Below are positions 1 through 64,000 of a DNA stretch of 64,000 nucleotides, one piece after another. Both the position numbers and the translations under genes were made by a program. The notes below the pieces were generated by a model. It searched no databases and had not been told where the DNA came from. It was given only the letters and a program-made list of their open reading frames with translations. Location: positions 1 to 64,000 of the forward strand of contig NZ_VCNC01000002.1 of assembly GCF_006210265.1 (NCBI RefSeq), in the 5' to 3' direction. This DNA comes from Desulfovibrio sp. UCD-KL4C. Lineage in GTDB: Bacteria; Desulfobacterota; Desulfovibrionia; Desulfovibrionales; Desulfovibrionaceae. The stretch's first letter is position 1, and every line of letters begins with the position of its first letter.

Positions 1-966
1 GCATACAGAGTTGAAGCGGATGGTAAAGATATTACCGAAGCTATACGCGAAAATTTAATATCTTTGACCATAACAGATGAAGCTGGCGAAAGATCGGACT
101 CCTTGTCTATTTCCCTGCATGATAAAGGGTACAGGCTACCGAGTGCAGGGGGACAGCTTAAAGTCTGGTTAGGCTACGGACAAGCGGCAACGTATATGGG
201 GCTTTACGTTTCGGATGAAATTACGCTTTCAGGTTCGCCGGATAAAATGTGCATTAAGGCGGGTGGTGCACCGCAGGAAAAAAGCAAGGCGTACTATCAT
301 CTTCAGACACAGAAAATACGTTCATGGCTACCGCAAACCATAGGCGCACTGGTTGCAACGGTAGGTGCTGACCACGGTTTAGAACCTGCGATTGCTTCTG
401 ATTTGTCAGCCGTAGGTTTACCGCATATCGACCAGATAAACGAATCTGACATGCACCTATTAACCCGTATAGCCAAAGATCACGACGCAATAGCCAAGGC
501 CAACGGTGGCAAGCTTATATTTGCTCACAAGGGGCAGGGTAAAACTATTTCCGGCAAATCAATGCCAACCGTGGCCCTGATCCCTACAGAAGTTACAAAT
601 TACCGTGTAACTATCACCGCCAGAACTGATTATAAAAAAGTTGTCGCTATCTGGCGTTCTGTAGAATCCGCAAAAGATATTGAAGAGATTGCAGGGGCAG
701 GGGAACCTGTTCACCGCATCCGGCATATTCACCCCACGCAAGAAGCGGCGGTAAAAGCGGCAAAGGCTAAGCTAGAGGCTTTCCAAAGGGGTAAGCAAAG
801 CCTTTCGATAAGTCTTACGGGAAGGCCAGAACTAAGGGCAGAGTGTAGGGTTTCGCTTTCCGGCTTTCGTGATGGGGTGAATGGTCTTTGGAGTGTTACC
901 CGTGCGACTCATAAGTTGGGGAGTGGGGGGTATGTTACTAATGTTGAGGGGGAGAGGGTCGTGTAA
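1..966 (+). CDS. Phage late control gene D protein (P2 gpD-like tail protein), 5' truncated by window edge
   Basis: The reading frame is open from base 1, so the gene starts upstream of the window. The visible part begins with a segment like AYRVEADGKDITEAIR followed by LISLTITDEAGERSDSL, which is the typical N-terminal pattern of the P2 gpD/late control D family (a baseplate hub/spike-anchoring tail protein, structurally like T4 gp27). A TTG at 64 could be mistaken for a start, but the family pattern clearly continues upstream of it. The C-terminus (SVTRATHKLGSGGYVTNVEGE) is also family-like. In P2-like phages D lies at the end of the tail operon, so this marks the right part of a contractile-tailed prophage or a related element. 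Family assignment is from recalled motifs, not a search. Confidence 0.85.
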   Translation, partial: AYRVEADGKDITEAIRENLISLTITDEAGERSDSLSISLHDKGYRLPSAGGQLKVWLGYGQAATYMGLYVSDEITLSGSPDKMCIKAGGAPQEKSKAYYHLQTQKIRSWLPQTIGALVATVGADHGLEPAIASDLSAVGLPHIDQINESDMHLLTRIAKDHDAIAKANGGKLIFAHKGQGKTISGKSMPTVALIPTEVTNYRVTITARTDYKKVVAIWRSVESAKDIEEIAGAGEPVHRIRHIHPTQEAAVKAAKAKLEAFQRGKQSLSISLTGRPELRAECRVSLSGFRDGVNGLWSVTRATHKLGSGGYVTNVEGERVV

Positions 967-1045
967 CCACATGATAAAATTATTAACATTTTGCTTATAA
1001 TTATGTATCCAGTTTTCATACCTCATACTTAGGAGTTAAATTGTA

Positions 1046-1684
1046 ATGCAAAAATATAGTATAATCTTGTCAATTACCTTTGTCTTCTTTGTTGGCTTAT
1101 GGTGTGGAATTATGTCTGTAGTTTATTTTGAAGGTCTGTCTGGACATTATAAATTAGATGTTTTGCTGAAAATTTTTGGAACATTTTTAATGTTTGGAGT
1201 TGCTTGTATTGCAGCACGTATAAATTATAACAATTTGAAATGGCAAAAACAGTCGCGTGTATGGGAAATTAACAAAGGTATTCTTTTAGAACTATTACCA
1301 TTATTAAAAACAGCTATTTCTGAGACCGAAAAAGCTCTACAAAATGAATTAAATTCAATGCCTCCTAGTGGATATGAAGACGAGTGGGAAGAACCGGAGT
1401 CAATTAAAGTTGATTGGTCGTTCACTCCCAAGCTGGATGATAATTTGACAAAAGTTAAATTAATATATCAGCCTTTTTTGTCTAAAAAATTCATTGATTC
1501 AATAGATAAGTTTTTAGAGGAGAACTCTAGAATAAACGAGGAGGGTTGGATCAATGGTCCTGACCCTATGCTCTATGATGATTCAATCCTAAATTATAAA
1601 ATTTTAAAAGATGAAGCTAAGCAGTTTTGTATGAAGGTAGCAGGAATATATGATTTTCATACAAAGGACCTGATTGGTTTTTAA
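1046..1684 (+). CDS. Hypothetical membrane protein, prophage cargo
   Basis: A 212-residue protein of no family I recognise. Two hydrophobic segments lie near the N-terminus (about residues 5-29 and 39-57). A charged, Glu/Lys-rich cytoplasmic portion of about 150 residues follows, predicted mostly helical. The ATG is preceded by a good Shine-Dalgarno (AGGAG at 1031-1035, 10 bases upstream). It is more AT-rich than the tail gene before it and sits alone between the tail gene and oppositely oriented regulatory genes. That is a typical location for a lysogenic-conversion (moron) gene. A strong hairpin terminator follows directly. Function unknown; superinfection exclusion or host defence would be a guess from position only. 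Confidence 0.7.
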   Translation: MQKYSIILSITFVFFVGLWCGIMSVVYFEGLSGHYKLDVLLKIFGTFLMFGVACIAARINYNNLKWQKQSRVWEINKGILLELLPLLKTAISETEKALQNELNSMPPSGYEDEWEEPESIKVDWSFTPKLDDNLTKVKLIYQPFLSKKFIDSIDKFLEENSRINEEGWINGPDPMLYDDSILNYKILKDEAKQFCMKVAGIYDFHTKDLIGF

Positions 1685-1712
1685 TAGAATTAAGCTCGGT
1701 CATTTATAAAAT

Positions 1713-1750
1713 AAATCCCTCCAAACGGTTGGTTGGAGGGATTTGTTTTT
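1713..1750 (+). terminator. Intrinsic terminator after the prophage membrane-protein gene
   Basis: A perfect 12-bp stem (1713-1724 with 1733-1744) and an 8-base loop are followed by a GTTTTTT run. It sits between the convergent genes ending at 1684 and 1750. The opposite strand has an A/T-rich flank on the other side, so it may serve both directions. Confidence 0.85.
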
Positions 1751-1989
1751 TACTTTCGCACTAACTCCAAAACCGCCGCAGGCTTGCCTTTCCTGTCCTT
1801 CTTCTTTTGCTCTTCCACTTCGTACATACTAAAAGCTTCGGCTCCTTCTGAAACTTTCTTTCGTATTAAGTCCAGAAGGTAAGCTTCGCCATAGCGGTGT
1901 TCCAGTTCCATTTGGTCCCGTAAATATTCGAGGGAACATGCCGCAGACATCATATCCGAAACATGGTGACAAAGATCATTGTTACCCAT
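1750..1989 (-). CDS. Small hypothetical protein co-transcribed with Rha
   Basis: A 79-residue charged protein with no family I recognise. The middle is helical and rich in Glu and Leu, and the C-terminus is Lys-rich (EEQKKKDRKGKP). Its ATG lies inside the end of the upstream rha gene, with an 8-base overlap, so translation is probably coupled. The overlap and the shared strand support a real gene in the prophage regulatory operon. Confidence 0.6.
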   Translation of the reverse strand: MGNNDLCHHVSDMMSAACSLEYLRDQMELEHRYGEAYLLDLIRKKVSEGAEAFSMYEVEEQKKKDRKGKPAAVLELVRK

Positions 1990-2878
1990 TGTTCACCTCT
2001 CCGGCTATAATCTGTTCAGCTTCAATAAGCGCATCGTAGGCCATTAGCATTGCTTGGCGTTCTGCTCTTGGAAGTTGTTCCAGATTTTTGAGCATGACTT
2101 TTTTTGCTGTGGCTAAATTCGTGTTCTGTTGAACATGGCCATAGCTTACTGGCTCGGCTTTTTGCACAATTTTTGGCGCCGGATTGTCACTAAGTGAAAG
2201 TTTCGAAACCGCTTCCAGTTGCGGCGTAATGGCAATATTTGCCAAAATACGAGGCCGCTTGCCGTTCACTCTTGGACGGGTTTCACGAACATAGGTTGTG
2301 AGACAATATAAAGTCGTAAATAGACGGGCGCGGTGAACTGGTGATACATTATTGCGAGTGCAAAAATTGCAATAATGGGTGTAGATATCATCTTTTGAAA
2401 TCGTGCTGTCAGGATCTGGGCGGCATTCATTTTGTACGAACAGATTGATATGGTTATACCATAGCGGATGTTCTGCTTCGATTTTGCCTATGTATACGTT
2501 GGTGTTGGCCTGCTTTTGCAACAGCTCTTGTTCCATTGCATTGAAAGCTTCAAGGTAACGAATTTTCCATGCTGATGCTTTTTTGCCTGTGAAGCCCATT
2601 ACGAGATATGCGAAGCCGTCACGGGTGAGGTTGTAAGAAGGCTGTTTTTTGTTCTGAGCATTGACGTAAGAGGACGGCTGAAAATTCAGCTGTCTAAAAT
2701 TGTCTGGAACTTCGAGCTTTTCAATTGATTGCAATACATTCTTGTGCTGCTTGCTGAAATGCTCGGCAATCGTAATAGATGTAACTACAGGCTTGCCGTT
2801 TGAGACAACAAGCGTGGGTGAACCGACAACTGAACTGTTGTCAGAAGTTCGTGAATTGGCTAAGTTCTTTTCAGCCAT
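1982..2878 (-). CDS. Rha family phage regulatory protein
   Basis: This 298-residue protein has an N-terminal Rha domain (about residues 20-115). It includes the pattern SITIAEHFSKQHKNVLQSIE and later YNLTRDGFAYLVMGFTGKKA followed by WKIRYLEAFNAME, which is characteristic of phage pRha proteins. Rha in lambdoid phages interferes with growth in IHF-deficient hosts and is regarded as a regulator. The remaining C-terminal part (about 130-230, WYNHINLFVQNECRPD onward) resembles the DNA-binding winged-helix region near the C-terminus of phage/plasmid primases (D5/P4 type); this is a weaker impression. The start has an excellent Shine-Dalgarno (TAGGAGG) 5 bases before ATG. The operon order on this strand is the 54-residue RHH gene, then rha, then the 79-residue protein. 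Confidence 0.85.
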   Translation of the reverse strand: MAEKNLANSRTSDNSSVVGSPTLVVSNGKPVVTSITIAEHFSKQHKNVLQSIEKLEVPDNFRQLNFQPSSYVNAQNKKQPSYNLTRDGFAYLVMGFTGKKASAWKIRYLEAFNAMEQELLQKQANTNVYIGKIEAEHPLWYNHINLFVQNECRPDPDSTISKDDIYTHYCNFCTRNNVSPVHRARLFTTLYCLTTYVRETRPRVNGKRPRILANIAITPQLEAVSKLSLSDNPAPKIVQKAEPVSYGHVQQNTNLATAKKVMLKNLEQLPRAERQAMLMAYDALIEAEQIIAGEVNNG

Positions 2879-2956
2879 GACAACCTCCTATTAAGGTTGT
2901 TAGCGGTTAGGCTCGGTTTGGTGCTTCAACACCTTTCCGGGCCGTCTTTATTAGGG

Positions 2957-3121
2957 CTACTTTTCGTCTTTTTCTTTCTTCTTTGCCTCTGCCATTCGCT
3001 TTTCCATACATTCAATGAACATGTCTTTGATGGTCATTTCCTGCTCTGCGGAAAAGATTTTAATTCGTTTGTGTAGGTCTTTGTCCATACGCATAGTGAA
3101 CGTGGTTTGTTTTTCACTCAT
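2957..3121 (-). CDS. 54-residue ribbon-helix-helix (Arc-type) DNA-binding protein
   Basis: Reading the minus strand from an ATG at 3121 to a TAG at 2957-2959 gives 54 residues. They begin MSEKQTTFTMRMDKDLHKRI and continue KIFSAEQEMTIKDMFIEC, with a Lys/Glu tail. The pattern is a short beta strand of alternating residues (TTFTMRM), then D-x-x-L-H-x-x-I-K, then a turn and a second amphipathic helix. This is the classic ribbon-helix-helix layout of Arc/MetJ and plasmid or phage repressors. No good Shine-Dalgarno precedes the ATG. It lies just upstream of rha on the same strand and probably acts as a phage repressor or operon autoregulator. Any plus-strand frame here is a shadow. Confidence 0.75.
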   Translation of the reverse strand: MSEKQTTFTMRMDKDLHKRIKIFSAEQEMTIKDMFIECMEKRMAEAKKKEKDEK

Positions 3122-3127
3122 AAGGCT

Positions 3128-3156
3128 TTTATGCTTGAATGATTACATGATGTCAA
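3128..3156 (-). promoter_or_regulatory. Putative promoter of the RHH-rha operon, possibly leaderless
   Basis: On the minus strand TTGACA (3156-3151) is separated by 17 bases from CATAAA (3133-3128, 4/6 match). The ATG of the RHH gene at 3121 lies only 7 bases past the -10 box. Transcription starting at the usual distance would begin at or next to the start codon, which fits the missing Shine-Dalgarno. Confidence 0.45.
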
Positions 3157-3253
3157 TGGTCATAATTTTTATTGATCGTTTAAAGGAGTCGGAGTATCAA
3201 AGCTTCATAATTTAAATAGCTTATTCGTTTAATAAAACGTTGTGAGGGGTCAT

Positions 3254-3691
3254 ATGGGGGCAGCGCCAGTCGGTGGTAATGAGAAAGTTTTACTATACAA
3301 TAATTTTAAAACATGGAGTATACTTGCTCCTGTATGTGCTGTGGTTGTGATTGCAATATTTGGTGGATGCTATCATGTCTGCACCAATATTTTTGAAAAC
3401 CGTATCAAAGAATTGAAATTAAAAAATTCTTCATTGGAATCAAAAATATTATCATATGAGTTAGGTGAAGATTGGAATTTGCCAGAGAGCATTAAAACTA
3501 TGGGACGTGTTGCTACAAAATTGGATAATCTTCTTTCGAAGAAGAGTAAAATTGATTTTCTTGAACAAAGTTTGAAGTCTGCTGATGCTAAATTAGTTAA
3601 GTTTGAGCAAGTTAAAGCGGATGAAATTGAAAATTTACGACAATTGCAACAAGGTAAAATTCAGGTAATTAGCAGATCTCATTCAAAATAA
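3254..3691 (+). CDS. Hypothetical membrane-anchored coiled-coil protein
   Basis: Starting at the ATG at 3254, the protein has 145 residues. GAGGGG lies 4 bases upstream; a GTG at 3242 is an alternative start. One transmembrane helix spans roughly residues 17-38 (WSILAPVCAVVVIAIFGG). It is followed by about 100 residues of heptad-like, Leu/Lys/Glu-rich sequence consistent with a coiled coil. This gives a bitopic protein with a long helical domain, reminiscent of phage Rz-like spanins or inhibitory membrane proteins, but it shows no lysis-cassette neighbours. Low GC and position between the Rha operon and the attachment region suggest prophage cargo. Confidence 0.6.
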   Translation: MGAAPVGGNEKVLLYNNFKTWSILAPVCAVVVIAIFGGCYHVCTNIFENRIKELKLKNSSLESKILSYELGEDWNLPESIKTMGRVATKLDNLLSKKSKIDFLEQSLKSADAKLVKFEQVKADEIENLRQLQQGKIQVISRSHSK

Positions 3692-3727
3692 ATTTCAGCT
3701 TATGATGCTAAAATATATAAAAAAAAT

Positions 3728-4054
3728 ATGGAAATAGACCTTTTGTCAAAAGGACTTAAAAATCTTCAAGCACAGATTGCTACTGTTTTTTCTGATACAG
3801 GAGAGTTTGTTTTGCATGAGGGGCAGGGGTATACTTTTGCAGACGGGAAAATTGTAGTAGGTGTCATTGCTATATCAAAATATGATAATGGTCCTCTCGT
3901 TAATTTTAACAATATCGTGACCAAAGTTGGGGCAGGATCATTTAAAGATTTCGAGTTCGGTTCTAAAAGATATAAAGTTGTCGTTGACTCGATTGAAGAT
4001 GAAATCGTTCGATTTAGTTATTTTTGTATGCCGAAGTTTAAAATTAAAAAATAA
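3728..4054 (+). CDS. Hypothetical protein, last gene before the attachment region
   Basis: A soluble-looking 108-residue protein of no recognised family. It appears to be mainly beta (VLHEGQGYTFADGKIVVGVI and YKVVVDSIEDEIVRFSYF) with a Lys-rich C-terminus. No convincing Shine-Dalgarno precedes the ATG, and the upstream spacer is nearly pure A/T. It starts 36 bases after the coiled-coil gene and may be co-transcribed with it. Codon use is strongly AT-rich like its neighbour, unlike the housekeeping genes further right. Confidence 0.5.
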   Translation: MEIDLLSKGLKNLQAQIATVFSDTGEFVLHEGQGYTFADGKIVVGVIAISKYDNGPLVNFNNIVTKVGAGSFKDFEFGSKRYKVVVDSIEDEIVRFSYFCMPKFKIKK

Positions 4055-4058
4055 TTTG

Positions 4059-4078
4059 TGCACCAAATTTGCACCAAA
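4059..4078 (+). repeat. Tandem repeat pair TGCACCAAA, 11-bp period (candidate integrase arm sites)
   Basis: TGCACCAAA occurs at 4059-4067 and again at 4070-4078, exactly 11 bp apart and in the same orientation, directly after the last prophage gene. Closely spaced direct repeats one helical turn apart are typical arm-type sites of tyrosine recombinases (lambda, Tn916 class). Function is inferred from layout only. Confidence 0.5.
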
Positions 4079-4165
4079 ATCCAATAAATATGGGTAAAAT
4101 AGAGCAGATTTGTGCATACTTCGGGGAAATTAAAATGCTTAAATCATTGATTTAGTTGGCGCTGA

Positions 4166-4206
4166 ATTGGCGGTATACCCGTCTGGAAAGCGTGTTTTGT
4201 TAACGC
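4166..4206 (+). pseudogene. Possible tRNA-Ser(GGA)-like fragment
   Basis: The stretch CCCGTCTGGAAAGCGTGT (4178-4195) resembles the anticodon arm of bacterial tRNA-Ser(GGA), with loop CTGGAAA at 4183-4189. A possible variable-arm stem follows (GCGTGTTTTGTTAACGC). There is no acceptor or T-arm, and the anticodon stem is imperfect. It could be a scar of an integration event or chance resemblance. Confidence 0.25.
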
Positions 4207-4209
4207 AAT

Positions 4210-4246
4210 AAGCCCCTCACAACTAAAGTTATGAGGGGCTTTTTTT
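4210..4246 (+). terminator. Strong intrinsic terminator
   Basis: AAGCCCCTCA (4210-4219) pairs with TGAGGGGCTT (4232-4241), with a further AACT/AGTT pairing inside, followed by a T run to 4246. It is oriented to stop rightward transcription from the prophage cargo genes, or from whatever RNA gene the upstream tRNA-like fragment belonged to. Confidence 0.85.
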
Positions 4247-4267
4247 GTTGGATATCTTGTTGTTTAG

Positions 4268-4786
4268 TTAGAAAGGCTGACCGTTGTTAATCATGCTTGT
4301 TCCTGATTGAACAGCATGTACGCTGCCGACCTGTCCGTAATGTTTAAGTGCACCAATGAGTGCTTTACTCATTTTGGGATCATTGGAATTCCATTTAATA
4401 GTTGCATGTCCATGAATAAGATGGGCTGCAGTATCGGCAAGAACATAAAAGCGTGTTCCATAAGCTGGTATTTCAAAAACGCCTTCAATGAAAGGAACTG
4501 TGACTCCGCTTCCGCTTACGTAGTTACCAGTTAATACTTTTCCCAATGAAGTAATCTCAGCGCCTTCGTGGTCATATATGGTGATCTTGCAATTAACGGG
4601 AGTATTAGTAATATTTGAAATACTTAGATAGGTATTTGCAAAAGCGTGACTATGTACATAGGCAGAGTGTATGTTCGGTACAACAGTACTTCCTTGAGCA
4701 TTGAATACACTTTGCGCAAAGACGACACCATAAATGGAAAGAGTAATTGCAACAGTTAATACAGTAATACATAATGATTTTTTCAT
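4268..4786 (-). CDS. Secreted hypothetical protein
   Basis: This 172-residue protein has a clear Sec signal peptide (MKKSLCITVLTVAITLSIYG, then VVFAQS; cleavage probably after the Ala at about residue 24). The mature part appears to be beta-rich, with a pattern like AFANTYLSISNITNTPVNCK, which recalls small secreted beta-sandwich proteins that carry N- or C-capping Asn/Thr. A Shine-Dalgarno (AAGGA) lies 6 bases before ATG. It sits between two candidate attachment sites and is transcribed toward the prophage end. It may be a chromosomal gene stranded between integrated elements or part of an older island. Function unknown. Confidence 0.7.
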   Translation of the reverse strand: MKKSLCITVLTVAITLSIYGVVFAQSVFNAQGSTVVPNIHSAYVHSHAFANTYLSISNITNTPVNCKITIYDHEGAEITSLGKVLTGNYVSGSGVTVPFIEGVFEIPAYGTRFYVLADTAAHLIHGHATIKWNSNDPKMSKALIGALKHYGQVGSVHAVQSGTSMINNGQPF

Positions 4787-4897
4787 GATTAGTCCTTGAA
4801 TAGTGGTTTTGATATTATTTTTTACTTTTGTATTTTTTAGTTGGCTATGTCAAGCTAGTCTGAGAGTTCTTAATAAGGTATTAAAAGGTTAAAATTC

Positions 4898-4915
4898 TAC
4901 TCACGATTTACTCAC
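4898..4915 (+). repeat. Tandem repeat pair TACTCAC, 11-bp period
   Basis: TACTCAC occurs at 4898-4904 and 4909-4915, an 11-bp period in direct orientation. It lies about 80 bases left of the tRNA-Arg fragment. Together with the pair on the other side of that fragment it looks like arm-type recombinase sites flanking an att core. Confidence 0.5.
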
Positions 4916-4996
4916 CTTTCCACCAGCAATAACCAAATTTCAAGGGAATAGAATGGGTGTTAACTAGCTGAAATAACATGATGCACATTCTCTTTC

Positions 4997-5046
4997 ATGG
5001 CCTCCGGAGCTGAAGGTCGCAGGTTCGAATCTTGCATTGCCCACCA
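4997..5046 (+). pseudogene. 3' fragment of tRNA-Arg(CCG); likely attachment site scar
   Basis: The anticodon loop CTCCGGA (5002-5008, anticodon CCG) is followed by a 3' anticodon stem, a 5-base variable region, a good T-arm (stem GCAGG/CTTGC, loop TTCGAAT) and ATTGCCC-A-CCA ending at 5046. The upstream half does not form a D-arm or a matching acceptor strand, so only the 3' part of the tRNA is present. Tyrosine integrases commonly recombine in tRNA anticodon or T-arms and leave exactly such a 3' copy. The intact gene should lie at the other end of the inserted element, outside this window. Confidence 0.75.
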
Positions 5047-5054
5047 TAGAAATC

Positions 5055-5096
5055 AAGGGTTTACGTTGCTAAAGCATCGTGAACCCTTTTCTTTTT
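5055..5096 (+). terminator. Terminator following the tRNA-Arg fragment
   Basis: An 11-bp stem with one G-U pair (5055-5065 with 5078-5088), a 12-base loop and the tail TTTTCTTTTT. It probably is the original tRNA terminator carried with the att core. Confidence 0.75.
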
Positions 5097-5114
5097 GCTA
5101 CCCTAATGCTACCC
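5096..5114 (+). repeat. Tandem repeat pair TGCTACCC, 11-bp period
   Basis: TGCTACCC occurs at 5096-5103 and 5107-5114, again an 11-bp period, immediately right of the tRNA terminator. It is the third pair with identical spacing in about 1 kb. Candidate arm-type integrase sites. Confidence 0.5.
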
Positions 5115-5157
5115 AAAATTCTGAAATGTGCTCTGATAAACACTCATGAGGACGCTT

Positions 5158-5226
5158 ATGCCTTCCAATAATATTGCCTCTGAAAAGGCTGTTCTTGGGG
5201 CTGTTTTACGTAGCAGGATCAATTAA
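5158..5226 (+). pseudogene. N-terminal remnant of a DnaB-like replicative helicase
   Basis: A 22-codon frame reads MPSNNIASEKAVLGAVLRSR then IN and a stop. The segment N-I-x-A-E-x-A-V-L-G-A-V-L is the well-known start of DnaB helicases (replicative and phage forms). A good Shine-Dalgarno (GAGGA, 5148-5152) stands 5 bases before the ATG. Homology stops after about 17 residues, so the rest of the gene has been deleted. It likely remains from a phage or island that used the tRNA-Arg site. Confidence 0.6.
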
Positions 5227-5664
5227 AGGTGATTTTTTATGGTAGACAATTCGTATTTCATTATTGTAGTAGATTTTTCTTAAATGTAAGCATCTATAGA
5301 ATTATTTAGGGTCAAATTGATCACTTTGAGACGGGTGACTATGAGCAGTTAGAGGATACTTTGTCGCTGGAAAGCGATGTCTGGCTCGAGAGCTGTGACG
5401 TCGCCTGAATCTTTGGTTAGTACATCGAAATGTACTAGATGACGACTTGTGCCGTCAAAGAGTAAATAACACCTGCTTGAACAGTTCTTCAAACATTTAT
5501 TCAAAAAGAGCATCCTTTGGGATGTTTGCGTATGAATATCCCTTCCTTCCACCAAATAGGTGGTTTTTTTGTTGATGACTGTATTAAATTATAAATAAAA
5601 CGGAATGATACGCTAGGGTTGATATTGTTCAGGCTGGTGGGTCGCTCAGGTTAGGTTTAATTAA
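5227..5664. other. Intergenic region before the CotH cassette
   Basis: About 440 bases without a convincing gene. A plus-strand frame at about 5311-5403 (ends SDVWLESCDVA then stop) and overlapping minus-strand frames look like decayed coding sequence of the same element as the DnaB remnant. A small hairpin AGTACAT/ATGTACT lies near 5421-5438. A weak terminator-like hairpin (CCACC 5549-5553 with GGTGG 5559-5563, then seven T) ends this debris before the next gene. Confidence 0.5.
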
Positions 5665-7818
5665 ATGAATAAAAGTGGCCACAGCGTAATTGTTTTCTTT
5701 TTGGTAATTTTCTTTGCAGCTACGATTATACTTCCTCATAATGTAAATGCTCAAGATGTCGTTATCAATGAAGTTTTTATTGATGGAGGGACAAAATACC
5801 CAGACTGGATTGAACTTTATAACACTTCCGCAGCACCTGTTAATCTAAAAAACTATTGCTTATCAAATAAACTTGATCGTAAAAAATGGACGATAGAATT
5901 TGATCTGATTATCAACCCGCATAGCTATAAGCTACTCTATTGTGACGGCAAGGGTAAGCATGACCATACAAACTTCCACCTAAATGGTATTTCCGGAGAA
6001 GTTGCTCTTTTTTCTCCTTCAAACGTTGTGATTGACTCTCTCTCTTATACTGATATTCCTTTATTCTCTTCTATATGCCGGTGGCCCAATGGAACTGGGC
6101 CGTTTTTTGTTAATAAAAAACCGACAAAAGGGATTGCGAACCAACTTGGAGAGCATAAATTAAGCTTAAGAGCACAAGCTGATATCAAATTTTCTCATCC
6201 TAGTGGGAATTATAACCAGCCTTTTGAACTTGAGATTTACTCACCACAGAATGCGACTCTTTATTATACAACCGATGGAACTTTGCCTGACAGTTCCTCT
6301 TTAATATACACCACCCCTATAATTATTGATAAAACGACTATAATCCGTGTTGCGGCAATTCTTGATAACACCATATTAGGATATATTGCGCAGAGTTTTA
6401 TACTAAATAAAGAAACAACACTGCCTGTAGTTTCAATTATCGCTGATCCTAAGTTTTTTTGGGACGAAGATCTTGGCATATATACCGATGGAAATAATTT
6501 TAAGAACCTTAGTGGAGGAAACGAAAATTGGAGAAACAATAAACGCAGGCCTGTGCATATTGATTATATTACACAAAATGGATCATGGAATGTTGCTGGA
6601 AACATAAGAATTTATGGAGGAGCTTCACGAGGACGTCTGCAAAAATCATTCGCTATCTATGTAAACGATGGTCCCGACAAGTACGGTATAAAACATCAAC
6701 TCTTTTCAGGTGTTAAAAGAGAAAAGTATTCTGGAATTATTCTACGAAATGGCGGAGACGATTGGCTATGGGGACAGATTCGTGACGGTTTTCAACATAT
6801 TTTAGTCGAAAATAGGGTGGCCTGCGACACCTTGTCGTATCAGCCAGTTATTGCATTTCTCAATGGGCAGTATTGGGGATTATATGGAATGCGAGAGTTG
6901 CCAATTAAGACAAACTTACTAGCCAAACACAAACTCCCATTACAAAAAGTAGTAATTCTCGATGGCGGAGTAGATATTGCTTCCAAGAGAGGGCCATTTG
7001 CAAATATATCAAATATTCCAGCAGAAGGTGATTACCGCAAGCTCCTTGCTGACATGGACATCGACTCCTTTTTGGACTATCTGATCGTTGAATTTTACTC
7101 TGGAAATACAGACTGGCCAAGCAATAATATCAAATGCTGGAAGGCAAAGTCAACTAAATGGAATTGGATTTTATTTGATCTGGACCGAGGGTTTAATGGT
7201 AAAGGTTCAGATCCGGTAGATCAAGATCCTTTTGTTTCATTGCTTAAAAATAGCAAGTATAATCTTATGTTTAAGCAGCTCATGGCAAACAATAAATTTG
7301 CCAGAGATTTTTGCGCAAGGATGGTTGTACACACTTTAACCACTTTTAAATCAGAGCGAGCAATCAAAATTCTAAATGCGGTTGCCGACAAAGTGCGCCC
7401 TGAAATGCAGAGCCACATTAATCGGTGGAGGTGGAGCTGGGAGTTCAAAAGGCTCTTTATGAGTGTCGACAAGTGGGAAAATAATCTTGACGAAATTCGA
7501 GATTATTGTCGAAAACGTCCTGAGAATATCTTAAAATTTTTGGATAAGCATTTTTTGACTGGAACCACAAAGAACACAGAAATTAATATCACCATCAAAG
7601 GCAAAGGAACTATACTCGCAGAAGGGGTAAAATTGGATAATGGATACCTAAAAGGTCCTGTTCCGCAAAATATAATTTTGAATCTAACCGCAGTTCCAGC
7701 TCAAGGGTATTTTTTTAAAGGATGGGCTAGTAATCCTGAAAAGAGTCATCTTGAACTAAAAATTAAGGCTGGAGAAATATTTAAGAACTGTGCTGTTTTT
7801 GAATTAATTAAAAAATAA
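5665..7818 (+). CDS. Secreted lamin-tail / CotH-type kinase multidomain protein
   Basis: A 717-residue exported protein. A signal peptide ends near VNA-Q30. Visible domains in order are a lamin-tail (LTD) domain at about 31-137 (VVINEVFIDGG, DWIELYNTS), a chitobiase C-terminal-like beta domain at about 174-248 (LYYTTDGTLPDSSS), a CotH kinase domain at about 255-600, and a C-terminal InlB-B-repeat-like domain at about 638-690. CotH kinases are atypical eukaryotic-like protein kinases known from Bacillus spore coats. Candidate active-site elements are K327 (GRLQKSFAIY), E411 (GMREL), the segment NTDWPSNNIKCWK (481-493) and D505/D507 (WILFDLDRGF). It is the first gene of a three-gene cassette with DUF4956 and VTC proteins, 13 bases before the next. 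The substrate is unknown. Being exported, it presumably acts in the periplasm or at the surface. Confidence 0.85.
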   Translation: MNKSGHSVIVFFLVIFFAATIILPHNVNAQDVVINEVFIDGGTKYPDWIELYNTSAAPVNLKNYCLSNKLDRKKWTIEFDLIINPHSYKLLYCDGKGKHDHTNFHLNGISGEVALFSPSNVVIDSLSYTDIPLFSSICRWPNGTGPFFVNKKPTKGIANQLGEHKLSLRAQADIKFSHPSGNYNQPFELEIYSPQNATLYYTTDGTLPDSSSLIYTTPIIIDKTTIIRVAAILDNTILGYIAQSFILNKETTLPVVSIIADPKFFWDEDLGIYTDGNNFKNLSGGNENWRNNKRRPVHIDYITQNGSWNVAGNIRIYGGASRGRLQKSFAIYVNDGPDKYGIKHQLFSGVKREKYSGIILRNGGDDWLWGQIRDGFQHILVENRVACDTLSYQPVIAFLNGQYWGLYGMRELPIKTNLLAKHKLPLQKVVILDGGVDIASKRGPFANISNIPAEGDYRKLLADMDIDSFLDYLIVEFYSGNTDWPSNNIKCWKAKSTKWNWILFDLDRGFNGKGSDPVDQDPFVSLLKNSKYNLMFKQLMANNKFARDFCARMVVHTLTTFKSERAIKILNAVADKVRPEMQSHINRWRWSWEFKRLFMSVDKWENNLDEIRDYCRKRPENILKFLDKHFLTGTTKNTEINITIKGKGTILAEGVKLDNGYLKGPVPQNIILNLTAVPAQGYFFKGWASNPEKSHLELKIKAGEIFKNCAVFELIKK

Positions 7819-7831
7819 AGAGTCACCAAAT

Positions 7832-8755
7832 ATGATTAAGTCCATAAAAAAATATATCTTTCCAATAAACTGTGTAGTTGCTGCACTTTCAGTTTCTTCC
7901 TCTTTTGCCATAAACAGTGCGCTAAAACACAGCAACCTTCCACGTTTGCTACAAACTCTTCCTATTGGTGTTGCTGTGGGAGTAGTTCTTGGAATTATTT
8001 ACTTTTGGGGACTCAAAAAAGCTCTCTCAAAAATAGATGATAAATCAGCTGAAGAATTAAAATCTGGGATAATGTGGTTTAATTTTTCAATGATCAGTCT
8101 ATGGGCTGTAGTTCTTCCACTTCCTGCCGGTTACCTTGATTTCGTTGTAGGATTCATTTTTAGCGGAGGGTGTGCGCGTTTTGCTGGGGCTGTTTATACG
8201 GTTTTCGGATCTTCCATGTCGAACAGAAAACGTTTCGCAAACACTTTCGTTATCTTAACAGTTACAATTATGCTCGTAATTTCTGTAGTTAAAGCCTCTC
8301 TAGCTTTGTCGTTGGGTCTTGTTGGAGCTCTTTCGATTATTCGTTTTAGAACAGCAGTTAAGGAGCCTGAGGAACTAGCCTTTCTCTTTTTCACCATCGC
8401 GGTAGGACTTGGTTTTGGAGCAGGAAAAATAGGAATTACCTTAATTGCTTTTTGGGCAATTTGCATTGGGTTTATCTTATTTAAAAAGATAATTCCTGCA
8501 CAGACTATAGATAGTTCATACCTTGTCACTGTATACAGCTCTGAAACCAATATTCTTAATTCTGTTAAACAGTTTTTAAGTACGAATAATCTTTCATATG
8601 AATTTACAAGACTGGAGTCCAGTCCTGAAATGAAAAACTTCAGTTTTCTTGTTAATATTAACTCGCTTGATATTCTCTCAACTATTGACCAATATTTTCT
8701 GAAAGAAAACCTAGATGCAAGCGTCACTGTTGTACAAACAAGGGACTTGTATTAA
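7832..8755 (+). CDS. DUF4956 family membrane protein
   Basis: A 307-residue polytopic membrane protein. Hydrophobic segments lie at about 11-30, 43-60, 83-125, 137-157 and 183-215. The DUF4956 signature is ALSLGLVGALSIIRFRTAVK (about 158-177) followed by EPEELAFLFFTIAVGLGFGA. After the last membrane segment a soluble domain of about 80 residues remains (YLVTVYSSETNILNSVKQFL). DUF4956 proteins are of unknown function and often accompany VTC and CotH genes, as here. The stop codon overlaps the next start by one base, indicating tight coupling. A role as a membrane partner or channel for the VTC protein is inference from gene association. Confidence 0.85.
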   Translation: MIKSIKKYIFPINCVVAALSVSSSFAINSALKHSNLPRLLQTLPIGVAVGVVLGIIYFWGLKKALSKIDDKSAEELKSGIMWFNFSMISLWAVVLPLPAGYLDFVVGFIFSGGCARFAGAVYTVFGSSMSNRKRFANTFVILTVTIMLVISVVKASLALSLGLVGALSIIRFRTAVKEPEELAFLFFTIAVGLGFGAGKIGITLIAFWAICIGFILFKKIIPAQTIDSSYLVTVYSSETNILNSVKQFLSTNNLSYEFTRLESSPEMKNFSFLVNINSLDILSTIDQYFLKENLDASVTVVQTRDLY

Positions 8756-9438
8756 TGGGAACAAATAGCACGGACGGGACTGAATCTTATAGGTATGAGA
8801 GAAAGTTTATTGTTTCACAGCAACTAGAAAGTCATATTGAATCAGTGCTGACCCATAGCCGTTTAGGCTTTAGAAAACTCTATGATAAAAGAGTAGTTAA
8901 TAATATCTATCTCGATACGCCCATGTTTCGATTTTATAATGAGAATGTCATGGGTGTTTCAGATAGGAAAAAGATACGTATCCGTTGGTATGGAGACGCT
9001 ACTGTTGATGGGGATTGCCAATTAGAGATTAAACGAAAAGATGGAATGGTTGGTCGCAAAGAAATTTATCACGTTTTCCTAAAGCCGTCTGACTTACGTA
9101 AGAACAACATCATACGTCAGCTAGATTTACCTGACCGCGTAAAAATTGAAGCGCAAGACATATATCCGACTCTTTACAACAGATATACCCGTCGCTATTT
9201 TATTTCTTCTGATTCCAAATTTCGCATAACGATTGACTCTGATGTAAAATACTCTCATCCTAATACGCTTTATTACAATCACTGTTTTTTGGGAGTTTCA
9301 GAAACAAATCATATTTTAGAATTAAAATATGATTGTAAAAACGACATTACAGCGTCGCAAGCTGCCGATATTATCCCCTTCAGTTTAGCAAAGAAATCAA
9401 AATATGTGAGTGGCATAGAATCAATTTATATATTCTAA
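8755..9438 (+). CDS. VTC domain protein (polyphosphate polymerase-like)
   Basis: A 227-residue protein consisting almost only of a VTC domain, the tunnel-fold catalytic domain of the yeast vacuolar polyphosphate polymerase (triphosphate tunnel metalloenzyme superfamily). Visible tunnel motifs are YERKF (14-18), RIRWY (75-79), EIKRK (91-95), RYTRRYF (143-149), RITID (157-161), LELKY (188-192) and KSKYVSG (214-220). These keep the basic residues and metal-binding Glu expected of an active enzyme. It lacks SPX and membrane parts, so it would be cytosolic and depend on the DUF4956 protein for membrane association. Whether it makes polyphosphate, or binds or hydrolyses a phosphorylated polymer, cannot be told from sequence. 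Confidence 0.85.
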   Translation: MGTNSTDGTESYRYERKFIVSQQLESHIESVLTHSRLGFRKLYDKRVVNNIYLDTPMFRFYNENVMGVSDRKKIRIRWYGDATVDGDCQLEIKRKDGMVGRKEIYHVFLKPSDLRKNNIIRQLDLPDRVKIEAQDIYPTLYNRYTRRYFISSDSKFRITIDSDVKYSHPNTLYYNHCFLGVSETNHILELKYDCKNDITASQAADIIPFSLAKKSKYVSGIESIYIF

Positions 9439-9559
9439 GTTACAATTAAAGTCTGACGGTATTGTCACATAAAATTATTGATAAAACTTCATTATTAAAT
9501 GGTACTTTTGCACAGTAAAACAGTTCCGTGGCCTAGCACTCGTTACGAAAAACTGGAAA

Positions 9560-9579
9560 TAGCCTTTATAACAAGGCTA
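9560..9579 (+). terminator. Weak hairpin downstream of the VTC gene
   Basis: TAGCCTT and AAGGCTA (7 bp, 6-base loop) lie about 120 bases after the VTC stop, without a T tract. It may be a poor terminator of the cassette. Confidence 0.3.
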
Positions 9580-9755
9580 TAAATATACCCATTTAAAAAT
9601 CTTTATTACTCTCCATCTGATCCATAGGATTATCAAAAAAAATCACCAGCCCCTTGTGTCCAAGTCAAACCAACCAAGATCTGATGCATGTGTTTGAAGA
9701 TTCAATGCTCAACGTAATCTTTTTTATATATCAGGAAACAGGCTGTAAAAGATGA

Positions 9756-9836
9756 AATCTAATCGATGTACCGAACAGGCGAAGGGCAGGGGGGAAGTTA
9801 CACGCTAACTTAACAGGCGTCTTTCGAGATTAGGTT
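9756..9836 (+). ncRNA. Possible structured RNA element
   Basis: Three nested pairings occur within 81 bases. The outer stem is 9756-9764 with 9828-9836 (9 bp, one G-U). The middle stem is CGAAGG 9780-9785 with CTTTCG 9821-9826. The inner hairpin is AAGTTA 9795-9800 with TAACTT 9806-9811. ACAGGCG is present twice (9775-9781 and 9813-9819). The stretch is more GC-rich than its surroundings (a run of six G). It matches no riboswitch class I can recall. It is too far (about 175 bases) from the TPR gene to be certain it is part of its leader. Strand is assumed. Confidence 0.3.
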
Positions 9837-9908
9837 ATAGGTAGATTTTGAGATAATTTAAATACTGTATTTTAATCTGTTTAAAGTTCTTATATTAGGT
9901 AAAATTTA

Positions 9909-9937
9909 TTGACATTGAAAATCAATATCAGTAAACA
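9909..9937 (+). promoter_or_regulatory. Promoter with Fur-like operator upstream of the TPR gene
   Basis: TTGACA (9909-9914), a 17-base spacer and TAAACA (9932-9937, 3/6 match). A 9-3-9 inverted repeat (TGACATTGA at 9910-9918, TCAATATCA at 9922-9930) lies over the -35 and spacer. Its right part, TGAAAATCAATATCA (9916-9930), agrees at 13 of 15 positions with a TGAAAATNATTTTCA-type Fur box as described for Desulfovibrio. Binding by Fur would block the promoter; this is a prediction. Confidence 0.45.
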
Positions 9938-10010
9938 GAAATTATTATTTGAACAAATGAGACGCAAATTAAGAAAATTAAATTAGACATTATATTTTAA
10001 GGAGTAGACT

Positions 10011-10322
10011 ATGTGCGGTTTCAGTGAAGCATGGAAATTAAACAGAGAAGGGATGGCAGCGTGTAATGAAGGTGATTTTGAAAAAGCCGAAGAAAGTCTT
10101 TTAAAAGCTATCAATCTTGCCTCTTGTAATTCCCGCAAAATTCATCGGGCTACAATGTATAACAATTTGTCTGTAATATATCAGATGAGTGGCAGGATAA
10201 ATGATGCTGTAATGGCTTATGGAACTGCAATTAGTTATTTAAATCCCGATCATAAAGGGCAGGCTGCGTTAATTGCCAGAATGAAAGGTAAAATTGAATC
10301 TTTAAGAGATGTCGCTGCATAA
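10011..10322 (+). CDS. Small tetratricopeptide repeat protein
   Basis: A 103-residue protein with two to three TPR-like helical hairpins. Residues about 8-38 (GMAACNEGDFEKAEESLLKA) and 46-78 (TMYNNLSVIYQMSGRINDAV) carry the TPR consensus (small residue, G/A-x-x-x-x-x-x-A). It has no signal peptide, so it is cytosolic and probably a protein-interaction adaptor. An excellent Shine-Dalgarno (AAGGAG) precedes the ATG. It is a single-gene unit with its own promoter and terminator. A Fur-like operator suggests iron-dependent expression. Partner unknown. Confidence 0.75.
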   Translation: MCGFSEAWKLNREGMAACNEGDFEKAEESLLKAINLASCNSRKIHRATMYNNLSVIYQMSGRINDAVMAYGTAISYLNPDHKGQAALIARMKGKIESLRDVAA

Positions 10323-10345
10323 AAATATTTTTCCTATTTCTGGAA

Positions 10346-10380
10346 AAAACGGTAAATCTTTTATGATTTACCGTTTTTTT
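10346..10380 (+). terminator. Intrinsic terminator of the TPR gene
   Basis: A 13-bp perfect stem (10346-10358 with 10365-10377), a 6-base loop and a T run. Confidence 0.9.
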
Positions 10381-10444
10381 ATTTTTTCCAAGATAAATTA
10401 TCCAAATATTTTAGCTTAAATCATAAACCAAACCGTAACAGGGG

Positions 10445-10474
10445 TTGACTTTGTATGGAAACTGCCTAAATAAT
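10445..10474 (+). promoter_or_regulatory. Putative promoter of tig
   Basis: TTGACT (10445-10450), an 18-base spacer and AATAAT (10469-10474). It lies 120 bases before the trigger factor start codon, directly after the preceding terminator. Confidence 0.5.
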
Positions 10475-10594
10475 CCGAGTTCTTTTGCTATCAAATGTGA
10501 AAGGGTTCACTAGCCTTTTTTTATAGCATTGCTTACGTACATAACCGTCGTATTTTTCGACCACGGCGAATATATTTTAGAAGGAGTACATACA

Positions 10595-11902
10595 ATGGAT
10601 TTTAATATTGATGAAGTTTCCCCAGTAGAAAGAACTGTAAAGGTTACTGTTCCCGCAGAAGAAGTAGGCGCAGCACTTGATGCTACTATCGCACTTTACA
10701 AAGTGCAGACACCTATCAAAGGTTTCAGAAAGGGGAAAGTTCCTACCTCTGTAGTTCAGTCTAAGTACAAAAAACAGATCGTGGGCGAAGCAACAACTGA
10801 TCTGATTAATTACCAGATCAATGAAATTCTGAATGGTCAATCTATTGTTCCTGTTTCTAAAATAGATGTTGATGCTGCTGAACTCGTTAGAAATGAAGAC
10901 TTCAATTATACTATCAAATTTGAAATTGTTCCTGAATTTGAAACTCCTGTATATCTTGGACTTGCTGTTGACGAAGAACGCGCAGAAGTTCCTGAGAGCG
11001 AACTTGAAGATGTTGAAAAAAGACTCCTCCAGAACATGGCTAAAATTGAGCCTATCGAAGAAGATCGTCCTGCAAAAGACGGCGAACTTGCTTCTGTAAC
11101 TTTCTCCGCAGAAATGAATGGTGAACCTATTCCCGGTGTTCAGGCAGACAATTTTGATCTGCCTATCGGTGAAGGACACTCTCTGCAGGAATTTGAAGAT
11201 TTCGTAAAAACTCTCAAAGCTGGTGAATCCGGTCAGACTGATATTACTTTCCCTGAAGATTTCATCAATGCTGAACTTGCAAACAAGACAGCAACTATGA
11301 AAGTTACTGTTCACGCAGTTAAAGAACGCAAAATGCCTGAATTGACTGATGAAATTGTTAAGCAAATTGGCGGTTTTGAATCTGTTGAAAAAATGCGTGA
11401 AATCATCAAACAGTCATACACTGCTAACCGTAAACAGCTTTGCAAGAGCGCAGCTCTTACTAAACTGATCAGCTCAGTTGTTAAGGGTCTTGACTTCCCT
11501 CTTCCTCCTTCTCTTCTTAACGACCGCATTGAGCGTATGGTTGCAGACGTTATTACTCGTGCTGAACGTTCAGGACGCAGTTTTGAATCACTTGGTAAGA
11601 GCATGGAAGAACTTCGCGCAGAACAGACTCCTCTTGCAGAAGAAAGTGTCCGCACTGAAATATTCCTTCTTCATGTTGCCAATCGTGAAGAACTCACTGT
11701 TGAGCCTCAGGAAGTTGAAGGAGCTCTTCATCAGATTGCTCAACAGAGTAGCCAAGACTTTAGCTCTGTTAAGTCTTACTACGAAGAAAACAACCTCCTC
11801 ATGCCTTTGAAAGATAGACTGATTGCAGATAAAGCTGCTGAGTTCATCTATGAAAACGCAAGTGTTACTGAAGTAGAACCTGAAGAAAAAGGTGAAAAGT
11901 AA
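10595..11902 (+). CDS. tig: Trigger factor, ribosome-associated chaperone and peptidyl-prolyl isomerase
   Basis: A protein of 435 residues, the usual length. The ATG at 10595 is chosen because AAGGAG stands 8 bases before it and the protein then begins MDFNIDEVSPVERTVKVTVP, as in other trigger factors; the frame also extends upstream without support. The ribosome-binding motif region GFRKGKVP is present (G-F-R-x-G-K-x-P signature). It is followed by a PPIase (FKBP-like) domain about residues 155-245 and the helical C-terminal arms. Tig binds next to the ribosome exit tunnel and holds nascent chains. It lies upstream of clpP-clpX-lon, the classic bacterial order, but a terminator separates it from clpP. 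Confidence 0.98.
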   Translation: MDFNIDEVSPVERTVKVTVPAEEVGAALDATIALYKVQTPIKGFRKGKVPTSVVQSKYKKQIVGEATTDLINYQINEILNGQSIVPVSKIDVDAAELVRNEDFNYTIKFEIVPEFETPVYLGLAVDEERAEVPESELEDVEKRLLQNMAKIEPIEEDRPAKDGELASVTFSAEMNGEPIPGVQADNFDLPIGEGHSLQEFEDFVKTLKAGESGQTDITFPEDFINAELANKTATMKVTVHAVKERKMPELTDEIVKQIGGFESVEKMREIIKQSYTANRKQLCKSAALTKLISSVVKGLDFPLPPSLLNDRIERMVADVITRAERSGRSFESLGKSMEELRAEQTPLAEESVRTEIFLLHVANREELTVEPQEVEGALHQIAQQSSQDFSSVKSYYEENNLLMPLKDRLIADKAAEFIYENASVTEVEPEEKGEK

Positions 11903-11925
11903 TCTCTCCGTTTTATTATAATTAA

Positions 11926-11970
11926 AAAATGGCGGCACAGTTTATAAACCGTGTCGCCATTTTTATTTTT
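11926..11970 (+). terminator. Intrinsic terminator after tig
   Basis: AAAATGGCG (11926-11934) pairs with CGCCATTTT (11955-11963). The inside of the hairpin is partly paired (CAC/GTG and the palindrome GTTTATAAAC), and T-rich sequence follows. Confidence 0.85.
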
Positions 11971-12185
11971 CCGGGAAAAGGGTTGTCTATGATCGTATAT
12001 CTAGTTAACTAGTTTAATTAGAAAGGATGAATTCAAAGTTATTTTGATTTATACTTGAACATAGGCTTTCAAATGATTAGAATATCTTTTGGTAAAATGG
12101 CCCTTATGAAGGGTGGTTTAGTTCGCAATTCTGTGAATTTTACCCTTCTTTAATTATATTACATTTCTTCTTTCGGGAGATATAG

Positions 12186-12794
12186 ATGTCTGGAACCATA
12201 CCTATTGTTATTGAAACTACAGGACGCTCTGAGCGCGCTTATGATATTTATTCACGTCTTCTGAAAGATAGAATTATCATGCTCGGAAGTGCGATTGATG
12301 ACCATGTTGCAAGTGTTATTTGCGCTCAGTTACTTTTTTTAGAATCAGAAGATCCTGAAAAAGAAATTTTCATGTATATTAATTCTCCTGGTGGGGTTGT
12401 TACTGCTGGTATGGCGATTTATGATACCATGCAATACATTTCAGCTCCTGTAGCCACCCTTTGTATGGGGCAGGCCGCTAGCATGGGGGCATTTCTTTTA
12501 TGTTCCGGCGAAAAGGGCAGTCGTTATTCTTTGCCGAACAGCCGTATCCTTATTCATCAGCCACTCGGCGGTGCACAGGGACAGGCTACTGATATTGAAA
12601 TTCAGACCAAAGAGCTTCTTAGACTCAAGAATAATCTGAATGGCATAATGGCCGATAATACAGGTAAGAGTCTTGAAGAAATTAAAAGAGATACAGATCG
12701 CGACTTTTTTATGTCTGCCGAAGAAGCTATTGAGTACGGACTTATTGATAAGGTCCTTACTTCGCGTGGAAATCTTGAAGCCAAGGAAGGTTAA
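12186..12794 (+). CDS. clpP: ATP-dependent Clp protease proteolytic subunit
   Basis: The protein is 202 residues long, standard for ClpP. The catalytic triad aligns with E. coli at a constant offset of two: S99 (GQAASMGAF), H124 (ILIHQPLGG) and D173 (DTDRDFFM). The N-terminal loop ([22 protein letters not shown]) and the oligomerisation sensor region are intact. ClpP forms a 14-subunit barrel that degrades proteins delivered by ClpX or ClpA, both encoded in this window. clpX begins 6 bases after the stop, so the two are co-transcribed and ClpX translation uses a Shine-Dalgarno inside the clpP end. Confidence 0.99.
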
Positions 12795-12800
12795 TTCCTG

Positions 12801-14051
12801 ATGAGTAACGATAAAAAAGGTTCAGGACAGGACCTTCATTGCTCCTTTTGTTCTAAATCTCAGGATGAGGTTCAGAGACTGATTGCCGGGCCTGATGTTT
12901 ATATCTGCGACGAATGTGTCCAGCTCTGTAATGACATCATGGCACAGGAAGCAGTTAGTGAGGAGTTTGATGCAGGGAACTTGCTGTCCCCACAAGAAAT
13001 TAAAGATTTACTTGATGAGTACGTTATCGGACAGGATCGCGCTAAAAAGATTTTAGCTGTTGCTGTCCATAACCATTACAAACGAGTTTTCTATACTAAG
13101 TCAGGTTCTGATGATGTTGAAATCGATAAAAGCAACATCCTTCTGATCGGACCAACTGGTTCAGGTAAAACTCTGCTTGCGCAGACTCTTGCAAGGGTTC
13201 TGAAAGTTCCTTTTGCAATTGCAGATGCAACAACTCTTACTGAAGCTGGATATGTCGGTGAAGATGTAGAAAATATTCTTGTTCAGCTTTTACAGAATGC
13301 TGACTATGATATTGAATCTGCTTCTCGCGGAATTATCTATATCGATGAAATAGACAAAATTTCCCGTAAGGGTGATGGACCGTCTATTACTCGTGATGTT
13401 TCCGGTGAAGGTGTGCAGCAGGCATTGCTGAAAATAATTGAAGGAACTGAAGCTAATATTCCTCCTAAGGGGGGACGTAAGCATCCTCAGCAGGAATTTA
13501 TTAGACTTGATACTTCAAATATTTTGTTTATTCTCGGTGGTGCCTTTATCGGACTTGATTCGATTGTACAGCAGAGATTGCAGGGATCTGGAATCGGTTT
13601 CGGTGCAAAAGTTGAATCCAAGAAAGAACTTGGTGTCAGCGAAATGTTCCGTAAGTCTGAACCTGCTGACCTTGTAAAATTCGGTTTAATTCCTGAGTTT
13701 GTGGGGCGTATTCCTGTTCAGACAGCTCTTTCTGAACTTACCGAAGATGATCTGGTTCGCATTCTTCAGGAACCTAAGAATGCGCTGATCAAACAGTACA
13801 AAAAAATGTTTGATCTAGATGGCGTGCGTCTGACATTTACATCAAATGCTCTTAATAGCATTGCCAACCTGGCTGTAAAAAGAAAGACTGGTGCCCGTGG
13901 ACTTAGAAATGTTCTTGAATCGATCATGCTTGATATTATGTACGTCCTTCCTTCTCTTACCGGAGTAAAAGAGTGCGTCATCAATAAAAGTGTTGTTGAA
14001 ACAGGAATGGATCCATTACTTATTTACCATAATGAAGTAAAAAGTGCATAA
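12801..14051 (+). CDS. clpX: Clp protease ATP-binding subunit ClpX
   Basis: This AAA+ unfoldase is 416 residues long, with an N-terminal C4 zinc-binding domain (CSFC...CDEC, about residues 15-40). Its Walker A motif is GPTGSGKT and its Walker B region is [10 protein letters not shown]. The pore loop GYVGEDVE, the ClpP-docking loop IGFGAK and the sensor-2 region TGARGLR are all present. It recognises ssrA-tagged and other substrates and feeds them to ClpP. It is coupled to clpP with a 6-base gap. A strong terminator follows, so lon is a separate unit. Confidence 0.99.
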
Positions 14052-14058
14052 ACTTATC

Positions 14059-14096
14059 AGCGCCTCTAGTCGATAAGACTTGAGGCGCTTTTTTTT
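14059..14096 (+). terminator. Intrinsic terminator of clpP-clpX
   Basis: AGCGCCTC (14059-14066) pairs with GAGGCGCT (14082-14089), with AGTC/GACT inside after a T-T mismatch, followed by at least seven T. Confidence 0.92.
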
Positions 14097-14269
14097 GTTC
14101 GCCTGCCTTGATTCTTTTTTTCTACATATTTCAAATGTTTTTTGTTATTTTTTTTAATTGCAATAAATATCCATTTTCAGATTTGACAAAACAATTGTGG
14201 GTATTATTTCACTTATTCAGACTTATTGTTAAATTTGAAAACTTTTCCAGATTAAAAGCAGGAGGATAA

Positions 14270-16723
14270 ATGTCGTCCACAATATTCGAAGGTGGCAACG
14301 AATCCGCCGAAAAAAATATTCTTCCAATGATGTCACTGCGGGAAGTCGTAATGTTTCCGCGTTCTATAGTACCTCTTTTTGTAGGGCGTGAAGCGTCTAT
14401 AAAAGCCATTGAAGAAGCTATTTCGGAACATGATAAAAAGATTTTTCTTGTTACTCAACAGTTTCCAGAGAAAGAAAAACCAGAGTCTGAAGACTTATTC
14501 AGAGTTGGTACCGTAAGTAAAATTCTTCAGATGCTCAGGCTTCCTGATGGCACAATTAAAGTCCTTTTTGAAGGTCTTTACCGCGCAAAGTGGGATCCGG
14601 AGGTTGACGGAGAAAGCTTTGAAGATGTTTTCCCGATGGTTACCCTTGAAGCAATTGAGGATCTTCCGGCTGATTTAAATGTCACGGAAGCTCTTGTTCG
14701 GTCAGTTCACGGTGCGCTGGAAAATTTTGGAAAAGTTAATAAAAAACTTGCTCCAGAAACAATTCTAGCCATTTCGACCATTAGAACTGCAGGGAAACTT
14801 GCTGATTCAATAATGCCTCATCTTAAAATTGAGTTTACCAAGAAGCAGACTATTCTTGAAATGGTAGACCCGATTAAAAGGCTTGAAGCTGTTTATGAGT
14901 TTTTACTCAGCGAGATTGAAATTGTATCCATTGAAAAGCGTGTGAAAAGCCGCGTAAAAGGGCAGATGGAGAAGAATCAGCGCGAGTACTATCTTAATGA
15001 ACAACTCAAGGCCATCAATAAAGAGATGGGACGTGAGGATGATCCGCAGTCTGAAGCACAAGCTCTTGAAGAACAGCTTGATGCTAAAAAGATGGAAGAT
15101 GAATCACGTGAACGTGTTCGTAAAGAAATTAAAAAACTACGCCAAATGGCTCCTTCTTCGGCAGAATACACAGTTGTACGCAATTATGTTGACTGGGTTA
15201 TGGAGTTGCCTTGGAATGAATATAAATCTGTTAAGCTAGATATTGCAGAGGCTCGTAGAATTTTGGATGAAGATCATTATGGTCTTGAAAAACCAAAAGA
15301 GCGTATTCTCGAATATATGGCTGTTCAGTCGCTCGTCGAAACTATAAAAGGACCAATTCTTTGTTTTGTAGGTCCTCCCGGAGTAGGTAAGACTTCAATT
15401 GCCCGTTCTATTGCAAGAGCTATGGATCGCGAATTTGTTCGTCTATCTCTTGGCGGAGTACGTGATGAAGCTGAAATCAGAGGTCATCGCCGTACTTATG
15501 TAGGCGCACTCCCCGGTAAAATCATTCACTCACTCAGACGTTGCAAATTCAGCAACCCTGTTATCTGCCTTGATGAAGTTGATAAAATGAGCACGGATTT
15601 CAGAGGAGATCCATCTTCGGCATTGCTTGAAGTACTTGACCCTGAACAGAATGGAACTTTCAGCGATCATTATCTTGATTTAGATTATGACCTGTCAAAG
15701 GTCTTTTTCATAACAACAGCTAATGATTTGAACTCTATTCCAGGTCCATTGCAGGACAGAATGGAAATCATTCGTTTGCCGGGATATCTTGAAACTGAAA
15801 AAACTCAAATTGCCAAGGACTTCCTTTTGCCTAAGCAAATTGAAGAGCATGGTTTAAAATTAGAAAACCTTGCTGTTTCTGACAGTGCAATGCTTGAGAT
15901 TGTCCGCACATATACAAGGGAAGCTGGGGTCCGAAGTCTTGAACGTGAGATTGCGAAGGTTTGCCGTAAGACAGCAATGAAAATTGTTGAAGCAGATGAT
16001 AAATCTCAAAACATTCATGTCACCAAAAATAATCTTGCAAAGATACTTGGTGTTCATAAGTTCAGTCATGGTTCCAGTGAAGAAAAGTCTCTTATAGGTG
16101 TTTCAACAGGGCTTGCATATACGCAGGTCGGTGGTGAAATGCTAATGGTTGAAGTCGTTCTTATGCCGGGTAAAGGTAAAGTTGTTATCACCGGTAAGCT
16201 TGGGGATGTTATGCAGGAGTCTGCACAGGCAGCTCTTTCATATATTCGTTCACGCTCGGATCTGTTCGGGCTTAAACCGAACTTCCATGAGAAAATAGAC
16301 ATTCACGTTCATGTTCCTGAAGGAGCAACTCCTAAAGACGGTCCTTCCGCAGGTATTACTCTTTGCACCGCGATGGCTTCAGCATTCTTGAATGTTCCTG
16401 TACGGCACGATCTGGCGATGACTGGAGAAATTACTTTACGTGGAAGGGTTCTTCCTATCGGCGGACTGAGAGAAAAGCTACTTGCAGCTCATAGAGGGCT
16501 TTCAAAAGTAGTTCTGATTCCTTCTGAAAACGAAAAAGATCTTAAGGAAGTTCCAGATGCAATTTTGAAAGATCTGGAAATATTCCCTGTTGAAAATATG
16601 GATCAAGTTTTAAGTCATGCTCTTGAGAGTTTGACAGCGGAAGAGCTTTTCAGAGGGAAAAATAATATTACCCCTGTGGCCTTAACTCTTGTTAAAGAAG
16701 AGTATCAGCCTTCAGCCCACTAA
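14270..16723 (+). CDS. lon: ATP-dependent Lon protease (LonA)
   Basis: A LonA-type protease of 817 residues. The N-terminal LON substrate-binding domain starts at [21 protein letters not shown] coiled middle region follows ([18 protein letters not shown]). The AAA+ module carries Walker [10 protein letters not shown] and the Walker B-like segment ICLDEVDKM. The C-terminal Ser-Lys protease domain shows the catalytic Ser in [10 protein letters not shown] and the Lys in [13 protein letters not shown]. The Shine-Dalgarno is AGGAGG a few bases before ATG. It has its own terminator downstream. Located after clpX as in many bacteria. Cytosolic; degrades misfolded and regulatory proteins. Confidence 0.98.
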
Positions 16724-16746
16724 TTAGTCTCTGATTTTAAAATGTT

Positions 16747-16783
16747 AAAGGGTGCTTACTAATTAGTGAGCACCCTTTTTTTT
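16747..16783 (+). terminator. Intrinsic terminator of lon
   Basis: A stem of about 14 bp with an AATT loop (AAAGGGTGCT...AGCACCCTTT) is followed by eight T. Confidence 0.92.
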
Positions 16784-16794
16784 ATAATTTTTAT

Positions 16795-17043
16795 TTATCC
16801 ATCAATAGGACTGAAAGTTCTAACAGACCCTATGTCTTCCCAACTATAGTATGTATTAATAGATTCTCCATCTTTTTCCTGCGTTATGCGAACGAATTCT
16901 TCGCCAAGGAAAAGCACTGCGGATTCATAAATAGTACCGTCATTAATTTGAATTCTAAGTTGCTTTCTGAGCTTGCGAGACAGGGTCCCATGCAGAGGCA
17001 TTGAAGCATATTCAAAAACTTTTTCTAATGTCGTTTTTTGCAT
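16795..17043 (-). CDS. Small hypothetical protein with possible Sm-like fold
   Basis: The product has 82 residues, with a strong Shine-Dalgarno (AAAGGAG) before the ATG. The N-terminal 30 residues are helical and basic (SRKLRKQLR). The rest reads as five short beta strands: LRIQINDGT, YESAVLFLG, EFVRITQEK, SINTYYSWED, IGSVRTFSP. The strand-G-strand pattern with a terminal I-x-x-V-x-x-F is reminiscent of Sm/Hfq-like barrels. I do not recognise the family, and the fold is an impression only. It is a stand-alone gene convergent with lon. Confidence 0.65.
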   Translation of the reverse strand: MQKTTLEKVFEYASMPLHGTLSRKLRKQLRIQINDGTIYESAVLFLGEEFVRITQEKDGESINTYYSWEDIGSVRTFSPIDG

Positions 17044-17077
17044 TTTTAATTCTCCTTTAGTTGTTAGTATTACCTAT

Positions 17078-17106
17078 TGTTTACAATTAATGAAATATTC
17101 AGTCAA
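17078..17106 (-). promoter_or_regulatory. Putative promoter of the Sm-like small protein gene
   Basis: On the minus strand TTGACT (17106-17101), a 17-base spacer and TAAACA (17083-17078). The start codon is 35 bases downstream. Confidence 0.35.
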
Positions 17107-17354
17107 TAAACTCTGTGGTTTTGAATGCTATTGTACATAATTGATTAAATAAGCTGTTTTAGTAGGTTTTATGGTGGGTAGTTATACGGGAAGTGAAAAA
17201 GTGGTTTTAGTCTGTAAAAATATATTATTCTGTGACGTAAAGTGTAGATGGTATAAGGCTTAACAGAAGACTGGTTGTTGAGTATGCGAGCTAGTTTAAT
17301 GAGCGTTAGACTGGAGTAGAGTGAATTAATTAAATATATGCATTAGGTTTCTAG
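17107..17354. other. Intergenic, no feature seen
   Basis: AT-rich spacer upstream of the small minus-strand gene and downstream of the next one. I see no coding frame, RNA gene or clear hairpin. Confidence 0.4.
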
Positions 17355-17663
17355 TTAAAAGCTAAAGCTGAATCCAAGTCCGAGTCCCAGACCTTTTTTC
17401 TCGGGAGTATATTTTTGTTCGTTTTCGTGGATATTGGAATCCAGTCCGAAAAGGAATCCTGCATTGATTCCGTCTGAAAGGGTAAAGCTGTTGGTTATTA
17501 TAGATTTACCCGTCAGCTGGCTGGTACTGCGGGAATTGTTATTTCTGTTATCTATTGAAGTGGAAAGTTCATTTTCTGTTTGGCGTTCTGTTGCGTTAAC
17601 AGCTGCAATAGTCAGTCCTGTAAGTATAAATATTGCTAGAATTATTAGGATTTTTTTCCACAT
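17355..17663 (-). CDS. Small exported hypothetical protein
   Basis: A 102-residue protein with a signal peptide (WKKILIILAIFILTGLTIAA, probable cleavage near VNA-T). The middle is Ser/Asn/Thr-rich. A GINAGFLFGLDS strand and a glycine-rich C-terminus end with alternating hydrophobics and a final Phe (GLGLGFSFSF). A C-terminal Phe on an amphipathic strand resembles the Bam recognition signal of outer-membrane proteins, but the protein is too short to form a barrel alone. A Shine-Dalgarno (GGGAGG) precedes the ATG. Single gene; function unknown. Confidence 0.6.
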   Translation of the reverse strand: MWKKILIILAIFILTGLTIAAVNATERQTENELSTSIDNRNNNSRSTSQLTGKSIITNSFTLSDGINAGFLFGLDSNIHENEQKYTPEKKGLGLGLGFSFSF

Positions 17664-17851
17664 GATACAGCCTCCCTTTTATGGGGCGCGGAAAATTCTA
17701 CAAATTAATCATTACTGATTATAATAGATACAAGAAGTAGACCGTTTTAGTACAAAACTAATTAATTTAGTTTGAATTTTTTGGCATTTTTTAGATGGGA
17801 AATTTTTGCAGCGAAATTGTGAAAGATGAAAATAGTAAGATTTTTATATAA

Positions 17852-17887
17852 AAAAGAGCTTGAAGATATTAATCTTCAAGCTCTTTT
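17852..17887 (-). terminator. Terminator between the small exported protein region and the M23 peptidase gene
   Basis: A perfect 16-bp stem (17852-17867 with 17872-17887) with loop ATTA. The T-rich flank is usable in both directions. It ends the minus-strand peptidase transcript. Confidence 0.9.
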
Positions 17888-17912
17888 ATTTAACGTTTAG
17901 TATAGCTGGTAA

Positions 17913-19241
17913 CTAGTTAGACGGCTGCTCCAGCTTGCGGGTAATATTATTTTTTATCCAGGTTCCATCCCACCATTCATAAGGGTTAACTGGAATTCCG
18001 GAGCAAAGAACACCAAAGTGAAGGTGATCTCCGCCTGCCATGCCGGTAACACCTGTTTTACCGATAATCTGTCCTCTTTTGACTGTGTCACCGATTGCTA
18101 CATCAATCTGGCTGAGGTGAGAGTATAGAGTTTGTAGCCCTAAACCGTGATCAATTATGACAGCGTTTCCGTATATTCCGAAATTATGTGCAGCTACGAC
18201 TATACGTCCATTGTTGGCTGCAGGAACGGGGGCATGTCTTGTGCTGGCGAGGTCGATTCCCAGATGAGTCTGATGATCTATTTTTTTGCCATTGTGCATG
18301 TAGGTACGTTGATCACCGAATCCTGCTTTAGCTGCTGAATTTGGCAGTCTTAGGAATTTACCTTCGAAGGTAAAGGTTGGTGATGTATCGAGTCCTATCT
18401 TGCGAAGTTCCGCTCTGTTTTTAATACGCAACTCTCTATTAACTCTCAAAAATAATTCAACTTGATTTGAAACTCCAGGGAAGGAAGCTTCAAATTGAGG
18501 CATCTTAGTGCTTAAGAAGCGGTCTGAGATATTAATGGTATCGTGCCGATATTTTCTGGCGTTTGTATGATACCAGAAAGTACTGGTTCTTATATTTTTA
18601 GCAGCATCTTCTACCATTAGTCTCGGGTTGTATTTTTTTACATTTGAATAAAAAGGCATGGCAAATAGACACGCATATTCACCGTTAGGCTGCTTGTATC
18701 CCGGGAAGAAGTCTTCGCCAACTTCTACGCCTGATTTTGCAGGAGTTTCATTAAGCGAATAGATAACTAGGGCGCAACCGCCTTGGGTTAGGTTGTGAGA
18801 GGTCGTTTGAACCGTTATTCTAGGTGCAATTGTATCAAGAGTGTAGTTTCCTCGTGCAATAAATGCATTCCCGCTGCCGAACCCGGCAAGAGAGCTGTCT
18901 ACTGCCCATGCGGCAACTTCAAAATGGCCTTGTTTGATTTGATCTTTAGTGAGCAGAATCTCTTGATTATAATCAAAAGTTCCTTTTGGCAGAATTTTTT
19001 CGGTTAGGGTTGTTTTCTTTTTACCTTGAGTTAGTACAATCTTTACAGCTTTAATCCCTGACTGTGCATCTTTGATGCTGACGGTGATCGGAGTTGTAAA
19101 ATTAATAAATCCTTTATTCGGTGTTAGTGTAACTTGTGGAGCGTTTGTATCTTTATATAACAAATACGCTCCTCCGCAGAGAATTCCCACTATCAAAATT
19201 AAAAATATGATTGGAATTATTCGAGTTTTGTTTCTTGCCAT
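17913..19241 (-). CDS. Membrane-anchored M23 family metallopeptidase (LytM-like)
   Basis: The product has 442 residues and one N-terminal membrane helix (about 8-29), so the bulk lies in the periplasm. Residues about 30-310 are beta-rich, with an N-terminal Big/Ig-like segment (VTLTPNKGFINFTTPITVSI) and a long middle domain typical of this family. The C-terminal LytM domain (about 325-430) has the zinc motifs H-x-x-x-D (HLGIDLA) and HLHFG plus the conserved LYSHLSQ. It should therefore be an active peptidoglycan endopeptidase cutting cross-links during growth or division. A Shine-Dalgarno (AAAGGA) precedes the ATG. It is a single-gene unit. Confidence 0.93.
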   Translation of the reverse strand: MARNKTRIIPIIFLILIVGILCGGAYLLYKDTNAPQVTLTPNKGFINFTTPITVSIKDAQSGIKAVKIVLTQGKKKTTLTEKILPKGTFDYNQEILLTKDQIKQGHFEVAAWAVDSSLAGFGSGNAFIARGNYTLDTIAPRITVQTTSHNLTQGGCALVIYSLNETPAKSGVEVGEDFFPGYKQPNGEYACLFAMPFYSNVKKYNPRLMVEDAAKNIRTSTFWYHTNARKYRHDTINISDRFLSTKMPQFEASFPGVSNQVELFLRVNRELRIKNRAELRKIGLDTSPTFTFEGKFLRLPNSAAKAGFGDQRTYMHNGKKIDHQTHLGIDLASTRHAPVPAANNGRIVVAAHNFGIYGNAVIIDHGLGLQTLYSHLSQIDVAIGDTVKRGQIIGKTGVTGMAGGDHLHFGVLCSGIPVNPYEWWDGTWIKNNITRKLEQPSN

Positions 19242-19569
19242 TACGTATCCTTTAGTTCGTTAATTAAGCCAAAAAAATATAAATCTGTTTACCACCTGCT
19301 TCCTTAACAGGAAACAGGTGGATTGTTCAACGTGCAACATTGGCAAGTTTTAATAAATCTATCGATAGTATAGATTTATTTTGATGCTTAAGCTTGTTTT
19401 CTATTGGAATTATTGGTGTAAAACTTTGCACTGTGTATATGATATGAAAAATATATTCAGCGTGGTTATATTTTTTAATAAGTAAGCAGATTTCTTGAAG
19501 AGTTTATAACTGAGCGAATTTTATTAAGGCGGTTCCGGTGCTGTTGCTCCGGAACCGTTTTTATTATTG
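19242..19569. other. Intergenic region with two palindromes and a plus-strand terminator
   Basis: It holds a hairpin CCACCTG 19292-19298 / CAGGTGG 19315-19321 with a second inner stem TTCCT/AGGAA, and a perfect 11-bp inverted repeat 19352-19362 / 19370-19380. A GC-rich terminator follows (CGGTTCCGG 19530-19538 with CCGGAACCG 19549-19557, then TTTTT), which points rightward. No plus-strand gene precedes that terminator, so either it serves the leftward CBS gene imperfectly or an unannotated plus-strand RNA ends here. Confidence 0.5.
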
Positions 19570-20004
19570 TTATTCAGCCTGCTCCAAAGCCTCCATAAGG
19601 CTTATGGTTAGCTTAAGGAAGTCTGCTTCTGTTAGAATACCTGTCAGTTCGTTTGCATCATTCACCACTGGTAGGCATCCATACTTGTGCTGAAGTAGTA
19701 GATTCGCGGCTTCTTTGAGCAAAGTTTCACCTGTAACGGTTTTAATGCCTGTTCTCATAATTTCACCAACTGGGATACCAGAATCAATTTCTCCCTGCGT
19801 TACAGAGTCGATTCCGGCTAAATGGGAAATTGTCGCGCCGAGTATGTCTCTGTGAGTAATCAAACCAATAAACAAGCGATTCTCATTTACGATAGGAATA
19901 TGTCTGATTCTTTGTAGATCCATCAAGGAACGGGCCATTCTTAAGGTGTCAGTCTCATTAAGAGTAAACAGATTTGTTGTCATAAGGTCTTTAACTGTTA
20001 GCAT
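19570..20004 (-). CDS. Tandem CBS domain protein
   Basis: The product, 144 residues long, consists of two CBS motifs: about 8-60 (MTTNLFTLNETDTLRMARSL ... GLITHRDI) and about 78-135 (MRTGIKTVTGETLLKEAANL ... GILTEADF). CBS pairs (Bateman modules) bind adenine nucleotides such as AMP, ATP or SAM and act as energy sensors. No catalytic domain is fused, so it must act on a partner. An excellent Shine-Dalgarno (AAAGGAGG) precedes the ATG. It is monocistronic, divergent from pcm. Confidence 0.92.
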   Translation of the reverse strand: MLTVKDLMTTNLFTLNETDTLRMARSLMDLQRIRHIPIVNENRLFIGLITHRDILGATISHLAGIDSVTQGEIDSGIPVGEIMRTGIKTVTGETLLKEAANLLLQHKYGCLPVVNDANELTGILTEADFLKLTISLMEALEQAE

Positions 20005-20335
20005 GCGGTCCTCCTTTGACTTACTTATAATCTCTCTTTATGACGCTCTTGTGTCAAGTGATGGGTACATAAACATGAAGTTTAATCAGCTTGAAGTGGT
20101 ATTCAGGTTGACTTGCTCGGTAAAATCTGATTTGCAACTGCAAACAATATACTTAAAAAAATTATTCGTTCACTATGAGATATCTTTAAGTTTCTGACAG
20201 TTACTTTATAATATTGTTTAAATACCTCAAGTCTGGGGCCTAACATAGAATTCGCAGACATACATGCTTGAGAGCATAGAGTCTCTTTTGGTTTATGTAG
20301 TTTGTTTTTGAGGCAGAACCTCATTAGGAGAAAGA
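20005..20335. other. Divergent intergenic region between the CBS gene and pcm
   Basis: It contains a TATAAT (20207-20212) that could be the -10 box of a rightward pcm promoter, although the matching -35 is poor. No coding sequence is evident. The last 20 bases hold the pcm Shine-Dalgarno. Confidence 0.4.
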
Positions 20336-20980
20336 GTGAGGATTGATCCAAAGTTCAGCAGAGCTAAGATGGTAGAAGAGCAGATTGTAGCCAGAGGCGT
20401 GGGTGATCAAAATGTTCTTTCAGCTATGCGGAAAATTCCAAGGCATCTTTTTGTCCAGGGAGCTCTTGCTGATAGAGCTTATGCCGACAGTGCGCTTCCT
20501 ATCGGAGAGGGGCAGACTATTTCTCAGCCGTTTATAGTCGCTTTCATGTCGGAATTATTACAGATTGAGTCCGGTCATAAAGTTCTGGAAATTGGGACAG
20601 GATCTGGGTATCAAGCTGCAGTGCTTGGCGAAATGGGCGCAGATGTTTATTCTGTGGAAAGGATACGTAAGCTGTTTATCGCTGCGCGAACTCTTCTGTT
20701 TGAAATGAGATATTTTAATATTAGGCTAAAGCTTGATGACGGAACTATGGGATGGCCGGATGAAGCTCCTTTTGATAGGATTATAGTTACAGCTGGCGGA
20801 CCGGAAATTCCTCAATATTTGACAGATCAGCTTGCCGACAACGGAAGAATGATTATACCTGTAGGGACGGAAAAAAGACGGCAGCAGTTGATTCTGGTCA
20901 CTAAAGAAGACGGTAATATTACAGAAAAAGATATGGGTGGATGTGCGTTTGTTGATCTTGTTGGGAAACAAGGTTGGTAG
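20336..20980 (+). CDS. pcm: Protein-L-isoaspartate O-methyltransferase
   Basis: A 214-residue enzyme, normal length. The start is GTG at 20336, supported by AGGAG 7 bases upstream. The SAM-binding motif [14 protein letters not shown] and post-I VYSVER are typical of PCMT, as are the N-terminal [11 protein letters not shown] and [16 protein letters not shown] segments. It repairs isoaspartyl residues in aged proteins by methylation. It stands 22 bases before the DUF368 gene and is probably co-transcribed with it and the following mrp gene. Confidence 0.97.
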
Positions 20981-21002
20981 TAGCAGATTTGCTGGAGACT
21001 AA

Positions 21003-21962
21003 ATGAATTTAATTCAAGCATGGAATAATGGTCCGGGACCGAACTCAATTCGCGAGTATCTTATTTTGATACTCAAAGGAGTTTGTATGGGCGTTGCCGA
21101 TATAATTCCGGGAGTCTCCGGCGGGACAATGGCCTTCATTACTGGTATTTATGATGATCTAATAGACTCAATCCGTTCCTTTAACGGAAATTTTATAAAA
21201 AAATTAGTTACATTTGATTTAATGGGCGCTGTGGCGGAACCTCATTTAAAATTTCTAATTCCGCTTTTTTTCGGTATCATTCTGGCGATGGTTTCAGTTG
21301 CTAATATAATCCATTCTCTTCTTATAAATCATCCGGTTCAAGTCTGGTCTCTCTTTTTCGGACTTATTGCTTCCTCTATTTTAGTGGTAGGCCGAAATAT
21401 TGGTAATTTTTCCTTAAAAAATATTTTCTGTGGCATACTCGGGGCGATTTTCAGCTTTGTTTTGGTTGGATTGATTCCTGTTACGACTCCTGATACTTTG
21501 TGGTTTGTTTTTCTGTGTGCTTCGATCTCGATTTGTGCCATGATTCTACCGGGGATAAGCGGAGCTTTTATTCTGCTTTTACTTGGTAAATATGAGTACG
21601 TAACGGGAGCATTGCGTAATCCGGCTTTACCTGAGAATACAGCTATATTGATTGCTTTTGTGTGTGGATGTGCGCTTGGAATTTCTCTTTTTTCACGTGC
21701 TCTTCATTATTTTCTAGAAAAGCATCATGGTGTTACAATTAGTATTCTTACCGGATTTATGGCTGGAGCAATGAGAAAAGTTTGGCCTTGGAAAGATGTA
21801 CTTGAGTCTGTGGTCATTCGCGGAAAAACTCATGTTTTGAGTGAAGCCAATGTCCTTCCTCCTTCGTATAACGGGGAGTTTGCAATGGCTGTCGGATTAA
21901 TGCTTACGGGGTTTGCAGTAGTTTTAATCTTAGAATGGATATCTTCAGCCCAAAGGGGCTGA
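21003..21962 (+). CDS. DUF368 membrane protein (undecaprenyl-phosphate transporter family)
   Basis: This polytopic membrane protein of 319 residues has the DUF368 signature GVADIIPGVSGGTMAFITGI near the N-terminus. An inverted second copy (MILPGISGAFILLLLGKYEY) lies at about residues 180-199. Members of DUF368 (PopT) have been reported to recycle undecaprenyl phosphate across the inner membrane, complementary to DedA/UptA proteins. That family knowledge is the only basis for the function. The twin IPGVSGG/LPGISGA motifs suggest an internal duplication with antiparallel reentrant loops. A Shine-Dalgarno GGAGA precedes the ATG. Confidence 0.92.
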   Translation: MNLIQAWNNGPGPNSIREYLILILKGVCMGVADIIPGVSGGTMAFITGIYDDLIDSIRSFNGNFIKKLVTFDLMGAVAEPHLKFLIPLFFGIILAMVSVANIIHSLLINHPVQVWSLFFGLIASSILVVGRNIGNFSLKNIFCGILGAIFSFVLVGLIPVTTPDTLWFVFLCASISICAMILPGISGAFILLLLGKYEYVTGALRNPALPENTAILIAFVCGCALGISLFSRALHYFLEKHHGVTISILTGFMAGAMRKVWPWKDVLESVVIRGKTHVLSEANVLPPSYNGEFAMAVGLMLTGFAVVLILEWISSAQRG

Positions 21963-22013
21963 TTTTGTTGGGAGTGATCCTCCCTTAGTTTAATATACAA
22001 CAAAGGCAGAAAA

Positions 22014-22904
22014 ATGAGTTCATCATGTGGGTCCTGTTCATCAGGACAGAAAGACGGCGATAAAACAAGCGCCGCCCATGCTCTTCAGAATGAGTTAATT
22101 TCTTCTACCCTGAAGAGAATTAAATACAAAATTTTTGTTATGAGCGGTAAAGGCGGAGTCGGCAAAAGTTCTGTTGCAGTCAATATTGCTGCAGCTCTTG
22201 CGGACAAAGGCTTTAAAGTCGGTATTTTGGATGTTGATATTCACGGTCCAAGCGTTCCTCATTTACTTGGAATTACCGGACAGCTAGAAGTTGAACGTGG
22301 AAATCTGGTTGTTCCTAAGAAAGTGAATGAAAATCTTCATGTTGTTTCCATGGAATCATTGCTTAAGGATCCTGATCAGGCTGTTCTTTGGCGTGGGCCT
22401 ATGAAAACTTCCGCTATCAGACAGTTTATTTCTGACGTTCAGTGGGGCGATTTAGATTTTCTGGTCATCGATTCCCCTCCGGGAACAGGTGATGAGCCAA
22501 TGACAGTTCTTAAGACTATTCCTGAGTCTTTAGCTGTCGTTGTAACAACTCCACAGGAAATATCTCTTGCGGATGTCCGTAAGGCTATTAATTTTCTTCA
22601 GTACGCTAAGGCTAATATTATGGGCGTTGTAGAAAATATGAGTGGTCTTATCTGTCCCCATTGCAAAGAGCATATAGATCTGTTTAAAAAGGGTGGCGGA
22701 GAGCAGCTTGCTGAAAAATATGGATTGCCATTCTTAGGTGCAATTCCTTTAGATCCTACAGCCGTTGTTGCTGCTGATCTTGGTAAGCCGGTTGTTCTGC
22801 TTGAGGAAGATTCCCCTGCTAAAACCGCATTTAGAGATGTTGCGGATAAAATAGCAAAAGCTGCAGAAAGCAGCTTGGAAATTGCTTCTAGCACTCACAT
22901 CTAG
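22014..22904 (+). CDS. mrp: Mrp/NBP35-type iron-sulfur carrier ATPase
   Basis: The protein has 296 residues. Its deviant Walker A is SGKGGVGKSS (P-loop), with DVDIHGPSVPHLLG as switch I and VIDSPPGTGDEP as switch II. The C-terminal CxxC (GLICPHC) is used for bridging an Fe-S cluster in the dimer. The N-terminal stretch SSCGSCSSG supplies extra Cys, as in Nbp35-like proteins. It loads or transfers Fe-S clusters in the cytosol, which matters for an anaerobic sulfate reducer rich in Fe-S enzymes. It lies downstream of DUF368 with a 51-base gap containing short hairpins. Confidence 0.95.
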   Translation: MSSSCGSCSSGQKDGDKTSAAHALQNELISSTLKRIKYKIFVMSGKGGVGKSSVAVNIAAALADKGFKVGILDVDIHGPSVPHLLGITGQLEVERGNLVVPKKVNENLHVVSMESLLKDPDQAVLWRGPMKTSAIRQFISDVQWGDLDFLVIDSPPGTGDEPMTVLKTIPESLAVVVTTPQEISLADVRKAINFLQYAKANIMGVVENMSGLICPHCKEHIDLFKKGGGEQLAEKYGLPFLGAIPLDPTAVVAADLGKPVVLLEEDSPAKTAFRDVADKIAKAAESSLEIASSTHI

Positions 22905-22959
22905 GATCAGATAGAAGATTTTAGTTTTGTTTTGAGTGAATAAGTATCGATTTAGGTTG

Positions 22960-22982
22960 CGGGGAGATTACCACTCTCCCCG
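22960..22982 (+). terminator. Possible terminator after mrp
   Basis: CGGGGAGA/TCTCCCCG, 8-bp stem with a 7-base loop, but with only a weak T run afterwards. Confidence 0.5.
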
Positions 22983-23061
22983 GCAGCTTTAAAATCAGTC
23001 CATAATTAGAGTCTTTTTATAAGATACTCTGATTAAATGAATTTTAGAACCGGGACACGCC

Positions 23062-23607
23062 ATGTTCAATCTTGCTAATTCCCTGACTCTTGGACGTATT
23101 TTTACTGTACCAGTTATAGTGGTCCTTCTTTACTTCCCTAATCAGGTGACGATGTTTCTTGCAGCTTTAATGTTTTTTATAGCATCGCTGACTGATATTT
23201 TTGACGGCATAATCGCACGCCGGCAAAATCAGGTAACATCACTGGGTAAATTTTTAGATCCATTAGCGGATAAGCTTTTGATCAGTTCTATTTTAATTAT
23301 GCTTACACAGCTTGGTTATGTAGCTGGCTGGATAAGTGTGGTCATTATTTGCCGGGAACTTATCATAACAGGGCTGAGAGCTATTGCTATGGATATGGGA
23401 CTGGTGCTTGCCGCTGATAAATTCGGTAAGATGAAAACTATGGCGCAAAGTCTGGCTCTAGGCCCACTTTTGTTGCATTATTCTTATTTCGGAGTGGATA
23501 TGCATGCCCTTGGAACATGGATTTTATATCTAGCATTAGCACTGACTGTCTTTTCCGGTGGTAATTATATGTACAATTTGTATAAAATTTGGTTAACTAG
23601 CGAATAA
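23062..23607 (+). CDS. pgsA: CDP-diacylglycerol-glycerol-3-phosphate 3-phosphatidyltransferase
   Basis: This integral membrane enzyme has 181 residues. The CDP-alcohol phosphotransferase signature D-x2-D-G-x2-A-R-x8-G-x3-D-x3-D is fully present (DIFDGIIARR ... GKFLDPLADK, about residues 45-70). Several membrane helices surround it. The N-terminus FNLANSLTLGRIFTVPVIVV is typical of PgsA. It makes phosphatidylglycerophosphate, the precursor of phosphatidylglycerol and cardiolipin, in the inner membrane. It stands at the head of a run of small genes. Confidence 0.95.
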   Translation: MFNLANSLTLGRIFTVPVIVVLLYFPNQVTMFLAALMFFIASLTDIFDGIIARRQNQVTSLGKFLDPLADKLLISSILIMLTQLGYVAGWISVVIICRELIITGLRAIAMDMGLVLAADKFGKMKTMAQSLALGPLLLHYSYFGVDMHALGTWILYLALALTVFSGGNYMYNLYKIWLTSE

Positions 23608-23647
23608 TTTTTTGAAAGCAAATAAATAATACTCAGCTAGGTGCAGC

Positions 23648-23926
23648 ATGAACCATACTGAAAGAAATAATCTTATAATCAGACTGAACAACTGCCTTGA
23701 GACAATTCTTGAACTTGAGCATGAATTGGAAAAGCTTGATCTTAATCGTAATTTCCTTGAAGAACTTGATGTTTTAAAGGATTTTATGCAAAAAGTTGAG
23801 AAGGTTCAAATTAATGAAGATGATGTTCAGAGAATTGAAACCGCAACAGGAAGTTTTTTGAAAGAACTGAGGCATCCGCTTAGTCAACTAGATTCATCTA
23901 AAAAGCTTTTTATGCGTCTACAGTAG
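23648..23926 (+). CDS. Hypothetical helical protein
   Basis: A protein of 92 residues, strongly charged and almost wholly helical. Leu/Glu heptads (LETILELEHELEKLDL) suggest a short coiled coil. No membrane segment or known motif is seen. It lies between pgsA and an FtsB-like gene with only 9 bases to the latter, so it is probably part of the same operon. AGGTG precedes the ATG. Function unknown. Confidence 0.7.
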   Translation: MNHTERNNLIIRLNNCLETILELEHELEKLDLNRNFLEELDVLKDFMQKVEKVQINEDDVQRIETATGSFLKELRHPLSQLDSSKKLFMRLQ

Positions 23927-23935
23927 GAGTTTATA

Positions 23936-24262
23936 GTGCTGAGGCGTAGATTTTTGCTAGGGCTTCTAGTTTTGATAAATATTATTTTAATTTTACGTCT
24001 CGGTTTTAGCGAGCAAGGATATTTTGGGTACCGTGAGCTTGATCAAAAAGTACAGGAACTCGAATTAAAAATTGAAAATGCTGACAATCGTACCCTTGAA
24101 TTAAGCAGAGAAATCAGACGTTTAAAGTCTGATAAAGCTTATCAAGAGAAAATTATCCGTAACCGTATGAATTATGTTAAAAAAAATGAATTGTTGTATA
24201 TTTTCCCCGAAAGCGGGGAGCTAAAGCCACAGGGAGAAACTACAGATGCAAAGCAAAATTGA
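23936..24262 (+). CDS. Septum formation initiator (FtsB/DivIC-like)
   Basis: The product has 108 residues, with a GTG start and AGGAG upstream. A single N-terminal membrane helix (about 6-22) is followed by a coiled coil (about 35-75) and the motif IRNRMNYVKKNELLYIFPE. The latter matches the FtsB/DivIC pattern (IxxxARxxLGMVxxGExxY) in shortened form. FtsB links FtsL/FtsQ in the divisome. Assignment rests on architecture and this C-terminal motif. It overlaps the next gene by 17 bases. Confidence 0.8.
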   Translation: MLRRRFLLGLLVLINIILILRLGFSEQGYFGYRELDQKVQELELKIENADNRTLELSREIRRLKSDKAYQEKIIRNRMNYVKKNELLYIFPESGELKPQGETTDAKQN

Positions 24263-25118
24263 GTGGTATCAGGAAGTTTTGGCACTGGAACCCAGCTCTA
24301 AAGTTTTTTTCCCTTTAGCTCGTCTTTATGTTGAAATGGGTAGTCTTGAGAAAGCTGTAATAGCTCTCAGAATAGGCCTTGATCGGCATCCTGATTATCT
24401 TGAAGCTCGCTTGCTGCTTGTAGAAACTCTTACTAAACTCGATAGAGGTTCTGAGGCTAAAGCTGCAGTTGCTCCGCTTACAAGACTATTTTCTTCATAT
24501 CCATCATTTTGGAAAATGTGGGGAGATTCCGTTTCTGAAGGCAATACGGATGTTGCTGGTGCAATGGCTTTTTTATTTTCCGCACTTCACGGAACGCCGC
24601 TTTCATGGTCTGATGTCATGTCTGAGGGGATTAGAAAGTTAACAGGCATTGGCTCTTTTTCAGCTGGAACAGTTGTTTCTGAAGTTGATATAGATTCTTG
24701 TTCCGAAACAATTAAAAATGCTGATCTTCCCGATAGTGAAATTTTATCTCGCGAGATTGAACTTGCGTCAGCCGGAGTTGATGCTGACGGCGAAATAGAT
24801 GAAGATGTACTGACTAGCCCTACGGTTATGGATGGTTTACGGACTCGAACCATGGCTGATGTATTAGCTTCACAGGGGGAACTTGTCGGGGCTTTGGATA
24901 TCTATCGTGACCTTCTTGCGACTGAGGGTGTTGCTCATAAAGACGAATTACTTAAGATTATGGCTGATATTTCTTCGCGAATCGGTACAGAACAAAATCA
25001 TTGCAAAGGTGATGATTGTGATGAATGTGATGATCCATATGTAAAACATTCTAAAAGTAAATTAATGAGCACTCTTGAACTGCTTGCTGAACGTCTTGAA
25101 GCCAGAGCAGCCCGTTAA
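24246..25118 (+). CDS. Tetratricopeptide-repeat protein
   Basis: This protein of 290 residues has no signal peptide. TPR-like helices cover about residues 1-110 (YQEVLALEPSSKVFFPLARL, VALRIGLDRHPDYLEARLLL). A central acidic, low-complexity linker follows, then a further TPR unit at about 205-245 (TMADVLASQGELVGALDIYR). A Cys cluster (CKGDDCDECDD) near the C-terminus is unusual and may bind a metal. Its start lies within the FtsB-like gene, so the two are translationally coupled. A scaffold role at the division site would be inference. Confidence 0.8.
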   Translation: MQSKIEWYQEVLALEPSSKVFFPLARLYVEMGSLEKAVIALRIGLDRHPDYLEARLLLVETLTKLDRGSEAKAAVAPLTRLFSSYPSFWKMWGDSVSEGNTDVAGAMAFLFSALHGTPLSWSDVMSEGIRKLTGIGSFSAGTVVSEVDIDSCSETIKNADLPDSEILSREIELASAGVDADGEIDEDVLTSPTVMDGLRTRTMADVLASQGELVGALDIYRDLLATEGVAHKDELLKIMADISSRIGTEQNHCKGDDCDECDDPYVKHSKSKLMSTLELLAERLEARAAR

Positions 25119-25206
25119 TTATCTTTCTGTTTATTTTTTAAATTATTCAAAATCAATCTTCTATAAACGTACCACTGGATTTAGTTATCCGGCATTTGGG
25201 TTAAAT

Positions 25207-26019
25207 ATGAGATTTAATAATTCAGTGCGATTTGTCGCACTTTTTGTTTTGTTAGTTATGGCTATGTTTGCCACAGGATGTGAATACGGAAGTAAAGTCT
25301 GGCATGATGCGCAAGACTCCGTAAACCCTAATCCTGTAATTGATTTGAAATCTCCAGGACTCCAAAATGCTAACGATAATGAGTTAGCTCTTTTATTTAC
25401 TCCTGTGGATGAACAAATATTAACGTTGACTTCATTTCTTTCGAATATCGATTCCCATCCTGATGAAGACTGGTTTAAGCTTCTATTCTTGCGCTTTCCG
25501 TGGATTACAGGTGTATTAACTATGGATCAGGAAGCGAATGTTCTGGTTAAACTGCCGCAAGAGAGCATAAAACCGTTTAAGCCCGGCCCATTAGTTGAAT
25601 ACGAAGGGGACTGGTCTGAAATAAAAATGAAGTCTTTTATTAATTATTCAGAATTTGGTCCTGAGATGTATCTTTGCAAACCTTTTTTTAAGGATGCAGA
25701 GTTTAAAGGGCTTGTCGTTGTTCATTTTGATCCAAGAGTCTTGCTCAATTTTTGCCCTAATCCCCACAAGCTTATAATTATGCAACCTGACGGTGGCGGC
25801 ATTTGGACCGGAGATCAGAATTTAAAGAAAGAGCCTTTTTTAAAGATTGATTGGGATGCTATTCTTGATAAGGAAGTGCATGGTGTGACTAAAATAGGTA
25901 AAGATAAATATGTTTGGCTGTCACGTTATGTTAGTGATACTCAGATAGTGTACGCTACAAAAATTGTCACAAAAGGTGACGATGATGAAAATGAAGATGA
26001 TGGATTTTTGATTTTTTAA
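25207..26019 (+). CDS. Lipoprotein with Cache-like extracytoplasmic domain
   Basis: The start is set at ATG 25207 because the protein then begins with a lipoprotein signal (RFVALFVLLVMAMFATGC, lipobox FATG-C); the frame is open further upstream but that part lacks a signal. The mature protein is about 245 residues. It resembles a single PDC/Cache sensor fold in strand order (ITGVLTMDQEANVLVKLP, GLVVVHFDPRVLLNFC, IMQPDGGGIWTGDQ). This is a low-confidence impression. The C-terminus is very acidic. Only a weak Shine-Dalgarno is visible. It ends 80 bases before fbp. Confidence 0.65.
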   Translation: MRFNNSVRFVALFVLLVMAMFATGCEYGSKVWHDAQDSVNPNPVIDLKSPGLQNANDNELALLFTPVDEQILTLTSFLSNIDSHPDEDWFKLLFLRFPWITGVLTMDQEANVLVKLPQESIKPFKPGPLVEYEGDWSEIKMKSFINYSEFGPEMYLCKPFFKDAEFKGLVVVHFDPRVLLNFCPNPHKLIIMQPDGGGIWTGDQNLKKEPFLKIDWDAILDKEVHGVTKIGKDKYVWLSRYVSDTQIVYATKIVTKGDDDENEDDGFLIF

Positions 26020-26098
26020 AAATGTTCAGTAATATATGTTCTACTTTAATTGAACATCTGAACAACCGTGCATCAGGGACATTCCTTAAGGAGGATAA

Positions 26099-27115
26099 AT
26101 GACCCAGCAGATAACAGTCACTGAACACCTTTTACTGCATCAAAAGCAGATTCCTGGTGCGACAGGACAGTTTACGCATCTTTTTAATGAGCTAGTTCTT
26201 TCGGCCAAAATTATATCACGAGACGTTAGTAAAGCCGGCCTTGTTGATGTTTTGGGATTTACCGGAGAAATAAATGTTCAAGGTGAAGAAGTTAAAAAAC
26301 TCGACGAGTTTGCCAATAGAATTTTAATTCATCGCATGGCACGGTCCGGAGTTCTGTGTGCAATGGCATCAGAAGAAAATGCCGATGTCATTGATATTCC
26401 GCACGGCCTGCCTCAAGGAAGCTATATAATAATTTTTGATCCTCTTGATGGTTCTTCAAATATTGATGTTAATGTTAATATAGGAACTATTTTTTCAATT
26501 TACCGCCGTAAAAGTAAGATTGGGACTCCTGTTCAATCTTCTGATGTGCTTCAGTGTTGTGCAGAGCAGGTCGCAGCTGGTTATGTGTTGTACGGTTCAT
26601 CAACCATGCTTGTTTTTACAACCGGAGACGGAGTTCATGGTTTTACCCTTGACCCGGGTGTCGGTGAATTTTTACTTTCGCATCCGAATATGAAAATTCC
26701 GGAAAGAGGAAAAATTTATTCTGTGAATGAAGGTTACTGGCCATATTGGGATGACGCGACTAAGAAAGTCGTTAATCATTTCAAATCTACTAATAATATT
26801 AACGGACACCCATACAGTTTGCGTTACATCGGTTCCTTAGTGGCCGATTTTCATCGTAATCTCATTTATGGCGGCGTATTTATGTATCCTGCTGACCATA
26901 GGGACCCACATAAGCCCGTAGGTAAACTCAGGTTAATGTGTGAAGCTGCTCCTATGGCAATGCTGATTGAGCAGGCCGGAGGTATGGCTACAGATGGCAC
27001 AAAACGCATTCTTGATATTGTTCCTCATGAACTTCATCAAAGGGTTCCGTTATTTATCGGATCTAAGCATGAAGTCTCAGTTATTCGAGATATTTATGAG
27101 GAGCAGAACGGCTAA
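26099..27115 (+). CDS. fbp: Class I fructose-1,6-bisphosphatase
   Basis: The enzyme has 338 residues, the usual size. The metal/phosphate motif [20 protein letters not shown] is present, together with the C-terminal [13 protein letters not shown] segment. The ATG follows a perfect Shine-Dalgarno (AAGGAGG). It catalyses the key gluconeogenic dephosphorylation of fructose-1,6-bisphosphate in the cytosol. The stop overlaps the start of tsaD by one base (TAATG), so the two are coupled. Confidence 0.97.
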
Positions 27116-28191
27116 TGCTATGCCTCGGAATTGAAAGTTCATGCGATGAAACCGGATTGGCCTTGGTTCGAGATGGAAAATTTATTGCAGAAAAATTAGC
27201 TTCGCAGGTGGATGTGCACGCTCTTTTCGGTGGGGTTGTCCCTGAGATTGCGTCTAGAGAACATTTGAGAGCTCTACCTGCTTTGTTTCGTGAACTTATG
27301 CAGGAACAGTCTCTGACTGCTGATGATATTGATGTGATATCTGTTGCCCGCGGCCCTGGTCTTCAGGGATGCTTATTAATGGGGCTTAACTTTGCAAAAG
27401 GTTTGGCTCTTTCAACCGGAGCGAGCTTGGTAGGGGTTAATCATCTTTGGGCTCATCTGATGGCAGCAGGTCTTGAGCAGGAATTACAATTTCCATCGCT
27501 TGGATTACTTGTTTCTGGCGGGCATACTCATATTTATCTCATAAAAAGTTTTTCAGAATTTATTCTTTTAGGTAGAACTCTTGATGACGCAGCAGGTGAG
27601 GCTTTTGATAAGACTGCAAAATTATTGAATATTCCTTATCCGGGTGGCAAAATTGTTGATGAGTTGGCTTGCGCTGGTAGTGCAGATCATAAAATGTTCC
27701 CAATTCCTTATATTAAAAATGACAATTTGGACTTTAGTTTTAGCGGGCTGAAAACCGCGGTCGCTATGTATGTTCAGGACCATCCTGAATTGCGTCTTTC
27801 TGCGATGGGAATTCCTGATACAGAAACAGAAGATCCTGAAATAACGCGCCAAAGAAATGATATGTTTGCATCTTTCAATTACTCGGTAGCAAAAACTCTA
27901 AGTGTTAAGACTGAACGCGCACTGGAGAGGAATAGGGGAGTTAAATCCCTAATTGTTGCAGGGGGAGTTGCTGCAAACTCGGTAGTTCGTACTGTCATGA
28001 CTAAAGTTGCTCGTAAGTTTTCAATTCCTCTAGTTTTGCCTTCACCTAAGTTTTGTACTGATAATGGGGCAATGATAGCGTTTTCAGGTTATCTGTTAGC
28101 TAAAGAAGGATTCAGGCATGGACTTAATCTTGAGGCTATTCCCAGAGGTAGGGTTGTTCCTGAAGATTGGATTCGTGTTGAACAAATGTAG
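27115..28191 (+). CDS. tsaD: tRNA N6-adenosine threonylcarbamoyltransferase
   Basis: The product, 358 residues, belongs to the Kae1/TsaD family of ASKHA ATPases. The N-terminus is [15 protein letters not shown]. The metal-binding H-x-x-x-H is in VNHLWAHL. Nucleotide-binding segments are [11 protein letters not shown] and [11 protein letters not shown], and the late motif is [12 protein letters not shown]. With TsaB, TsaC and TsaE it adds threonylcarbamoyl to A37 of ANN-decoding tRNAs. The gene is translationally coupled to fbp; the association has no obvious metabolic meaning. Confidence 0.98.
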
Positions 28192-28337
28192 GCTACAATT
28201 ATTGCCATTTCTGCTATAGATAGTTATCTTAGTTATGTTGGTAAATGTTATAGCTCAATACAGCTTGACACTTTGCCTAACGATAATTAAATTTCATAAT
28301 TAAGCTGAGGCCTTAATACTCCGCTTAGAAAATAGAT

Positions 28338-28366
28338 TTGATCCACTTTTAAAGTGGTGTTATCAT
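28338..28366 (+). promoter_or_regulatory. trxA promoter with palindromic operator in its spacer
   Basis: TTGATC (28338-28343), a 17-base spacer and TATCAT (28361-28366). A perfect 15-base palindrome CCACTTTTAAAGTGG (28343-28357) fills the spacer, which is the usual position of a repressor or MerR-type activator site. Regulator unknown. Confidence 0.5.
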
Positions 28367-28392
28367 TAAAATATTACAACAAGGAGCACGTC

Positions 28393-28713
28393 ATGTCTTT
28401 ACAGGTAACAGATTCCAATTTTCAAGAAGAAGTTCTAAATAATGATAAACCGGTTTTAGTTGATTTCTGGGCCCCATGGTGTGGACCTTGTCGCGCAATG
28501 GGTCCTGTAATCGATGAACTGGCTGAAGAATTTTCAGATAAGATTAAAGTTTGTAAGATGAATGTTGATGATAATCCTTCATCACCTGGTAAGTACGGCA
28601 TTCGTGCTATTCCTACTCTCATTCTTTTTAAAGGCGGAGAAATTGTTGATCAGACTACAGGTGCTGTTTCTAAAAGCAGTATTAAGGAAATGATTACTAG
28701 CAAGGCTCTGTAA
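28393..28713 (+). CDS. trxA: Thioredoxin
   Basis: A protein of 106 residues from the ATG at 28393, chosen because AAGGAG stands upstream and thioredoxins begin this way; an in-frame upstream ATG at 28354 has no support. The active site WAPWCGPCRAMGP and the conserved cis-proline segment IRAIPTLILFKGGE are present. It is a cytosolic disulfide reductase, reduced by the trxB product encoded 4 bases downstream. Confidence 0.98.
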   Translation: MSLQVTDSNFQEEVLNNDKPVLVDFWAPWCGPCRAMGPVIDELAEEFSDKIKVCKMNVDDNPSSPGKYGIRAIPTLILFKGGEIVDQTTGAVSKSSIKEMITSKAL

Positions 28714-28717
28714 TTTA

Positions 28718-29641
28718 ATGAAGTCCTATGACGCGATTGTTATAGGGGGCGGACCGGCCGGAATGGCGGCCGCCCTTTATCTTGTCAGGGCAGGTGTAAA
28801 AATACTTGTCGTAGAGAAGCTCGCTCCAGGTGGGCAGATGCTTCTTACAGAAGAGCTTGAAAATTATCCAGGCTTTCCAGATGGAATCAAAGGTTATGAA
28901 CTTGCCGATCAAATGTCTGACCATGTTAAAAAATATTCATTTGATAAAATTTTAGATGAAGTTCAACAGATTATTCCGGGAAAAAAATTTCACGAGATTG
29001 TTGTAGATGGGGTTCATTACAGAGCTAGAACCATTATTCTTGCTACTGGTGTTGTTTTTAGAAAACTCAAAGTTCCTAACGAAGAAAAACTTCTCGGGCG
29101 CGGCGTTTCATATTGCGCTCTATGTGACGGTAATTTCTACAAGAATAAAGTCGTAGCTGTTGTCGGTGGTGGAAATTCTGCTCTTGAGGAGGCTCTTTAC
29201 CTTGCAAGGCTCGTAAAGAAACTATATCTCATACATCGCAGAACAGAGTTTAGAGGGCTTAAGTGTTATCAAGATAAATGTAACGCTGATCCTAAAATAG
29301 TTCCTGTCTTAAATTCCGTAGTAGCCCGCATTGTCGGGGATAACGAAGTGGTCGGTGTCGAAATCAAGGATACTGTTACCAATGAATATTCTGTCTTAGA
29401 TGTTGATGGCGTTTTTATTTTTGTAGGATTCAATCCCGTAAGTACTTTTTTCCCTGCTGAGCTTCAATTGGATCAATCCGGTTTCATCAAAACAACTTGT
29501 GAGATGGAAACCAATATTCCCGGTATTTTTGCTGCCGGAGATCTTCGGTCCAAAAATTGTCGGCAGGTAGTTACCGCAGTAGGTGACGGCGCAACTGCTG
29601 CAACAGCAGCTTTCGCTTATTTGGAACATAACAATGCGTAA
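28718..29641 (+). CDS. trxB: Thioredoxin-disulfide reductase
   Basis: The enzyme has 307 residues. The FAD-binding motif is GGGPAGMAAALYL, the NAD(P)H-binding motif is VVGGGNSALEEALYL, and GIFAAGDLR is the second FAD motif. The redox pair is CALC (YCALCDGNFY) rather than the common CATC, which keeps both Cys. It forms a trxA-trxB operon with a 4-base gap and overlaps the next gene by 8 bases. The NADPH-binding Arg pair seems kept (HRRTEFRG). Possible alternative: a ferredoxin-dependent variant, less likely. Confidence 0.95.
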   Translation: MKSYDAIVIGGGPAGMAAALYLVRAGVKILVVEKLAPGGQMLLTEELENYPGFPDGIKGYELADQMSDHVKKYSFDKILDEVQQIIPGKKFHEIVVDGVHYRARTIILATGVVFRKLKVPNEEKLLGRGVSYCALCDGNFYKNKVVAVVGGGNSALEEALYLARLVKKLYLIHRRTEFRGLKCYQDKCNADPKIVPVLNSVVARIVGDNEVVGVEIKDTVTNEYSVLDVDGVFIFVGFNPVSTFFPAELQLDQSGFIKTTCEMETNIPGIFAAGDLRSKNCRQVVTAVGDGATAATAAFAYLEHNNA

Positions 29642-30365
29642 TAGAATATTTTGTTTTATAGTTTGTTTGATTCTGATGTTTTGCACCACAGGATGTGGTG
29701 TTATCGATTACTATTTTCTTCCTAAACCTGAGGATACTGCGCAGGAACTTTATGAAGCCGGCGTAGAATCAATGAAGGATAAAGACTATAGTCAGGCTTC
29801 TGATTTCTTCGCGAAGTTAAAAGACAGATATCCGTTCAGCCCTTATACCGTCAAAGCTGAAATAAGCCTTGGAGATTCATATTTTTTGGATGGTAAATTC
29901 TTCGATGCTTCCGAAGCATATAAGGAATTTGCAGCTCTTCATCCCGGCAACGAAGAAATTCCATATGTTCTGTTTCAAATAGGACTAAGTAATTTTTCGA
30001 TATTCAGATCGATTGATAAGCCTCAGCAAAGTGTGAGTGAGGCTCTTGAATTTTTTTATCGTGTTGAAGAAGCTTATCCTGACAGCAAATACGCAAAGTC
30101 CTCAAAAGAGTATATTGTCAAATGCCGACGGGCTCTTGCGGATCAGGAACTTTATATTGCCGACTTTTTCTGGCGATCCAAAAAATTTGGATCTGCGTGG
30201 AAAAGGTATGCTTATGTAGTCCGCAATTTTAAGGACCTTCCTAAAGTTCGTAAGTATGCAATAAAACAAGCTGAAATGTCATACTATGAATATCAGAAAA
30301 CTCTCTCTCAGGAAGAGAGGGAAAAGTTGCAAGGTTCATGGAAGGAACTTGTGGACTGGTTGTAA
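29634..30365 (+). CDS. bamD: Outer membrane assembly lipoprotein BamD
   Basis: From the ATG at 29634 the protein has 243 residues. It starts with a lipoprotein signal (FCFIVCLILMFCTTGC) and continues with TPR units (ELYEAGVESMKDKDYSQASD, FDASEAYKEFAALHPGNEEI). The DYYFLPKPEDTAQELYE segment is typical of BamD in this group. The ATG lies inside the end of trxB, an 8-base overlap. BamD is the essential periplasmic partner of the BamA beta-barrel insertase, confirming a diderm cell. A strong terminator closes the trxA-trxB-bamD unit. Confidence 0.93.
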   Translation: MRNRIFCFIVCLILMFCTTGCGVIDYYFLPKPEDTAQELYEAGVESMKDKDYSQASDFFAKLKDRYPFSPYTVKAEISLGDSYFLDGKFFDASEAYKEFAALHPGNEEIPYVLFQIGLSNFSIFRSIDKPQQSVSEALEFFYRVEEAYPDSKYAKSSKEYIVKCRRALADQELYIADFFWRSKKFGSAWKRYAYVVRNFKDLPKVRKYAIKQAEMSYYEYQKTLSQEEREKLQGSWKELVDWL

Positions 30366-30391
30366 TCTTAGTTTTTAAAACGTATCAAAGC

Positions 30392-30431
30392 AAAAATACC
30401 CGGCTGACCGTTGTCTGTCGGGTATTTTTTT
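30392..30431 (+). terminator. Intrinsic terminator of trxA-trxB-bamD
   Basis: An 11-bp stem (30392-30402 with 30419-30429) with a partly paired loop, followed by T. Confidence 0.88.
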
Positions 30432-30546
30432 CGCAATTTTATCTAATTGTTTAACTGAATATTTCAGCTTATATTTATTAAGTCCTATTTCATTTAGTTT
30501 GAAGTTTCTAATCTTTAAAAGATCTTAACATACACAGGTAACAAAA

Positions 30547-31359
30547 ATGACTTCAGATTCTTTTGCATTTCCTGATTGGCTTGAAGAATTTCAAATAACA
30601 GATGAAATTTTTGCTGAAGCTTATGAGTTTGTTTTGCCGCCCCAAAGAGCATGGATGAAGAAAACCATTGCGCAGGTGTATGCAATCAGCTCGCCTGATT
30701 CTCCGCAAAGCAAATGGACGGTTAACACTTGGAAAGGGGGGTTTGAAACTGAGGTTGCTAATTCTCCGCTTGATTGTGTCCTTATGGTTATTGATAAAGG
30801 ATCACGTTCCGCTGTTAGAATTCTAGCTGCGCTCACACCGGCTTTAGCAGTCGGGGTTAAGAATATCATGGTTGCATTTGTCGGAGATGGCGAAATTTCA
30901 AAATCTGTTTTAACTGGTTTTGAGCTTGCTGGACAAGAATCAGTCGTTTTAATTTCTGAGGACAAACTTGTAGAATTAGTTTCTTTTGTTTACGAATCAA
31001 AAGTTTCGGCTGCAATTTTAGATCTTAGATCTACTCCCTCTGATTTTAGTTATTCCGAAAATGTTTGTTACTGGCGTGCTCCTAAAATATCTCTTATTTC
31101 AGTGTGTATGGATGAAGATGATCCTGATATGGACGTTATTAAATTTGCTCATCCTGATGTTGAAATCAAAGAAACTGCAATTGAAGATCTTGCAGAGTCA
31201 GGCGGCGAGGCGGCAATTGTACCCGCTGAACTTATCGGCGAAGCGCTGGTTGATTTTAAAATAGTTCTTTCGCATGAACAGGAAGGGTGCTGGTTGTGGA
31301 ATAGCATTACTGATCAGTTTTTTAGAAAAAATTCTATGGCTTTGACAGTTTGTGCATAG
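30547..31359 (+). CDS. Hypothetical protein resembling part of a histidinol-dehydrogenase/ALDH-type Rossmann domain
   Basis: A protein of 270 residues. The middle (about 80-145: PLDCVLMVIDKGSRSAVRIL, then AALTPALAVGVKNIMVAFVG) resembles the first nucleotide-binding half of HisD, which has a similar order of strands and an A-L-x-P-A-x-x-A-G-V-K motif. The Zn ligands and catalytic His residues of HisD are not evident, and the protein is much shorter (HisD is about 430). It may be a degenerate non-catalytic paralogue. AGGTAA precedes the ATG. It is a stand-alone gene upstream of EF-G. Confidence 0.6.
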   Translation: MTSDSFAFPDWLEEFQITDEIFAEAYEFVLPPQRAWMKKTIAQVYAISSPDSPQSKWTVNTWKGGFETEVANSPLDCVLMVIDKGSRSAVRILAALTPALAVGVKNIMVAFVGDGEISKSVLTGFELAGQESVVLISEDKLVELVSFVYESKVSAAILDLRSTPSDFSYSENVCYWRAPKISLISVCMDEDDPDMDVIKFAHPDVEIKETAIEDLAESGGEAAIVPAELIGEALVDFKIVLSHEQEGCWLWNSITDQFFRKNSMALTVCA

Positions 31360-31447
31360 GAAGAGATTTGTCCAATCGTTATCGAATATGTCAATCAGTG
31401 TAGTTGAAGATTGTTTTAAATAAGAATTTTATATGTAAGGTGATTTT

Positions 31448-33499
31448 ATGAGTGATAAATCTGATTTTTCTTCCAAGAGTATTGGTAAAATACGAAATAT
31501 TGGGATTATTGCACATATTGATGCCGGTAAAACAACTGTTACCGAGCGGATACTTTATTTTTCAGGCAAGATTCACAGACTTGGAGAAGTTCATGAAGGG
31601 ACTGCCACGATGGATTATATGCCAGAGGAGCAGGAACGTGGAATTACCATTACTTCCGCTGTAACTACTTGCTTATGGAATAAAAATACAATCAATATCA
31701 TTGATACTCCGGGGCATGTAGATTTTACTATTGAGGTACAGCGTTCGCTTAGAGTGCTTGATGGCGCGGTCGGTGTTTTTTGTGCTGTCGGCGGTGTTGA
31801 ACCTCAGTCAGAGACAGTTTGGTGGCAGAGTGAAAGTTATAAAGTTCCTAAACTGATTTTCATAAATAAAATGGACAGGCTCGGAGCAGACTTTGAAGCT
31901 GTTCTCGAATCAATAACAGATAGACTTAAAGCAAACATTCTTCCCGTCCAGATTCCAGATGGTGCTGGCGATGAATTCGCTGGAGTTTTTGATCTTATTC
32001 GTCTTAAAAAACTTATATATGATGACGATCAAAACGGAGAAGAATTTAAAGCTGTTAATCTCAGCGAAGAAGAATTGGTGCGGGTGTCTCCATGGCGTGA
32101 AAAAATGTGCGATACTCTTTCAGAGTTTGACGATGATTTTTTAGAGCGATATTTGAGCGATGCAATTGACCCAGAGTATATTGAATCTGTTATTCGAAAA
32201 GCAACTTTAGAGCTTGCACTTGTACCTGTTTTTGCCGGATCTGCTTTAAAGAATATTGGAATACAGCCCTTAATGGACGCTATAAGTAAGTATCTGCCAA
32301 GCCCTCTTGAAGTTGCACAAATTAAAGGTGTTGATCCGCTTACAGGTGTAGATAAGGTAGTAGAACCAGTTGTTTCTGCTGATTTCCAAGCTTTGGTTTT
32401 TAAGATTGTTATGGATTCTGGGCGCAAAATAGTACTCATGAGAATTTATTCAGGTAAAATAGCAACTGGTGATACGGTTAAAAACGTAACGCAGGGGGCA
32501 GTTGAGAGAATAGATCGTCTTTTCAGAATGCATGCTGGTCGCAGGGAAAAGCTGGATGTAGCGGGGGTAGGCGATATTGTCGCAGTTGACGGTCTTAAGA
32601 ATTCTCGCACGGGTGATACCCTTTCGACTTCTGAAAAAACTATTATTCTTGAACAGATTACTCTGTATAAGCCTGTTATTTCATTGGCTATTGAGCCGCG
32701 CAATGCTGAAGAATCAGAAAAACTTGAAGAAGTGTTGGATAAATATCTGCAAGAAGATCCCACTTTGAATCTTAAAACAGATGAGGATACCGGACAGATA
32801 ATTTTATCCGGTATGGGAGAACTTCATTTAGAAGTTGCACTTGAACGAATGCGCCGTGAATACGGGATTGCGCCTCGAGCTGGAAAGCCGCAAGTTGTCT
32901 ATCAGGAAGTTCCAAGTGTTTTGGCAGAAGCTGAAGAAGAATTTGACAGACAGGTTGGTGATGAAAAATATTATGGATATGTAAGGCTGTCTGTTGAACC
33001 TTCTAAACGTGGAGAAGGGCGTAATGTCAGTTTTGAAATTGACACCACAGTGTGGTCTTCAGAATGTCTTGATACAGTCGCTGAAGCTATAGAAGACTCT
33101 TTGCAAGTAGGTGTTATAAAAGGATTTACTGTTCAGGATGTCAGGGTCCGTGTATTAGAGCTTAAAAAGAAAGACACTGATTCAACTACGCAGGGTTACC
33201 ATTTTGCAGCTGGACGAGCACTCAAAAAAGCTTTAATTGCTTCATCTCCGAAACTTATGGAACCGATTATGGATATCGAAATTTCAGTTCCTGATGATTT
33301 TATCGGGGATGTTATCGGTTTGCTCGGAACTAAGGGCGCGCGTATTGAGAATATGCTTGATCGTCATGGGCAGAAAGTAGTGCAGGCTCTTGCTCCACTT
33401 AGTAGAATGTTCGGATTTTCCACAGAGTTACGCTCTTCAACTCAAGGTCGCGCAGGATTTATAATGAAGTTTCACAACTTTGATGTTCTTGAAAAGTAA
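31448..33499 (+). CDS. fusA: Elongation factor G (EF-G, non-str-operon copy)
   Basis: This translation GTPase has 683 residues. G1 is AHIDAGKTT, switch II is DTPGHVDF and G4 is NKMD. Domains II-V are all present, with GELHLEVALERM in domain III. The C-terminus ends FGFSTELRSSTQGRAGFIMK, the domain-V pattern of EF-G. It is not beside rpsL/rpsG/tuf as the canonical fusA usually is, and it has a diverged insert (residues about 185-225). It may be one of the paired spd-type EF-Gs known from spirochaetes, planctomycetes and deltaproteobacteria (one for translocation, one for recycling). Which role cannot be read from this sequence. AAGGTGA is the Shine-Dalgarno. Confidence 0.9.
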   Translation: MSDKSDFSSKSIGKIRNIGIIAHIDAGKTTVTERILYFSGKIHRLGEVHEGTATMDYMPEEQERGITITSAVTTCLWNKNTINIIDTPGHVDFTIEVQRSLRVLDGAVGVFCAVGGVEPQSETVWWQSESYKVPKLIFINKMDRLGADFEAVLESITDRLKANILPVQIPDGAGDEFAGVFDLIRLKKLIYDDDQNGEEFKAVNLSEEELVRVSPWREKMCDTLSEFDDDFLERYLSDAIDPEYIESVIRKATLELALVPVFAGSALKNIGIQPLMDAISKYLPSPLEVAQIKGVDPLTGVDKVVEPVVSADFQALVFKIVMDSGRKIVLMRIYSGKIATGDTVKNVTQGAVERIDRLFRMHAGRREKLDVAGVGDIVAVDGLKNSRTGDTLSTSEKTIILEQITLYKPVISLAIEPRNAEESEKLEEVLDKYLQEDPTLNLKTDEDTGQIILSGMGELHLEVALERMRREYGIAPRAGKPQVVYQEVPSVLAEAEEEFDRQVGDEKYYGYVRLSVEPSKRGEGRNVSFEIDTTVWSSECLDTVAEAIEDSLQVGVIKGFTVQDVRVRVLELKKKDTDSTTQGYHFAAGRALKKALIASSPKLMEPIMDIEISVPDDFIGDVIGLLGTKGARIENMLDRHGQKVVQALAPLSRMFGFSTELRSSTQGRAGFIMKFHNFDVLEK

Positions 33500-33620
33500 T
33501 TTCATAATTGCGTTACTTTTGTGTGAATCCTTTAATGTAAGGTTTTCATTAGCCCTATTTCGATATATTTTTTTTCTGATTTTGATTTGTTATTAATCAG
33601 CAGTTAAAGAAGGAATTTTG

Positions 33621-34118
33621 ATGTCAAAAGAAGAAAGTAGGTATGCTAAGTTAAAGCGACTTATTAGATTTTACTACCTAAAAATTTTACGTCTTAATGC
33701 TTCCCCATATCAAATTGCGATGGGGGTCGCTAGCGGTGTTTTCGGAGGATGTTTTCCAGTCATCCCGGGATTACCTTTGCAGACAGTTATAGCCGTGGTA
33801 GCTGCTTTCATAACTAGAAGTAATAAGTTGGCAGCAATTATTGCAACATGGATTTCAAATCCTTTTAACTGGATTTTATTTTATTATATTCAATTTAAAA
33901 TAGGTACATTCTTGCTGCCAATACATGTTACATTTGATCCAGGAACATGGCAGGTTTCAGATTTTATGGAAATAGGTTGGCAAGGGATTACTATTTTAAT
34001 GTTCGGTGGCTTTATTCTGGCTATTCCCTTGTCTATAGCATCGTATTTTATTACACTCTTTTTTGTAAGAAGACATAGAAAACGTAAAGCATTACGGATG
34101 ATGTCGCGCAAGAATTAG
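33621..34118 (+). CDS. DUF2062 membrane protein
   Basis: A protein of 165 residues, starting at the ATG at 33621 (a TTG precedes it directly; AAGGA lies upstream). The DUF2062 pattern SPYQIAMGVASGVFGGCFPV and the later NKLAAIIATWISNPFNWILF are visible. Three to four hydrophobic helices and a basic C-terminus are predicted. DUF2062 proteins are small inner-membrane proteins of unknown function, sometimes next to glycosyltransferases. Single gene with its own terminator. Confidence 0.9.
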   Translation: MSKEESRYAKLKRLIRFYYLKILRLNASPYQIAMGVASGVFGGCFPVIPGLPLQTVIAVVAAFITRSNKLAAIIATWISNPFNWILFYYIQFKIGTFLLPIHVTFDPGTWQVSDFMEIGWQGITILMFGGFILAIPLSIASYFITLFFVRRHRKRKALRMMSRKN

Positions 34119-34160
34119 TTATAATTAATTAGTGTCAGTTAAGCTGATTCATATTAACAT

Positions 34161-34186
34161 AAAGCCTCCCGTCAAGGAGGCTTTTT
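34161..34186 (+). terminator. Intrinsic terminator after the DUF2062 gene
   Basis: AAAGCCTCC/GGAGGCTTT stem with a 6-base loop and T6. Confidence 0.92.
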
Positions 34187-34295
34187 TAATAGGTAAATTT
34201 AAATACTGTTTATTGTAATACTTCTTGAAAAAAAACAATTAAATGTTTAAAAATGTAGATAGAATTGATTACGAATAATGATTGGGAGACTTTTT

Positions 34296-36560
34296 ATGTC
34301 TGATGATATGACTACGCAGGTTTTTAAAGAGGAGGCTTTTGAGCTTTTAGGTGAGCTTGAAACTTCTCTGTTAGAACTTGAAGACCTTCCTCACGATATG
34401 GATTTAATCAACCGGGTGTTCAGAGCGTTACATACAATTAAAGGCTCTGGCTCCATGTTTGGTTTTGATGCAATTGCGGGATTTACTCATCATGTTGAAA
34501 ACGTTTTTGATCTTGTTAGAAACGGTGACCTTTTAATTACTAAAGAATTGCTGACTCTTGTTTTGGCTTCTCGTGATCATATTTATGCAATGTTGCTGTC
34601 TTCGTCTGGTGAGGGGGAAATCGACAAATCTGAAGATATTCTTGAAGGTCTTAAACATATTGTTGATGGTGGGGCATCTGAATCAGTATCAGATGAAACT
34701 GATTTGCTTGTTTTTGAAAATATTGAACCTCAAAAAAATGAAACTGAATCTTCAGAAAAAGAAGAGATTCATGTTGGCAAAGCACAAAGTGATAACTCTG
34801 ATATTCTTTGGAAATATTTTTTTAAGATTATCATTAGCTCTGTTGCGTCGGATAATGTTTCACCAGATTCCATGCAAGTTGTTTTTGAAGATCTCTCCAG
34901 CATTGGAGAAATAAAATCTGAACTTGTTTTTACAGATTTTGAGGATGATCCTGATCACTCCGGTATTTGGTGGGAACTTATGTTCTTTAGTGATAAAGAC
35001 ATTTCTTCCATTGAAGAATTGTTCTTTTTTACTGATGTTCCAATTACTGTACAAGTTCTAGAGCTTGATCAGGAGAAACGGGATGAATATCTTTCTGAAC
35101 TGGATACTGCTGCAAATGTTGCTGTAGAAAGTTCTAATATACCCTCTTCTGAGGCTGAAATTTTTTCTAGTAAGCCGCCAGCAAAGAAAGTCGGTACTGT
35201 TAAGAAGTTGGGTGAGATTCTGGTCGATAGGGGAGACGTTACTCAGGAAGATCTGGATCAAGCTCTTGCTGATCAAAAACCTATTGGTGAACTATTGTCG
35301 TCCAAGGGACTTGTTGCACGTGAAAAAGTTGACAGTGCTTTAGCTGAACAGCATGCCAGCAAAAAAAATAAAGCTTCCGTCCGTAAACCAGAGGTAGCTT
35401 CTTCAATCAGAGTTTCCGCAGATAAACTTGATTTGCTAGTTGATCTGGTAGGTGAATTAGTCATTGTTCAAGCTCAGATATGTCAGGTTGTTAGTAAGAA
35501 GGATGATCCTGTCCTTACATCTCTTTCGGAAGAGCTTGAACGTTTATCAGATGAACTTAGAGATAGCACTTTGGGAATTAGAATGCTTCCAATTGGAACT
35601 ACATTCAGTAAATTCAGACGATTGGTGCGTGATCTTTCCGACGAACTCGGTAAAGAAATGGATTTGCATACAATCGGCGCAGAAACAGAGCTGGATAAAA
35701 CAGTTATTGAAAGATTGAGCGATCCTCTTATTCATTTATTACGAAATTCCATCGATCATGGGGTAGAACTTCCTGAAGTTCGCGAAGCGAACGGTAAACC
35801 AAGGCGAGGAAGTATAACTTTAACCGCAGAGCATTCCGGCGGAGAAGTTGTGATTTTGATTAAAGATGATGGTAAGGGGATGTCAAAAGATGTTATTAAA
35901 GCAAAAGCGGTAGAAAAAGGTCTCATAGCCGCTGACGCAGAGCTGTCTGCAAAAGAAATTTTCAATCTTATTTTTGAGCCAGGTTTTTCAACCGCGGATA
36001 AAATTACGAGTGTGTCTGGACGCGGTGTCGGAATGGATGTTGTAAAACGCGCAATTGATTCATTAAGAGGGCGTATTGATATAGATAGTAAGGAAGGAAA
36101 AGGCTCGTTAATTACAATCAGGCTGCCTTTAACTCTTGCAATTATTGATGGATTACAGGTTAAAGTTGATAACGGCTATTTTGTAATTCCTCTTTCTCTT
36201 GTTGAAGAATGCGTTGAACTGACTCGTAAAGATGTAGAAGAGGCAAATGGGCAGCAGTTTGTGAATTTGCGCGGTGAAATTGTTCCGTATATTCGTATCA
36301 GAGAATGGTTTGATGTAGGTGGAGAATCTCCTGCTATAGAGCAAATCGTAATAACAGGTCTTGAAGGTGAGAGAATAGGCGTGGTTGTTGATACTGTAAT
36401 AGGAGAACATCAAACTGTTATTAAAAGCCTTGGCAGAGTCTACAGAGATGTAGAAGGTATATCAGGTGCAACGATTAAAGGAGACGGGACTCTTGCTTTA
36501 ATACTTGATATACCGAAACTTTTCCGTACTGTTCTAGCAGAAATAAAAGCAGCAGGCTAA
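34296..36560 (+). CDS. cheA: Chemotaxis histidine kinase CheA with inserted linker domains
   Basis: From ATG 34296 (GGGAG upstream) the protein has 754 residues. Domains are Hpt at about 5-105 with the phospho-acceptor H46 (RALHTIKGSG), then an acidic linker. A folded segment at about 168-262 (KYFFKIIISSVAS ... IWWELMFFSD) is of a type seen in non-enteric CheAs. A short domain at about 302-354 (KKLGEILVDRGDVTQEDLDQ then GELLSSKGLVAREKVDSALA) looks like the MshEN/GspE N-terminal repeat. The dimerisation helices, HATPase (NSIDHGVE, DDGKGM, GRGVGMDV) and CheW-like P5 domain follow. It starts the cheA-cheR-cheB operon. No cheW, cheY or receptor gene is in view. Confidence 0.95.
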   Translation: MSDDMTTQVFKEEAFELLGELETSLLELEDLPHDMDLINRVFRALHTIKGSGSMFGFDAIAGFTHHVENVFDLVRNGDLLITKELLTLVLASRDHIYAMLLSSSGEGEIDKSEDILEGLKHIVDGGASESVSDETDLLVFENIEPQKNETESSEKEEIHVGKAQSDNSDILWKYFFKIIISSVASDNVSPDSMQVVFEDLSSIGEIKSELVFTDFEDDPDHSGIWWELMFFSDKDISSIEELFFFTDVPITVQVLELDQEKRDEYLSELDTAANVAVESSNIPSSEAEIFSSKPPAKKVGTVKKLGEILVDRGDVTQEDLDQALADQKPIGELLSSKGLVAREKVDSALAEQHASKKNKASVRKPEVASSIRVSADKLDLLVDLVGELVIVQAQICQVVSKKDDPVLTSLSEELERLSDELRDSTLGIRMLPIGTTFSKFRRLVRDLSDELGKEMDLHTIGAETELDKTVIERLSDPLIHLLRNSIDHGVELPEVREANGKPRRGSITLTAEHSGGEVVILIKDDGKGMSKDVIKAKAVEKGLIAADAELSAKEIFNLIFEPGFSTADKITSVSGRGVGMDVVKRAIDSLRGRIDIDSKEGKGSLITIRLPLTLAIIDGLQVKVDNGYFVIPLSLVEECVELTRKDVEEANGQQFVNLRGEIVPYIRIREWFDVGGESPAIEQIVITGLEGERIGVVVDTVIGEHQTVIKSLGRVYRDVEGISGATIKGDGTLALILDIPKLFRTVLAEIKAAG

Positions 36561-36567
36561 AGTTTAT

Positions 36568-37416
36568 ATGAAAGATATTGATGATATGAATTTCATCACT
36601 CCTAAAATGAAGGATGCTGATTTTAAAAAATTCAGTGATCTTATTAAGAGCGAATTTGGAATTAAGATGCCTATTACCAAGAAAACCATGCTTGAGGCTA
36701 GGCTTCAAAAAAGGTTAAGGGCTTTAGGGTTGAAGTCGCATTCCGAGTACTGTGATTTTATATTCAGTCCAGGTGGGCTTGAAAAAGAACTTACACAACT
36801 GATTGATGTTGTTACGACTAATACAACTGATTTTTTTCGCGAACCTAAGCATTTTGAGATTCTTCTCAGTACTGTTTTACCTGAGTTTGCCAGACGAAGT
36901 TCTTCTGCTCTTAAAATTTGGTCTGCCGGGTGTTCAAGTGGTGAAGAACCTTATACTCTTGCGATTGTTTTAAGTGAATTTGCTGCAAATAATCCTGATT
37001 TTAAATTTTCAATCCTTGCGACAGATATTTCAAATGAAATTCTTAATAAAGCCATAAACGGTGTGTATCCGCTCAGTAAAGTTGATGTGATTCCAATGGC
37101 TATGAAAAAAAAATATCTGCTTAAAAGTAAGAATCAAGATAGGCCGTTGATTAGGATTGCGCCAGAAATACGACGCAAAGTTGAATTTCGCAGATTAAAT
37201 TTTATGGAAAATTTCCCGTTTAATGATAAGAAAGATATAATTTTTTGTCGTAATGTGGTTATTTATTTTGATAGACCAACTCAATACACACTTTTTAGTA
37301 AATTTTGTTCTATGCTGTCTAAGGGTGGATTTTTATTTATCGGACATTCCGAAAGTATTTCTGGAATGGAACTTCCGGTAAGGCAAATTGCTCCTACAGT
37401 TTACCAAAAAATTTGA
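36568..37416 (+). CDS. cheR: Chemotaxis protein methyltransferase
   Basis: The enzyme has 282 residues. The N-terminal helical CheR domain ([20 protein letters not shown]) is followed by the SAM-binding fold with [17 protein letters not shown] and the late segment [12 protein letters not shown]. It methylates glutamates of chemoreceptors. It begins 7 bases after cheA and ends 7 bases before cheB. The Shine-Dalgarno is weak, and translation is probably coupled to cheA. Confidence 0.97.
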
Positions 37417-37423
37417 GGCAAGA

Positions 37424-38491
37424 ATGAGAAAGAAGACTCGTGTTTTAATTGTTGACGATTCTGCTTTGGTTAGAAATTCATTGATTCGTCTGTTCAAGAC
37501 AGATCCTGATATTGAAGTTGTCGGCAGTGCCGCAGATCCCTTTTTAGCTGCAAAGATAATGGAAACGGTTATTCCGGATGTCATCACTTTAGACATTGAG
37601 ATGCCTAAAATGGATGGATTGACTTTTTTACGTAAGTTGATGACTCAGCATCCTATTGCTGTTGTCATTTGTTCAACTCTTACCGAAAAGGGGTCAGATA
37701 GTTATATGAAAGCTCTTGAATTAGGGGCAGTCGAAGTCATTACTAAACCTAAGGTTGGAACACGACAGTTTTTCGAAGAAGCCTGTATCAGAGTTTGTGA
37801 CGTGGTTAAAGCCGCGGCCTTAACCAAACCTAAAAAACTTACAGCAAAACCTATGATTGTTCAGCCGAAGCTTACAGCTGATGCAATGCTTCCTAAAGCC
37901 AGAACCAACAGTTTGCAGACAACTGACAAAGTTGCTTTAGTGGGAGCTTCAACTGGTGGAACAGAAGCTTTGCTTACATTTTTACAAAGTATGCCTTTAG
38001 ATTGTCCAGGGATTGCAATTGTTCAGCATATGCCGGAACATTTTACTGCGGCTTTTTCCAACAGACTTAATAATATCTGTCAGATCAGAGTGAAGGAAGC
38101 TGTTGATGGGGATAGTATACTCAGAGGGCAGGCTCTTATTGCTCCCGGAAATATGCATATGCTGGTTAAAAGATCTGGATCGCGCTATTACGTAGAAATT
38201 AAAGACGGCCCTCTTGTGAGCAGGCATAGACCTTCGGTAGATGTTTTGTTCAGATCAGGTGCTCATAATGTCGGGAAAAATGCAATTGGTGTTATAATGA
38301 CCGGGATGGGTGATGACGGAGCAAAGGGGATGAAAGAAATGCATGATGCTGGAACATACTGCATCGCTCAGGATGAAGCCTCTTGCGTAGTGTTTGGTAT
38401 GCCTCATGAAGCAATTAAGCACGGTGGCGTTGATTCTGTTATGCCGCTCAAAAGGATTGCATCCGAAGTAGTGGCGAAGAGTTTTCGCTAG
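37424..38491 (+). CDS. cheB: Chemotaxis response regulator protein-glutamate methylesterase
   Basis: From ATG 37424 the protein has 355 residues. The receiver domain has the phospho-acceptor Asp in [13 protein letters not shown], and a Thr/Lys pair is present ([18 protein letters not shown]). The esterase domain carries the catalytic Ser in [11 protein letters not shown], the His in [10 protein letters not shown] and the Asp in [10 protein letters not shown]. It demethylates receptors and is activated by CheA phosphorylation. Ends the operon, with a strong terminator following. The ATG is preceded by GAGGCAAGA. Confidence 0.97.
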
Positions 38492-38529
38492 AATAAATTA
38501 GAAATTTAACAGGTATGTTAATATTGAGA

Positions 38530-38571
38530 AGCTCTCAGGATATGCTTAATATATCCTGAGAGCTATTTTTT
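38530..38571 (+). terminator. Intrinsic terminator of cheA-cheR-cheB
   Basis: A perfect 14-bp stem (38530-38543 with 38551-38564) is followed by ATTTTTT. Confidence 0.92.
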
Positions 38572-38606
38572 GTGCCTGAGAGTTACCGCTTTCACGAATG
38601 TTATTA

Positions 38607-38951
38607 TTATTTCTTGCCCTGATTATGTTTATGAAAAACGACATTGACTTCTTCTGCAGTAACTAGCCCTTCGGACATGGTTTCTATTAAATAATCTTTA
38701 AATGGAGCTATTTTTTCAGCAGTATCTACGATTTCTATAATCATCGGTAGATCTTCTGAAAGTCTTAAAATAGAAGTTGTACGAACTTGGCTGTTCACTC
38801 CATAGCCCATTACTCCGCGATATACTGTTGCCCCTGCGAGCCCTCTTTGTCTGGCCTCATGCACTATTACTTCGAAAGTAGGGCGGTGGTCGATGCGGTT
38901 TTCTTCTCCTGTAAAAATTCTGAGTCGTACAGCTTTTTCTGGCAGATTCAT
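38607..38951 (-). CDS. DUF190 family protein
   Basis: The product has 114 residues, with the DUF190 pattern VRLRIFTGEENRIDHRPTFE, then RGLAGATVYRGVMGYG and a final valine-rich strand. DUF190 members adopt a PII-like ferredoxin fold and are very often encoded next to crcB, as here, so a regulatory or accessory role in fluoride export is inferred. It lies 43 bases after crcB on the same strand. GGAGCC precedes the ATG. Confidence 0.93.
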   Translation of the reverse strand: MNLPEKAVRLRIFTGEENRIDHRPTFEVIVHEARQRGLAGATVYRGVMGYGVNSQVRTTSILRLSEDLPMIIEIVDTAEKIAPFKDYLIETMSEGLVTAEEVNVVFHKHNQGKK

Positions 38952-38994
38952 TTTAGGCTCCGTTTTAATAATATTTAGTGAGTCAGTCAGAAAT

Positions 38995-39375
38995 TTATGA
39001 AACTATTGCTCTTCCAAGCGTGAGTCCTGCAACCACGCAGAGAAATCCAAGCGCACTCTGACTTCCGATGTTAAGGGCGGCCAGTGTCCATTGTCCGGAT
39101 TTTACAAGAGCGGTTGTCTCAAACATATAAGTCGAAAAAGTTGTAAATGCACCCATAAATCCGGTTAAAATCATTAATCGCATATGCGGCGAAAGTCCTA
39201 GCCTATCCTGAAATGTTCCGGTAATAATGCCAAAGAGTAAACATCCAAGCATGTTGACGGTAAAAGTACCTGCCGGGAAATTAGAATCGAAAATACGTTG
39301 AGCTGCACCGGAAACAAAATATCTGCAAAGTGTTCCGGCCGCTCCGCCTGCTGCTAAGAAAAAATATTTTTGCAT
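38995..39375 (-). CDS. crcB: Fluoride channel CrcB/Fluc
   Basis: A membrane protein of 126 residues with four helices. The Fluc signatures GGAAGTLCRYFVSG, GTFTVNMLGCLLFG and GFMGAFTTFSTYMFE are intact, including the Asn and the Phe/Thr track lining the pore. It forms dual-topology dimers that export fluoride. I looked for the crcB riboswitch in the 70 bases upstream and did not see it. It heads a two-gene unit with DUF190. Confidence 0.96.
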   Translation of the reverse strand: MQKYFFLAAGGAAGTLCRYFVSGAAQRIFDSNFPAGTFTVNMLGCLLFGIITGTFQDRLGLSPHMRLMILTGFMGAFTTFSTYMFETTALVKSGQWTLAALNIGSQSALGFLCVVAGLTLGRAIVS

Positions 39376-39448
39376 ATCTGCTGTCCTGTATTAAACTATA
39401 TCATTGCTGAAAAATCAGTATCACTTCAAGCTATAAGAGAAAAGTATA

Positions 39449-40027
39449 ATGGCCTTTGAAATCGAACTTAAATATTTGAATGTAGATCATGATCAGTTAA
39501 GGAAATCTCTTAAAAATTTTGGAGGAGAGTTCATTTCGCGTCATTTTGAGCGGAATGTGGTTTTAGATGATTCGTCCAGAACTCTTTTTAAACGTTCGGC
39601 TTTATTAAGAGTACGGCAGGCAGACAAGATAACTATGACTGTTAAGCGTATTCCGGCCAATGTTGTTTCCGGGAAGGCAAAGGTGTATATTGAGCATGAA
39701 ACAGAGGTGTCAGATTTTAATGAAACTGTTTCAGCTCTGGAAGTTCTGGGATATTCTCCGGTATTTAAATATGAAAAAATCAGAGAAGAATGGAAGTTTG
39801 AGGAATGCTTAATATGTCTCGATCTTCTACCGTTCGGATCATTCATTGAAATTGAAGGCTCGGAAAGCTTAATTCTGGCATGTGCAGAGAAACTCGGACT
39901 TGATAAAGCCTCTGCCAGTAAAAAAACGTATCATGAATTGAATAGGGCTTACCGTGTGGAAGTCGGGCTTGAAGTGGATGAAAATTTTGTATTCAGCTCT
40001 GAAGAGTTGGAAGATTTGGAATATTAA
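39449..40027 (+). CDS. CYTH domain protein (class IV adenylate cyclase / thiamine-triphosphatase-like)
   Basis: This protein of 192 residues has the CYTH signature E-x-E-x-K near the N-terminus (FEIELKYLNV). Alternating charged strands of the triphosphate tunnel follow (ALLRVRQADKITMTVKR, YIEHETEVSD, FIEIEGSE). It probably binds a triphosphate or polyphosphate with divalent metal. It could be a class IV adenylate cyclase (CyaB type), a thiamine triphosphatase or an inorganic triphosphatase. It belongs to the same superfamily as the VTC protein at 8755 but is a different branch. It lies divergent to crcB; no operon partners are obvious. Confidence 0.9.
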   Translation: MAFEIELKYLNVDHDQLRKSLKNFGGEFISRHFERNVVLDDSSRTLFKRSALLRVRQADKITMTVKRIPANVVSGKAKVYIEHETEVSDFNETVSALEVLGYSPVFKYEKIREEWKFEECLICLDLLPFGSFIEIEGSESLILACAEKLGLDKASASKKTYHELNRAYRVEVGLEVDENFVFSSEELEDLEY

Positions 40028-40154
40028 ATGTATAAATTATGTCAGATTATAATTCATAATTACGTTTTCTTGCTATTTCGTGCTCGACATAGAGTGAATT
40101 AGTTCTTATTGTTAGCTAAGATAAGAAACAAATATTTTAATTGTGTAGTGAAAT

Positions 40155-40463
40155 ATGTCTAAATATAATGAAGAATTTGATTCAGATGTTGTCTTTAAAG
40201 ATGAGCTTAAAGAACCTAGAAAGTATAAGGTGTTGTTACATAACGATGATTATACTTCTATGGAATTTGTTATTGCAGTGCTTATGCAAGTGTTTAGAAA
40301 AACAGAGGAAGAATCAACTGAGATTATGCTTAAAGTTCATAATGAAGGATTCGCAATTTGTGGTATATACACTGCAGAAGTAGCAGAAACTCGTGTGGAA
40401 ATGGTCAGGCAGCTTGCAACGCAAGCCGGCTTTCCTCTTAAATGTACAATAGAAGAGGTCTGA
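40155..40463 (+). CDS. clpS: ClpS adaptor protein
   Basis: The product has 102 residues. The ClpS core YKVLLHNDDYTSMEFVIAVL and the late HNEGFAICGIYTAEVAETR are present. The N-degron pocket residues (HNDDYT and the following Met-Glu-Phe) are kept. It delivers proteins with Leu, Phe, Tyr or Trp at the N-terminus to ClpA. clpA begins 6 bases after the stop, and aat, which adds Leu/Phe to basic N-termini, is the next plus-strand gene. The Shine-Dalgarno is weak. Confidence 0.97.
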   Translation: MSKYNEEFDSDVVFKDELKEPRKYKVLLHNDDYTSMEFVIAVLMQVFRKTEEESTEIMLKVHNEGFAICGIYTAEVAETRVEMVRQLATQAGFPLKCTIEEV

Positions 40464-40469
40464 TAATAT

Positions 40470-42815
40470 ATGCTTAGCAAAGCCCTTGAACAAGCTTTAA
40501 CTTCTGCTGTTAATGAGGTCAGGCTCAGAAATCACGAGTTTCTTACCCTTGAACATTTGCTGTACGCAATTGTTCAAGAAGAAATAGGCGCGGATATTCT
40601 TTCTGGTTGCGGTGCTGAGCTTATACAGCTCAGGAGCCAGCTTGAAAAGTTTTTTGACGAAAATTTAGAACCACTCCCGAACGGAGTCGACACAGAAGTT
40701 ATTCAGACTCTCGGTGTACGAAGAGTTCTACAGAAAGCAATATGGCAGAAAAAAGCAGCTGGTAAAGAAGTTGTTGAAGTCGGAGATGTGCTTGCTGCCA
40801 TGTTCGAAGAAGAGGACTCGTATGCTGTCTATTTCATGAAAACTCATGATGTCAGCCGACTTGATATTCTTGAATATATTTCACATGCCTTAAGCAATGA
40901 AAATGACTGGACTGAAGGACTGAATATCAGTCCTAATTCAGGTGCGGGGCAAAATCCTGATAATGATTTAGGTCATAGAGGTGGACAGGGAAGACCTCAA
41001 GGCAGGCCGGGAAGTGGTAAAGATGATAAAAAATCTCCACTGGAAGAGTTTGCAACTAATCTGACCATGAAGGCTAAAGACGGCAAAATTGATCCGCTGA
41101 TTGGGCGTGATTCTGAAATCGAAAGAACTTTGCAGGTACTTTCACGCAGGCGGAAGAATAACCCTATTTTTGTCGGTGACCCCGGAGTGGGTAAAACTGC
41201 TATGGCGGAAGGGCTTGCTCTTGCTATTGCCAAGGGGAATGTTCCAAGATCTTTTGAAAATACAGAAGTTTTCGCTCTTGATATGGGGGCTCTTCTTGCC
41301 GGAACAAAGTACAGAGGTGATTTTGAATCCCGTCTGAAAGGAGTTCTTGCACAGATTAAGCATCTTCCCGGAGCAATTTTGTTCGTGGATGAAATTCACA
41401 CTATCGTCGGAGCCGGAGCTGTCAGCGGTGGATCAATGGATGCTTCAAATATCCTTAAGCCATTTCTGGCTTCCGGTGAAGTCCGCTGTATAGGTGCTAC
41501 GACCTATGAAGAATATAAAAATCATTTTGAAAAAGACCGCGCTTTGTCCCGAAGATTCCAGAAAATAGATATTACTGAGCCTTCAGTTGAAGAGACTATT
41601 GAAATTCTCAAAGGGCTTAAGCCTTATTACGAAGATCATCATAAAGTTGTCTATTCTCCGTCGTCAATCAAAGCTGCTGCTGAACTCGCTGCAAGGCATA
41701 TTAATGAACGTTTTCTGCCGGATAAAGCTATCGATGTAATTGATGAAGCAGGGGCTTTTTACGGTCTAAGTCCACGTAAGCGCAAAGGGGATAAGATTCT
41801 TGTTTCCGATGTAGAAAAGGTGATTTCAAAAATTGCGCGTATCCCGACACGGCGGATCACCATGTCTGACCGTACCCGTTTGCAGGAGCTTGATACTAAC
41901 CTCAAGTCTGTTGTGTTCGGTCAGGATGACGCTGTAGATATTATTGCCAAAGCTATACTCCGCTCAAGAGCTGGAATGAAGCAGGTCGGGCGACCTACCG
42001 GATCATTTCTGCTTACCGGTCCTACAGGTGTCGGTAAAACAGAGCTTTCAAGGCAGCTTGCTGAAATTATGGGTATTCACTTCATGCGTTTTGATATGAG
42101 TGAGTATATGGAAAAGCACGCGGTTGCTCGCCTTATAGGAGCTCCTCCTGGATATGTAGGTTTTGATCAGGGTGGTTTGCTGACAGAGGGCGTTCGTAAG
42201 AATCCACATTGCGTTATTCTTTTCGATGAAATTGAAAAGGCGCACCCTGATGTATTCAATATTCTGTTGCAGGTTATGGACTATGCAACGCTTACGGATA
42301 ATAACGGCAGAAAAGCCGATTTCAGAAATACTGTTTTGCTTATGACTTCAAATGCCGGTGCTCGTGAAATGACTAAAAGCGGAATCGGTTTTGGAGCAGG
42401 GGTTCAGGGATCAGAAGATAAGAACCTCGCAATCAAGGCGATTGAAAAGGTGTTCAGTCCTGAGTTTCGTAACAGACTTGACGCGATAGTTTCCTTTAAT
42501 TCGCTTAAAATTGATGTGATGGAAATGATTGTTGATAAGTTTATTAAAGAACTTAATGATCAACTTTCCGAGCAGCGAATAGTTGTTAAGCTGGACGATA
42601 AATCCAGACGCTGGCTTGCGGAGAAGGGGCATGATCCTGCATATGGTGCACGTCCTATGTCGCGGCTGATTCAGACTTCCATTAAAGATGAAATTGCTGA
42701 TGAAATTCTTTTCGGTAAGCTTGTTAAAGGTGGTCAGGTTCTTATTTCTACCAAGAAAGATAAGAAAAAAGATGCGGTTTTAACTTTTGAGTTTAAAGCC
42801 GTTGGTAGCGATTAA
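40470..42815 (+). CDS. clpA: ATP-dependent Clp protease ATP-binding subunit ClpA
   Basis: A double AAA+ unfoldase of 781 residues. The N-terminal Clp repeat domain (ALEQALTSAVNEVRLRNHEF) binds ClpS. A Gly/Pro-rich linker (about 160-190) follows. The first ATPase has GDPGVGKT and ILFVDEIHTIVG, the second has GPTGVGKTE and VILFDEIEKAHP. The ClpP-binding IGFGAG loop lies in KSGIGFGAGVQG. It works with ClpP (encoded at 12186) to degrade N-degron substrates. Co-transcribed with clpS. Confidence 0.97.
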   Translation: MLSKALEQALTSAVNEVRLRNHEFLTLEHLLYAIVQEEIGADILSGCGAELIQLRSQLEKFFDENLEPLPNGVDTEVIQTLGVRRVLQKAIWQKKAAGKEVVEVGDVLAAMFEEEDSYAVYFMKTHDVSRLDILEYISHALSNENDWTEGLNISPNSGAGQNPDNDLGHRGGQGRPQGRPGSGKDDKKSPLEEFATNLTMKAKDGKIDPLIGRDSEIERTLQVLSRRRKNNPIFVGDPGVGKTAMAEGLALAIAKGNVPRSFENTEVFALDMGALLAGTKYRGDFESRLKGVLAQIKHLPGAILFVDEIHTIVGAGAVSGGSMDASNILKPFLASGEVRCIGATTYEEYKNHFEKDRALSRRFQKIDITEPSVEETIEILKGLKPYYEDHHKVVYSPSSIKAAAELAARHINERFLPDKAIDVIDEAGAFYGLSPRKRKGDKILVSDVEKVISKIARIPTRRITMSDRTRLQELDTNLKSVVFGQDDAVDIIAKAILRSRAGMKQVGRPTGSFLLTGPTGVGKTELSRQLAEIMGIHFMRFDMSEYMEKHAVARLIGAPPGYVGFDQGGLLTEGVRKNPHCVILFDEIEKAHPDVFNILLQVMDYATLTDNNGRKADFRNTVLLMTSNAGAREMTKSGIGFGAGVQGSEDKNLAIKAIEKVFSPEFRNRLDAIVSFNSLKIDVMEMIVDKFIKELNDQLSEQRIVVKLDDKSRRWLAEKGHDPAYGARPMSRLIQTSIKDEIADEILFGKLVKGGQVLISTKKDKKKDAVLTFEFKAVGSD

Positions 42816-42869
42816 CAACTTTGATTAAGCGTATTGGTAAAAGCTGAGCAATTGATTTGTATTTAATTT

Positions 42870-42900
42870 AAGAGGCGGACGTTTTTTGCGTTCGCCTCTT
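42870..42900 (+). terminator. Terminator-like hairpin after clpA
   Basis: A 12-bp stem (42870-42881 with 42889-42900, one G-U) with a T-rich loop. The following T run is weak (TTTGATTT). Confidence 0.65.
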
Positions 42901-42973
42901 TGATTTACAGCTTGAAATAATTAAATAATAGATTATATTGAAGAATATTAATTAGTAAATTTCGGGGATTTTT

Positions 42974-43699
42974 ATGGTTGTTTACAGACTCATTGAAGAA
43001 CCGCTTTTCCCTAACCCTGATGAAGCCGAACCAGACGGACTACTCGCTGTTGGTGGAGATTTACGTCCTGAACGACTTTTAGCCGCATATGCTGCTGGAA
43101 TATTTCCGTGGTACGATGAAAGCTCCCCTATTCTCTGGTGGTCACTTGATCCGCGCCTGATACTCAACTTTGATAAGTTGCATGTTTCAAAACGGATGAA
43201 GCGTAAAATCAGAAAGAAAGAATATCGCGTTACTTTTGATGTTGATTTTAGAGCAGTCATTACGAACTGTGCAGCTAAAATGCGCCCAGGACAAGAGGGG
43301 ACATGGATTTTGCAGGAAATCGTGGATGCTTATTTTGAATTGCATCAACTCGGATTTGCTCACAGTGTTGAGGTCTGGAATAAAAATGGAGAACTTGCAG
43401 GCGGGCTATATGGAGTTTCACTCGGCAGAGTTTTTTCTGGTGAGTCTATGTTTTTTCTTGAACCTGATGCATCTAAAATTGGTTTTTCTTATTTAGTCCG
43501 ATATCTTGAAAATAGAGATTTTCATTTTATAGATTGCCAACAACCAACCGATCATCTCAAATCGCTTGGAGCAGAAGAAATATTAAGAGATGATTTTCTT
43601 GTAATGCTTGAGGGTTCTTTGGAATATTCTGCACTGATTGGAACTTGGGACTTTTTGCCGGGTGAGTATGAACTCATTACGGAAAAACTTAGCAGTTAA
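42974..43699 (+). CDS. aat: Leucyl/phenylalanyl-tRNA-protein transferase
   Basis: The enzyme has 241 residues, with the conserved LLAVGGDLRPERLLAAYAAG then IFPWYDE and WWSLDPR. The late segments GELAGGLYGVSLGRVFSGES and DCQQPTDHLKSLGAE are also typical. It transfers Leu or Phe from tRNA to proteins with N-terminal Lys or Arg, creating N-degrons read by ClpS-ClpA. It lies directly downstream of clpS-clpA with a hairpin between, so co-regulation is likely. GGGGAT lies before ATG. Confidence 0.97.
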   Translation: MVVYRLIEEPLFPNPDEAEPDGLLAVGGDLRPERLLAAYAAGIFPWYDESSPILWWSLDPRLILNFDKLHVSKRMKRKIRKKEYRVTFDVDFRAVITNCAAKMRPGQEGTWILQEIVDAYFELHQLGFAHSVEVWNKNGELAGGLYGVSLGRVFSGESMFFLEPDASKIGFSYLVRYLENRDFHFIDCQQPTDHLKSLGAEEILRDDFLVMLEGSLEYSALIGTWDFLPGEYELITEKLSS

Positions 43700-43718
43700 G
43701 GCTAGGTGTAGGTTTAAA

Positions 43719-43752
43719 AAAAAGGACTTCAAAAAAATGAAATCCTCTTTTT
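43719..43752 (+). terminator. Probable terminator of aat
   Basis: AGGACTTC (43723-43730) pairs with GAAATCCT (43739-43746) with one mismatch. An A run lies before and a CTTTTT run after. The A run may give a T tract to the convergent gene as well. Confidence 0.6.
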
Positions 43753-43773
43753 ATTTAGATGTTATAGAACTAA

Positions 43774-44268
43774 TTAATTATCGTTTTCGCGGGTTTCTAC
43801 GAGAGGGCGATGCGCACTGAGATTGTACAATCCTCTAAGTGCAAACGGCAGTTTAAAATGGGGAACTTTTTCAAATTTGATGAGGCCGATATCTTTTCCT
43901 TCAGACATAGAGCAAAGCGGGGGAAGTCCGGAAGGGATTGGAAATTCCATCGGGCTTGAGTTGATAGAATCCAGCCTTGAAGAGTAGTGCTCTTTAAGGT
44001 AGTTAATAACTTGATCGCGTTCATCCAGAGTAAAGGATTCCATAACTATTTTGCGATCTTTTTTAGCGTTCGGAACAGCATCCAGTATTGCCGTCGGTCC
44101 GAAAAGATTATCCCATGAGATTTTTTCTTCTTCGCTTGGTGACCATTCCGGTCTGAAAAGGTGTACTTCCACATCACGACGTCCTTTAAAACTGCGAACG
44201 ATCATAGAAACAGCGTAGCCGCGAACAATTGGTATTTCGCCATTTTGTATTTGAATTATTGGAATCAT
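43774..44268 (-). CDS. Conserved-looking hypothetical protein
   Basis: A protein of 164 residues, soluble with no signal peptide. It opens with beta strands (MIPIIQIQNGEIPIVRGYAV, VEVHLFRPEWS), has a central charged helix (FTLDERDQVINYLKEHY) and ends with a proline-rich loop (PMEFPIPSGLPPLC). No motif points to an activity. GAGGTAGTA precedes the ATG, and base use matches the housekeeping neighbours, so it is a real resident gene. It sits between aat and uvrB on the opposite strand. Confidence 0.65.
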   Translation of the reverse strand: MIPIIQIQNGEIPIVRGYAVSMIVRSFKGRRDVEVHLFRPEWSPSEEEKISWDNLFGPTAILDAVPNAKKDRKIVMESFTLDERDQVINYLKEHYSSRLDSINSSPMEFPIPSGLPPLCSMSEGKDIGLIKFEKVPHFKLPFALRGLYNLSAHRPLVETRENDN

Positions 44269-44371
44269 TACTACCTCGTAAAATGAGTGTTTTGAATACT
44301 TTTAAGTTGTACAAGAATCTGATTATCATAACTTTTTTAATTTAACTATACAAGTCTGGAAAAATATCAGT

Positions 44372-46378
44372 ATGTCAGCAAAATTTGAGCTTGTCAGTGA
44401 CTTTACATTAAAAGGTGATCAGCCGGAAGCTGTGAAGCAACTTATAGAAAATCTTGGGCACGGCGTTAAAGATCAAGTTCTTCTTGGCGCTACAGGGACT
44501 GGAAAGACATTTACCATGGCAAATGTTATTAGCGAGCTGAATCGTCCGGCACTTGTAATGGCGCCTAATAAAACGTTGGCAGCTCAGCTTTTTAATGAGT
44601 TTAAAGCTCTGTTTCCTCACAACGCCGTAGAGTACTTTGTCAGTTATTATGATTATTACCAACCGGAAGCATACCTTCCTCACTCTGACACTTTTATTGA
44701 AAAAGATTCCTCGATTAATGATGATATTGATAAACTCAGGCATTCTGCAACACATGCTTTACTTACGCGGCGTGATGTTATCATTGTTGCTTCTGTTTCG
44801 TGTATCTACGGTCTAGGTTCTCCTGAATTCTATGCACGCATGATAATTCCTATCGAAGAAGGGCAGGATTTTTCTATGGAAAAGCTCATGGATCGGCTGA
44901 TAGAAGTTCAATATGTTAGAAATGATTATGACTTCCATCGCGGAACATTTAGAGTTCGTGGTGATGTCATTGAAATTATTCCTGCCTACAGCCGTGAGCA
45001 GGCTTTGAGGATAGAATTTTTTGGCGATGAAATTGATTCTATTTTGGAAACTGATCCTCTGACCGGTGAAGTTACAGGGCGCAGGCGTAAAACCGTTATT
45101 TATCCGGCAAGTCACTTTGTATCGGACAAAGATAATCTTGAAAGAGCTGTTGAAGATATCCGAGTTGAACTTTTTGATACGCTTAATAATTATAAACAGC
45201 AGAACAAATTTGTTGAAGCGCAGCGTATTGAACAGAGAACAATGTATGATCTAGAAATGATTGAAGAAGTTGGATATTGTAGCGGAATTGAAAATTATTC
45301 ACGTCATTTAGATGGACGTAAAGAGGGTGATCCTCCGGCAACATTGATTCATTATTTCCCGGATGATTTTATACTTTTTATGGATGAATCACATATTGCC
45401 GTACCGCAGGTCGGCGCAATGTATAATGGAGATCGTTCCAGAAAAACAACTCTGGTAAATTTTGGATTCAGGCTTCCCTCAGCCCTTGATAATCGTCCAC
45501 TTTGTTTTGATGAATTTTTAGAAAAAGTCGGGCAGACCGTTTATGTTTCGGCAACACCCGGGCCTTGGGAAATTGATAAAGCGCAAGGACTTGTCGTTGA
45601 ACAAATTATCCGCCCTACAGGTCTGCTTGATCCTGTGGTTGAAGTTCGTCCATCAAAAGGGCAAATGGATGACTTGCTTGCAGAATGTAAAGTTCGGGAG
45701 GGCCGAAATGAACGTGTGCTTATCACGACTCTTACTAAAAGAATGTCGGAAGATCTGACAGAGTATTTTAATCAGATGGGAGTTGATGCTAAGTATCTTC
45801 ATTCTGATATTGATACTATGGAGCGCATGGCTATTATTCAGTCTTTGCGTGCCGGTGAATTTACAGCTTTGGTTGGTATAAATCTGCTTAGAGAAGGTCT
45901 AGATATTCCTGAAGTTTCTTTAGTTGCAATACTTGATGCGGATAAGGAAGGTTTTTTGAGATCGAATCGTTCTTTGATTCAGACCTTTGGTAGAGCCGCT
46001 CGTAACTCAGATGGTTTAGTAATCCTTTATGCTGACAGAGTTACCAACTCTATGCGGACAGCTATGGATGAAACTTCACGTAGACGGCTTAAGCAGATAG
46101 AGTACAACACTGAGAATGGTATAACTCCGCAAACAATACGTAAATCACTGGATAATATGCTCGGAAATCTGTATTCTACTAATATTTCCGATGAAAAAGC
46201 TAAGATTGCTGCAGAAGAACTTTCCGAGTTCGGATTTGATCCTGTTAAAATTGAAAAAATGGTCCGTAAACTTGAAAAAGAAATGCGTAAATATGCAGGC
46301 GAGCTTGAATTTGAAAAAGCTGCTGAACTTAGAGATCGTATACAGCGTTTACGTGAAAAACTTATTACTCTGGGGTAA
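44372..46378 (+). CDS. uvrB: UvrABC excinuclease subunit B
   Basis: The protein has 668 residues, full length. Walker A is GATGTGKTF (residues 39-47). The damage-probing beta-hairpin [20 protein letters not shown], helicase motifs such as [14 protein letters not shown] and [14 protein letters not shown], and the C-terminal UVR motif that binds UvrC (about 625-660) are all present. It verifies lesions handed over by UvrA and recruits UvrC. The upstream region shows no obvious LexA box. It is followed by the potassium channel gene after 27 bases. Confidence 0.98.
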
Positions 46379-46405
46379 CCCCAGAAAAGTTGTGGAAAGT
46401 TAGGA

Positions 46406-47443
46406 ATGAAATCCAAATCCGTATATGTAAGAATGCTTAACCTTAGACGCGAATTCGGTATATTCTGGGGGGTCGCTGCTGGTTGTATTTATATGCTGCT
46501 GGTCTTTATTGGTGGTATTTTGGGGTATATGTGGATTGAAGGGTGGAATTTTTTAAATAGTTTTTACATGGTTGTAATTACTCTATCAACTGTTGGATTT
46601 ATGGAGGTTTTACCTCTATCTGAAAACGGAAGAATTATGACCTCGCTGTTAATTCTCGGCGGAGTCGGTGGTTTTGCTTATTTGATCGGAGCTTTTTCAC
46701 AATTATTAGTTGAAGGACGTTTGCAAGCTATTCTCGGGAGACGCAGAATGCAGAATACAATCGGAAAATTTAAAAATCATATTATTGTCTGTGGATACGG
46801 CAGAATCGGTGCAATTGTAGCTGAAGAAGTTTTGAACGAAGGGCTTGATCTCGTTGTCATTGAGAGCGATCCAGATCTAATCGTTCAAATGGAAGCTGCG
46901 GGGATAACCTGTCTTGAAGGTGATGCGACTAAAGATGGAACATTGAAATTAGCAGGGCTTGATAGAGCGAAGTCTCTTATCACTGCCTTGTCAGATGAGG
47001 CTGCTAATGTTTATGTGACTTTGATTGCTCGTCAGTTCAGCTCAAAAGTTAATATTATTGCACGCGGTAATAATAAGACCAGTATCTCACGACTTGAATT
47101 TGCCGGAGCAGACAGGGTTGTACTTCCGCATACAATCGGTGGAATACGTATGGCTCAGTCTGTGCTGCGTCCAACTGTTACAAACTTTCTTGATATTGCC
47201 ATACGTGGAAAGATTGATCTGCAAATGGAAGAACTTTTTGTCACAGATAAATCTGAATTTGTTGGTCAGGATTTAATAGAATCTCAAATCCGTCCTCGTT
47301 TTAATTTGATCATTATTGCTATTAGGAAAAATACTGGAGATATGGTTTTTAACCCTGGTCCGAAAGAAGTTATTGAATCCCGGGATACTCTTTTGACTGT
47401 AGGTAAAATTTCTGATCTGTCAGCTATTCAGAAGATTTTGTAG
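46406..47443 (+). CDS. Potassium channel with RCK/TrkA-N domain
   Basis: A two-TM channel subunit of 345 residues. Membrane helices span about 20-45 and 72-100, with the pore helix and filter at about 54-65. Then come an RCK N-lobe with the nucleotide-binding motif IVCGYGRIGAIVAEEVL and an RCK C-lobe (about 270-345). The selectivity filter reads T-V-G-F-M-E where most K+ channels have T-V-G-Y/F-G-D/E, so the usual second glycine is Met. GGAAAG lies before the ATG. It is likely co-transcribed with uvrB by position only. Ligand for the RCK domain is probably NAD(H) or a nucleotide. Confidence 0.88.
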   Translation: MKSKSVYVRMLNLRREFGIFWGVAAGCIYMLLVFIGGILGYMWIEGWNFLNSFYMVVITLSTVGFMEVLPLSENGRIMTSLLILGGVGGFAYLIGAFSQLLVEGRLQAILGRRRMQNTIGKFKNHIIVCGYGRIGAIVAEEVLNEGLDLVVIESDPDLIVQMEAAGITCLEGDATKDGTLKLAGLDRAKSLITALSDEAANVYVTLIARQFSSKVNIIARGNNKTSISRLEFAGADRVVLPHTIGGIRMAQSVLRPTVTNFLDIAIRGKIDLQMEELFVTDKSEFVGQDLIESQIRPRFNLIIIAIRKNTGDMVFNPGPKEVIESRDTLLTVGKISDLSAIQKIL

Positions 47444-47566
47444 TTGATTGAATAAGTTCATTCCGTTAAACCGCAGGAAGTTCTTTTGGTTTCATTTAAC
47501 TATTGATTTAATAATACTATTCTATTCAAATTCTCATCAAACATAATCAGCAAATATTAATATACC

Positions 47567-49414
47567 GTGAAAAAAACAGACGAAAAAAAGATTGAAGAGC
47601 TTGTAAAAAGACTCGAAAAGCATAATGACGATTATCGCCGCGGCATGCCTACTACAAGTGATGCCAGATATGATGAATTAACTGAGGCATTACGTGACGT
47701 TGCTCCTGAGCACCCCTATCTTACGAAAGTAGAACCTGAAAATTTTAGCAATAAGGTTGAAATTAGGCATCCTAAACCGATGCTATCAACAGAAAAAGCT
47801 TATACAGTTGAAGAGCTTGAAAGGTTTGTCCAAAGAGTTGAGAAGGAAGCTAAATCGCTTGGTATTCAAAAAATTGAATATAGAGTTACTCCTAAACTTG
47901 ATGGTCTTGCTGCTCGTGATGATGGGAAGATTTTTGCTACACGCGGTAATGGTGAAGTCGGATACGAAATTTCTAGTGCATTTGCCAAAGGCGTAATTGC
48001 GGTAGGCGGACGTGGGCAGGGCGTTGGTGAAATCGTGTGCAGTCAGGATTATTTTGACGAACATCTTTCAGATATTTTCGAACACCCGCGCAATATGGTT
48101 GTCGGTATTATTACTTCTGATAACGTAAATGAAGCTTCAAAACAGGCTTTACAGGACGAAGCTATCCGCTTTGTTCCTTACAGCACACTGCCCAAAAAAG
48201 TTGTTGATGGTAAAGAGCTTGTCCGTAATGTCTGGAAGATTACAGATGAGTTATGGGAACAGGCAGGCTATCCGCTTGACGGAATGGTTGCCGAAGTCAC
48301 TGACGTACGGTTGCAGGAAGTCCTTGGGTCTACCGCTCATCACTATAGATGGCAGATTGCCATTAAAAAGAAGGGGGAGTCTGCTGTAACCACTGTTAAC
48401 GATATTCGCTGGCAGGTTGGTCGTATGGGAGCTGTTACACCTGTTATGGAGGTAGAGCCTGTTTCGGTTTCAGGCGCAACAATCAGCAACGTTACGGCTC
48501 ATAATGCTGGAATGTTAAGGGATCACTCCATAGGTAAAGGCGCAGTGATTCGAATTATTCGCAGCGGTGAAGTTATTCCGAAGCTTGAAGAAGTTATCAA
48601 ACCTGCTGTTTTTGTAGAGCTTCCAACAAATTGCCCTTCGTGTAATGCTAAACTTTTTTGGCAGAATGATTTTTTGAAATGCCCTGATTTTAACTGTTCG
48701 GCCAGAGCGGAACAGCGTCTTGAATATTGGTTTAAAACGCTTGGAAATGCTGATTGGTTTGGTAAAAAAACTATTGCCAGACTTGTAACAGCCGGGCGTA
48801 GTTCTCTTGAGTCTGTTTACACAATGGGTGAAGAAGATTTCGTTAAACTGGGTTTTGGTCCTGTTCAATCTTCTAATCTGGCAGAAGCGATCTATATCAG
48901 CCGTACTAAAGAAACTGATGATTGGAGATTCCTAGCCGCATTTGGTATACCTGACCTTGGAAAAGCTGATAGCCGCAAGTTACTTGGTCATTTTAAGCTT
49001 GAAAATATTATTTCTGTAAAACAGGCTGACCTTGCTGAAATCCATGGTTTCGGAGCCATTACCAGCTATTCTGTTACTGCTGGGATTGAAGCTATTAAAG
49101 AAACCATTTTGCATATGCTTGAATTCAATTTTAATTTACGCCGTACGCCGCTTGAAAGTGAAACAAAAAGCGTTGAAAGCCCCGTAAGTAGTAAAGGAAT
49201 AGTCTTTACAGGCAAGATGGTTCAAGGCTCTCGTGAGGACATGCAAGCTATGGCTCGAAGACTTGGAGCCAACGTGCAGACATCTGTTACCGGAAAGACT
49301 GATTTTCTTGTTTGTGGAAGCAACGTAGGTGATAAGAAGATGGAAGCCGCCAAAGCCAAGGGTGTTACGGTTATGACCGAAAGTGAATTTATGGATATAG
49401 TCAGCAACGATTGA
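47567..49414 (+). CDS. Divergent NAD-dependent DNA ligase (LigA-like)
   Basis: The protein has 615 residues, shorter than usual LigA (about 670). An Ia-like N-terminus (DDYRRGMPTTSDARYDELTE) is followed by the adenylation domain with the nucleophile K110 in VTPKLDGLAA and the TRGNGEVGYEIS segment. An OB domain, a C4 zinc finger (CPSCNAKLFW ... CPDFNCSA), HhH repeats and a C-terminal BRCT domain (GIVFTGKMVQGSREDMQAMA) complete it. Conservation is low compared with housekeeping LigA, suggesting a second, specialised ligase. The start is GTG at 47567 with no good Shine-Dalgarno, so the start is uncertain. Confidence 0.85.
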   Translation: MKKTDEKKIEELVKRLEKHNDDYRRGMPTTSDARYDELTEALRDVAPEHPYLTKVEPENFSNKVEIRHPKPMLSTEKAYTVEELERFVQRVEKEAKSLGIQKIEYRVTPKLDGLAARDDGKIFATRGNGEVGYEISSAFAKGVIAVGGRGQGVGEIVCSQDYFDEHLSDIFEHPRNMVVGIITSDNVNEASKQALQDEAIRFVPYSTLPKKVVDGKELVRNVWKITDELWEQAGYPLDGMVAEVTDVRLQEVLGSTAHHYRWQIAIKKKGESAVTTVNDIRWQVGRMGAVTPVMEVEPVSVSGATISNVTAHNAGMLRDHSIGKGAVIRIIRSGEVIPKLEEVIKPAVFVELPTNCPSCNAKLFWQNDFLKCPDFNCSARAEQRLEYWFKTLGNADWFGKKTIARLVTAGRSSLESVYTMGEEDFVKLGFGPVQSSNLAEAIYISRTKETDDWRFLAAFGIPDLGKADSRKLLGHFKLENIISVKQADLAEIHGFGAITSYSVTAGIEAIKETILHMLEFNFNLRRTPLESETKSVESPVSSKGIVFTGKMVQGSREDMQAMARRLGANVQTSVTGKTDFLVCGSNVGDKKMEAAKAKGVTVMTESEFMDIVSND

Positions 49415-49498
49415 TTTTTATTACGAAATTAATTTTTCTTTGTTTAATATAAGCAATTAAATGGTTCAGAGTAGAATCGAAATTTTAGGAGCACAAAA

Positions 49499-50275
49499 AT
49501 GACTGACATAGTAATTATCGGAGCAAAAGGCCGGATGGGTGCATCATTGGTGCGTCTTGTTCAGGAAAGTGATGAGTTTAAGCTCGCGGCTGTAATGGAA
49601 CGTTCAGGATGTGAAAAAGGTCTTGATACCTTAGGGTGTGTCTGCGGGACTTCTCCTGAAGAAGTTCTGGTTAAAGTTCCGGGCGCGGTTATTATCGACT
49701 TTACAGCTCCTGCGGCAACTTTAAAATTGCTTGAGACTGCTTCCATTACCGGCAATCCGGTTGTAATTGGAACTACAGGTATGACAGCTGAAGATCTGGC
49801 GAAAGTCGACGAATACGCAAAGAAAATTCCTGTATTCCTTGCTCCTAATATGAGTGTCGGTGTAAATGTTCTGCTGAAAATTTTGCCGGAACTTGTACGT
49901 ATGCTGGGATCTGATTATGATCTTGAAATGACCGAAATTCATCATAATAAAAAGGTTGACTCACCAAGCGGAACAGCTCTTAAACTGGCTGAGTGCATGG
50001 CAGAAGCCAGAGGTCTTGTTTATGATGAAATTAAAAAGCATGGACGTGACGGTATTGTCGGCGCAAGAACAAAGGACGAAATGGGCGTAATGGCTGTTCG
50101 CGGTGGAGATGTTGTAGGCGATCATACTGCTTATTTCTTTGGTCCTGGGGAACGGATTGAAGTTACTCATCGTGCGCACTCCCGCGATACTTTCGCACAA
50201 GGTGCATTAAGAGCTGCGTCATGGCTTGCTACCCAGACTCCCGGCAAAGTCTATAATATGGCTGATATTTTTTAA
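49499..50275 (+). CDS. dapB: 4-hydroxy-tetrahydrodipicolinate reductase
   Basis: The enzyme has 258 residues. The N-terminal dinucleotide motif is [12 protein letters not shown], the catalytic region is [20 protein letters not shown], and GEFRVTHRAH is replaced by [20 protein letters not shown], typical of DapB. It reduces the lysine/meso-diaminopimelate precursor with NAD(P)H in the cytosol, so it supplies lysine and peptidoglycan. AGGAGC precedes the ATG. Single gene with its own terminator. Confidence 0.97.
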
Positions 50276-50338
50276 GTTGTATTATATCCACTACAATCAA
50301 ACTAAATTTTGTAGCTGAAAGTAGTGTAAAAGGTTATT

Positions 50339-50373
50339 AGGTCGTATCGGTTTATTCGGTACGACCTTTTTTT
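50339..50373 (+). terminator. Intrinsic terminator of dapB
   Basis: AGGTCGTA (50339-50346) with TACGACCT (50360-50367), then T7. Confidence 0.92.
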
Positions 50374-50461
50374 ATTAATTAATTCAGGTTGTAAATTTTA
50401 TTTTTTGCTAAAGTTAAATTAACACTTTAAGTTTTAGCTTGAACAGCTAAAGTTACAAGTC

Positions 50462-52327
50462 ATGACTGAAAATAAAAAATCTTCACGTAATATTGCGCTG
50501 TCGTTAGGAGCCTTAGGGGTTGTTTTCGGTGATATCGGAACAAGCCCACTTTACGCTTTAAAAGCATGTTTTAGCGGGTATCACGCCATTCCACTAACCC
50601 AAGCTAATGTACTTGGGGTACTATCGCTTATTATCTGGTCGCTTTTTGTGGTGATCAGTCTTAAATATGTAACCTTTGTAATGGCTGCAGATAATAAAGG
50701 CGAAGGTGGAATCTTTGCTCTTTATGAGTTGGTAAGACAAAGTAAAGGTACTAAGACCGCATCTGTTATGCTTATTTCCTCTTTGATCGGCGGAGCCTTG
50801 CTCTATGGTGACGGTGTTATTACTCCGGCTATTTCTGTACTTTCAGCCATTGAGGGACTTGATGTCGCAACCACCTTAGCTCACGATTATATAACTTTAA
50901 TTTCATGTGTCATTCTTCTTGTTCTATTTGCTTTTCAGAGTAGCGGAACTGATAAAATAGGGCGTTTGTTTGGGCCCATAATGATGGTTTGGTTTGCGGT
51001 TATGGGATTTTTCGGAGCTCTTTCAATGCTGGATAATCCAATAGTATTAGAAGCTTTCAGTCCGTTACACGGGGTCAGGTTCTTTACCGAGAATGGTCTT
51101 GCCGGAACACTTGTTCTCGGGGCGGTTGTTTTATGTGTTACCGGAGGAGAGGCTTTATTTGCTGATATGGGACATTTCGGACGAAAACCCATTACTTTAG
51201 CATGGTATTTTGTGGCATTGCCTAGTCTTTTGCTAAATTATTTAGGGCAGGGTGCACTGTTAATAAATAATCCAAAGTTGATAGCTTATCCCTTTTTTAG
51301 CTTATTCCCAAAAGCAATAATTTTTCCGATTGTCGGACTTGCCACAATGGCTGCGATAATTGCCTCACAGGCTATTATATCAGGTGCTTTTTCATTGACT
51401 TCTCAGGCTGTTCATCTGGGTTTTATACCGCGCATACGCATTTTTCAAACATCAGAGCTTAATTCCGGGCAGGTTTATGTATCATCCATTAACTGGATTA
51501 TGGCTGCGCTCAGTATCTTTTTAGTGGTTTCTTTCAAACATTCAGAAGAGCTTGCCGGAGCATACGGGATAGCAATTACCGGAACTATGGTTATTACTAC
51601 ATATCTTTTCTGGTTCTATCTAAGGAATATTAAAAAGTGGAATATTGTCCTTTCACTGTTGCTGATTAGTTTTTTTGCATGCTTTGACTTAGGCTTTTTA
51701 ATTGTCAATTTTACAAAAATTAGTGGCGGAGGTTGGTTTCCAATTCTACTCGCTGCTATTGTAGCTTACATAATGTATGTGTGGTTGTGGGGCCGGAAAG
51801 AAGTATATGGTCATATTATGGATAAAGGGTTGCGCATTACTGATCTTGAGTCTGAAATAGAAAAACATATGCTTGCTAAAATTCCAGGAGAGGCTGTATT
51901 CCTAACAGCTTCTAATTTTATTCCACTTGCTTTTTTACAACACCTGAGAAGAAATAAAGTCGTTCCAGAAAAATTAGTTTTTTTGCAGGTAGAGACACAA
52001 AATGAGCCTTATGTTGATTCAGGTAAGCGAATTTCTGTCAAAAAACTTAAGAATAATATCTCGTGGGTAACAGTTTCATATGGTTTTATGGAAAAACCTA
52101 ATGTGCCGGTAGCCATTTTTCAGGCGTGGAATCAGATAGCTGTCAGCCAAGATGAATGTAATTACTATGTAGGGAAGGTTTTTATAAAGTATAATCCGGA
52201 GCGTGATGACAATAAACTTAAACGGAAATTGTTTATTCTTTTAAGTTCAATTTCAAATAATCCTGTAGATTATTTTAAAATACCTGAAGATCTAGTTGTT
52301 ACAATAGGCACTGGAGTTAAGCTGTAG
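50462..52327 (+). CDS. kup: Potassium uptake protein Kup
   Basis: A protein of 621 residues of the KUP/HAK/KT family. The N-terminal ALGVVFGDIGTSPLYALKAC is diagnostic, and GDGVITPAISVLSAIEGL and TGGEALFADMGHFGRKPI follow. About twelve membrane helices are predicted up to residue 440, then a cytosolic C-terminal domain. It imports K+, probably with protons, in the inner membrane. Single gene. The Shine-Dalgarno is weak, which leaves the start slightly uncertain, but the alignment to family starts is good. Confidence 0.97.
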   Translation: MTENKKSSRNIALSLGALGVVFGDIGTSPLYALKACFSGYHAIPLTQANVLGVLSLIIWSLFVVISLKYVTFVMAADNKGEGGIFALYELVRQSKGTKTASVMLISSLIGGALLYGDGVITPAISVLSAIEGLDVATTLAHDYITLISCVILLVLFAFQSSGTDKIGRLFGPIMMVWFAVMGFFGALSMLDNPIVLEAFSPLHGVRFFTENGLAGTLVLGAVVLCVTGGEALFADMGHFGRKPITLAWYFVALPSLLLNYLGQGALLINNPKLIAYPFFSLFPKAIIFPIVGLATMAAIIASQAIISGAFSLTSQAVHLGFIPRIRIFQTSELNSGQVYVSSINWIMAALSIFLVVSFKHSEELAGAYGIAITGTMVITTYLFWFYLRNIKKWNIVLSLLLISFFACFDLGFLIVNFTKISGGGWFPILLAAIVAYIMYVWLWGRKEVYGHIMDKGLRITDLESEIEKHMLAKIPGEAVFLTASNFIPLAFLQHLRRNKVVPEKLVFLQVETQNEPYVDSGKRISVKKLKNNISWVTVSYGFMEKPNVPVAIFQAWNQIAVSQDECNYYVGKVFIKYNPERDDNKLKRKLFILLSSISNNPVDYFKIPEDLVVTIGTGVKL

Positions 52328-52338
52328 AGGGAAATTGA

Positions 52339-52683
52339 TTACTGGAGAAATTCAGCCATAAATTTATAAACTGATTTCATTTCATCTTCTATGACGAACA
52401 TGTCTTTGCATGCTTGCTCGGTATTACCGTCTCGTGCACTATGTTCAAGATGAAGACAGGCCTCCCTGACTCTATCGGCGCCCATGGTTGCTGCGGCACC
52501 TTTTAATGAGTGAGCAAGATACTTCAGGTCATCCATTTTGCCGCTTTCTAGGGCTTCTCTGATTTGTATTACTCTGGCTGGTTCGTCACGAAGGAATACT
52601 GCAAAAAGTTTTTTTAAAAACTCTTTTTTAGTGGATGCCATGGATTTCAGCCATTTTTTGTTGATTATTTCATTAGTTTTCAT
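52339..52683 (-). CDS. Stand-alone Hpt domain protein
   Basis: From the ATG at 52683 the protein has 114 residues (a TTG 24 bases upstream is an alternative). It is one four-helix Hpt domain with the phospho-acceptor His in LKYLAHSLKGAAATMGADRV. It would shuttle phosphate between hybrid histidine kinases and response regulators. No kinase is adjacent. It is convergent with kup, 11 bases away. Confidence 0.9.
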   Translation of the reverse strand: MKTNEIINKKWLKSMASTKKEFLKKLFAVFLRDEPARVIQIREALESGKMDDLKYLAHSLKGAAATMGADRVREACLHLEHSARDGNTEQACKDMFVIEDEMKSVYKFMAEFLQ

Positions 52684-52800
52684 TTTGGAAAGATAAGTTA
52701 AAACCAAATACTTTTCTACAAGTTTTCATACATTAGCATGCAAAATTGCATTGAAGTAGGTAGTTACTTTTGAGATTTTCAATTGATTATCTGCAGACAA

Positions 52801-52830
52801 GAAAAAGGTCGAGTTTATACCCGACCTTTT
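52801..52830 (-). terminator. Terminator of the ACT/aryl-CoA ligase operon
   Basis: AAAAGGTCG (52803-52811) with CGACCTTTT (52822-52830). On the minus strand the stem is followed by TTTTTC, so it ends the leftward operon. Confidence 0.85.
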
Positions 52831-52864
52831 AAATAAATATAAGTTCAGACTTTAAAGTTGATTG

Positions 52865-53296
52865 TTACAACTTAGAAAGTTTATCGCTGGGGATCATTTT
52901 TATTTTATGCTCTGTTAGTAGCTCAATCGCCTGATCTGTGCGATCAAAACGGAAAATAATAACAGCGTGGTCTCCGCTTTGTTGAACAAATGCGTACATG
53001 TATTCAACATTAATACTTGCATTTCTCAGCATCTCCAGAAGGTTGTGAAGTCCTCCAGGCTGATCGCCGACAATGACTGCGACAACAGTTGTTTTACCCA
53101 CAGTAAACCCGGCATCTTTTAAAGTTGTCTGGGCTTTATCAAAGTCAGAAACTATTAGTCTTAAGATTCCGAAGTCTGAAGTGTCGGCGAGAGAAAGAGC
53201 GCGGATATTAACTTTGGCTTCGCTAAGGAGTCTTGTAACTTCTGCAAGTCTTCCGGAACGATTTTCAAGGAATATAGAGAGTTGATCACATTTCAT
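52865..53296 (-). CDS. Tandem ACT domain protein
   Basis: The product has 143 residues and two ACT units: about 3-68 (LSIFLENRSGRLAEVTRLLS then AKVNIRALSLADTSDFGILR) and about 70-140 (VAVIVGDQPGGLHNLLEMLR then ASINVEYMYAFVQQSG). ACT domains bind amino acids or related small ligands. It follows the aryl-CoA ligase gene by 27 bases on the same strand, a pairing common in sulfate reducers and archaea, so it likely senses an aromatic acid or amino acid for that pathway. GAGGTG precedes the ATG. Confidence 0.93.
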   Translation of the reverse strand: MKCDQLSIFLENRSGRLAEVTRLLSEAKVNIRALSLADTSDFGILRLIVSDFDKAQTTLKDAGFTVGKTTVVAVIVGDQPGGLHNLLEMLRNASINVEYMYAFVQQSGDHAVIIFRFDRTDQAIELLTEHKIKMIPSDKLSKL

Positions 53297-53323
53297 AGTG
53301 CACCTCGCTTTTAGCTAGTTCAG

Positions 53324-54631
53324 TTATTGGTTCTGGTTGCGAAGGTCGAGAATTCTTTTGGCTTTACCGACTGAACGTTCAATAGATTTGGGTTCAACCA
53401 GTTTAATATAAGCTGTTACGCCAAGGAACTCTTTAATATTTCTTTGTATCTTTCTTTCAAGGGACTGTAAATTTTTAATTTCATCAGAGAAAGAGGTTCC
53501 TGCAATTTCAACTTTAACAGTTAAAATATCAAGGTTTCCTTCTCTATGAATTTCCAGCAGATAGTGTGGAGACACTCCATCTGTTTCAATGAGAATGGAT
53601 TCGATCTGTGAAGGGAAGACGTTGACACCACGAATAATAAGCATGTCATCGCTTCTGCCTGTCACGCGCTGCATTCGTGCAAGAGTTCTTCCACAGCGGC
53701 AAGGAGTATAGTTAATTTTCGTTAGGTCACGTGTGCGGTAACGGATAAGTGGAATACCTTCTTTTGTGAGGGTAGTGATAACTAGTTCACCGACTTCACC
53801 GGGCTGGGCAGGCTCACCTGTTTCAGGATTGATTATTTCGGGTAGGAAATGATCTTCCATGATATGCAGGCCGTCCTGTGCTTCAGCACATTCCATTGCA
53901 ACACCTGGTCCCATAATTTCAGATAGACCGTAAATATCGAGAGCTTTGATGGTTAATTTGTCTTCAATTTCGCGGCGCATGGCTTCTGTCCACGGCTCGG
54001 CTCCAAAAATACCTACTTTGAGTGGTAATTCTCTGAAATCAACGCCCATTTCTTTTCCGGTTTCATGCAGGAAAAGAGCATACGATGGAGTACAGCAAAT
54101 ACCCGTTGACCCGAAATCTTTTAAAAGCATTACCTGTCGTCTTGTTCCTCCGCCTGAAACCGGAAGGATTGTAGCACCGAGAGCTTCTGCTCCGTAATGT
54201 GCTCCCAGCCCACCTGTAAATAAACCGTAGCCGTATGCGTTATGAATGCAATCTTCGGGAGTTAGTCCGGCCATTGCAAACGAGCGGGCCATCATACCAG
54301 CCCAGTTTGTGATGTCCCGTTTGGTGTAACCTACGACAGTAGCTTTTCCGGTTGTACCGGAAGAGGAATGAATTCTCACAATATTTTCACGAGAAACTGC
54401 GAAGAGGCCGTAAGGATAATGATTACGAAGATCTTGTTTTTCTGTAAACGGAAGTTTTTTTATATCTGAAAGAGATTTGATGTCTTCAGGGGTAATGCCA
54501 AGTTCTTTAAACTTATTTTTGTAAAATGGTACATTAGCGTAAACTCGTTCGCAAAGCTGTTTAAGGCGTTTGAGTTGAAGTGCTTCCAATTCTTCTCTAG
54601 GCATTGTTTCTTTATCTATATCGAAGATCAT
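53324..54631 (-). CDS. paaK: Phenylacetate-CoA ligase (PaaK-like AMP-forming)
   Basis: The enzyme, 435 residues, belongs to the adenylate-forming superfamily. The phosphate-binding loop is [16 protein letters not shown], later motifs are [15 protein letters not shown] and YRTRDLTKI, and the final lysine region is [11 protein letters not shown]. It activates phenylacetate or a similar arylacetate to the CoA ester in the cytosol. In anaerobes these ligases usually work with indolepyruvate ferredoxin oxidoreductase in aromatic amino acid fermentation; that enzyme is not in the window. AGGAGG precedes the ATG. Its leader carries a terminator hairpin. Confidence 0.94.
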
Positions 54632-54681
54632 TAATTGCCTCCTGTCCAGCTTATTTATTGGTAATAAGAGGATATATAGGT

Positions 54682-54716
54682 GAAAAAAAGAGCCAAAGGA
54701 AGGAACCGATGGCTCT
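54682..54716 (-). terminator. Leader terminator (attenuator candidate) upstream of paaK
   Basis: On the minus strand AGAGCCA (54716-54710) pairs with TGGCTCT (54695-54689) and is followed by T7. It lies about 50 bases before the paaK start codon with no minus-strand gene upstream, so it is either an attenuator of the operon or the end of a small RNA. A short aromatic-rich frame overlaps it. Confidence 0.6.
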
Positions 54717-55094
54717 GAAAGTACAATTTGTGCTTATTCCAATAGTAAATCATAATGAAATCAACTGTGATTAAGCCTGTTTGTTTATATCTCATAGCTA
54801 GTTACTGGCAGTCAAGTTTGAATCTTTAAATATCAATTTTCTTCATTTTGAAGGTAAAATTTAATTATTTTGTATATGAATGAAAAATGATTGATGGTAT
54901 TGATTGCGTACTGTGCATAAATTCTCTATATAATCATATTGTACGTTAAACACTGCGAGTGGGACTGGGTCTGATTATTCATGATGGATGAATATCGCAC
55001 AGGGGTTTTAAAATCCTATATCCCGTTTATCACAGTTTATTCAAAGTGCGGTTCCTACTTTAATGGGGAACGCCGAGTTTATAAATAAAAAAGA
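54717..55094. other. Intergenic region between paaK and rsfS with possible rsfS leader structures
   Basis: A TATAAT (54929-54934) with a poor -35 (TTGCGT at 19 bp) could start the rsfS transcript. Downstream are a hairpin TATTCAT 54976-54982 / ATGAATA 54988-54994 inside CTGCGA/TCGCACAG, and a second hairpin GTTCC 55051-55055 / GGAAC 55067-55071. Neither has a T run. I recognise no known riboswitch. Confidence 0.4.
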
Positions 55095-55475
55095 ATGAAA
55101 ACTAAAAGTAAAAAATTCAAAGAGATTGAGACCAAGGACAAGCTTCAGCTTATTACAGAATGGCTGGATGAAAAGCAGGCAATAGATGTTGTCGCCATTG
55201 ATGTAACAGGAATTTGTCCGATTTCAGAAATCGTGATGGTTGTTAGTGCTAAAGGTGTTCGTCATGCTCAGTCTCTGGCAGATAACACTCTTGAGAAGCT
55301 TGCAGCTGGGAACATTGAATATCTCGGAATGGAAGGCTATCAGACCGGAGATTGGATTCTTCTGGATTTGAACGATATTATCATTCATATTTTTCAGGAA
55401 GATAATCGCGGTTTTTATAATGTTGAAGGTTTATGGTCTGAAGGAAAAAGAGTAGAGTTGGATATTAACCGGTAG
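55095..55475 (+). CDS. rsfS: Ribosome silencing factor RsfS
   Basis: The product has 126 residues. The RsfS/Iojap pattern WLDEKQAIDVVAIDVTGIC is followed by VRHAQSLADNT, the segment YQTGDWILLDLNDIIIHIFQ and a terminal R-x-FYNVEGLWSEG. It binds ribosomal protein uL14 and prevents 30S-50S joining in starvation. The Shine-Dalgarno is poor (AAAAAAGA). It is followed by gpmI after 29 bases, probably one operon. Confidence 0.96.
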   Translation: MKTKSKKFKEIETKDKLQLITEWLDEKQAIDVVAIDVTGICPISEIVMVVSAKGVRHAQSLADNTLEKLAAGNIEYLGMEGYQTGDWILLDLNDIIIHIFQEDNRGFYNVEGLWSEGKRVELDINR

Positions 55476-55504
55476 CCACGTGCCGCCGCTTTGAGGTCTA
55501 TATC

Positions 55505-57037
55505 ATGTTAAAGCAACCCGGTTCTCCCACAGTTCTCCTTATTCTAGATGGATGGGGAATAGCTCCGAAAAGTAAAGGTAACGCTGTACAGCTTGCCAAT
55601 ACTCCGATTTTGGACGGTCTTTTTAAGAGTTGTCCTAATACTCACCTTAAGTGTTCCGGTAGAGCTGTCGGGTTACCTGACGGTTTTATGGGAAACTCCG
55701 AGGTCGGGCATACTAATATCGGAGCAGGGCGTGTTGTTTATCAGGACATGACTAGAATTGATATTGATATTGAAAAAGATACATTTGCAAAGAATGATGC
55801 CATATGTGATTTAATTGATAATGTGAAAACTTCCGATGGGTGTCTTCATTTTATGGGGCTGCTTTCAGACGGTGGAGTGCATTCACATATCAATCATCTT
55901 TTTGCATTGCTTCAAGTTGCTAAGGATGCCGGAATTCGGGAAGTATTTGTCCATGCATTTATGGATGGACGTGACACTTCTCCTACTAAGGGCAAAGAAT
56001 ACATGCAGAAGCTTGTAGACAAAATGGCTGAAATAGGAATCGGTAAGGTTGCGACCATTTCCGGCAGATATTATTCGATGGACCGCGATAAACATTATGA
56101 GCGAAATGAGCTATCGTATCGCGCATTAGTGCTTGGTGAAGGTGTGGTCGCATCTGATCCTGTGAAAGCTATAGAAGATGCATACGCTGCGGGGGAAACC
56201 GATGAATTTATTAAGCCTCGTGTATTAACTGACGTTGATGGGCTTTTGCGTGATGAAGACGGAGTATTCTTTTTCAATTTCAGAGCGGATCGCGCTCGTC
56301 AGATGTGCAGAATCCTATGCGATGAAATTTTTTCAGATTTTGAACGTCCTATCGTTCCTGCTTTTTGTGACTTCGTGACCATGACACGCTATGAAAGTGA
56401 TTTTGATTTTCCGACAGCTTTTCCTCCGCAGGATATAATCAATCCGATCGGGGAAGTTGTTTCTAATGCTGGGCTTAAACAGCTTAGAATTGCAGAAACG
56501 GAAAAATATGCGCATGTCACATATTTTATGAATGGCGGAAGGGAAGAACCTTTTTCTAACGAAGATAGACTTCTTGTTCCTTCTCCTCGTGAAGTTGCTA
56601 CTTATGATCAAAAACCTCAGATGAGCGCCGAAGAAGTAACAGACAAACTGGTTAAGGCCTTACCGGATTATTCTTTATGTATCTGCAACCTTGCAAACTT
56701 AGACATGGTAGGTCATTCAGGAATAATTCCTGCGGCGATAGCAGCCTGTGAGGCTGTTGATGCCTGTGTGGGGAAAATTATTTCTGCTGTTGAAAAATTA
56801 GGCGGTCAGATATTTCTGACTGCGGATCATGGTAATGCTGAAGAGATGATTGACGCAAGCGGTGGACCGCAGACTGCTCACAGTTTGAATGAAGTTCCAT
56901 TAGTTTTCATCGGTGACGTGTTTAAAGACAGAACTCCTGTTGCTGGAGCTTTGTGTGATATTGCCCCGTCTATTTTGAATGTAATGGGCATTTCTGTTCC
57001 TAAGGAAATGACCGGAAAAAATCTTATCGAGAGTTAA
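55505..57037 (+). CDS. gpmI: 2,3-bisphosphoglycerate-independent phosphoglycerate mutase
   Basis: The enzyme has 510 residues, normal. The start LLILDGWGIAPKSKGNAVQL and the phosphoserine loop MGNSEVGHTNIGAGRVVYQD (with the nucleophile Ser) are present. Metal motifs are HAFMDGRDTSP, GHSG and TADHGNAEEM. It interconverts 3- and 2-phosphoglycerate with two Mn2+ in the cytosol. It lies in the rsfS-gpmI unit, 3 bases before a small zinc-ribbon gene. Confidence 0.98.
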   Translation: MLKQPGSPTVLLILDGWGIAPKSKGNAVQLANTPILDGLFKSCPNTHLKCSGRAVGLPDGFMGNSEVGHTNIGAGRVVYQDMTRIDIDIEKDTFAKNDAICDLIDNVKTSDGCLHFMGLLSDGGVHSHINHLFALLQVAKDAGIREVFVHAFMDGRDTSPTKGKEYMQKLVDKMAEIGIGKVATISGRYYSMDRDKHYERNELSYRALVLGEGVVASDPVKAIEDAYAAGETDEFIKPRVLTDVDGLLRDEDGVFFFNFRADRARQMCRILCDEIFSDFERPIVPAFCDFVTMTRYESDFDFPTAFPPQDIINPIGEVVSNAGLKQLRIAETEKYAHVTYFMNGGREEPFSNEDRLLVPSPREVATYDQKPQMSAEEVTDKLVKALPDYSLCICNLANLDMVGHSGIIPAAIAACEAVDACVGKIISAVEKLGGQIFLTADHGNAEEMIDASGGPQTAHSLNEVPLVFIGDVFKDRTPVAGALCDIAPSILNVMGISVPKEMTGKNLIES

Positions 57038-57040
57038 TAA

Positions 57041-57283
57041 ATGTCTGAATCAGGAAAGCCGTTATCTCCTGTCCGCCCAAGTGGTATGGAGATAATTTTT
57101 CTATATCCTTGTCCTTTTTGTGAGAGATCTGTACCGTTTATTGCTCCAACGCAACCTGTTATGGTTCAATGTGATTCGTGCCATAAAAACTTTCCAATTG
57201 TTCCTGTAGATGAAAAATTAGTCAGGTTTTACAAAACTATGCTTGCAAACGGGCATGCTGCAATCGATCCTGATTTCTTTTAA
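57041..57283 (+). CDS. Small zinc-ribbon-like protein
   Basis: A protein of 80 residues. Two CxxC pairs (YPCPFCERSVP and VQCDSCHKNFP), 22 residues apart, fit a zinc ribbon. The N-terminal tail is flexible and Pro-rich, and a helix follows the second pair. It starts 3 bases after the gpmI stop, so it is translated from the same message. No function is known to me. A minus-strand frame overlapping its end is a shadow. Confidence 0.75.
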   Translation: MSESGKPLSPVRPSGMEIIFLYPCPFCERSVPFIAPTQPVMVQCDSCHKNFPIVPVDEKLVRFYKTMLANGHAAIDPDFF

Positions 57284-57307
57284 CTGATCATTTTTTTTAA
57301 TAATAAA

Positions 57308-57344
57308 AAAAAGCCTCTTTCTGCTTACCAGAAAGAGGCTTTTT
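57308..57344 (+). terminator. Bidirectional terminator between rsfS-gpmI and the carboxylase operon
   Basis: A perfect 16-bp stem (57308-57323 with 57329-57344), loop CTTAC, A run before and T run after, between convergent units. Confidence 0.95.
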
Positions 57345-57366
57345 CCGTTTTGTGTAAGATTGCTTA

Positions 57367-59625
57367 CTACCTGTAATACAGGTTTCTTCCGCCAACGGTT
57401 AGGAATGCCTGATGCAGATTTCTGCGAATATCTCTGCGATCCCAAATATCCTGAATATGACCGCGAGAAAGGGCATTGTAAGCTGAGTGGTAGTCCGGTG
57501 GAATGTCGAGTCCAGTAGTTTCTTTGATAACTCCGGGGCCCGCAAAGCCGAGACGTGATGATCGTACAGCGTACTGATATGGAGAACAGCCTAGGAAACT
57601 TGCTACAGGTCCTGCGTAGGAGTTTGTATCATATAAAACGATATAAAGTCCGCCTGATTCAATGTAACGGCGTACAGCAAGAGTACAGCGCGGCATTTGA
57701 ATCAGTCCGTTTGTTCCTTCCTGAATTCTGATTCCGGCAGTTCCGTGAACATATGCCAGAAATGGATATCTTTTTTTGCCTGCAAGTTCGAGAGCGCGAA
57801 TAAACTTTTCACCTTCTGCAGCTCCGACTGACCCGCCTCTAAAAGGGGCGACAAGTGTAGCGCAGGTGACTTTTGTGTGTTTAATATGGCCTTCAAAAGT
57901 TATGCATCCGCTCTGCAGACCAGTTTTTTCCTTCGCCGCGTCTAACCTTTGCTGATAGTTAGGGAAGTTCGTTGGATTGATTGCACAAATTGATTTGTTA
58001 AATTCGCGCACAGTTCCCCAGTCAAATACATTGGCAAGATACCACCTGTATTCCATGGGGAAGTGATGTCCGCATGTAGGACACACTCCGCCAAATTCGT
58101 CAAAGAGGTCACGTGCCCATATTTCAAGGCATCCGTTCTCTTCAGCATTAGGGCAGGTTATTTCTCTGTCTTCTGAAGCTCTGGGGCTAATAAAGTGTCT
58201 ATAATCAGCTGGTGGAATATCTTCATCTTTCTGTGCAGAAAGCTTTGTTAAAGCAAATTCTACTTCAGAATTTTCCTTTGTAGAAAATCCGGTTTTGCCT
58301 ATAACTCGTTGTTTCAGTCGGTCAACTTTATTAGTTATGACATGAAGCTCATCTTTAGTTTCTTCAACAATTCTTTGAAGTTTGGATTGGTATTTTTTTA
58401 TTAAATCATACCTAACCGTGGAATAAGCAGCAGCCATAGCATCTACTTTCGCAGAATTGATTTTTTCTACCAGAGTTCTCTTATCCTCGTAGGCGTCTTG
58501 AGCCATGCGACGATATTTTTTATATCTTTTCCACAGTAAGCGGTCTTTTTCATTTGAATTGATAGACCAGCGTACAAATACAGATTCATCTGTCAGTTCT
58601 TTTTTATTACGGTTTTTGATGGCTGCGCCACGAAACGGGCTAAGGCCTTTTACGCTCAAAACAACTTCATCAGTTGCTCTGATCACTTCAGCTCTTACAG
58701 TTTTATAAAAATCAAAATGCTCAGGGCGTGAACCTAATGGAGGCTCATGAATAATGCTGTCGATATAACCGAATTTGAGGTTGTCTGCAGCAGTAATGCA
58801 TTGATGTTTAGCACAAGAGTTAATCAGTTCAGCCGGAGCTCGCTGGCCACCGCGAAGTCTTCCTTCGATTGCAGCAGCTCCTTCTGGAGATATAACTGAG
58901 TAGTACCCGTGTGAAAGCATAAGGCGTTTATCCGCCATAGCAATGGCTTCTGCTCCGCCTGATCCACCTTCAGAAATAACGGAGATTACAGGAACTTCAA
59001 GTCCGCACATTTCGTAAATGTTTTCGGCGATCTGTTGAGCTGCACCGGGATAATCTTCAATCGGATAGGAACCCGGAGTGAATACATATGTATGGATAGG
59101 GATATTTTCACGTGCTGCGACTTTCATATAGCGCAGAGCGTTGGCATTTCCCCATGGTTTGATACAGCCGCCGTTACGGAATTCTTGCCCGTGACCTTTT
59201 TCCTGTCCTACAACCATAACAGGCTGGTTATGCACTTTTTTGCCTATTCTTCTAGCTAGATAGGCGCGCGCAATGACCATACCTGGGTCTATGCTCATGT
59301 CATCCTTGCCGCCGACAACCGTGTAGTTGTCATAAACATTTTCAAGAATATCTTTGAGACATATTCTTTCAGAATGACGAACGATACGGACTTTGTCCAT
59401 GGGAGTTAGGGTATTATCAATATCCTTTTCCAAAACAGCGAGGCTTTCGCTGACAGTGTTAAGTTTATCCCACAGTTCTGCCTGAGTTAGGTTGATATTT
59501 CGGTCTAGGAAGGTGTCAAGTTTCCGAGCAAAGGCTGTAAGGCGTCTGTCTTCGGTGTCACCGAGAATGTCGCGCGCATACTGAACCCGCTTGATTAATC
59601 CATCCAGTTTTTTTTCTATATCCAT
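57367..59625 (-). CDS. Fused acetyl-CoA carboxylase carboxyltransferase (AccA-like N-half, AccD-like C-half)
   Basis: The protein has 752 residues. The N-terminal half (about 85-330) resembles AccA (RIGKKVHNQPVMVVGQEKGH, SEGGSGGAEAIAMADKRLML, ISPEGAAAIEG). After a basic coiled linker (about 340-440), the C-terminal half (about 480-750) resembles AccD. That half has a four-Cys zinc ribbon (ITCPNAEENGC ... GVCPTCGHHFP) and the GGSVGAAEGEKFIRALELAG region. Both active-site halves are thus on one chain, in the order A-D. With biotin carboxylase (next gene) and an AccB encoded elsewhere it should make malonyl-CoA. No Shine-Dalgarno is visible, and the start is 9 bases after the accC stop, so it depends on coupling. 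Confidence 0.88.
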   Translation of the reverse strand: MDIEKKLDGLIKRVQYARDILGDTEDRRLTAFARKLDTFLDRNINLTQAELWDKLNTVSESLAVLEKDIDNTLTPMDKVRIVRHSERICLKDILENVYDNYTVVGGKDDMSIDPGMVIARAYLARRIGKKVHNQPVMVVGQEKGHGQEFRNGGCIKPWGNANALRYMKVAARENIPIHTYVFTPGSYPIEDYPGAAQQIAENIYEMCGLEVPVISVISEGGSGGAEAIAMADKRLMLSHGYYSVISPEGAAAIEGRLRGGQRAPAELINSCAKHQCITAADNLKFGYIDSIIHEPPLGSRPEHFDFYKTVRAEVIRATDEVVLSVKGLSPFRGAAIKNRNKKELTDESVFVRWSINSNEKDRLLWKRYKKYRRMAQDAYEDKRTLVEKINSAKVDAMAAAYSTVRYDLIKKYQSKLQRIVEETKDELHVITNKVDRLKQRVIGKTGFSTKENSEVEFALTKLSAQKDEDIPPADYRHFISPRASEDREITCPNAEENGCLEIWARDLFDEFGGVCPTCGHHFPMEYRWYLANVFDWGTVREFNKSICAINPTNFPNYQQRLDAAKEKTGLQSGCITFEGHIKHTKVTCATLVAPFRGGSVGAAEGEKFIRALELAGKKRYPFLAYVHGTAGIRIQEGTNGLIQMPRCTLAVRRYIESGGLYIVLYDTNSYAGPVASFLGCSPYQYAVRSSRLGFAGPGVIKETTGLDIPPDYHSAYNALSRGHIQDIWDRRDIRRNLHQAFLTVGGRNLYYR

Positions 59626-59634
59626 AATGTATAA

Positions 59635-61053
59635 TTAAAATTCCAGTAGATTGTTTGTTTTTTTAGCCAGAAACTTTAGGTTGGACTTAAGTGAAATGTT
59701 TTTGTTGTCCTTTCCTTCAAGCACAAATTCGTTCAGGAACTCGTGTCCGCGTTTTTTGGCTTCTTCCAAATCTTTCCCCCAAATAATGGCCAGAGCTAAG
59801 TTCGGGTCGAATTCAGTAGGGATCTGATAGGGGTGTTGTGTAGGAATATGAGTATGGACTTTAAGCCACGGATGTTCTTTCCAATGAAGCTTTTCAATTT
59901 CTCCAGCCCATGGTGCAAACTTATTGTCAGTATCTTCTGCGATGATTCTATACTCGATTCCGACACCGTTAAGTTTTATGTCATCCTGCGTGTAGCCGAT
60001 TTCTTCACCGAGTGAAAGCCTAATCTGTTCTTTGATCAGGTTCACATCTGAGTTGCCCTTAATGCTTGAGATTTGAGCTGAAACACCGTTTTCAACCTGA
60101 ATACGAGTGTTTACTTCCATTAGAAATGGAGCTCCTTTCGGAGTTACAATCCATTCCCATGTTCCGACACTGTCGTAGTCGATTTCATTCGCCATACTCA
60201 GTGAATGTGCAACAATATCATCAAGAACTTTTTGAGCGTCAAATGAATAAGTCATGCCTTCCGGGAAGAATCCAGGGGCGACCTCAATTCGCTTTTGTCT
60301 GCCAGGACTCTGTACTGAGCAGTTTCTGGTGCCGAAGTGAATATGTTTTTTACCGGATTTTTCAGAAACGATCTGCACTTCAAGATGGTTAAAGTTGAAT
60401 ATGCGCTGTTCTATCAGCACCCCTTCATCATTAAAGGTACGCAGTGAGTAGTTTCTAATTTGACGGTAAACATGTCGGAATTCTTCGAGACTGTATACTT
60501 CGTCGATTCCCATTCCGCCGCCGCCAGCTGATGCTTTGACAAGAACTACAGGGTACTTAACACCTTGTTTCTCTTGAAATTCAAATAAATTAGAAGCAAT
60601 TTCTTCTGCTTCAAGTTCATCATAAATAGCACGGTCAGATCCTGGGATTGTCGGTACTTCAAGTTTTCTGGCTAAGCGCTTGGTGTTAATTTTATCACCA
60701 AGGTCGCGAATAACTTTCCAAGAAGGACCAACGAAAATCATTGGACGATCCCTTTCTGTTACTCTGCGTGCAAAACGGTAATTTTCAGAGAAAAAACCGT
60801 AGCCGGGATGAACGGCTGTACAAAGTGTTTCATCAGCAACAGAAAAAATGTCTCCGGCATCGTTATAGGATCTAATCTTATAAATTGATTCTTCGCCGCC
60901 GAGTTCTCTTGCAAGGGTGACGTGTCCTGAATCTTTATCCTCAGCCGTGTATACGCTAACAAAATCGATATTGAGATCTTTACATGCCTGCATAATACGC
61001 ACGGCAATCTCACCTCGGTTAGCAATTAGTATTTTGTGTTTTTGAGATTTCAA
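59635..61053 (-). CDS. accC: Biotin carboxylase subunit
   Basis: An ATP-grasp enzyme of 472 residues. The start KILIANRGEIAVRIMQACKD is typical. The gly-rich ATP loop is VLVKASAGGGGMGIDEVYSL, and the catalytic segment is FLMEVNTRIQVENGVSAQIS (usual: EMNTRxQVEHPVTE), with some substitutions. The start is TTG at 61053, supported by GGAGAG upstream. It carboxylates biotin on AccB. It is upstream of the fused carboxyltransferase in one operon. The His of the usual EHPVTE is Asn here, a deviation shared by some deltaproteobacterial enzymes as far as I recall, so a different acyl-CoA carboxylase cannot be excluded. Confidence 0.88.
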   Translation of the reverse strand: MKSQKHKILIANRGEIAVRIMQACKDLNIDFVSVYTAEDKDSGHVTLARELGGEESIYKIRSYNDAGDIFSVADETLCTAVHPGYGFFSENYRFARRVTERDRPMIFVGPSWKVIRDLGDKINTKRLARKLEVPTIPGSDRAIYDELEAEEIASNLFEFQEKQGVKYPVVLVKASAGGGGMGIDEVYSLEEFRHVYRQIRNYSLRTFNDEGVLIEQRIFNFNHLEVQIVSEKSGKKHIHFGTRNCSVQSPGRQKRIEVAPGFFPEGMTYSFDAQKVLDDIVAHSLSMANEIDYDSVGTWEWIVTPKGAPFLMEVNTRIQVENGVSAQISSIKGNSDVNLIKEQIRLSLGEEIGYTQDDIKLNGVGIEYRIIAEDTDNKFAPWAGEIEKLHWKEHPWLKVHTHIPTQHPYQIPTEFDPNLALAIIWGKDLEEAKKRGHEFLNEFVLEGKDNKNISLKSNLKFLAKKTNNLLEF

Positions 61054-61460
61054 AACGACTCTCCTGAGTCTTGCGAGTTAGTTCGATATATTACGGTGAA
61101 TAAATTAATTATTTAAAAATACGCAATCTTTTTAAGCCAAATGAGAAACCTGTCAAGTTAAATGAAATTAACGCCTATGAAGGTATATTTTTATTTAGGT
61201 TGAGGTTTGTAATAATTAGGGCTTGTGAACAAATGTATAGTGTAAAAACGTTTTAAATTTAAATGGTTGCCTGTTTTTTGGACAGTTTCTATCTACGTAA
61301 ATATCACCATACTAATTTAGTATAGGTTGATCTGATAAAACAAAGACAGCCTGTCGTCAAATTGGTAAAAATGTCTTGGAGTGGTTGTTTTGCCATTAAT
61401 ACTCTGATTAATTTATATTTATATGATAAATTATGGTGGATTGATTTTTTCTTAAAAAAA
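61054..61460. other. Intergenic region upstream of accC
   Basis: About 400 AT-rich bases without a gene. It contains a perfect 15-base palindrome ATACTAATTTAGTAT (61309-61323), a possible operator about 255 bases before the accC start. No other structure is clear. Confidence 0.4.
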
Positions 61461-61487
61461 ATCCCGCATTTTTTTTAAATGCGGGGT
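61461..61487 (-). terminator. Terminator of the TPR lipoprotein gene region
   Basis: ATCCCGCATTT (61461-61471) with AAATGCGGGGT (61477-61487). On the plus strand TTTTTA follows and on the minus strand T8 follows, but no minus-strand gene ends immediately upstream, so the rightward use is unclear. Confidence 0.7.
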
Positions 61488-61511
61488 CTTTTTACTTGAT
61501 TTTAAAAAATA

Positions 61512-62111
61512 TTACAAAATATTTAGCATATCTAATAGGCTTGATTCATTTTTTGTAGCATTTCTAGAACTTTCTCTGGCTTTAATAGTGTCGTCCATTA
61601 TCTTAGAAACTGAAACTACTTCGTGGCCCTCAGGAAGTTTTAATTCTGAGACAAATTCTTCAGTTTCGTTTAATTTTTGTGGGTCGAATTTTTCCTGGTA
61701 CACAGACATTCTTGTATAGATAGTAATCTGCTCAAGAGCCTTTTCAGGCTGTCCGAGTTCTTTATAAGCCCGGGCAAGTTTTCTATGCGCCAGTCTTTGC
61801 TGCCCTTTATCAATTTTAAATTGAAATCCTTTAAGAATTACATCAACGGCTTCTTGAGGTTTATTCTCGCGCAGGTAGCAGTCGCCAAGCATTATGTAAC
61901 TTGGGCCGTATTCAGGGTTAGCATCAATAGCTTTCTTAAAATATGTCGCAGCGGCTTCATCACAGTTAAGCATGAATGCTACAGTTCCAGTCTGATGAAG
62001 GCCTGCGGCTTCTTCTTTTGTCCCGCATCCTGTAATCAGGAGTGTAAGAACTAGGGATGTTCCCATAAGTGTGACTGTTTTCAGTAGTCTATTTGAGGAA
62101 TTATTCATCAT
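61512..62111 (-). CDS. TPR repeat lipoprotein
   Basis: Starting at the ATG at 62111 the protein has 199 residues with a lipoprotein signal (VTLMGTSLVLTLLITGC). The frame extends 33 codons further upstream but that part is basic and non-signal-like. Three TPR units follow (TGTVAFMLNCDEAAATYFKK, PSYIMLGDCYLRENKPQEAV, HRKLARAYKELGQPEKALEQ). The C-terminus is Ser/Asn rich. It is anchored in the inner or outer membrane facing the periplasm. Partner unknown. AAGGA lies somewhat far (14 bases) upstream. Confidence 0.75.
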   Translation of the reverse strand: MMNNSSNRLLKTVTLMGTSLVLTLLITGCGTKEEAAGLHQTGTVAFMLNCDEAAATYFKKAIDANPEYGPSYIMLGDCYLRENKPQEAVDVILKGFQFKIDKGQQRLAHRKLARAYKELGQPEKALEQITIYTRMSVYQEKFDPQKLNETEEFVSELKLPEGHEVVSVSKIMDDTIKARESSRNATKNESSLLDMLNIL

Positions 62112-62289
62112 AATATGTGGCTGTTCCTTTTGTACGAAAAATGGGTTTAGTTGTTTTTCGCTTCTTATTCGATAATGCCCTAATCTTTTGGAATGAGCAA
62201 GTTTAAGCATATGGCAGGAACATAATAATGATTAAATTACGTGCTAGTTTTGGTTAGATGTAGCAGGTGTACAGAGTGGATATATCATA

Positions 62290-63561
62290 TTATTTTATTT
62301 TAACTAGTTCTGCCCAGCATGTAGTATAATTTTTTGATTTAAAATTTCTAGTCATTTGCCAAGGTTTGTTAGTTCCTTCCGAAGCATAACTTAAAATTCC
62401 TTTGCCGAATCTGCTGTTAGCTGCATCAAGTATTTTCATCAGGTTGTCTTTTTTTTCTGTTTGTGACTCATGGGTAAGTTCCAGAAGATTTGCCTGTCTG
62501 TTATATTTATTGATAATATCCAGCAGAATTACCCCTGTTTTTTTAAACTTATATCCTGATTTGTAAATTGATCTAAGGAGGGTTAGGGCTACTGAAATGA
62601 GTTCCGGCGTGTAGTCCGTTGCTACTTGTAGCGCTATTTTTGCGCTATTTGAATATTGCGGAAGAGAGTTGTGTGGGTTGGTCTCAATATATATCATTAC
62701 TCCTTTGGCAAGCGATTGTTGACTTCGCAGTTTCTCAGCTGCTCTGGTCATATATGACGCCACTGATTCTTCAAGTTCTGGTAGACTGGAGACTGGTTTG
62801 CCAAAGGATCTTGAGGTCACAATTGTTTTTTTCGTTGACTGGTACTCATCCAAAGGGAAGCATGTAACTCCACGTAACTCCATTGCTGTCTGTAGCCCTG
62901 TAACCGTTAAATTATTTCGAATCCACAAATCCGGAAGTTCTTTGAAAAGATACGCGGTAAGAATGTTACGGTCTGTTAATTTCTTACTATTTTTTCTACC
63001 TATTCCCCAAATATCATTTATTGGAATTTGTTGGAGAAATTTATCGTTTTTATGAGTATTAGACAGTGCGAAAACGCCATTTGTCCATTTCTCTTTTTTA
63101 GCAAACCTATTCGCCGTCTTGGCAAGAGTTTTGGTTATTCCGAATCCAACAGATACGGGAATTCCTGTCCATTTAAGAACCTTGCGGCGTATTTTTTGTC
63201 CGATTTCATTTAAATTATCCAAATCAGCATCAGCGAATTCTAAAAATGATTCATCTATAGAATAGACTTCCATCGCGGGAGAAAAAGTTGCGAGTGTCTC
63301 AACAACCCGTTTTGAAAGGTCTCCGTATAGTTCGTAATTTGAGGAAAATACGTGCACTCCATGTTTTTCAAAAAAAGATTTGTATTTGAATGCAGGGGCA
63401 CACATTGGAATTCCTATATCTTTTGCTTCCTGCGAACGGGATATGACACAACCGTCATTGTTAGATAGAACTACAACCGGAGTATTTTGTACGGAAGGCG
63501 CAAAAAGTCGCTCACATGAAACATAGAAATTATTACAATCAACTAGAGCTAAAATTTTCAT
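62290..63561 (-). CDS. umuC: Y-family DNA polymerase, UmuC (Pol V catalytic subunit)
   Basis: From the ATG at 63561 the protein has 423 residues. The palm motif LALVDCNNFYVSCERLF and the catalytic YSIDESFLEF (Asp-Glu pair) are intact. PVSVGFGITKTLAKTANRFA and the thumb DIWGIGRKNSKKL are typical, as is the UmuC-type C-terminal domain. The start is 2 bases after the umuD stop, so the pair is one operon. With UmuD' it performs translesion synthesis in the SOS response. The promoter lies beyond the window edge. Confidence 0.97.
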   Translation of the reverse strand: MKILALVDCNNFYVSCERLFAPSVQNTPVVVLSNNDGCVISRSQEAKDIGIPMCAPAFKYKSFFEKHGVHVFSSNYELYGDLSKRVVETLATFSPAMEVYSIDESFLEFADADLDNLNEIGQKIRRKVLKWTGIPVSVGFGITKTLAKTANRFAKKEKWTNGVFALSNTHKNDKFLQQIPINDIWGIGRKNSKKLTDRNILTAYLFKELPDLWIRNNLTVTGLQTAMELRGVTCFPLDEYQSTKKTIVTSRSFGKPVSSLPELEESVASYMTRAAEKLRSQQSLAKGVMIYIETNPHNSLPQYSNSAKIALQVATDYTPELISVALTLLRSIYKSGYKFKKTGVILLDIINKYNRQANLLELTHESQTEKKDNLMKILDAANSRFGKGILSYASEGTNKPWQMTRNFKSKNYTTCWAELVKIK

Positions 63562-63563
63562 AG

Positions 63564-63998
63564 TTAAGCTTTGTGAATTATATAGGTTACAACTCCCCAT
63601 ATTTCGAAAGAGGTTTCTTCTGTTACTTCCAGAGCAGGGTAGTCTTCATTTTCCGGCATGAGGAACAGCTTCTCCCCAGTATTTTTTAACCTTTTTACTG
63701 TTAATTCACCATTATATACTGCAATTACTATGGAATTATTAGTTGCATCCAACGCCCTATCTACAATTAATATATCTCCTGATTTAATATTAGCATCCCG
63801 CATAGAATCACCATATGCTCGGACGAAAAAAGTTGCAGTGGGGTGGTTTATAAGATGCTCATTTAAATCCATTTTTTTGTCGATATAATCGTCGGCAGGG
63901 GAAGGGAATCCCGCGGCTACTTCCGATAGGAAAAATGGGAGAGCTGTCTTCTTATTTAGTTCCGGTGAAAAAAAAACAGTATTTTTTATATAGCTCAT
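63564..63998 (-). CDS. umuD: UmuD, self-cleaving subunit of DNA polymerase V
   Basis: An S24-family peptidase of 144 residues. The RecA-stimulated cleavage site is at A29-G30 (EVAAGFPSP). The catalytic dyad is S65 (AYGDSMRDA) and K102 (ELTVKRLKN), all at a constant offset of five from E. coli UmuD (C24-G25, S60, K97). The start codon lies 2 bases from the right window edge, so no Shine-Dalgarno or LexA box can be checked. It is expected to be SOS-induced. Confidence 0.96.
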   Translation of the reverse strand: MSYIKNTVFFSPELNKKTALPFFLSEVAAGFPSPADDYIDKKMDLNEHLINHPTATFFVRAYGDSMRDANIKSGDILIVDRALDATNNSIVIAVYNGELTVKRLKNTGEKLFLMPENEDYPALEVTEETSFEIWGVVTYIIHKA

Positions 63999-64000
63999 GT

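Follow-up and report, generated by a model that had tools for sequence, protein, structure and literature searches.

A CotH–DUF4956–VTC gene trio in Desulfovibrio sp. UCD-KL4C: a tentative transmembrane phosphate module

The association of CotH, DUF4956 and VTC genes is already in print, mainly as an accessory of Pel loci. In streptococci, clostridia and bifidobacteria, the available text of one report describes a cotH-PPP-DUF4956-DUF4832 set contiguous with pelDEADAFG (PMC7112168). The Pel accessory genes of S. intermedius are SIR_1591-1594, and SIR_1592, at the DUF4956 position, is described as an MgtC transmembrane domain with an ACT domain (PMC12345266, available sections). According to the same sections, deletion of the CotH or the DUF4956 homologue caused an aggregation defect, with opposite effects on the Pel level, and no aggregation defect was reported for deletion of the VTC homologue, which argues against a need of VTC for CotH action in that assay. 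These sections of the 2025 paper also state that the trio was not found outside Pel loci. The Desulfovibrio cassette shares with the Gram-positive Pel accessory genes the same three families, arranged as a contiguous set with a secreted CotH, but PelG, which alone was taken as the Pel marker, is located here on another contig (C1:1071783, the cassette being on C2), and the CotH protein carries lamin tail (LTD) and CHB_HEX_C modules. In the available text on C. perfringens, the NELoc-2 locus lists two VTC-domain genes, each beside a 'tubulin/FtsZ' gene, followed by CotH (PMC2879425). The 'tubulin/FtsZ' genes are probably DUF4956. NELoc-2, known from gene annotation only, differs from the present cassette by its association with virulence and its two VTC copies.

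The CotH spore-coat kinase of Bacillus (5jd9/5jda; PMC7821199, available text) has in common with the cassette protein the kinase fold and both catalytic aspartates. In contrast, the cassette CotH is exported with its additional modules, and CotH occurs in Desulfovibrionaceae only alongside VTC and, barring one gap, DUF4956. The B. subtilis control contains CotH and lacks both VTC and DUF4956. The yeast VTC complex (Vtc1/Vtc3/Vtc4; PMC9911596) has a TTM polymerase domain whose catalytic residues are shared by the cassette VTC protein. In both systems, the polymerase is paired with a membrane part bearing conserved basic residues. Compared with yeast, where Vtc1 is a DUF202 protein, the cassette has no SPX domain, its membrane partner is an MgtC-like DUF4956 instead of a DUF202 protein, and an exported kinase is added.

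The window analysed here is the whole stretch of 64,000 nucleotides at the start of contig NZ_VCNC01000002.1. The three open reading frames that the initial annotation had placed in the cassette are present there, and the LTD, chitobiase-C-like, CotH, DUF4956 and VTC domains were all retrieved as Pfam matches (Table 1). The proposed one-base overlap was borne out by the sequence TAATG, in which the stop codon of DUF4956 and the start codon of VTC have one base in common, while 13 nt separate the end of CotH from the start of DUF4956. An InlB-like repeat had also been claimed; it scored 16.3 bits (Flg_new_2), below the Pfam cut-off of 23.6, and that part is thus unsupported. In NCBIfam, neither the window proteins nor eight further proteins (neighbours or partners) scored over cut-off, and no structured RNA was detected near the cassette by Rfam at the gathering threshold (window 1-20000).

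Table 1. Features of the cassette and its upstream flank (positions in the window).
Feature	Coordinates	Strand	Length or evidence
tRNA-Arg(CCG) 3' fragment; attachment-site scar at the end of the prophage-like DNA	5000..5046	+	flank, outside cassette
Exported CotH-domain protein	5665..7818	+	717 aa
Putative signal peptide, ~29 aa, ends ...HNVNA	5665..5751	+	sequence inspection by eye
Lamin tail domain (LTD)	5749..6051	+	Pfam PF00932, E 1.4e-14
CHB_HEX_C_1 / Fn3_assoc domain	6199..6363	+	Pfam, E 1e-12 and 3.1e-10
CotH kinase domain	6418..7557	+	Pfam, E 1.2e-33; model residues 252-631 match 5jd9/5jda, Z 29.0
CotH-protein Asp483	7111..7113	+	counterpart of B. subtilis CotH Asp228
CotH-protein Asp505	7177..7179	+	counterpart of B. 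subtilis CotH Asp251
DUF4956 MgtC-like membrane protein, 307 aa	7832..8755	+	Pfam, E 1.3e-16
DUF4956 C-terminal ACT-like (ferredoxin-like) domain, residues 225-307	8504..8752	+	VIA
VTC-domain (TTM) polyphosphate-polymerase-like protein, 227 aa	8755..9438	+	Pfam, E 1.6e-27

The match of the CotH model to B. cereus CotH (5jd9, Z 29.0) extends over 323 residues with an rmsd of 2.7. By sequence alone (phmmer), no CotH structure was matched; the CotH profile did match. Both acidic catalytic positions are kept, as had been proposed, D483 and D505 mapping to the reported catalytic aspartates, and the D228Q and D251A proteins of B. subtilis CotH are called catalytically inactive in the available text of PMC7821199. 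The catalytic residues of this predicted kinase, like those of the VTC protein, correspond to known active sites. For residue counts we used the 103 sequences with E < 1e-5 among 105 matches, and for the alignment 48 of the 62 locus CotH sequences plus that of the window. An N-terminal hydrophobic stretch was detected in only 71/103 sequences by a crude test, some starts being truncated. A histidine occupies the Asp228 position in 42 of the 60 long CotH proteins (780 aa or more), so that many of the partners may be something other than ordinary kinases.

Among solved structures, Vtc4 (3g3q) was the best match of the VTC profile (E 6.4e-20). The alignment of 25 sequences, out of 35 VTC matches and with starts trimmed in two (L100 and L104), contains 15 invariant columns, including the counterparts of Vtc4 R264, R266 and E426; a mutant altered at all three is reported to be impaired in catalysis (PMC9911596). 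The tunnel residues had been claimed to be kept, and R75, R77 and E189, together with K17, K93, R146, R157, K191 and K216, are indeed invariant in 25/25 sequences. Judging from these residues, the protein probably forms polyphosphate or pyrophosphate. Pfam identified the VTC domain only, with no SPX domain, and the protein is therefore VTC-like and not a VTC complex.

In the DUF4956 alignment (64 of 73 locus sequences plus the window), R171, R173 and K177 are invariant and lie between two predicted membrane helices. Profile comparison with MgtC by hhalign gave a probability of 87.8 and an E of 3.3e-6 over 182 columns, with an MgtC alignment of three sequences only. Residues 225-307 resemble ACT domains (VIA, Z 9-11), including the C-terminal domain of MgtC (7qa5, Z 9.3), with which unrelated ferredoxin-like domains such as those of EF-G tie. 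These residues dominate the VIA rows, the membrane part of the model having no informative structural match, and sequence comparison with the PDB yielded weak matches only (best E 0.2). DUF4956 may share with the MgtC family a membrane domain followed by an ACT-like domain, but it has its own RFRxxxK motif and the protein is not matched by Pfam MgtC. We know of no translocation by DUF4956. One Chloroflexota protein combines DUF4956 with a 3-keto-disaccharide hydrolase domain in a single chain.

Genome-wide co-occurrence, whose absence had been named beforehand as a refutation of the proposal, was strong. Any of the three families was found in 34 of 288 genomes of the family and none in the other 254; DUF4956 was present in 33, VTC in 33 and CotH in 31. 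All three occur in 30 genomes by Pfam, or 31 counting the divergent CotH of G045, and in four genomes (G088, G089, G092 and G114) the three genes lie on separate contigs. The family copies fall into at least four separate lineages of the DUF4956 tree. The survey of DUF4956 neighbourhoods in other phyla, a sample of the best 80 of at least 583 confirmed stretches, found the trio widely, with 50/80 loci from many phyla complete (presence anywhere in the fetched locus, E 1e-3, own profiles). The incomplete loci of this sample comprise 14 without CotH, 12 without VTC and 4 with DUF4956 alone. For 12 of the 14, CotH is found somewhere in the genome (11 over cut-off), and genomes of Verrucomicrobia have 17-72 CotH matches. 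A contig edge lies no more than 400 bases from the end of each of the four DUF4956-alone loci, and the same holds for most of the 12 loci without VTC (not L167). The three genes tend to be retained or lost jointly in bacteria, and it is very probable that they constitute an obligate functional unit.

Phosphate enzymes are enriched beside the trio, which is a new observation. In the best 80 of at least 583 loci, metallophosphoesterases represent 18/276 genes within two of the trio and 0/540 farther off. Exported inorganic pyrophosphatases represent 5/276 and 2/540, respectively, an enrichment weak by itself (P 0.047, Fisher, phylogeny ignored). Neighbour genes were called by a longest-ORF rule (same strand, 110-900 aa, L140 and L187 skipped), and Pfam was run on 87 of 142, namely those directly next to the cassette or lying within it; phosphoesterase (10) and pyrophosphatase (5) were the top two families of these 87. 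The pyrophosphatase directly adjoins the trio in five of the sampled loci. In Pareuzebyella sediminis (L142), the gene of the exported pyrophosphatase neighbours VTC and has a phosphoesterase gene at its side. Six pyrophosphatases have lipoprotein or signal-like N-termini, assessed by eye, and the DGDxxD aspartates, and a stricter signature matched 2/6. The neighbouring metallophosphoesterases mostly look exported. Three of four phosphoesterases tested showed a sub-cut-off likeness to cyclic-AMP phosphodiesterases, so that their substrate may be unrelated to polyphosphate. Within the window, neither a pyrophosphatase nor a phosphoesterase gene adjoins the cassette. These exported neighbours suggest a link to extracytoplasmic phosphate chemistry. 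A second Metallophos cluster near DUF4956 (L063, L068, L114 and L115) was discounted, as an SMC-like AAA protein accompanies it and it resembles SbcCD. Anti-phage defence was rejected, PADLOC having returned no match for the three cassette proteins, one phosphoesterase and one pyrophosphatase.

The preceding DNA had been described as an integration hotspot and the cassette as possibly mobile. The tRNA-Arg scar is 47 bp long and 100% identical to the 3' end of the intact tRNA-Arg(CCG) on contig C6, and prophage-like genes lie upstream of it (Pfam). When window 1-13000 was compared by blastn with 16 loci of the same genus, the stretch holding the cassette (5137-9805) was free of matches; two of these loci have other genes in the slot, as seen by inspection of their ORFs. 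Six of the 16 have an intact tRNA-Arg(CCG) upstream of tig, in an orientation relative to tig opposite to that of the window's fragment. The slot that the cassette occupies next to the tRNA-Arg scar is variable. The hotspot description is right in part, in view of the scar, the prophage-like genes and the slot, but no second att copy was found in the window. Support for mobility ends at the patchy distribution and the variable slot. We rejected mobile cargo, as no att pair around the cassette was found in the window and tblastn of the window DUF4956 against 72,556 plasmid and 50,697 phage records retrieved nothing.

Our main reading, to which we assign a rough probability of 0.45, is that the trio works as a single obligate unit whose phosphate chemistry spans the inner membrane, running from VTC through DUF4956 to the exported CotH. 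The cytosolic VTC protein would convert ATP to polyphosphate or pyrophosphate, as its homology and residues suggest. DUF4956 may dock VTC and pass or gate the chain through the membrane, given its MgtC-like nature, its C-terminal ACT-type domain and the invariant basic residues at the helix break, by analogy with the membrane helices of Vtc1/3/4 in yeast; we give even odds to a phosphoanhydride reaching the outside. The CotH kinase domain, with its export signal and fold, would phosphorylate an envelope protein or glycan, the LTD and CHB_HEX_C modules holding it to the cell surface or glycan. B. subtilis CotH works in the mother cell, which contains ATP. Because ATP is scarce outside the membrane, the exported phosphoanhydride could be the phosphate donor of CotH, a step that we consider doubtful. 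Exported pyrophosphatases and metallophosphoesterases, seen in relatives and not in this window, may process the remainder. A VTC–DUF4956 machine exporting polyphosphate or pyrophosphate to power exported CotH kinases independently of ATP, with pyrophosphatase and phosphoesterase completing the cycle and perhaps one machine for many CotH proteins in Verrucomicrobia, is rather improbable as a whole. A narrow literature search found no paper on polyphosphate as the donor of a secreted kinase.

The trio could instead be an exopolysaccharide accessory that tunes how Pel, or some other secreted polysaccharide, is produced or modified; CotH would then be a regulator or a glycan-modifying kinase. The contiguity with pelDEADAFG and the S. 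intermedius deletion phenotypes argue for this role, as do PelG genes that share a contig with the trio, ~19 kb away in G004 and ~22 kb away in G011, glycosyltransferase, Wzy or MBOAT neighbours at some loci, and the Chloroflexota fusion. However, no PelG was found in 29 of the 33 DUF4956 genomes of the family, and PelG is no more frequent there than in genomes lacking DUF4956 (4/33 against 27/255, P 0.77, Fisher, phylogeny ignored); PelG and the cassette are on different contigs in this genome, and Pel families are absent from the 25 commonest neighbour families (of 101). The trio is widespread outside Pel loci, contrary to the 2025 report, and we rate the accessory role as rather unlikely.

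It is also unlikely that the trio serves a cytosolic polyphosphate store or phosphate homeostasis, in which VTC would make polyphosphate inside, DUF4956 would be an MgtC/ACT-type sensor, and CotH a separate surface kinase of the same regulon. The MgtC similarity and ACT-like domain would fit such a sensor, and PPK1, unmatched in this genome, occurs in 3/33 VTC genomes versus 63/255 others; yet CotH is tied to VTC and DUF4956 even where unlinked, and the neighbouring pyrophosphatases, like most of the phosphoesterases, appear to be exported. VTC might also be an enzyme of the triphosphate tunnel type whose product differs (e.g. a triphosphatase), the module then providing the envelope with some other phosphorylated donor. 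In favour of this reading, several reactions are known for the TTM fold, and only this domain is present, with no SPX. We consider it very unlikely, the profile best matching Vtc4, the catalytic polymerase subunit, with the mutated catalytic residues kept.

Secreted kinases face a donor problem, as there is little ATP beyond the membrane, and the proposed transmembrane phosphate module, if true, would be an answer. It would also provide functions for DUF4956 and bacterial VTC proteins, and the trio would no longer be tied to its Pel-accessory label.

The cassette consists of three codirectional genes, two of which, those for the DUF4956 and VTC proteins, overlap by one base. The N-terminus of the CotH-domain protein is a signal-peptide-like stretch, in agreement with the export predicted in the initial annotation. 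The InlB-like repeat also proposed there for this protein scored under the Pfam cut-off.

Coordinates of the cassette, its flanking features and trio-adjoining pyrophosphatases (numbered loci, L, lie in other genomes; all other positions are in the window)
Feature	Position	Strand	Basis or remark
Terminator-like hairpin, 5′ of first cassette gene	5549-5563		consensus match only
LTD + CHB_HEX_C_1/Fn3_assoc + CotH protein, 717 aa	5665-7818	same as other two	Pfam
DUF4956 protein, 307 aa	7832-8755	same as other two	Pfam
VTC protein, 227 aa	8755-9438	same as other two	Pfam
Next terminator-like hairpin, past VTC gene	10343-10380	same	consensus match only
tRNA-Arg(CCG) scar, 47 bp, end of prophage-like genes, one side of cassette	5000-5046		
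TPR gene, then putative tig, clpP, clpX, lon, other side of cassette			names from sequence
Pyrophosphatase, lipoprotein/signal-like N-terminus	L142:14251-14913		adjoins VTC or DUF4956
Same	L145:5040-5642		adjoins VTC or DUF4956
Same	L149:9196-9798		adjoins VTC or DUF4956
Same	L153:14088-14714		adjoins VTC or DUF4956
Same	L191:9186-9866		adjoins VTC or DUF4956

The VTC profile matched Vtc4, the catalytic subunit of the yeast polyphosphate polymerase, at E 6.4e-20, and Vtc2/Vtc3 more weakly. In aligned numbering, K17, R75, R77, K93 and R146 of the window's protein correspond to Vtc4 K200, R264, R266, K281 and R361, and R157, E189, K191 and K216 to R373, E426, K428 and K458. All nine are invariant in 25/25 VTC sequences, which bears out the claim that the tunnel residues are kept; changes at R264, R266 and E426 are described as inactivating Vtc4 (PMC9911596).

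The model of the CotH-domain protein (mean pLDDT 58.7 overall, mostly 70-90 in the kinase part) superposes on Bacillus cereus CotH (5jd9) at Z 29.0, with 323 residues aligned. D483 and D505 occupy the places of two Asp named D228 and D251 (PMC7821199), so both catalytic positions are kept; in B. cereus CotH 23 residues separate this pair, the same spacing as from 228 to 251. Of 103 CotH sequences, 87 have Asp in the D505 column; in the D483 column 43 have Asp and 47 have His. His occupies the Asp228 position in 42 of the 60 long proteins (at least 780 aa) versus 5 of the 43 shorter ones, and the long proteins carrying it may use a different chemistry. Three of six long proteins (L100, L112, L122) contain a right-handed beta-helix by Pfam, absent in L145, L153 and L195; it is C-terminal in some, and L122:17089-19686 is one of the long proteins.

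The DUF4956 protein is modeled (mean pLDDT 80.4) as membrane helices followed by a C-terminal ACT-like domain. The latter gave Z scores of 9-11, the C-terminal domain of Pseudomonas aeruginosa MgtC (7qa5) at 9.3 being tied with other ferredoxin-like domains. Profile comparison with MgtC, represented by three proteins, reached a probability of 87.8 over 182 columns, and an S. intermedius homologue has already been likened to MgtC (PMC12345266). Residues R171, R173 and K177, situated between two helices, are invariant (65/65). At L146:8056-9450 a 3-keto-disaccharide hydrolase domain is fused to the DUF4956 N-terminus, which ties DUF4956 to glycans; at four further loci (L148, L155, L159, L173) the DUF4956 ORF is 448-527 aa long.

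Across 288 Desulfovibrionaceae genomes, DUF4956 was found in 33, VTC in 33 and CotH in 31. Any of the three families occurs in 34 genomes and all three in 30 by Pfam, or 31 counting G045, whose 1409-aa protein has a CotH domain at 7e-34 by custom profile; co-occurrence is thus genome-wide. Three genomes are exceptions: G041 is without DUF4956, its VTC and CotH genes each lying less than 1 kb from a contig start; in G055, a genome 92% complete, DUF4956 alone was found, on a contig of 4.5 kb; and G098, 78% complete, is without CotH. Trio genes are spread over three contigs each in G088, G089, G092 and G114, the DUF4956 gene of the last being 37 kb in from the closer edge of its 109-kb contig.

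A DUF4956-profile scan of genome contigs gave at least 583 confirmed stretches, the best 80 of which come from many phyla and include Pelagibacteraceae, Bacteroidota, Chloroflexota, Planctomycetota, Verrucomicrobiota, Myxococcota and Bacillota. Within the stretches fetched for these 80, all three families occur in 50, DUF4956 with VTC in 14, with CotH in 12 and alone in 4; all 4 of the last and most of the 12 reach a contig edge. CotH was found elsewhere in 12 of 14 genomes with a CotH-free locus (11 above cut-off), and one of these genomes has as many as 72 matches. Among control genomes, the whole trio is matched in C. glutamicum and M. acetivorans, CotH alone in B. subtilis, and VTC plus DUF4956 without CotH in Bacteroides ihuae. 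CotH is hugely expanded in four Verrucomicrobia (72, 26, 23 and 17 matches in G694, G684, G682 and G685; loci L183, L130, L118 and L140), many matches lying in open frames of 1000-3000 aa. Loci L105 and L107 carry tandem-duplicated DUF4956-CotH pairs beside a single VTC gene, the CotH ORF overlapping the DUF4956 end, from which DUF4956 may pair one to one with CotH. At L070, a VTC-DUF4956 pair with no CotH detected in the stretch has a Cthe_2159-type carbohydrate-binding protein two genes away, so the exported partner may be replaceable.

Metallophos (10) and Pyrophosphatase (5) were the two commonest Pfam families in the 87 same-strand genes lying next to the trio or between its members. With custom profiles, phosphoesterases made up 18/276 genes within two of the trio versus 0/540 farther away, and pyrophosphatases 5/276 versus 2/540. 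Most of their N-termini look signal- or lipoprotein-like by eye, including those in Pelagibacteraceae (SAR11 relatives), where the pyrophosphatase gene lies 4 and 6 bases off the cassette (L153, L191); at L142 and L145 it overlaps the VTC gene. The DGDxxD Asp triplet is kept in 6/6 inspected pyrophosphatases, 2/6 matching a stricter signature, and 3/4 trio-adjoining phosphoesterases tested resemble cyclic-AMP phosphodiesterases below cut-off. The window's own cassette has no pyrophosphatase or phosphoesterase neighbour. Family I pyrophosphatases of bacteria usually reside in the cytosol, so the exported copies beside the trio suggest that pyrophosphate or polyphosphate is present beyond the cytoplasm.

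We propose that VTC, judging by homology and residues, would convert ATP to polyphosphate or pyrophosphate, and that DUF4956 could couple this synthesis to membrane passage, by analogy with the yeast complex and given both the basic residues conserved in DUF4956 and the export of the pyrophosphatases. Exported CotH would act on the far side of the membrane, perhaps taking the product as phosphate donor. Two observations argue against this mechanism: many long CotH proteins are without Asp228, and in S. intermedius, CotH and DUF4956 deletions gave an aggregation phenotype, none being reported for the VTC homologue (PMC12345266). Titles and abstract openings of open-licence literature on CotH, DUF4956 and bacterial VTC yielded no such proposal, and no paper came up on secreted kinases that draw on polyphosphate as donor.

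In Gram-positive bacteria, cotH, a poly-phosphate polymerase gene, DUF4956 and DUF4832 are described as adjoining Pel operons (PMC7112168), and the study that deleted the trio genes states that it did not find the trio outside Pel loci (PMC12345266). That restriction does not hold, because PelG is absent from 29/33 DUF4956 genomes of the family and none of the commonest 25 neighbour families of trio loci belongs to Pel; in G004 and G011, however, ~19 and ~22 kb separate the trio from PelG. Clostridium perfringens NELoc-2, described with VTC, 'tubulin' and CotH genes (PMC2879425), resembles the window cassette in its VTC and CotH genes.

In the closest relative, G005 (94% identity to the tig product), other genes fill the same interval; the slot is therefore variable, and transfer is the probable origin of the cassette. 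The suggested integration hotspot is partly supported by this slot and the tRNA scar, and no element carrying the cassette is visible that would make it mobile. The contig starts inside a prophage-like element, of which window 1-5046 is the end portion, with a baseplate hub gene and Rha. In six relatives' loci (L085, L086, L087, L089, L092, L093), the tRNA-Arg(CCG) upstream of tig is intact and has the reverse orientation of the fragment in the window; the slot may therefore owe its form to an inversion or to a separate integration event. An exported-looking 172-aa protein without Pfam match (4268-4786, minus strand) looks similar to two small exported proteins of a relative (L080:8286-8774 and 9014-9523).

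VTC occurs in 3/17 genomes of the window's genus; the other two carriers, G004 and G011, have a divergent cassette at a different site, with DUF4956 20-22% identical. The DUF4956 tree, midpoint-rooted and with several long branches that leave deep joins unsure, groups the window's copy, with support 100/100, with genera g37 and g31 and a single g13 genome; it places G004/G011 close to g18 and to a Lachnospiraceae row, g12 separately and G045 separately again. This repeated joint arrival of all three genes is the strongest evidence that CotH, DUF4956 and VTC work together.
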